DNA from: Magnetovibrio sp.
GTDB lineage: Bacteria > Pseudomonadota > Alphaproteobacteria > Rhodospirillales > Magnetovibrionaceae
DNA length: 22,730 bases
Direction of reading: 5' to 3'
Assembly (NCBI GenBank): GCA_016763255.1
Contig: JAESUA010000333.1
Span: forward strand, 1 to 22,730
A program made the position numbers and the translations under genes. Positions within the stretch are counted from its first letter, which is position 1, and each line of letters begins with the position of its first letter. This document shows positions 1 to 22,730 of the stretch, one piece after another. The notes under the pieces were generated by a model. The model was not told the origin of the DNA, made no database searches, and worked only from the letters and a program-made list of their open reading frames with translations.

Positions 1-417
1 CTGTCTGGCGGTACGGGAAACGATACCCTGTACGGCGGTAACGGTAACGACAACCTGTCCGGTGGCGCGGATAACGACACCTTGTGGGGAGGCACAGGCC
101 TAGACATCTTGGACGGCGGTACCGGCAGCGACTGGTACGTGCATGAAAATACCGGCATGTCATATGTGTTTGACAGCAGCGGCGTGCAAGACGTCATCAA
201 GTTCTCCACGGTTACTAACGACCAGATGAATTTTTCTTATTTCGGTACCAGCAATGAACATTTGCGGGTCTATACGAACGCCGACATCGCCGACAACGGC
301 ATCGTTGACGATGGTGCTGTGATTTGGAACTTCTTCTCCGACGGTCCGGCTGCCGACCGCGTGGAATGGGTTGTGGACCAAAATGACGTCGGGTGGTTCA
401 TCAGCGGCTGGGCCTAA
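1..417 (+). CDS. C-terminal end of an RTX (hemolysin-type calcium-binding) secreted protein, 5'-partial
   Basis: The reading frame is open from the first base and ends at TAA 415-417, so only the last 138 residues are visible. The first 40 or so residues are about five glycine/aspartate nonapeptides of the form GGxGxDxLx, for example LSGGTGNDT and LYGGNGNDN. In the RTX family these bind Ca2+ and fold into a beta-roll outside the cell. The remaining 95 residues lack repeats and end with WFISGWA; in this family the uncleaved type I secretion signal lies at this end. A type I ABC transporter and adaptor follow on the same strand (1873-4973) and are the obvious exporter. The activity of the full protein (protease, lipase, adhesin or other) cannot be told from this fragment. 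Confidence 0.87.
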
Positions 418-444
418 GCAGAATAGGCTTCCAATTGACGTGTG

Positions 445-467
445 CGGGGTCGGCAAAACCGGCCCCG
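445..467 (+). terminator. Stem-loop after the RTX gene, possible terminator
   Basis: The arms CGGGGTCGG (445-453) and CCGGCCCCG (459-467) pair over 9 bp with one G-T wobble, around the loop CAAAA. The hairpin starts 28 bases after the RTX stop codon. No U-run follows, so it would be a poor intrinsic terminator and may only protect the 3' end of the transcript. The rest of the 418-670 gap shows no gene. Confidence 0.35.
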
Positions 468-670
468 GCATACCTCATTATAAGCCCCCCCATCGTTTCG
501 ACATGCAGCTGTAAAATATTGCGTCCGTGGGCTGTATTTTTCGCCACACGTCAGCGAATGATAAGCACATACCATAATTGATTAAGTGCCCATTAATGCA
601 ATCACTGATACAATATCTTTTGTGCGGTTCCACCTTTACCACTCCCGCAGTGTTTCAAGGATAATGCGTC

Positions 671-1687
671 ATGGATATCAATACGAGTGCCGGCACCTTG
701 TACAACCAATACCAAAGCCTGATCACCCGCTTCAAAAGCGGCGAGATCGATTATAAGGAGGCATTGGATGAACATCGCACCTTGTCACCACAAACACGGG
801 AGATGATAGGCACGGGCGCGATTTCGGGGCCCTTGAGCAGTAGCCCGGTGTTGGTCACAATTTCGTCGGAAACACTGGCCAGAATTGAGGCACACCTTGC
901 CACTGGTGGCGACCCTGGGGCGAGCGATTATCGCCTCGCGACACAAACATATGAGGCCACGACTACTGGTGACACTCAAAGTATCGAAAACGAAGGCGTA
1001 ACACTGAGTTTTAACCGCCGCATTGACCCGGGGGCAGCCGTCTCCTTAGCTGATAAAATGATCCCCCGTGACGGTGATATTAACCCAACTTTTCATGATT
1101 TCGATCGAACCATCCGCCGCTCCTATAACGACGAAGCCGCAGTTCCGTTGAAGGCATACGCCCTGGAACACAAAAATGAATGGATGTCCGCAGCGAATGA
1201 ACTGCACATTCCCGTGAGCGACTACATGTTTCAGTCTTCTGTTTTCCAACATATTTCCAATATCCCCGTGACCAGCTGGAACAACATCACCCTGGATGAG
1301 CCCAACTCCGAAGCTGAGCGTATCTTCCGCCACATCGCCAACCCGCAGGAAATTGCACAATTCGACGCCCAGATGGCGCCCCAAAAGCAAGAGTTCGAGG
1401 CCCTCAAGGAGGCCCTCAAGGAAGAACGTATTATGCGACAAATTGAGGGATTAACTTCAGCCCTTGCGAGTGTTGCAGAGTCCTTGATGAATTTCGCAAA
1501 CAAGCGTGAAGCGTTGGAAACTGCGGGACTGACGGCCGAAGATATGAACGGGGTGATGTTGAACCGTTCCGAAGACGGTATCTACACCGTAACCTCCCAA
1601 ACTGATAAAGCCGCAGCCATCGAAACCGCAATCAATAACAATCCGGAGCTGCGAGCCATGTACGAGGCCAGGTGGCATCGTACATAA
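671..1687 (+). CDS. Hypothetical protein, 338 aa, between the RTX gene and the type I secretion genes
   Basis: I do not recognise the family. The ATG at 671 has a good ribosome-binding site, AAGGA (657-661), nine bases upstream. There is no signal peptide, transmembrane segment or cysteine cluster, and the protein looks soluble. The N-terminal 50 residues look helical. The middle (about 60-200) is mixed, with a run of Thr/Ser and acidic residues. A charged helical stretch around residues 233-280, beginning QKQEFEALKEALKEER, could form a coiled coil. The start motif MDINTSAGTLYNQYQSL vaguely recalls flagellar or secreted-effector N-termini, but that is only an impression. It lies 250 bp after the RTX gene and about 185 bp before the ABC gene, which seems to have its own promoter. 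It could be a secreted substrate, a chaperone or an unrelated passenger gene. Confidence 0.75.
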   Translation: MDINTSAGTLYNQYQSLITRFKSGEIDYKEALDEHRTLSPQTREMIGTGAISGPLSSSPVLVTISSETLARIEAHLATGGDPGASDYRLATQTYEATTTGDTQSIENEGVTLSFNRRIDPGAAVSLADKMIPRDGDINPTFHDFDRTIRRSYNDEAAVPLKAYALEHKNEWMSAANELHIPVSDYMFQSSVFQHISNIPVTSWNNITLDEPNSEAERIFRHIANPQEIAQFDAQMAPQKQEFEALKEALKEERIMRQIEGLTSALASVAESLMNFANKREALETAGLTAEDMNGVMLNRSEDGIYTVTSQTDKAAAIETAINNNPELRAMYEARWHRT

Positions 1688-1750
1688 GCCCCAATACAAG
1701 CCACCTCATAAATTGCAAAAATGGATTTTGAACCACATAACAAAGTTAGA

Positions 1751-1779
1751 TTGTTATGATTGTGTGATATATATATAAG
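1751..1779 (+). promoter_or_regulatory. Candidate sigma-70 promoter for the type I secretion genes
   Basis: TTGTTA (1751-1756) and TATAAG (1774-1779) are separated by 17 bases and sit in an alternating AT tract (about 1766-1778). They lie in the gap after the 338-aa gene and would start transcription near 1786, about 87 bases before the ATG at 1873. This is a consensus match by eye only. Confidence 0.35.
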
Positions 1780-1872
1780 CTTCGTTAAGTTGTGCGCCTT
1801 GTTTGGACCCGATCGTACTGTTTAGGGAATCTACGTTGCGGACGGTGTTCAAACATTAAGGGTAAACTTTTC

Positions 1873-3621
1873 ATGCGACCGTATTTAAACGCCCTGCGCC
1901 GCCATTTTGGGGTGGTTGTGGTTTTTAGCGTTGTCATCAACATTCTGGTGATGGCCAGCCCGCTGTACATGCTGCAACTTTATGACCGGGTGTTGGCCAG
2001 CCGTAGCGTTGAAACGCTGATTCCACTGACGGCGATCACGGCGTTTTTGCTGTTGGTGATGGCCGCCTTGGACGTTTTGCGCGCCAAATTGTTGGTCCGT
2101 GCCGGGACGGTTTTGCATGAGCGCATCGCCATGCGCTTGTTCGACACCGTGTTGCAGCGCACCTCCTCCCATCCCCAAGAACCCAGCCGTGAAGCGCAAA
2201 AAGATCTGCATGATATTCGTCAGTTCGTTTCCGGCAATGGGCTGATCGCGTTGATCGACGCGCCCTGGGCGGTGGTGTTTATGGCGATCATCTTTTTGAT
2301 GCACCCCTTGTTGGGCGCGGTGGCATTTGTCGGCGCGGTGGCGTTGCTGATCATAGCGACCCTGGCCGAATTTACGACCCGCGCTAAATTGCAAGATTCA
2401 CGCGCCGCAACGATGCGTGCGGAAAAATCCATGAACGAAGGGGTGCGCAATGCCGACACCCTGCGCGTCATGGGCATGGTGCCCGCCATGGGGCGCATTT
2501 GGCGTGAGCGCCAGGACCATGCGGTGCTGTCTCAAGACCAAGTGAGCGATCGCCTTAACACCTTGACGGCGATGAGCAAATCCATCCGACTGTTGCTGCA
2601 AATGGCGATGCTGGGCACCGGAGCGTGGCTGGCGTTGGCCCAGGAAATCACCCCCGGGTTGATGATTGCGGGCTCTATCATCATGGCCCGCGCGCTGGCC
2701 CCGGTAGAACAGATGCTGGTGGCGTGGCGCAGTTTATCCGCCGCGCGGCGCGGCTACCAACGGCTGGATTTGTTGTTTACTGCGGTGCCCGAAACCGAGC
2801 CCGCCATGGCCTTGCCCGCCCCCGCCGCGAAATTGATGGTCAAAGCTTTGTTTGGTGGGCCGCCGGGCAACACCGCCCCAGTTGTAAAAAGCGTCAACTT
2901 TGGCTTAGGACCGGGCACGGTGTTGGGCATCGTCGGGCCAAGTGCTGCGGGCAAATCAACATTGGCGCGGTTGCTGGTGGGCGCGTGGCCGACCTTGTCC
3001 GGTGAGGTGCGGCTGGACGGTATCGATGTTGGCAGTTTGTATTCGAGGGATCTGGGACGATACATCGGATATTTACCGCAAGAGGTTGAATTGTTTGAGG
3101 GCACCGTACACGAAAACATTTCGCGTTTTTCAGGTGGCGTATCTGAAGCAACCGTGCGCGCCGCCAAATTGGCGGGCATTCACGACATGATCTTGCAATT
3201 TCCCCAAGGCTACGACACCACCATCGGCCCCAAGGGCGTGGTCCTGTCTGGCGGACAAAAACAACGCATTGCGATGGCGCGGGCCTTTTATGGCGACCCG
3301 GTTTTGATTGTCATGGATGAACCGGACTCTCACCTTGACGAAGCCGGACAAGGGGCGCTGGTGCGGGCCCTACGTGAATTGAAAAAAGACGGTCGCATCG
3401 TCGTCGTTACCACCCACAGGGGGACCATGATGAGCGCGATTGACCGCCTGATGGTGCTGCGCGACGGACACGTCGATTTATTGGGACCCACCCAAGATGT
3501 GCTGGCAAAGGTGCGGGCGGGGGCTGCATCTCAGAAAAAGAAAGCTCCCCAACGCGAAACAATACCGGAGCCGCCTATCGTTTCCGCGGACACGCCAGAA
3601 CCCGCGCAGGTGCCACAATGA
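1873..3621 (+). CDS. Type I secretion system permease/ATPase (PrtD/HlyB-type ABC transporter)
   Basis: Inner-membrane ABC exporter half-transporter, predicted to power one-step export of the RTX substrate through an adaptor and an outer-membrane channel. The N-terminal ~300 residues form the exporter membrane domain; the opening segment (SVVINILVMASPLYMLQLYDRVL, residues 18-40) is typical of the PrtD group. There is no N-terminal C39 peptidase domain. The ATPase domain has Walker A GPSAAGKST (355-363), signature LSGGQKQR (458-465), Walker B VLIVMDEP (477-484) and switch His515, all intact. Length (582 aa) is usual. A GTG at 1792 would add 27 residues not found in the family. The ATG at 1873 has a GGGTAA-type ribosome site and gives the expected N-terminus. 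The stop overlaps the adaptor start (ATGA), so the two are translationally coupled. Confidence 0.95.
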   Translation: MRPYLNALRRHFGVVVVFSVVINILVMASPLYMLQLYDRVLASRSVETLIPLTAITAFLLLVMAALDVLRAKLLVRAGTVLHERIAMRLFDTVLQRTSSHPQEPSREAQKDLHDIRQFVSGNGLIALIDAPWAVVFMAIIFLMHPLLGAVAFVGAVALLIIATLAEFTTRAKLQDSRAATMRAEKSMNEGVRNADTLRVMGMVPAMGRIWRERQDHAVLSQDQVSDRLNTLTAMSKSIRLLLQMAMLGTGAWLALAQEITPGLMIAGSIIMARALAPVEQMLVAWRSLSAARRGYQRLDLLFTAVPETEPAMALPAPAAKLMVKALFGGPPGNTAPVVKSVNFGLGPGTVLGIVGPSAAGKSTLARLLVGAWPTLSGEVRLDGIDVGSLYSRDLGRYIGYLPQEVELFEGTVHENISRFSGGVSEATVRAAKLAGIHDMILQFPQGYDTTIGPKGVVLSGGQKQRIAMARAFYGDPVLIVMDEPDSHLDEAGQGALVRALRELKKDGRIVVVTTHRGTMMSAIDRLMVLRDGHVDLLGPTQDVLAKVRAGAASQKKKAPQRETIPEPPIVSADTPEPAQVPQ

Positions 3622-4973
3622 CAAAATCAGGAATGCCGGTTGTTGGCCATACGCAAAATATGAACATGTCTCCCCCCAGCACGTACGCAACGGCACGCTC
3701 TTCGAAACGTATCATGTTGGTTGGGGTGTCGATCATCATCGTCTTGGTCGGCGGCTTCGGCAGCTGGGCGAGCTTTGCACCCTTAGGCAGCGGCGTGATG
3801 GCACAAGGCGTGGTCGTGGCGGAAGGCAACCGCAGCACTGTGCAGCACCTTGAAGGCGGCATTATCAAACAAATTCTCGTTGAAGAGGGCGATGTTGTCG
3901 TCGCCGGTCAAGTGTTGGTGCAATTGGATGACGTGCAGACACGGGCCAAGCTTGGCTCTCTTCAAGCCGAATACGATGGCTATCAGGCCCGGAATGCAAG
4001 ATTGATTGCGGAGCAAGGCAATCAGCCAGAGATTAACTTCTCCGATGATCTTCTCGGGCGAATTCATGATCAGCGTGTTCGTGACATCATATCCGGTGAA
4101 ACGACCCTGTTTAAGGAACGACGTTCCGCGCTCGCCATATCCCTGGAAATGATTGCGCAACAACGGGCACTTTATGAACGTCATGCGTCTGGTTCTCAAG
4201 CCCAGATTGACTCCAGAAAGATCCAGCTCTCCATCATCCAGGAAGAATTAACAGGCTTAGAGAAATTGTTCGTCAATGGTCATGTGGCCAAGACACGATT
4301 GTTAAAACTCAAACGTGAAATTGCGCGCCTGGAAGGCGATGTCGGTGAAAAAGAATCTCAAGTCGCCCAAGCCCAAATCAAACTTATTGAATCAAAGGTA
4401 GAAGAAATTCAAACCAAAACCGAATTTCGAAAGGAAGTGATTTCGGAACTTCGCGAAGTTCAAGGCAGGTTATTCGATCTAGAAGAGCGAATTTTGGCGA
4501 GCAAAGACACCTTGAAACGGCTCGACATTCGCGCCCCAAGGGGGGGGGCGATTCTCGACCTTCAGTTTCATGCTGTCAATGCCGTGGTCATGTCCGGAAA
4601 ACCTATTCTCGACATTGTCCCTATGGGCAAAGCATTGATCATCGATGCAAAAATAAGCCCCAATGATATTGATAATGTTCTGGTCGGCGCTCAAGCCGAA
4701 GTGCGTTTTCCAGCTTTTCGTCAAAGAACAACCCCATCAATATTCGGGTCGGTGGTGATGGTTTCTGCCGATACGCTTATGAACCCAACGACAAACGAGC
4801 CATACTACACGGCCCGAGTGATTGTTAACGAAGAAGAGCGCATTCAACTGAGGCAAAAGCAACTGGTTCCCGGAATGCTCGCGGATGTAACCGTGAAATC
4901 GGGGGAGAGAACACTCATCGAATATTTACTTGAGCCGCTAACGGATGTTCTTGCGCGGTCCTTCAAAGAGTAA
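3618..4973 (+). CDS. Type I secretion periplasmic adaptor, HlyD/PrtE family
   Basis: Membrane-fusion protein that links the ABC exporter to an outer-membrane TolC-type channel. It has a short cytoplasmic N-terminus, one membrane anchor at about residues 33-52 (IMLVGVSIIIVLVGGF) and a biotinyl-lipoyl-like half-motif with HLEGGIIKQILVEEGD (about 79-94). A long coiled-coil hairpin follows (about 110-300), then the second lipoyl half (IRAPRGGAILDL) and a beta-barrel C-terminus. Length, 451 aa, is normal for the family. The ATG overlaps the TGA of the ABC gene, giving a two-gene operon. A run of nine G (4540-4548) falls in the second lipoyl half and is a possible slippage site. No channel gene follows. 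The only TolC homologue in the window is at 15935, in another operon. Confidence 0.95.
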   Translation: MTKSGMPVVGHTQNMNMSPPSTYATARSSKRIMLVGVSIIIVLVGGFGSWASFAPLGSGVMAQGVVVAEGNRSTVQHLEGGIIKQILVEEGDVVVAGQVLVQLDDVQTRAKLGSLQAEYDGYQARNARLIAEQGNQPEINFSDDLLGRIHDQRVRDIISGETTLFKERRSALAISLEMIAQQRALYERHASGSQAQIDSRKIQLSIIQEELTGLEKLFVNGHVAKTRLLKLKREIARLEGDVGEKESQVAQAQIKLIESKVEEIQTKTEFRKEVISELREVQGRLFDLEERILASKDTLKRLDIRAPRGGAILDLQFHAVNAVVMSGKPILDIVPMGKALIIDAKISPNDIDNVLVGAQAEVRFPAFRQRTTPSIFGSVVMVSADTLMNPTTNEPYYTARVIVNEEERIQLRQKQLVPGMLADVTVKSGERTLIEYLLEPLTDVLARSFKE

Positions 4974-5021
4974 CCGCATCTAAGATAGCTTTCGGATAAT
5001 CTCCCCCCATACCACGCACAA

Positions 5022-5043
5022 ACCGTTTAAAGTTTTAGGCGGT
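5022..5043 (+). terminator. Hairpin after the secretion adaptor gene, possible terminator
   Basis: ACCGTTTAA (5022-5030) pairs with TTAGGCGGT (5035-5043) around AGTT, a 9-bp stem with two G-T wobbles. It begins 48 bases after the adaptor stop. An outer pair, CTCCCC (5001-5006) with GGGGAG (5055-5060), could enclose it. No strong U-run follows, so function is uncertain. Confidence 0.3.
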
Positions 5044-5065
5044 AATTTCATAAAGGGGAGTCCCA

Positions 5066-5136
5066 CTGTGCCAAAACTGTGCCATGCCCAGTCCGATTCA
5101 GTCCGTTTTAATCAACTTTATTCGGAAAATGGCACA
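5066..5136 (+). repeat. Three TGTGCCA boxes beside the tRNA remnant
   Basis: CTGTGCCA occurs twice as direct repeats 11 bp apart (5066-5073 and 5077-5084). The inverted form ATGGCACA lies at 5129-5136, making an 8-bp inverted pair with 5078-5085. They sit 50-120 bp to the left of the tRNA-Thr fragment. Such spacing suits arm-type binding sites of a recombinase or a regulator at the end of an integrated element, but that role is inferred. No gene is visible in 4974-5186. Confidence 0.4.
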
Positions 5137-5186
5137 ACAGCACCCGAACAACGCATTGATTTAACTGCTATTTTATTTGAACTGGC

Positions 5187-5234
5187 CCCTTGGTAAGGGT
5201 GAGGCCGACAGTTCGATTCTGTCCGGCGGCACCA
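5187..5234 (+). other. 3' fragment of tRNA-Thr(GGT), probable attachment-site remnant
   Basis: The 48 bases match standard tRNA positions 29-76: loop TTGGTAA with anticodon GGT, half of the anticodon stem (CCC/GGG), variable loop AGGCC, a perfect 5-bp T-stem (GACAG/CTGTC) enclosing TTCGATT, acceptor strand CGGCGGC, then A and CCA. The bases at positions 27 and 28 no longer pair with 42 and 43. Upstream there is no D-arm and no GCCGCCG acceptor strand, so this is not a functional tRNA. Tyrosine recombinases commonly use exactly this anticodon-to-CCA block as att site. The fragment is therefore most simply the end of an element integrated at a tRNA-Thr gene lying outside the window to the left. 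Confidence 0.8.
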
Positions 5235-5317
5235 TTTCTTTAAAATCAATACGTTATATATCTTGTTTCGGTAGTGGACCACCTAGGGGGTCAAATACCG
5301 TGCATAATCTTGCATGT

Positions 5318-5657
5318 CTGACGCGTTCTCGACATGACACTTACTATTTTCGTTGGCCGATACCACAAGCCATACATCCCCATGGCCCGTTTTATCGCGG
5401 CTTACGGTCTGTACATCTCTCCGGGCAGCCAACCTCATCACACATTCAAGGCTGAGCTTGTACGAGCCCACGGAGCTTATTGTGAAGAGGTCTTGGAATA
5501 CGACCGCTCTCTGGATGACGACCAGTTTCCCCCGGCTTTAGATTTGACCGCCCCGACCAGCAAAATCATTAATGCAGCTTGGTCTATCGTTGTTGTCACA
5601 GCAAGAACCGGAACATCAAATATTAAATTTAGCGTGGTGCGCGATAAGAGCTCTTAA
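5318..5657 (+). pseudogene. Decayed phage-type integrase N-terminus
   Basis: Frame 2 codons from 5318 read LTRSRHDTYYFRWPIPQAI and continue to HPHG. This resembles the conserved N-terminal region (RHxTYYFRxxIP) of alphaproteobacterial tyrosine integrases with a DUF6538-type domain. The similarity then appears to move to frame 3 (about 5388-5525), with PHHTFKAELVRAHGAYCEE followed by an acidic helix, ending at TAA 5655-5657. A frameshift near 5386 would join the parts. The catalytic C-terminal domain with its R-H-R-Y residues is absent, so the gene is dead. It starts 85 bp after the tRNA fragment and points away from it, the usual position of an element's own integrase. The match is from memory of the family, hence moderate confidence. 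Confidence 0.5.
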
Positions 5658-5703
5658 TACGCTGCTGCTGAAAAAAACAGAGATGGTTTAAGGAATGTAA
5701 ATA

Positions 5704-5809
5704 GCACTATTTGTGCGAGACCAGCTCCGTGAATCACATCCTATGGCAGTGATTGATGTGTATGCCTGCAGCTCCAGGCATGTCATTTAGAATGGAAATG
5801 AGGGAGCTG
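5704..5809 (+). other. Segment with competing hairpins, candidate structured RNA or regulatory leader
   Basis: Several arms can pair in alternative ways. ATGCCTG (5762-5768) pairs with CAGGCAT (5775-5781) around CAGCTC. CACATC (5735-5740) can pair with GATGTG (5755-5760), while the overlapping AATCAC (5732-5737) can pair with GTGATT (5749-5754). CAGCTCC occurs twice (5722-5728 and 5769-5775) and both copies complement GGAGCTG (5803-5809). A small GCAC/GTGC hairpin lies at 5704-5716. This matches no RNA family I know, and it could be decayed element DNA. Confidence 0.25.
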
Positions 5810-5963
5810 CTTTAGGTGAGATGGTCGCATTTTAAGCGAGATTAATGACATAAACGCAACGCTACGGGTGATTGAGGCTGGTTCTTAAGGACCATTGCGG
5901 GGGGTACCTATCATTGGTTGTTTTGTTGCGGTCACTAGTTAAAAATGACGACAAGCCGTACAT

Positions 5964-5991
5964 TTGAATTACTTTAATATTTTATTATTAT
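5964..5991 (+). promoter_or_regulatory. Candidate promoter of the surface-protein/export operon
   Basis: TTGAAT (5964-5969) and TATTAT (5986-5991) are 16 bases apart within an AT-rich tract that stands out from its surroundings. This would place a start near 6000 and a leader of about 60 bases before ATG 6060. Alternative -10 boxes exist in the same tract, so the exact position is uncertain. Confidence 0.25.
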
Positions 5992-6059
5992 TAATACTAA
6001 GTTGCGGATATAAGCATTGATCTTTTTTGAGCGCAGGGTGCTCATGGTTGTGGGGTGAA

Positions 6060-9000
6060 ATGCGTAAGTTTTCTTCGAGTATTATGACGGCTCTTGAGCC
6101 ACGGGTCATGCTGGATGCGGCCATGATGGCCACTGCTGTGGATGCTGTGTCATCTGATGGCGGTGACGACTCGCGCATACAAACCTCAGAGACTCTTTCT
6201 GCCGATGACTTTGAGGCGCAGCTCAGCGCACTGGTGGCCGATGGGGCCACGTATAGTGAAATTATGTTTGTCGATAGCACCGCCCTGTCGGACCCTGATA
6301 TTCAGGCGGCGATTGAATTGCGTCGCCAAGCCGATCCGAATTTAACGGTTCTGTCTCTTGGTGCGGACGGTCTGTCGACCATCAACCGCACCTTGGCGCT
6401 TTATGCCGATGTTGGCGTGCAGTTCGATGCTATGCACATCCTGACCCATGCCGAAGATGGTCAGGTCCAGCTTGGCACGACGATTTTAGAGCTGGACGAC
6501 CTGGATGAAGGTTCCGCGACTGCACAAAGTGTCGAAAGCTGGAAAGATGCGCTTAACGACGGTGCCGATATCTTGTTTTACGGCTGTAACCTTGCCGCAA
6601 GCCAAGATGGCCGGGCCTTTGTGGATCGCATCGCGGAGTTGACGGGGCGCGATGTTGCCGCATCCGAGGATTTGACCGGTGATGCCGGCCAAGGCGGTGA
6701 TTGGGACCTGGAGATTCAAACCGGGCAAATTGAAACCAGCGTCATGGCCGCACAGGGCTATCAAGGCGTTCTCGGTTTTGCAACGACGGACCACAATGGC
6801 GATAGCACGGCCAATCCGCTACGCATGACCACCTGGAATGTGATCGGTTTGGATTCCAACAAACCGCTCATCGAAGGGCCTAACAAGTTCATGGTCGGCT
6901 TGCGGGTCGAGGCCGACGGTGCAGGGCTGAGCGGCTATACCGTGAAAATCGTCGACGACGATGGCGTGGATGTGTTCGGCTCCGGTTACACCATCGGTGA
7001 TAGTACGGTTGTTTCGGTCTTTGATGATGGTGTCGACAACATCAAGTTCACCGGTAAGGAGATGTACACCGGTGTGAACATTGGTGCCAACATGTCACAA
7101 GACTACTATTTTAATGTCGAGGTTCTGCGCAGTGCTGACTCCTTAGGCCAAATTCAGCCGTTCCATTTTGAGGTTTTCCAAGATGCGGACAACGACGGCA
7201 TCTTCGATGCTGGCGAAACAGGTCTAAAACTCGACAAGTTTTCTTGGCTGTCCGATAGCGCGGCGGCCAATACACCGTTGTATCTGTACGTCGAAAAATA
7301 CATTTCCCAGGCGCGCAACGATGTGGTCGATCAGACCTACCCGAATACGGCCTCGGCATCGGATGATTACAGCGCCGTTCGCATTAATGGAGTGACGGCC
7401 AACGGCGTTAACCCCGATGGTCCGATTACTTTGTTCCTTGGCGAAACCGTGACCGTTCGGGCCGAAGGGCAGACCGCCACCCAAGGCTATCCGCAAATGA
7501 CGTTTACGACCGTATTTGATACGGACCTGTTTAAAATCAATTCGGTCAATCAGTATTACGATAAGCCTGACGGTTCGACGGATTATCAACAAGATTTTGG
7601 CACAGGCACCGATGCTGACGGCAATTTCAATACCCTGTCGGGCACGGCCAACACCTCGATGTATGCCAATGCGGCGGGGTGGAACCCATCGACCCATGGT
7701 TTGATGATCACATCCGCACCGCCCAAGGCGGGTGGTGGGCCAATCGTTTCGGATTATTCCGTGACCATAACCGGTACCGGCAGCGGCACGCTGGATACAA
7801 TGATCTTGGATTATTCCGGCAGCAGCTTTCACTATAACGCCGACTTCGACACCGGGGCCGAATCTGTCAAAGTACTTGCGGTGAACGGTGCGATTGTCGG
7901 TACGGTCAAAGACGATATCACCGGCGATGATATTGGTGACGTGGCGATCAGTGGAATAACCATCACCCTGACCGGCATTTTGGACACCAACCGCAATGGC
8001 ACCATCGATGCCGGCGAAACCACCACGGTCACCACCCAAACCACCACCACCGACGCCAATGGTAAATATGCGTTCCTGAATTTGTTGCCCGGTGAATATA
8101 CGGTCAGTGAAGGTGCGACCGCAGGGTATGCCGACGTGACCGATACCGACGGCACGACTAATGGCACCGACGTCAATACGGTGAAAGTGATCATCGGCAG
8201 CGGCGTCACGACGGCGACGGCTGGGGCCATCGGCTTTACCGGTGTGTCCGGTTTGACTGAAGGCGAAACCCTGGGGTATCAGCGCGCAGATTTTGTAGAA
8301 GCGCGCACAGATCTTTCGTTGAGCAAAACCGTCAACACCACGGCACCGCAAGTCGGCGGTAATGTGACCTATACATTGGCGGTGACGAACAGCTCCAATG
8401 TTGATGCCGCTGCGGTTCAGGTGACCGAAAAACTTCCGTCCGGCCTGACGTTCGTGAGCGACAGTTCTGGTGGTGCATCCTACAACAGCACCACCGGCAT
8501 CTGGACGGTTGGCAGCGTTGCCGCCGGTGTGACCAAGACCATCACCATCACCGCCACGGTGACCAGCAATGACGCCATCACCAATTTTGCCGAAATCACC
8601 AGCATCAAGGATGCGTCCGGCAACGACATGACGGATCGCGATTCCACAGCCGGAAATAATGATGGTGCCGACAATACCTATGGCACCGCCGATGATGGCG
8701 GTGAACACAATCTAGAAGACGACGAAGCCAAGGTCACCATTGACGCTTCGAGCGCGGATTTGAGCCTCATGAAGGCGGTCAACAACGACACCCCCAGTGT
8801 TGGGGACACCGTTACGTTTACCTTGGCGGTGACCAATTCCGGCCCGGATGGCGCCACCAATGTGGTCGTGACCGATAGCCTTCCGTCTGGAATGTCGAAT
8901 GTGACGTTGGTGTCTGCAACAACAGGCGGAACCTTCAATGTGGGCACCGGGGTATGGTCCATTCCCACGTTGGCCAATGGCGCAACGGCGATTTTGAAGT

Positions 9001-12000
9001 TTACCGCCCAGGTTGATGTGGCGTCGGAAATCACCAACTACGCCGAAATCACGGCTTCAGATCAGTTCGATCCGGATTCCTCGCCAACCACAGATCGCAA
9101 CACCGATGATGGTGGCGATAATGTTCCCGATGATGATGAAGCCTATGTGGTTCTCACGCCTTTGGCCGCAGACTTAAGCATCGGCCTGACGGTCAGCGAC
9201 ACCGCGCCTAAAATTGGCGATACCATCACCTACACCATCACCTTGAACAACGCTGGGCCCAACACCGCCACCGGTGTGGTGGTCACCCAGACCTTACCCG
9301 GCGGGGTGACCTATGGTTCGGGTGGAACGTCGCACAGTGCGGGCACCGTGACCTGGAATGCCGGTGACATTGCTGCCGGAACCACGTTGACCCAAACGGT
9401 TACGGTGACGGTTGATTCAACCGGGACCAAGATCAGTTATGCCGAAGTCAAAAGCACCACCAATTTCGCCACGGTTTCCGATCCTGATTCCAAGCCCACC
9501 GATAACGGCGGCACCGGCGGCGCATCGGGGGCCGATGACTGGGGCGACGGCATTTTAGATGATGATGAAGCCAAGGTGACCATCACCCCGGGGGCAGGGG
9601 ATCTTGCACTCTCCAAATCTTATGTGGTGACCGATGGCACCCTCGATAGCCTTGACGATACGATCACGTTTACCCTGACGGTGACCAATGAAGGCGTCGT
9701 TGATGCGCATAACATCAAGGTCAAAGACACCATGTCTTCGGGCCTAACGTATAAAACGACCACCTCGGCTGACGGCACCTATGACGGTGCAACCGGAATC
9801 TGGACCATTGGGGCCTTGGCTGTAGGGGCGAGCAAAACTTTGGTTTTTGTCGCCGATGTGGACAGCGTTTTGGCGCAATCGAATTATGCCGAGATTACAG
9901 CCGCGACGAGTGATGTGGGTGGCTCAACGGCACTCATCGATGCGGATTCCACCGTCAATAACGGTACAAACCCGACTGTAAATGAGGATGACGAAGCGCT
10001 GGTCGAATTGCCAGCGATCCCTTATGCGGATTTGCAGCTTACAAAAACGGTGAGTAACGCCAGCCCCGGAAGTAATGCAGATGTAACGTTTACCATTACG
10101 GTCACCAACACCGGTGTTGATACGGCCTATGGCGTGAAAATTCTTGATACCATGCCCTATGGTGGAACCAGAGAATTTACATCTATCAAAACCATCAACC
10201 CAGAACAGGGTACATTTTCCTTTGACGACGGGACTGACAAAGGCACTTGGGATGTGGGAACACTGGCTTTTGGCGACGAAGTGACATTGACGTATGTCGT
10301 TACTTCGCCTTCGGGGACGGGCGGCGGGAGTTATGATTCGCTGACCAACTACGCGCAAGTCACCGAGGCCTTTCAAGATGTTGCGAAGACCAAGGCAATC
10401 CTGGACCCGGATTCTACGGTGAATAATGGGACGGTCGGTCAGGCGACTTATGAAGACGATGAAGCAAAGGCGACGATCATCAATTCTCAGGTTTCGCGTT
10501 TGGATGTGGCGATCTCGTCTTCCGTTTCTGTAACAGATGCCGCCCTTAATTCGAAGGCATCAGATGCAAATTTGGTGCTCAATGATGTGGTGACCTACAC
10601 CATTCAGGCCATCAACCAGGGCGTGGATGCCAACAACCCCGAACTCGTCATTACATGGCCGAAAGGTCTGATTACGCCTTCTTCCTTTACCGAAAATTCC
10701 ACCAACGGCACCTTGTTCTATTCGATCGATAATGGCGATACATGGACAGATGCGTCCGGCGGCATCGCCGGTTTGAGCATCACCCACTTCAAATGGTCGC
10801 CAACCGATTCGGCCTCCACCAAGCTGGCCGCAGGTGTTACGAAGACTTTAACCTTAACCGGGAGCGTGACGGCATTAGGCGTATCCAAAAACGCAATCGA
10901 TGTTCAAGCGTGGTGGAATACGACCCAAGGAACAACGGATGATACCGACTCGACATTCCCCGGCGCGGATCTGGGAAATACAACGACCACCCCTAAAGTC
11001 GATTTAACCAATGCAATTTTTCATGATCTGGATACGGACGATTATGGAGACGGCATTGCGGATGATGATGAAACAAGCGTTACAATTGGTGGAAATCAAA
11101 CGGTTGATTTAAGTCTTGAAAAATCGTTTTCCATTGATGGTGGGCAAAATTACCTGACCAGTGGTGCCTTAAGCGATGGGCAGGTTGTTACCTTTAAACT
11201 GACGGTAACCAACGATGCTCTGGCCAACAGCCAAGCAACCTCTGTCATTGTTAATGATACTTTGCCCGCAGGCTTTGTCTATCAGACAGCGTATGGCGAA
11301 GGGACTTACGACAAGACGACCGGTGACTGGACCGTTGGTACCCTGACGAGAGGGGCTTCAGCCAGCATTTACATCATTGCCAAGGTCGATTGGGGCGCCA
11401 CAACAAGCACTTCGCTCGTCAACTACGCCCAAGTCAAAAGCATGGTGCAAACCGATAGTGACTCAACGCCGGGTGACAACAGCACCACCGAAGATGATGA
11501 TTCAAGCATCACCATAACGGAAAAACCACTCCAGGCGGATCTAAGCCTGACCAAAACGGTTTCCAATTCGTCGCCGGATTTGAACACCAACGTCACCTTC
11601 ACGCTGACGGTGAGTAACGCAGGCCCAGCAGGCGCAACCAACGTGACGGTCGCGGATGCTTTGCCCACGGGGCTCACATATGTAAGCAACACCGGCAGCG
11701 GCAGCTATAATTCCACTACGGGTATATGGACGGTCGGTAGTATTGCCAACGGCAGCACCGCGACCATTCAAATTACCGCCAAAGTGACCTCCACCGATCC
11801 CATCATTAATTTTGCCGAGGTCAAGACATCAGATCAGGCAGATCCCGATTCAACGGCGGGCAATGGCGATCAAAACCCCGATGAAGATGACGAAGCGACG
11901 GCACGGCTTACGGCCAAGGCAGCCGATCTGAGCCTCACCAAATCGGTCAGTAACGCCAACCCGAACGTCGGCGATACCATTAGCTTTACCCTAACACTTA

Positions 12001-15000
12001 TCAATTCCGGCCCCGATGCAACGACGGGGGTCACGGTATTAGACCCGCTGCCCAGCGGCTTCACCCAAACCGGCATTACGCTGAACGGTACGGCGACCGG
12101 TGATACGTATTCCGGCGGGTTATGGACCTTGGGCAATGTGGCGGTTGGTGAAATTCACACCCTGACCATTACCGGCACGGTCGACAGCGCGGCGGCATTT
12201 ACCAATTTTGCCCAGGTCAAAACATCCAGCCTGAGCGATCCAGATTCAGTGGTGAACAACGACACTGACAAAACCGCCAACGAAGACGATGAAGGACGGG
12301 TGCGCGTAACCCCGCAAGCCGCCGACCTCAGCCTTTCGAAAAGCGTCAGCAACGCCCGGCCTTCGGTGGGTGATAATGTCACCTTTACGCTGACCTTGAT
12401 GAACAGTGGCCCCGATAACGCCACCGGCGTGGTGGTGACGGATTATCTGCCCACGGGTACCACCTGGGTGAGCGGCGGAAATCACAGCGCCGGTACCATC
12501 ACCTGGTCGCCGGGTAATGTAGCCGTGGGTGAAATCACAACCCTTCAGATCGTCGTAAAGGTCAATAGCGCTGCGGCTATGAGCAACTTTGCCGAAGTCA
12601 CCGCGGTTGATCAGTTCGATCCGGATTCCACCAAAAACAATGATGGTGGCAACAAAACCGATAACGAAGACGATGAAGCCAAAGCCAGTTTCGATCCGGT
12701 TCAAATCGATCTAGAAGTGGCGACCTCGGTCAGCGATACCACCCCCGATATCAACGAGACGGTGACCTATACGGTGCGCATCACCAACACCAGTTCCGAT
12801 GATGCCACGGGCGTATCCCTGCAAGATGTACTGGATACGGGGTTGAGCTATGTGGCCGCTTCGGCCAGCGATGGCGGCACCGTAAGTGGCCAGAAAGTAT
12901 CGTGGAGCGGCCTGTCGATTGCCGCAGGCGATACCATAGAACTGACCTTCAAAGCCAAGGTCACCGATGCCAGCGCGACGCTGAAGGCTGTGGCGCAAAT
13001 TACAGCAGCCGATCAACCGGATATCGACTCCAAGCCTTATGACGGCACAACCAATGGCACCGCCACGGATGATCTTGGCGATACAAAATTGCCCAACAAT
13101 GGTAACACCTGGGACGATGATGAAGCCGTCGTCACGCTGAATGCCATCGGTGCGGATTTGGATTTGTCCAAGACCGTGAGCGTTAGCAGCAAAGCCACCG
13201 CCGAGACCGATGGCTTTTACAAAGCGACCTTCATCCTGACCGTGAGCAATTCTGGCCCCGATGCCGCGACCCATGTGGTCGTGCGCGACAGCTTGCCCTC
13301 GGGCTTAAGCTTCATCAGCGCCACCACGGCGTCGGGAACCTATGATTCCAAAAGTGGCTACTGGACCATCGGGACTGTTGCAGATGCGGGTTCGGCGACC
13401 TTGACCATCGTTGCACGCGTCAACACCCCGGGTGCGGTGACCAACTTTGCGCAAATTACAAATTCCGACCAGCCGGACCCGGATTCCAAACCCAACAACA
13501 ACAGCGGCAAGCCCGGTGGCGGCACGGGCCCCGAAGACGATGATGATACGGCAATCGTTAATGTCGAACTGATCGATCTCAGCCTGGCAAAAACCATCAG
13601 CAACGCCACACCGGTGGTGGGCGATACGATCACCTATACCGTGACGTTGTCGAATGCCACGGGCTTTGACACAGCCACCAATATTGCCGTGACGGAAAGT
13701 CTGCCCAGCGGGTTGACCGGCGTGACCGTTACCCCCGCTGCGGGGACCACCTACAATTCCGCAACCGGGGTGTGGAGTGTCGCCAGTTTGGCTGGCGGGG
13801 CCAGCAAAACACTCACCGTGACCGGCACGGTCAGCGATATCAGCGCCTTGCTGAATGTGGTCGAGGTTACCGCGGCGGATCAGATCGACGTCGATTCAAA
13901 GCCCAAAAATAAATCATCTGAACCAGGTGAAGATGACACCGCCACCGCCGGGCCGACGTTTGCCTACATCACCGGCAAGGTTCTGGATGATCGCAAAGGC
14001 TACGCACCCGACGTATTTGATCCTGCAGATGGTCCTATTTCCGGCGTTACGGTGCAGTTGTGGACGGATGCGGGCAGTGGCGTGCCGGGTACATTGATCG
14101 CAACCACCACCACCAATGCAAAGGGCGTCTATGAATTTAATGCCCCGGCCGGCACCTATGTGATCGTTGAAACGGATAAGGCCGGGTACCTCAGCGTGCG
14201 CGATCAAGAAACCGTCAATCCCACGACGGGTGTCAGCACAGGTCAGACCACCAGCCCGGATAACAACCGTATTCCCATCACGGTGACCAACGGCAACGAA
14301 TACTACGACCGTAATTTCCTCGATCTCACGCCGTGGGCCATCAGCGGCAACGTCTATAACGATGACACCAAAGATGGGGCCTTGGACGGCAACAATGAAA
14401 CCGGCATTTCTGGTGTGACCGTCAAGCTGTACAAAGACGTCGACGGAAATTGGACCACGACCGGCGATCAAACTTTGATCGGCACGGCCACAACCGATGC
14501 CAACGGTGCCTATTCGTTTAAAGCGGGCGTCGGCAACTACCGTGTCGTTGAAACCCACGATGGAACCCAGGACGCAACCCATAAGGCCAATTACACGCAT
14601 GTTACCGACAGTGACGGTCTGGCAAACAACGTCGGAGATGACCAAATTATTGACGTGCAGATCACCCCGAAAGGTAGCGATAAAACCGGTAATGATTTCT
14701 TAGATGTTGCCGGTGCCACCCCGAAGGCCGATCTGGTCCTGACCAAATCGGTCGACAATGCCAAGCCGAAATCCGGTGACACGGTTGTGTTTACCATGAC
14801 CATCACCAACAAGGGCCCGGATACGGCCAAAACGGTCAAGCTGGTGGATAACCTGCCCACTGGTGTGACCTATCTCAGCGATGACGCCGGTGGGGCTTAC
14901 AATTCTAGCACCGGTGTATGGACGGTTGGTGATCTGGCCAATACGGCAACGTCAACGTTGAAAATCACGGTTCGGGTGGATGCAAAGACGGCTGTGACCA

Positions 15001-15854
15001 ATAATGCCACGGTTTCGTCCCCGACCACCGACCCCAATCTGACCAATAACAAAGACAATGCGGTGGTGACACCACAAAAAACCGCACCGCCACCGCCACC
15101 GGCACCACCGCCACCGGCACCACCGCCACCGGCACCACCGCCACCACCTGCGCCACCGCCAGTGGATACGAGTACGCCGAGCACCACAAAAAGCCCGGTG
15201 TTGTCGTCTATTGAGCCGCAACGCATCGAGTTGTCGGTGCAAGATCGTGCGATTTCAGGCGGCATTCATACATTTTCGCTGCCGACCAGTGCCATCCAAA
15301 CCGAAGGCGATGCGGGCGATGTAAGCGTCGAAGCGACCCTGGTTGACGGCTCACCCTTACCCGATTACATCAAGTTTGATTCGGAATCGCGCGCTTTTAC
15401 CATCAATGCGGATGATGCCATAAAGCTGGGTATCATGGGGTTGGATATCCGTATCACCGCGATCGATGGATCAAGCAATGAGGCATCAGCGGTATTCCAT
15501 GTTCAAATTGGTGCGGAAGAAGATGATAGCGAGGCTGCAAAAGCGGCAAAGGCAATTGATCAGGCCAATCGAGAGGCCAATCCAAATGCGAACGATGGCG
15601 AAACGGCGCCAACCGAAAATGGTGACCAAGAGGGCGCTGGTGCTTCTGACCAAAATGATGGTGAACAAAACAATGACAATAACGCTGCGGTGCCACCGGT
15701 GCCTTCAGCAGGCGTAGACGATAGCGCAGACGTGTCTTCACGCGGCAAACTAAGCTTGGCAGAGCAAGTGCGCGCAGCATCTTCACAGGGATTTCAGCAG
15801 CGCAGTGACGGCATGGCACAAGACATCATTTTGTGGCTTAAGAACGTTGCCTGA
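6060..15854 (+). CDS. Giant modular surface protein, 3264 aa: LEPR motif, DUF4347, SdrD-B-like domains, 14 DUF11 repeats, cadherin-like end
   Basis: Predicted exported, cell-surface or matrix protein. The ATG at 6060 (upstream GTGGGG) fits better than the TTG at 6027. Order: LEPRVMLDA (12-20); DUF4347 (about 66-238) with THAEDG (His130) and FYGCNLA (Cys176); an unassigned beta-rich region (240-605); an SdrD-B/CNA-B-like domain (611-745); thirteen DUF11-type repeats (about 750-2635), the sixth atypical; two more SdrD-B-like domains (2636-2885); a fourteenth DUF11 (2890-3007); a proline hinge (3008-3040); a dystroglycan/cadherin-like domain (3055-3160); an Asp/Asn/Glu-rich tail and a short helical end. 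There is no hydrophobic Sec signal, sortase motif or RTX block, so export must use another route. Four export-type genes follow 80 bp downstream on the same strand. DUF11/SdrD-B architecture is typical of adhesins; the target is unknown. Confidence 0.95.
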   Translation: MRKFSSSIMTALEPRVMLDAAMMATAVDAVSSDGGDDSRIQTSETLSADDFEAQLSALVADGATYSEIMFVDSTALSDPDIQAAIELRRQADPNLTVLSLGADGLSTINRTLALYADVGVQFDAMHILTHAEDGQVQLGTTILELDDLDEGSATAQSVESWKDALNDGADILFYGCNLAASQDGRAFVDRIAELTGRDVAASEDLTGDAGQGGDWDLEIQTGQIETSVMAAQGYQGVLGFATTDHNGDSTANPLRMTTWNVIGLDSNKPLIEGPNKFMVGLRVEADGAGLSGYTVKIVDDDGVDVFGSGYTIGDSTVVSVFDDGVDNIKFTGKEMYTGVNIGANMSQDYYFNVEVLRSADSLGQIQPFHFEVFQDADNDGIFDAGETGLKLDKFSWLSDSAAANTPLYLYVEKYISQARNDVVDQTYPNTASASDDYSAVRINGVTANGVNPDGPITLFLGETVTVRAEGQTATQGYPQMTFTTVFDTDLFKINSVNQYYDKPDGSTDYQQDFGTGTDADGNFNTLSGTANTSMYANAAGWNPSTHGLMITSAPPKAGGGPIVSDYSVTITGTGSGTLDTMILDYSGSSFHYNADFDTGAESVKVLAVNGAIVGTVKDDITGDDIGDVAISGITITLTGILDTNRNGTIDAGETTTVTTQTTTTDANGKYAFLNLLPGEYTVSEGATAGYADVTDTDGTTNGTDVNTVKVIIGSGVTTATAGAIGFTGVSGLTEGETLGYQRADFVEARTDLSLSKTVNTTAPQVGGNVTYTLAVTNSSNVDAAAVQVTEKLPSGLTFVSDSSGGASYNSTTGIWTVGSVAAGVTKTITITATVTSNDAITNFAEITSIKDASGNDMTDRDSTAGNNDGADNTYGTADDGGEHNLEDDEAKVTIDASSADLSLMKAVNNDTPSVGDTVTFTLAVTNSGPDGATNVVVTDSLPSGMSNVTLVSATTGGTFNVGTGVWSIPTLANGATAILKFTAQVDVASEITNYAEITASDQFDPDSSPTTDRNTDDGGDNVPDDDEAYVVLTPLAADLSIGLTVSDTAPKIGDTITYTITLNNAGPNTATGVVVTQTLPGGVTYGSGGTSHSAGTVTWNAGDIAAGTTLTQTVTVTVDSTGTKISYAEVKSTTNFATVSDPDSKPTDNGGTGGASGADDWGDGILDDDEAKVTITPGAGDLALSKSYVVTDGTLDSLDDTITFTLTVTNEGVVDAHNIKVKDTMSSGLTYKTTTSADGTYDGATGIWTIGALAVGASKTLVFVADVDSVLAQSNYAEITAATSDVGGSTALIDADSTVNNGTNPTVNEDDEALVELPAIPYADLQLTKTVSNASPGSNADVTFTITVTNTGVDTAYGVKILDTMPYGGTREFTSIKTINPEQGTFSFDDGTDKGTWDVGTLAFGDEVTLTYVVTSPSGTGGGSYDSLTNYAQVTEAFQDVAKTKAILDPDSTVNNGTVGQATYEDDEAKATIINSQVSRLDVAISSSVSVTDAALNSKASDANLVLNDVVTYTIQAINQGVDANNPELVITWPKGLITPSSFTENSTNGTLFYSIDNGDTWTDASGGIAGLSITHFKWSPTDSASTKLAAGVTKTLTLTGSVTALGVSKNAIDVQAWWNTTQGTTDDTDSTFPGADLGNTTTTPKVDLTNAIFHDLDTDDYGDGIADDDETSVTIGGNQTVDLSLEKSFSIDGGQNYLTSGALSDGQVVTFKLTVTNDALANSQATSVIVNDTLPAGFVYQTAYGEGTYDKTTGDWTVGTLTRGASASIYIIAKVDWGATTSTSLVNYAQVKSMVQTDSDSTPGDNSTTEDDDSSITITEKPLQADLSLTKTVSNSSPDLNTNVTFTLTVSNAGPAGATNVTVADALPTGLTYVSNTGSGSYNSTTGIWTVGSIANGSTATIQITAKVTSTDPIINFAEVKTSDQADPDSTAGNGDQNPDEDDEATARLTAKAADLSLTKSVSNANPNVGDTISFTLTLINSGPDATTGVTVLDPLPSGFTQTGITLNGTATGDTYSGGLWTLGNVAVGEIHTLTITGTVDSAAAFTNFAQVKTSSLSDPDSVVNNDTDKTANEDDEGRVRVTPQAADLSLSKSVSNARPSVGDNVTFTLTLMNSGPDNATGVVVTDYLPTGTTWVSGGNHSAGTITWSPGNVAVGEITTLQIVVKVNSAAAMSNFAEVTAVDQFDPDSTKNNDGGNKTDNEDDEAKASFDPVQIDLEVATSVSDTTPDINETVTYTVRITNTSSDDATGVSLQDVLDTGLSYVAASASDGGTVSGQKVSWSGLSIAAGDTIELTFKAKVTDASATLKAVAQITAADQPDIDSKPYDGTTNGTATDDLGDTKLPNNGNTWDDDEAVVTLNAIGADLDLSKTVSVSSKATAETDGFYKATFILTVSNSGPDAATHVVVRDSLPSGLSFISATTASGTYDSKSGYWTIGTVADAGSATLTIVARVNTPGAVTNFAQITNSDQPDPDSKPNNNSGKPGGGTGPEDDDDTAIVNVELIDLSLAKTISNATPVVGDTITYTVTLSNATGFDTATNIAVTESLPSGLTGVTVTPAAGTTYNSATGVWSVASLAGGASKTLTVTGTVSDISALLNVVEVTAADQIDVDSKPKNKSSEPGEDDTATAGPTFAYITGKVLDDRKGYAPDVFDPADGPISGVTVQLWTDAGSGVPGTLIATTTTNAKGVYEFNAPAGTYVIVETDKAGYLSVRDQETVNPTTGVSTGQTTSPDNNRIPITVTNGNEYYDRNFLDLTPWAISGNVYNDDTKDGALDGNNETGISGVTVKLYKDVDGNWTTTGDQTLIGTATTDANGAYSFKAGVGNYRVVETHDGTQDATHKANYTHVTDSDGLANNVGDDQIIDVQITPKGSDKTGNDFLDVAGATPKADLVLTKSVDNAKPKSGDTVVFTMTITNKGPDTAKTVKLVDNLPTGVTYLSDDAGGAYNSSTGVWTVGDLANTATSTLKITVRVDAKTAVTNNATVSSPTTDPNLTNNKDNAVVTPQKTAPPPPPAPPPPAPPPPAPPPPPAPPPVDTSTPSTTKSPVLSSIEPQRIELSVQDRAISGGIHTFSLPTSAIQTEGDAGDVSVEATLVDGSPLPDYIKFDSESRAFTINADDAIKLGIMGLDIRITAIDGSSNEASAVFHVQIGAEEDDSEAAKAAKAIDQANREANPNANDGETAPTENGDQEGAGASDQNDGEQNNDNNAAVPPVPSAGVDDSADVSSRGKLSLAEQVRAASSQGFQQRSDGMAQDIILWLKNVA
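8307..13965 (+). repeat. Array of 13 DUF11-type repeats within the giant gene
   Basis: Repeats of 385-470 bp, one of about 600 bp, begin near 8307, 8754, 9168, 9597, 10023, 10495, 11100, 11536, 11923, 12320, 12705, 13153 and 13572. Each opens with a variant of ADLSLxKxVS, continues VGDxVTFTLTVTNSGPD, LPSGLTYVS and TGxWTVG, and ends with an acidic linker such as DPDSxxNNGxxxxEDDEA. A fourteenth copy lies apart at about 14729-15080. DNA identity between copies is limited, so the array is old, not a recent tandem amplification. The acidic linkers resemble Ca2+-binding loops, which would stiffen a chain of beta-sandwich domains; that is inference. Confidence 0.9.
15101..15145 (+). repeat. Three perfect copies of a 15-bp unit encoding an Ala-Pro hinge
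   Basis: GGCACCACCGCCACC is repeated exactly at 15101-15115, 15116-15130 and 15131-15145, with a degenerate copy just before. It encodes APPPP units inside a proline-rich stretch (residues 3008-3040 of the giant protein). The in-frame 15-bp period allows copy number to change without frame loss. Confidence 0.85.
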
Positions 15855-15899
15855 TGGGGCCGTGCGTATGATTATCCACTCTCAATTGGCAGAGAAACA

Positions 15900-15915
15900 G
15901 GTTACAAATGTAACC
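15900..15915 (+). promoter_or_regulatory. Perfect inverted repeat between the giant gene and the TolC-family gene
   Basis: GGTTAC-AAAT-GTAACC gives two 6-bp arms around a 4-base loop, 45 bases after the giant gene's stop and 20 bases before ATG 15935. It could be an operator or an mRNA processing/attenuating hairpin setting the ratio of surface protein to export machinery. The lack of a following U-run argues against full termination. Confidence 0.35.
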
Positions 15916-15934
15916 ACAGTGAAATAAAAATTTT

Positions 15935-17491
15935 ATGATCGGTGAGTTTTTTAACGTGAGCATAATCAAAGCATTAAGTGGTGTAATCGGGGCAGTGTTG
16001 CTTTCGGCATGTTCGGTGATGCCGGCCGCGTTTGAGCGTGCCGAAATTCAGGAAACGGCTGTCCAAGACTTGGCGCTGGTTGCCGCATCGCAAGACCCTT
16101 TGGACGACATCCTGACTTTGGAAGGCGCGATGGCGCGCGCCATCAAGTACAATCTGGAAAATCGTCTTCAGTTGATGCGGACCTCTTTGGCCGGTCGTAA
16201 TTTCGAGATGGTCAAGATGGACATGCTGCCGTTGTTGAACGCGTCAGCAGGCCACACTTCGCGCAACAATTACGATGCATCGCGCAGCTATAACGTGACC
16301 CAGGGGACGGAAACGACCGACTATACGACGTCGTCGGAACGCAAACACAGCACGTTCGATGCCCGCCTTGTCTGGAGCGTCCTTGATTTCGGCGTGAGCT
16401 ATTTGGCGGCCAAGCAGGAAGGTTATCGCTTTTTGGTCGATGACCTCACCCGCAAAAAAACGATCATTACGCTGCTCGAACAGGTGCGCACACAGTTTTG
16501 GCGCGCTGCGACAATGCAAAAAATTCGCAGGGAACTTGAAAATCTTTTGGTGGATGCGGAACGGACCTTCACAAATTTGCAAAAAGTTCGTGCCGATGCC
16601 CTAAGCCCTCGACGCCAGGTCCTCGAAGATATTCGAACCTTGGCGGAAATTGTTCAGCAACTCGAAAAAATGCATCAAATTGCTGACTTGGCGACCATTG
16701 AGTTGGGGGCCTTGATCAACGAACCGTTTGACAAACCGGTGAGCGTTTTGGCCCCGGCACAGCTTCCGATGGTTCCCGATTTCAAAATGGATCTGGAGAA
16801 AATGGAGCTGATCGCGTTGATGAATTCCACTGATTATGTCAGCGAAATGTACAACGTGAAGATTGACCAGATGGAATCACGTAAAGCGCTGTTGCGTTTG
16901 CTGCCTGGCCTGGAATTTTCCTATGGCTTTAATTACGACAACAATCGCTACCTCTATAACAATTCGTGGACGGAAGCAGGGGTGCGTGTTTCGTACAATG
17001 TTTTCCAATTGTTGGCCGCTGATGAAATTATGGCGCACAACGATGCGCGTGAGCAAGTTGCGTTGAACCGGCGTTTGATGACCAATGTCGCGACTCTGAC
17101 CAAGACGCACTTGTCTTGGCAAAACTATCAAAACGCACGCAAGCGTTATGAACGGTCTGAATATATCGGTGATATTGATGCCCAAATTGCAGACCTGACA
17201 GGCATGGCCAGAGCCAGCAAAAAGGTCAGCGGCGTTGAGAAAATTAAAACCGACGCGCGGGCCATGCGCTCGTTGATGGGGCGCATGCAATCCTATGTGG
17301 ATGTTCAAAGTTCATACGGATCTTTTTTAATGACGTTGGGCGTTAATCCCGTGCCGAAAAATTACCAGCAATTGGATTTGAAGCAATTAAGCGAAGCCAT
17401 GCATTCGTTCAGTATCGGCGTGGACAGTGAAGCCCTGCAAAAGTTGACCCTAAATTCCCCAGGCGAGCCGGTTGCTGATTCCACCTTGTAA
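15935..17491 (+). CDS. TolC-family outer-membrane channel, predicted lipoprotein
   Basis: Outer-membrane efflux/secretion channel subunit, 518 aa, expected to act as a trimer docking to the adaptors encoded next. The N-terminus has a hydrophobic segment ending in the lipobox LSAC (Cys26, or Cys19 from an alternative GTG start at 15956). That GTG has the better ribosome site (GGTGAG, nine bases upstream) and yields a tidier signal peptide, so 15956 may be the true start. The +2 residue is Ser, which favours sorting to the outer membrane. Two long helical repeats, about 60-270 and 290-490, fit the OEP fold, each with beta-strand insertions, for example NYDASRSYNVTQGTE. It is the only channel gene in the window and lies 80 bp after the giant gene, so it probably serves that operon. 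It could also serve the upstream ABC pair. Confidence 0.88.
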   Translation: MIGEFFNVSIIKALSGVIGAVLLSACSVMPAAFERAEIQETAVQDLALVAASQDPLDDILTLEGAMARAIKYNLENRLQLMRTSLAGRNFEMVKMDMLPLLNASAGHTSRNNYDASRSYNVTQGTETTDYTTSSERKHSTFDARLVWSVLDFGVSYLAAKQEGYRFLVDDLTRKKTIITLLEQVRTQFWRAATMQKIRRELENLLVDAERTFTNLQKVRADALSPRRQVLEDIRTLAEIVQQLEKMHQIADLATIELGALINEPFDKPVSVLAPAQLPMVPDFKMDLEKMELIALMNSTDYVSEMYNVKIDQMESRKALLRLLPGLEFSYGFNYDNNRYLYNNSWTEAGVRVSYNVFQLLAADEIMAHNDAREQVALNRRLMTNVATLTKTHLSWQNYQNARKRYERSEYIGDIDAQIADLTGMARASKKVSGVEKIKTDARAMRSLMGRMQSYVDVQSSYGSFLMTLGVNPVPKNYQQLDLKQLSEAMHSFSIGVDSEALQKLTLNSPGEPVADSTL

Positions 17492-17575
17492 AGGACTGGA
17501 CTCGATTTTCAAAGGTGATGGGATAACGTATTTAGTTTTTGGTCGATATGTGTTTTCAATTGTATTTCGGAAAAT

Positions 17576-18379
17576 ATGATGCCTTTGAATGTGACCTTTT
17601 GGTTCCCGGTGTTAGTGGTTTTTGCGGTCTACTCGATCACACCCGGTACGGGACATGCGGCGCAAGGCGTTGCGCAACTGCCAACGCCCGCCTCGCTTGA
17701 AGGTGAAATCCACAATTATCAACAATCCACTGTGCGCGGTCAGCTTCGCCCGCGTCAACATGCAGTTCTGGCTGCCGGGATGCAGGGGGAATTGATTGCG
17801 GTTCGCGTTTATGTTGGTGATCGTGTGACCAAAGACAACGTATTGGCATCGTTTAATTGCCGCACAGAAGAAGCCCGCAAAGCGATCTCACAAGCCCGCT
17901 TGAAAGCCGCTCAAATTACCTTTGATGTTAATTTCGAGCTGTCATAAACAGACAGCATCAGCATCTTGGAAGTGGAGCTGAGCGAAGCGGAGGTTGATGT
18001 GCAAAAAGCAGAATTAAGAAGCGCTCAAGCCGATGTCGAAAAGTGTGTGGTGCATGCACCGTTTGACGGCACGGTGGTCGAAAAATACGTTCAGGCTTAT
18101 CAGTTTGTCAGGATGGGGGAGCCATTGTTGCGCCTTGTCAACAGCACCGACTTGGAAGTCGAAGCGATTGTGTCCTCTCAATGGCTAAAATGGTTGAAGC
18201 CGGGAACGGTGTTTTCCATGACAGTCGAAGAAGTATCGCAAACCGTTTTAGGGCGCGTTGATCGAGTGGTTGATGAAGTGGATCCAATCAGTCGCACCGT
18301 TCGTATGATCGGTGTATTGGATAAGACGTTCATCAAAATGCTGCCGGGGATGAGTGGCGTCCTCAAATTCGAGCAGTAG
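17576..18379 (+). pseudogene. RND-type periplasmic adaptor (HlyD family) interrupted by one in-frame TAA
   Basis: The frame runs from ATG 17576 (or the adjacent ATG 17579) to TAG 18377-18379, with a single TAA at 17945-17947 (codon 124). The first part has a signal peptide (about 1-28, ending GHAAQG) and the first lipoyl half with GELIAVRVYVGDRVTKDN. After the TAA the same frame resumes immediately with TDSISILEVELSEAEVDV, the second lipoyl half (VHAPFDGTVVEKYV) and the beta-barrel. There is no frameshift or deletion, so one substitution explains the break; TAA is one change from AAA, CAA or GAA. Complete, it would be a 267-residue efflux-type adaptor. It starts 84 bp after the channel gene and ends three bases before the next gene. 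Alternatives are a sequencing error, readthrough, or reinitiation at TTG 17966. Confidence 0.85.
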
Positions 18380-18382
18380 ACT

Positions 18383-19750
18383 ATGGAAACGCCAATCACG
18401 TCTCAAGACCCACCTCAAACGCCGCAGCAATCCATTAAAAGTGTAGCTGATCTATTGTTGCTGCAACAACGTTTGCGCGGTGCATCGTCGCTTGCCGAAT
18501 TGGCGGCGTTGGTGGTGAACGACACTCGGGTTCTGTTTCCGTATTGGAGTGCCGTATTTTGGCACCATGGAAAGGTTGAAGCTGTATCAGGGTTGCATGA
18601 ACCGGCACGTCAATCGTCGTTTATCATGTGGGTTAGTGAGTTGCTGCATCATACTCAGAAAAAGAATCCTCATGCCCCTGTGCTCCTGACGGCTGGCGCT
18701 AGCCCGAAAAATCTGCAAGCGCGTTGGGCTGAATATTTTCCAAACGAAGTCCTGTGGCTTCCATTCATAAACCCTGAAGAACCTGATGGCGACCCGATCG
18801 GTGGATTGCTGCTGGCGCGCGATGTCGTTTGGAAACCGGAAGAACAGCGCCTTCTTGCTCATTGGACAGAAGCCGTCGCCTATAGTCTTCAAGCCGTATC
18901 CAGACGCCGCAAACGCCTGTTTGCCAAACTTGGTAAACGCGAACGTATGTGGACAGCCGGCGTCGCGATCATCTTGTTTTTTGCGGCTATGTGGTTTCCT
19001 GTTCGCATGTCAGTTTTGGCACCGGGTGAGGTGGTGCCGCGAAAACCGTCAGTCGTGCGTGCACAAATAGATGGTGTGATCGATAAGGTCTTTGTGAAAC
19101 CGAGCCAAGAGGTCAAAGCCGGAGACGTTCTTGTAAGGTTGGATGCCACGGCCCTGAAAGCGCGCCTGGATAACGTCGTGCAAGGCTTGGAAATCGCCCG
19201 CGCCGAGCGGTTGCGCGCCGAACAGGCATCAGTAACAGACCGTAAAGCATCGGCGCAGTTGCCGTTATTCCAGGCCAAAATCAAAAAACAAACGGCGGAG
19301 GTCGCATACGTTCAATCCTTATTGAACCGTATTGAGGTGCGCGCCGAACAAGATGGCGTGGCGATTGTTCCCGACGCCGGTGATTTGGAAGGCCTGCCCG
19401 TTAAAATCGGACAGCGGATGTTAACATTGGCCAACCCCAAAGAAGCTGACCTTGAAGCCTGGCTGCCGGTTGGTGACAGTTTGCGTTTGCCGCTGGGATC
19501 GGCGATGGAATTTTACCTCAACATCGATCCGACCAGTCCTGTCGATGCCACGTTGCGCCATATTGATTATCAAGCACAGATGTCGCCGGAAGGTCTTTTA
19601 GCCTTTCGTGTGCGGGCCGATTTTACGGATGACACCATGCCGCGCATTGGCTGGCGAGGGACGGCCAAACTCTATGGCGAAGAAGTGCCGCTCTATTATT
19701 ACCTCTTTCGCCGACCCGTCGCGGCAGCGCGTCAGTGGTTTGGTTTATGA
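18383..19750 (+). CDS. HlyD-family adaptor with an N-terminal GAF-like cytoplasmic domain
   Basis: A 455-residue inner-membrane adaptor with an unusual front end. Residues about 20-175 look like a GAF-type sensory domain (SLAELAALVVNDTRVLFPYW near the start, then LWLPF and GGLLLARD strands and a closing helix). A basic stretch RRRKRLFAKLGKRER then leads into one transmembrane segment at about 190-210. The periplasmic part has the first lipoyl half (VRAQIDGVIDKVFVKPSQEV), a short helical hairpin, the second half (VRAEQDGVAIVPDA) and a beta-barrel. The helical hairpin is much shorter than in the type I adaptor at 3618, so it may not reach the outer membrane alone. ATG 18383 follows the previous stop by three bases, and the TGA overlaps the next start, so translation is coupled. 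GAF ligand and function are unknown. Confidence 0.9.
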   Translation: METPITSQDPPQTPQQSIKSVADLLLLQQRLRGASSLAELAALVVNDTRVLFPYWSAVFWHHGKVEAVSGLHEPARQSSFIMWVSELLHHTQKKNPHAPVLLTAGASPKNLQARWAEYFPNEVLWLPFINPEEPDGDPIGGLLLARDVVWKPEEQRLLAHWTEAVAYSLQAVSRRRKRLFAKLGKRERMWTAGVAIILFFAAMWFPVRMSVLAPGEVVPRKPSVVRAQIDGVIDKVFVKPSQEVKAGDVLVRLDATALKARLDNVVQGLEIARAERLRAEQASVTDRKASAQLPLFQAKIKKQTAEVAYVQSLLNRIEVRAEQDGVAIVPDAGDLEGLPVKIGQRMLTLANPKEADLEAWLPVGDSLRLPLGSAMEFYLNIDPTSPVDATLRHIDYQAQMSPEGLLAFRVRADFTDDTMPRIGWRGTAKLYGEEVPLYYYLFRRPVAAARQWFGL

Positions 19751-21843
19751 ACGAACCTTCGCCCCTTGCCGCTATATTGCGCCAGGACTTGTCCTTGCTG
19801 GACGCCGAGCCTGGGCCTGGTGGTGAACGTGCATGGTTGCTGCATGACCCATTAAGTGGGCGCTACTTTCGCATCGGCCAGACGCAGATTGAAATTCTAA
19901 ACCATATCGATGTCGGTGGGGCGCAAGACATTGCCCAAGCCGCCACACAACACGCTGATCACGACATCACCCCAGCTCAGGTGGAAGAGTTTCTGGATTT
20001 TTTGCGCAAGAACAGTTTGGTTGTCGTTGATGCGCAACAACACGAACTCCACGAGCGCATGCGGGCAAAAAAGCCCGGTTGGCTGGCGGCCCTGGCCAAG
20101 AGCTATTTGTTTATTCGTGTGCCGTTGTTCAAACCCGACCGTTTTTTAGACAAAACATTGCCCTATGTGCGGTGGTTGGGAACCAAGCCTGCCTGGGCTG
20201 CATTTGTGTTGATTGCGGTGGTGGGAGTCTTGATGACGGTCCGTCAATGGGATCAATTCTGGGCGACATTTTTATATTTTTTCAATCTCCAAGGTGCCGT
20301 GGCGTTTGCCATTTCGATGGTCTTGGTTAAGGCGGTGCACGAGCTGGCCCATGCTTACGTCGCAAAGGCATATGGATGCCGCGTGCCGATCATCGGTGTC
20401 GCATTTTTGGTGATGTGGCCGGTGTTGTACACCGATGCGACCGATACCTGGAAGCTGCGAGAGCGCCGCCACAGATTGCGCGTTGCGGCGGCTGGCATCT
20501 CGGCAGAAATGGCTGTGGCCGCTGTGGCCTTGTTGGCGTGGAACTTTGCACCCGAAGGGGTGTTTAAAAGTGTGTTCTTCGTGATGGCGACGTCGACTTG
20601 GGTTCTTAGTGTTCTGATCAACCTCAACCCCTTGATGCGATTTGATGGCTATTACCTCCTTTCCGATTGGCTGAAAGAACCCAATATGGAAATTCGTGCG
20701 CATGCCTTGGGTAAATGGTGGCTGCGCAAAGCTCTGTTCGATTTTTCCGATCCGCCGCCGGAGCGGCCAAAAGCCCGTTTGATCGTCTATTCTTTATCCA
20801 TTTGGATTTACCGATTCTTGTTGTTTTTGGGCATTGCCCTGCTGGTCTACCATCTGTTCTTCAAGTTGTTGGGGATCGTCTTGTTCTTGGTGGAGATCGT
20901 CTATTTCATCGTGGCACCAATTTGGCGTGAGATGCGGGAATGGGCCAAGCGTAAAGAACAGCTGAGCATCAACGCGGTGACCATAAGAACCATGATTGGC
21001 GTTGCGGCGGTGTTGGTTTCGTTCGTTGTGCCGTGGCAAACGGGGATCGAAGTGCCGGCCATCTTGAAGCATCGATTGATCACGGTATATGCGCCGATGG
21101 CAGGGAAAATTAGTGAACTCAACGTTACGGCAGGAGAAAAAATTCAATCCGCCGATTCCCTGGTCAAAGTTGATGCGGCTGATGTTCAATTTGAGTACCA
21201 ACAAGCGGTAATGAAATACGAAGAACTCTGGTGGCAGCGTGCGTCCCTGGGATTTGATCCGGATTTGCTGGATAGAACCTTGATTGTCGCCAGTGAACTT
21301 TTGACTCAGGCCCAAAAACTGGTGAGTCTGCGTGACGTTCAGGATAGAGCCAACGTCATCGCCCCAATCGACGCCACCGTGTCGGATATGGATCCGGAGC
21401 TAACTGCAGGGCAGTGGGTGGGTGAGGGAAAGGCCCTGTTTACCTTAAAAGAAAACAGCCCGGTTCAAGTGATTGCATATGTGGATGAGCAGATGCTCAG
21501 CCGTCTCAACATCGGCCAAACGGGGCGTTTCTATCCTGAAGGAGGAGGCCGTGAAACGTATCAGGTTCGCGTGATGGAAATCGAATCCTTTGGTCTTAGT
21601 GAGTTGGAGGAGCTGTTGCCTGCGTCTTTGTTCGGTGGTGGTGTCGCCGTGCGTCAAAACAAAAATGACCAACTTATTCCTGTTCAGGCGACGTATCGGA
21701 TTTTTTTAGCTCTTGATAAATCAGACGTGGATACGGAGCGGGTTCTTCGAGGTGATGTCGTCTTGACTGCTAAGGCTGAAAGTTTTCTCGAGCGTATTTT
21801 CCGAACCACCCTGACAGCCGTATTTCGGGAAAGCTCGTTCTAA
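19747..21843 (+). CDS. PqqD-like / M50 site-2-protease-like / HlyD fusion membrane protein
   Basis: 698 residues starting at ATG 19747, whose ATGA overlaps the previous stop; the in-frame GTG at 19735 is less likely. Residues about 1-95 resemble a PqqD-type winged-helix domain (WLLHDPLSGRYFRIG, then an EEFLDFLRKNSLVV helix-strand). Residues about 145-430 hold seven or eight transmembrane segments with the M50 zinc motif HELAH (198-202) and the downstream NPLMRFDGYY motif (294-303) whose Asp300 is the usual third ligand, so the protease core looks intact. After the last membrane segment come lipoyl-like halves (YAPMAGKISELNVTAGEKI and IAPIDATVSDMD) and a beta-barrel typical of HlyD adaptors. 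It is last in the operon and may be the inner-membrane component that recognises, and possibly cleaves, an exported substrate; this role is inferred. Confidence 0.9.
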   Translation: MNEPSPLAAILRQDLSLLDAEPGPGGERAWLLHDPLSGRYFRIGQTQIEILNHIDVGGAQDIAQAATQHADHDITPAQVEEFLDFLRKNSLVVVDAQQHELHERMRAKKPGWLAALAKSYLFIRVPLFKPDRFLDKTLPYVRWLGTKPAWAAFVLIAVVGVLMTVRQWDQFWATFLYFFNLQGAVAFAISMVLVKAVHELAHAYVAKAYGCRVPIIGVAFLVMWPVLYTDATDTWKLRERRHRLRVAAAGISAEMAVAAVALLAWNFAPEGVFKSVFFVMATSTWVLSVLINLNPLMRFDGYYLLSDWLKEPNMEIRAHALGKWWLRKALFDFSDPPPERPKARLIVYSLSIWIYRFLLFLGIALLVYHLFFKLLGIVLFLVEIVYFIVAPIWREMREWAKRKEQLSINAVTIRTMIGVAAVLVSFVVPWQTGIEVPAILKHRLITVYAPMAGKISELNVTAGEKIQSADSLVKVDAADVQFEYQQAVMKYEELWWQRASLGFDPDLLDRTLIVASELLTQAQKLVSLRDVQDRANVIAPIDATVSDMDPELTAGQWVGEGKALFTLKENSPVQVIAYVDEQMLSRLNIGQTGRFYPEGGGRETYQVRVMEIESFGLSELEELLPASLFGGGVAVRQNKNDQLIPVQATYRIFLALDKSDVDTERVLRGDVVLTAKAESFLERIFRTTLTAVFRESSF

Positions 21844-21931
21844 TGTGAATAGCAGCATAATCAATTAATCGTTTGAAATGACGGAGAGACAGGGAGGGGG
21901 TAGCTGTTTAGTCCCTAGGGTCCAGACTCAT

Positions 21932-22689
21932 TCAAATCCAGTAGCATATGAGTGCGGCCAGGCATAAACCTGCCAAGAAATTTTCGGCGTTTTTGTCGTA
22001 GCGCGTAGCCACCCTTCGGAAATCCTTGAGCCTTCCAAACATCCGCTCAATGACGTTGCGCCCCCTGTAGCGTTTTCGGTTAAAGGGATGAGGATGCTTG
22101 CGGTTAGACTTGTTGGGGATAACCGGGCATATCTTGCGGCGCTTGAGCTGGGCACGCCAATGATCTGCATCATAGGCTTTATCGGCAAGCAAATACTGGG
22201 CTGCTGGCAGATGTTCGGTGAGCATCACCGCGCCCGTGATGTCGGCGGTCTGACCGGGTGTCAGGTAGAAAACCAACGGACGGCACTGTTCGTCACTTAT
22301 GGCGTGAACCTTGGTGTTTCGACCTCCTTTTGTGCGACCGATGGCTTGAGCAGAAGCCCCCCTTTTCCGCCGCCAGCGCAACGATGAACTTTGATATGGG
22401 AGGCATCGATTGAGATTTGTTCCGGCGTTCCCGACAAGGCCGCTGTAAGTTCCGTGAACATGTACTGCCAGACCCCTTTTTTCGACCAGCGATTATAGCG
22501 ATTGTATACTGTTGTCGATGGGCCGTATTCCGGCGGGCAGTCCTGCCATCGGCAACCCGATTGCAGCACATGAATAATGCCACTGATAATGCGACGGTCA
22601 TCCACGCGCCGCTTGCCAGCAGCACGGCAAGGTAAGTAAGGTTTAATCAGTGAAAACTGCTCGTCTGATAGCCAAAAACCACGCTTCAT
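21932..22689 (-). CDS. IS5-family transposase, two frames joined by a -1 frameshift
   Basis: DDE transposase. Frame A starts at ATG 22689, nine bases after a GGAGG ribosome site, with the typical opening MKRGFWLSDEQF, and alone ends at 22297 (130 aa). Frame B ends at 21932. A -1 shift at the A4G6 tract (22366-22357) joins HRCAGGGKGG directly to ASAQAIGRTKGGRNTK, reproducing the continuous family sequence and giving 252 aa. The catalytic residues are present: Asp in SIDASH, Asp in LLADKAYDAD, and Glu in the Y-2-R-3-E-6-K signature (YRGRNVIERMFGRLK). The coding joint and catalytic core look intact, so the element may be active. The upstream ATG at 22722 would add 11 residues and is less likely. 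Programmed frameshifting is known in this IS group. Confidence 0.88.
22357..22366 (-). promoter_or_regulatory. Slippery sequence for transposase -1 frameshifting
   Basis: On the minus strand the bases read AAAAGGGGGG, in frame as GGA AAA GGG GGG. Moving back one base makes the downstream codons read on as the C-terminal transposase half without a gap. The tract matches the A4G-run type used by IS427-like elements. Confidence 0.7.
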
Positions 22690-22730
22690 AGCCTGAAACC
22701 TCCATTGTGAGTTCCAAGCCATTGAATCAC

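Follow-up and report, generated by a model that had tools for sequence, protein, structure and literature searches.

A gene module encoding a TolC-family channel, adaptors and a PqqD-M50-HlyD fusion accompanies tagged giant DUF4347/LEPR-XLL proteins and is a candidate for their export

How might a putative surface protein of 3264 aa leave the cell when the operon that encodes it holds genes for an outer-membrane channel and for adaptors, yet none for an ABC or RND pump? The window, a 22,730 nt stretch of a Magnetovibrio sp. contig (JAESUA010000333.1), carries at 6060–21843 five module genes, all on the + strand as originally predicted: a giant protein, a TolC-family channel, an RND-type adaptor, a GAF-HlyD protein and an M50-HlyD protein. 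The small gaps and overlaps that had been claimed were found (80, 84 and 3 bp, followed by an overlap between the GAF-HlyD and M50-HlyD genes), except that the adaptor gene consists of two ORFs rather than one.

The gene for the giant protein (6060–15854) runs from an ATG at 6060 to a stop at 15854, its frame being open already from a TTG at 6027. The predicted DUF4347/DUF11 architecture was recovered as a DUF4347 domain and 13 DUF11 stretches, along with SdrD_B/SpaA-like domains, while the Pfam search of this protein gave no RTX family match, in keeping with the claim that it lacks an RTX block. The DUF4347 domain (6291–6764, +) scored 138.4 bits against PF14252, over the curated cut-off of 24.6. 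Its AF2 model and fold matches predict a caspase/CHAT-like fold with a Cys-His pair, of which the Cys was kept in 31/31 and the His in 29/29 ungapped rows. Close to the N-terminus lies the motif ALEPRVMLDA (6090–6119, +), identified by sequence, by the LEPR-XLL model NF012209 and by a motif profile. When NF012209 (cut-off 17) was run on the first 261 aa alone it scored 20.5 bits, whereas the whole 3275-aa frame fell slightly short at 16.2 bits. The tag common to such giants, the candidate clients, reads LExR-phi-phi-F-D-[G/A]-A, also written LExR-phi-phi-[FL]-D-[GA].

The giant ends in a C-terminal element (15744–15854, +; GKLSLAEQVRAASSQGF...) that appears helix-like by eye and was detected by a profile whose training set includes this copy. 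Among other giants, the profile found the element in 9 of 44 test proteins compared with 0 of 10 lacking the motif (p 0.18), and the element was rejected as a universal second signal on this result and kept as a lead. By eye, more giants resemble it than the profile finds, and a subset ends otherwise.

The second gene (15935–17491, +) matched the OEP/TolC family (PF02321, 56.4 bits), and its lipobox-like N-terminus (LLSAC) is consistent with the lipoprotein that had been predicted. The fourth (18383–19750, +) encodes an HlyD-type adaptor (HlyD_D23/HlyD_3) preceded by an extra N-terminal domain and, by eye, a membrane segment. The domain had been called GAF-like; GAF families matched 6 and 4 of 24 homologues, the window protein itself not among them. 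Against TIGR01843, the model for T1SS adaptors, the module's adaptors stay below cut-off.

The claim that did not hold was that of a single open gene for the RND-type adaptor (17576–18379, +). Two pieces, 17576–17947 and 17966–18379, lie in the same frame with a TAA (17945–17947) between them, and matched TIGR01730 with 28.7 and 73.3 bits. All five relatives aligned, including a second copy from the same genome (L125), were uninterrupted. It is possible, though on balance doubtful, that the window's own copy of the module is decaying and non-functional, whatever the family does. Consistent with decay, pieces of an IS4/5-type transposase follow the module about 90 bp downstream in addition to the in-frame stop. 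However, the remaining module genes are open, and the stop may be a base error of the draft genome. The same genome also holds an uninterrupted adaptor on contig C364, an adaptor frame open to the contig end on C384 and an M50-HlyD on C184, all of which could act in trans.

The fifth gene (19735–21843, +) starts at a GTG (19735) or an ATG (19747), stops at 21843 and encodes the predicted PqqD-like/M50/HlyD fusion. The M50 domain matched PF02163 with 32.7 bits (cut-off 27.2), and residues H198, E199, H202, N292, P295, D300 and G301 were invariant in 74 sequences, such that both site-2 metal-site motifs, HExxH and NxxPxxxxDG, are kept. Among named families, this part comes closest to the daptide protease (NF041824; 181.8 bits, under its cut-off of 300), and the membrane part is predicted to be helical in the AF2 model. 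Since VIA-align matches of the model were confined to residues 410–681, where they were adaptor and biotinyl-domain chains, the PqqD likeness of the N-terminus was tested by profile. This gave 93.2% by hhalign (E 3e-7, 68 columns), compared with 0.1–0.3% for three control profiles, and the predicted element order is b-b-b-a-a-a; by Pfam, PqqD was detected in 1 of 22 members only (E 0.014). In RiPP pathways, PqqD-like domains serve to bind the leader peptide, and M50 proteases cleave their substrates in or close to the membrane.

To what extent these genes belong together was assessed in related genomes. Of 80 related loci, 55 held all four helper genes side by side, as did 49 of the 57 for which 5 kb upstream was available. 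The co-occurrence check that had been proposed was run with strong matches in 200 phylum genomes: 64 had both M50-HlyD and DUF4347 and 121 had neither, leaving 12 and 3 with one of the two alone. At genus level, the corresponding counts were 29 both, 72 neither, and 7 and 2 with one alone. DUF4347 was found in 76 of the 200 genomes searched, and a whole five-gene cassette was located on an E. coli plasmid. A clear single module was also seen in the free-living soil bacterium Azospirillum brasilense MTCC4039, on p2 (D3869_RS24395–24420). The module is thus real and widespread, recurring in many unrelated genomes beyond chance, and the sequence data support that its genes form a unit with the giant proteins. 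One further cargo position, that of pMSR-1 (Magnetospirillum), is occupied by a 492-aa ORF that lacks the motif, has stop codons immediately upstream of it and is probably a truncated giant.

Association with the module followed the tag. Module genes were present in the fetched stretch of 53 of 85 motif-bearing DUF4347 loci and in 0 of 13 motif-less ones (p 1.4e-5); where both flanks were visible, the counts were 21/26 and 0/7 (p 1.9e-4). Fixing the reading frame of every DUF4347 hit affected two of 100 rows. L178, with its 5' end cut, was left out of these 98; in L221 a stop interrupts the gene and the motif lies in the first piece, so that this locus is counted among the motif-bearing ones lacking module genes, which makes the association slightly weaker. 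The original prediction had named giants regularly lacking these genes as evidence against it. This objection is partly answered, as module genes were uniformly absent around the motif-less proteins (13/13); exceptions are 32 of the 85 motif-bearing giants that had no module gene in the fetched DNA, many of them cut by contig ends. For the 5 of 26 without module genes despite both flanks being visible, all five genomes have an M50-HlyD elsewhere. Conversely, among 847 5'-complete ORFs of at least 300 aa in the 80 module loci, 16 had the motif, and all were giants of at least 940 aa. DUF4347 was not found in 4 of these 16, and was rejected as the defining client feature because of this and of the 13 motif-less DUF4347 proteins without module genes nearby. 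On the sequence evidence, the N-terminal motif, rather than DUF4347, is the key to module association. When the 1.5 kb upstream of the 13 motif-less loci (less for L176 and L194, where the stretch was shorter) and of the four G071/G171 loci was read in three frames, nothing resembling the tag with D[AG] came up.

The absence of an ABC gene that had been noted holds for the five genes themselves but leaves out an upstream T1SS pair on the same strand (1792–4973, +). Its PrtD-type ABC is full (1792–3621; TIGR01842, 648.9 bits, cut-off 510.15), and is followed by a T1SS HlyD (3618–4973; 377.8 bits, cut-off 208.65). The pair ends 1.1 kb before the giant gene, the ABC itself 2.4 kb before it, and between pair and giant gene lies a fragment of 51 bp (5187–5237, +) that matches the 3' end of a tRNA-Thr(GGT) gene exactly and resembles an att site. 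At the contig edge, the tail of an RTX protein (1–417, +; PF00353, 54.3 bits; 5' end off the contig) is likely the client of this T1SS, outside the module. In view of that RTX neighbour and of the lack of a conserved counterpart near other modules, the pair was rejected as the giants' exporter, though as a family rule only; in this genome it may still serve as such.

Across the family, no ORF exceeded 120 bits to the window's PrtD within the 20-kb stretches around 98 DUF4347 loci, and the best in the 80 module loci reached 110 bits. The claim that no RND pump gene is present extended to the family, as RND-size multi-TM ORFs occurred in only 2 of 80 loci, on the opposite strand. A hidden pump in the form of an extra conserved neighbour was also rejected: the widest family to emerge from clustering, in 10 of 80 loci, was a mixed set of ABC ATPases. 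Because the clustering had omitted ORFs above 900 aa and below 100 aa, multi-TM ORFs and ORFs of 30–100 aa were checked apart; nothing near the module was conserved beyond close relatives, and the best small-ORF family was confined to Pectobacterium, at 4 of 77 loci. Neither an ABC nor an RND pump is therefore a conserved neighbour of the module. Elsewhere in the genomes, ABC matches to the PrtD model at E ≤ 1e-70, a loose cut that takes in other exporters too, were found in 165 of 200 genomes and in 61 of the 67 module genomes. A clear T1SS ABC was missing from five of the latter (G004, G023, G064, G088 and G176; 87–100% complete), and the further exception, G141, may have one. None is annotated on the E. 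coli plasmid with the whole cassette.

Taken together, we somewhat favour a dedicated TolC-linked export-and-processing module for giant extracellular proteins, in which the M50-HlyD protein receives the tagged giant. By analogy with RiPP leader binding, the PqqD-like domain would bind the tag in the cytosol, and the M50 domain would cleave at or near the tag or admit the giant to the membrane. Together with the free adaptor, the HlyD portions of both membrane-anchored proteins may build a periplasmic tube docking on the TolC homologue, through which, it is proposed, the giant would leave in one step; where present, the caspase-like DUF4347 may trim it after export. That no pump takes part is what we infer further. 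The full claim, to which we give a little less than an even chance, is of a secretion system of a new kind that uses no ABC, RND or MFS pump. Its PqqD-M50-HlyD fusion would serve as an inner-membrane entry port reading the tag, and proteins of ~900 to >7000 residues would pass a TolC-type channel; it would operate in Proteobacteria, Nitrospira and further groups, the mobile E. coli plasmid cassette included. Several points count against the export model: moving more than 3000 residues needs energy, while no energised transporter was found; most module genomes hold a loose ABC match (61 of 67); 32 of the 85 motif-bearing giants had no module gene in the fetched DNA; the profile detects the C-terminal element in just 9 of 44 test giants; a Vibrio LEPR-XLL giant ends in RTX repeats; and the free adaptor gene of the window is interrupted.

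The energy could come from an unlinked ABC of the PrtD or LssB type, working with these adaptors and TolC in a variant of the T1SS in which the M50-HlyD protein only processes or retains the giant. We consider this unlikely, but it carries weight given the loose ABC matches in most genomes and the PrtD-type gene so near the window's giant. Also, the clients' C-terminal element occupies the place of T1SS C-terminal signals, and a LEPR-XLL giant described in a Vibrio (PMC10868602) ends in RTX repeats like a T1SS client. Against it stand the weak best scores around both sets of loci, the five module genomes without a clear T1SS ABC, the E. coli plasmid, and the window ABC's own RTX neighbour and separation from the giant by the tRNA fragment.

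Export in two steps is improbable: here Sec or some other general pathway would take the giant across the inner membrane, leaving the module only outer membrane crossing, anchoring or cutting. Two motif-less DUF4347 proteins (L225 and L226) do have Sec-like N-termini by eye, and cutting near the membrane suits an M50 protease. However, strongly hydrophobic N-terminal stretches were found in only 3 of 84 motif-bearing giants, compared with 38 of 54 TolC proteins, by a coarse measure (cut ≥2.2) that overlooks L225 (1.63), L226 (1.91) and 16 of the 54 TolC; PqqD-like and GAF-like N-terminal domains, expected in the cytosol, would also be odd in a purely periplasmic machine. Export of a small molecule or peptide, with the giant merely a co-inherited surface partner, would suit the daptide protease likeness and the service of PqqD-like domains to RiPPs. 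It is nevertheless very hard to reconcile with a motif found on giants in 16/16 cases in module loci and with the lack of a conserved neighbour family among ORFs of at least 100 aa or of 30–100 aa. In L145, moreover, a DUF4347 protein continues in frame into the RND adaptor.

In the literature available on DUF4347, LEPR-XLL and M50/PqqD/HlyD/TolC, which lay mostly outside subscription journals and bioRxiv, no such export system was found, nor any export route tied to the DUF4347 or LEPR-XLL families. Here, three lines of evidence, the tag, synteny and co-occurrence, connect giant DUF4347/LEPR proteins with a single gene set. If the pump-less reading is true, known parts would form an envelope-spanning exporter without an energised pump, raising a basic question of energy; if an unlinked ABC drives export, the module would nonetheless represent a branch of the T1SS that has an N-terminal signal and a protease-adaptor of its own. 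In both cases, a likely role would emerge for thousands of proteins whose only name so far is 'HlyD family' or 'putative peptide zinc metalloprotease'.

Among known systems, the families LEPR-XLL (NF012209), matched by the N-terminal slice of the window's giant, and DUF4347 (PF14252), matched by the giant as a whole, cover the client only. Tce1 (PA0256), a DUF4347 cargo of Pseudomonas aeruginosa, is small (310 aa) and T6SS-delivered, unlike the giants here. The T1SS (HlyB-HlyD-TolC, PrtDEF, LapBCE) shares with the module a TolC-family outer channel, HlyD-type adaptors and very large repetitive clients without a Sec signal, some of which may be comparable in a C-terminal element. The module differs in having no ABC gene and three adaptor-type proteins. 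Two of the three carry an additional domain at the N-terminus, accompanied in one case by an M50 protease. Its clients differ in their conserved N-terminal tag and, mostly, lack of RTX. From RND and MFS tripartite pumps (AcrAB-TolC, EmrAB-TolC) it is set apart by its giant client and by the rarity of RND-size ORFs. The daptide and epipeptide M50 proteases resemble it in their M50 domain, nearest the daptide enzyme, and in the PqqD-like domain. Exporters with leader peptidases (NHLM/PCAT type) embody the idea proposed here of one protein that recognises the leader, cuts and belongs to the exporter; the module would differ from these in using an M50 rather than a C39 protease, in having no ABC, and in serving a giant protein instead of a peptide.

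Relatives of the M50-HlyD protein (the PqqD-M50-HlyD fusion) numbered at least 3275 at E≤1e-20 among the 7996 candidates scored. At least 590 loci came from named genomes; gene order was examined in the best 80 of these, with flanks of up to 10 kb and the window's proteins as queries. Because the best-scoring loci were taken, the sample leans to close relatives. GAF-HlyD was present in 75 of these 80 loci, the RND adaptor in 64 and TolC in 56, and the complete set of four helper genes in 55, or in 49 of the 57 loci with at least 5 kb upstream of the M50 frame. The record titles name, among others, Pectobacterium, Pseudomonas, Azospirillum, Rhizobium, Klebsiella, Methylomonas, Nitrospira and a Desulfovibrio bin. 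The giant was found ahead of TolC or past M50-HlyD. The module is a real and widespread gene unit.

In the window, the giant gene (3264 aa; 6060–15854) and the genes for the TolC-family protein (15935–17491), the RND-type adaptor, the GAF-like/HlyD protein (18383–19750) and M50-HlyD (ending at 21843) are all on the + strand. The original prediction that these five same-strand genes form a unit held for their recurrence, with the qualification that an in-frame stop codon (TAA, 17945–17947) breaks the RND-type adaptor gene in two. This adaptor was unbroken in all five aligned relatives, including a second copy within the same genome, and the stop may impair the window's own module copy unless paralogues substitute. 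The genome is a draft (2.7 Mb, 425 contigs, 67% complete) of which the window is an entire contig, C274. TolC and the RND adaptor come next after each of its other two DUF4347 genes, joined on contig C364 by GAF-HlyD, and both contigs end at that point. A second M50-HlyD was found on a short contig, C184.

Upstream of the giant, positions 1–4973 look like an ordinary type I secretion (T1SS) locus, with an RTX protein tail (1–417), an ORF of unknown kind (671–1687) and a PrtD-type T1SS ABC with HlyD (1792–4973). Between this pair and the giant lies an exact 51-bp copy of the 3′ end of tRNA-Thr(GGT) (5187–5237); the complete gene, source of the match, was found on contig C171. A partial copy of a tRNA 3′ end is the usual trace left by an integrated element, and the copy is a candidate att-like scar separating the T1SS from the giant gene. 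Directly past the M50-HlyD gene are two overlapping transposase pieces (DDE_Tnp_1; IS4/5-type DUF4096) on the − strand (21932–22728).

Of the DUF4347 hits listed for the phylum genomes, 100 were hand-picked to span genomes, not at random, and fetched together with at most 6 kb of upstream and 14 kb of downstream sequence; loci L178 and L197, whose 5′ ends were cut, were left out. In 85 of the remaining 98 loci, after correction of reading frames, an N-terminal tag, the motif LEx[RK]-phi-phi-[FLYMI], was present ahead of or at the start of DUF4347. Module genes (profile score >150) were found in the fetched stretch of 53 of the 85 motif loci versus 0 of the 13 motif-less loci (p = 1.4e-5). For loci with at least 2 kb in hand on both sides, the counts were 21/26 and 0/7, respectively (p = 1.9e-4). 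The five motif loci lacking a module gene despite visible flanks (L160, L188, L198, L199 and L221, from genomes G141, G064, G081, G165 and G016) all belong to genomes that encode M50-HlyD elsewhere. L221 (~5530–12681), counted as motif without module, is a tagged DUF4347 giant broken by an in-frame stop; a second, unbroken giant in G016 adjoins a full module. The profile derived from 84 of the 85 motif proteins was [LM]-A-L-E-P-R-[LIV]-[LM]-F-D-[GA]-A, the residues on either side being variable; D[AGS] was present in 76. The window's giant scored 20.5 on its N-terminal slice and 16.2 on the whole frame against the LEPR-XLL model (cut-off 17). Across the 80 module loci, the tag was present in 16 of 847 5′-complete ORFs of at least 300 aa, and all 16 were giants of at least 940 aa, 12 of them with DUF4347.

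Of 200 phylum genomes searched, 76 had DUF4347 and 76 had M50-HlyD, the latter being 'strong' (best E<1e-100, with up to five candidates scored per genome) in 67. DUF4347 and strong M50-HlyD occurred together in 64 genomes, DUF4347 alone in 12, M50-HlyD alone in three (G057, G082, G193) and neither in 121 (Fisher p = 7e-36, kinship ignored). The corresponding figures were 29, 7, 2 and 72 for 110 genera, and 67, 9, 9 and 115 genomes when all 76 M50-HlyD genomes were used. Nine DUF4347 genomes had no M50-HlyD match. In eight of these (G050, G071, G090, G115, G152, G161, G171, G181), no motif was found in the DUF4347 proteins read or in the 1.5 kb upstream in three frames, one further G161 hit being cut. 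Motif and TolC are both present in the ninth, G189, a genome with 57% completeness. Against the link between tag and module, G145 and G157 have M50-HlyD, and the single DUF4347 protein fetched from each (of three) was without the motif. The expected co-occurrence of module and giants was observed, in a sharper form: the client is marked by the tag, not by DUF4347, and tag, giants and module are linked.

Three genomes with only a distant M50-HlyD form (G048, G144, G186) had motif variants without D[AG], and G186 also one motif-less DUF4347 protein. The variant tags LEPRLLFSAT, LEERLLLSAD or LEPRMLFAAD were seen in giants L118, L179 (G186), L207 (G144) and L191 (G048). Giants with variant tags and the distant M50-HlyD may belong to a sister system that has a separate form of the tag.

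Among plasmids, a relative was present in 52 of 72,556 records, including 18 from Escherichia, 13 from Azospirillum and eight from Citrobacter. The IncHI1B plasmid of E. coli G5, from a healthy donor (NZ_CP060066.1, L272:20836–38214), has all five module genes as a mobile cassette in the order giant, TolC, RND adaptor, HlyD, M50-HlyD. Its giant starts LESRQLFDGA, with Q at an otherwise hydrophobic position, followed by a DUF4347-like stretch. No T1SS ABC was found among the listed genes of this plasmid (incomplete gene table, plasmid only), only a FecCDE importer. Among 5426 complete E. coli genomes, 24 had its M50-HlyD gene at ≥99% identity, in 25 places, 21 of them on plasmids. The Magnetospirillum gryphiswaldense plasmid pMSR-1 (L269:12493–20079) has the module with a short cargo of 492 aa containing ELWxxDGT repeats, which is probably truncated.

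The module had been proposed as a pump-less exporter with M50-HlyD in place of the inner-membrane pump. Within the fetched stretches of the 98 DUF4347 loci, no ORF exceeded 120 bits to the window's PrtD, and the best match within the 80 module loci was 110 bits. RND-size multi-TM ORFs were seen in two of the 80, and no additional conserved neighbour family was found around the module. At the genome level, a PrtD-model match (E≤1e-70, a loose cut) was absent from six of the 67 strong M50-HlyD genomes, all drafts. One of these, G141, gave 329 bits over the full length with a second model and may possess a T1SS-type ABC. The other five (G004, G023, G064, G088, G176) had best ABC scores of 130–297 bits versus 365 for the PrtD-type ABC of G190 in the same search, which in draft genomes is no proof of absence. 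G023 and G064 have the entire five-gene module with tag; in G004 the M50-HlyD match runs past the contig end. A strongly hydrophobic N-terminal stretch was found in 3 of 84 motif giants versus 38/54 TolC proteins and 37/56 RND adaptors, by a coarse measure that misses the Sec-like N-termini of L225 and L226. Pump-less export by the module is a plausible hypothesis.

Giants ahead of TolC often have the pattern G-K-x-x-[LF]-x-x-Q-[LV] at their C-terminal end. When 43 C-termini were used to train a profile and 6425 other ORFs were searched with it (i-E≤1), 11 matched: nine motif giants, within 12 residues of the C-terminus, one 91-residue ORF and one site inside L145:5635–10482. The latter is a DUF4347/LEPR protein whose C-terminal stretch continues in frame into the module's RND adaptor; the two are either fused naturally or joined through loss of a stop codon. 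The test set is not wholly independent of the training set: three of the nine matches resemble training row L072 (19–31 of 40 residues alike), and the remaining six have no more than 12 of 40 in common. The element was detected in 9/44 motif giants with a 3′ end versus 0/10 motif-less proteins (p = 0.18). Eight motif giants (L135, L138, L147, L154, L156, L157, L180, L186) end like TPQYGAVLSAGHEEGGDFFF instead, which we take to resemble the end of a caspase-type domain.

M50-HlyD has kept its metal-site motifs and contains PqqD-like and adaptor parts. The PqqD-like domain would take up the tag, M50 would cleave it there or close by, the adaptors and TolC would build the conduit, and DUF4347 may do the trimming. 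No description of such a unit was found in the literature searched, and the module may be a secretion system of a new kind; on what is shown here, it is best grouped with TolC-adaptor export.
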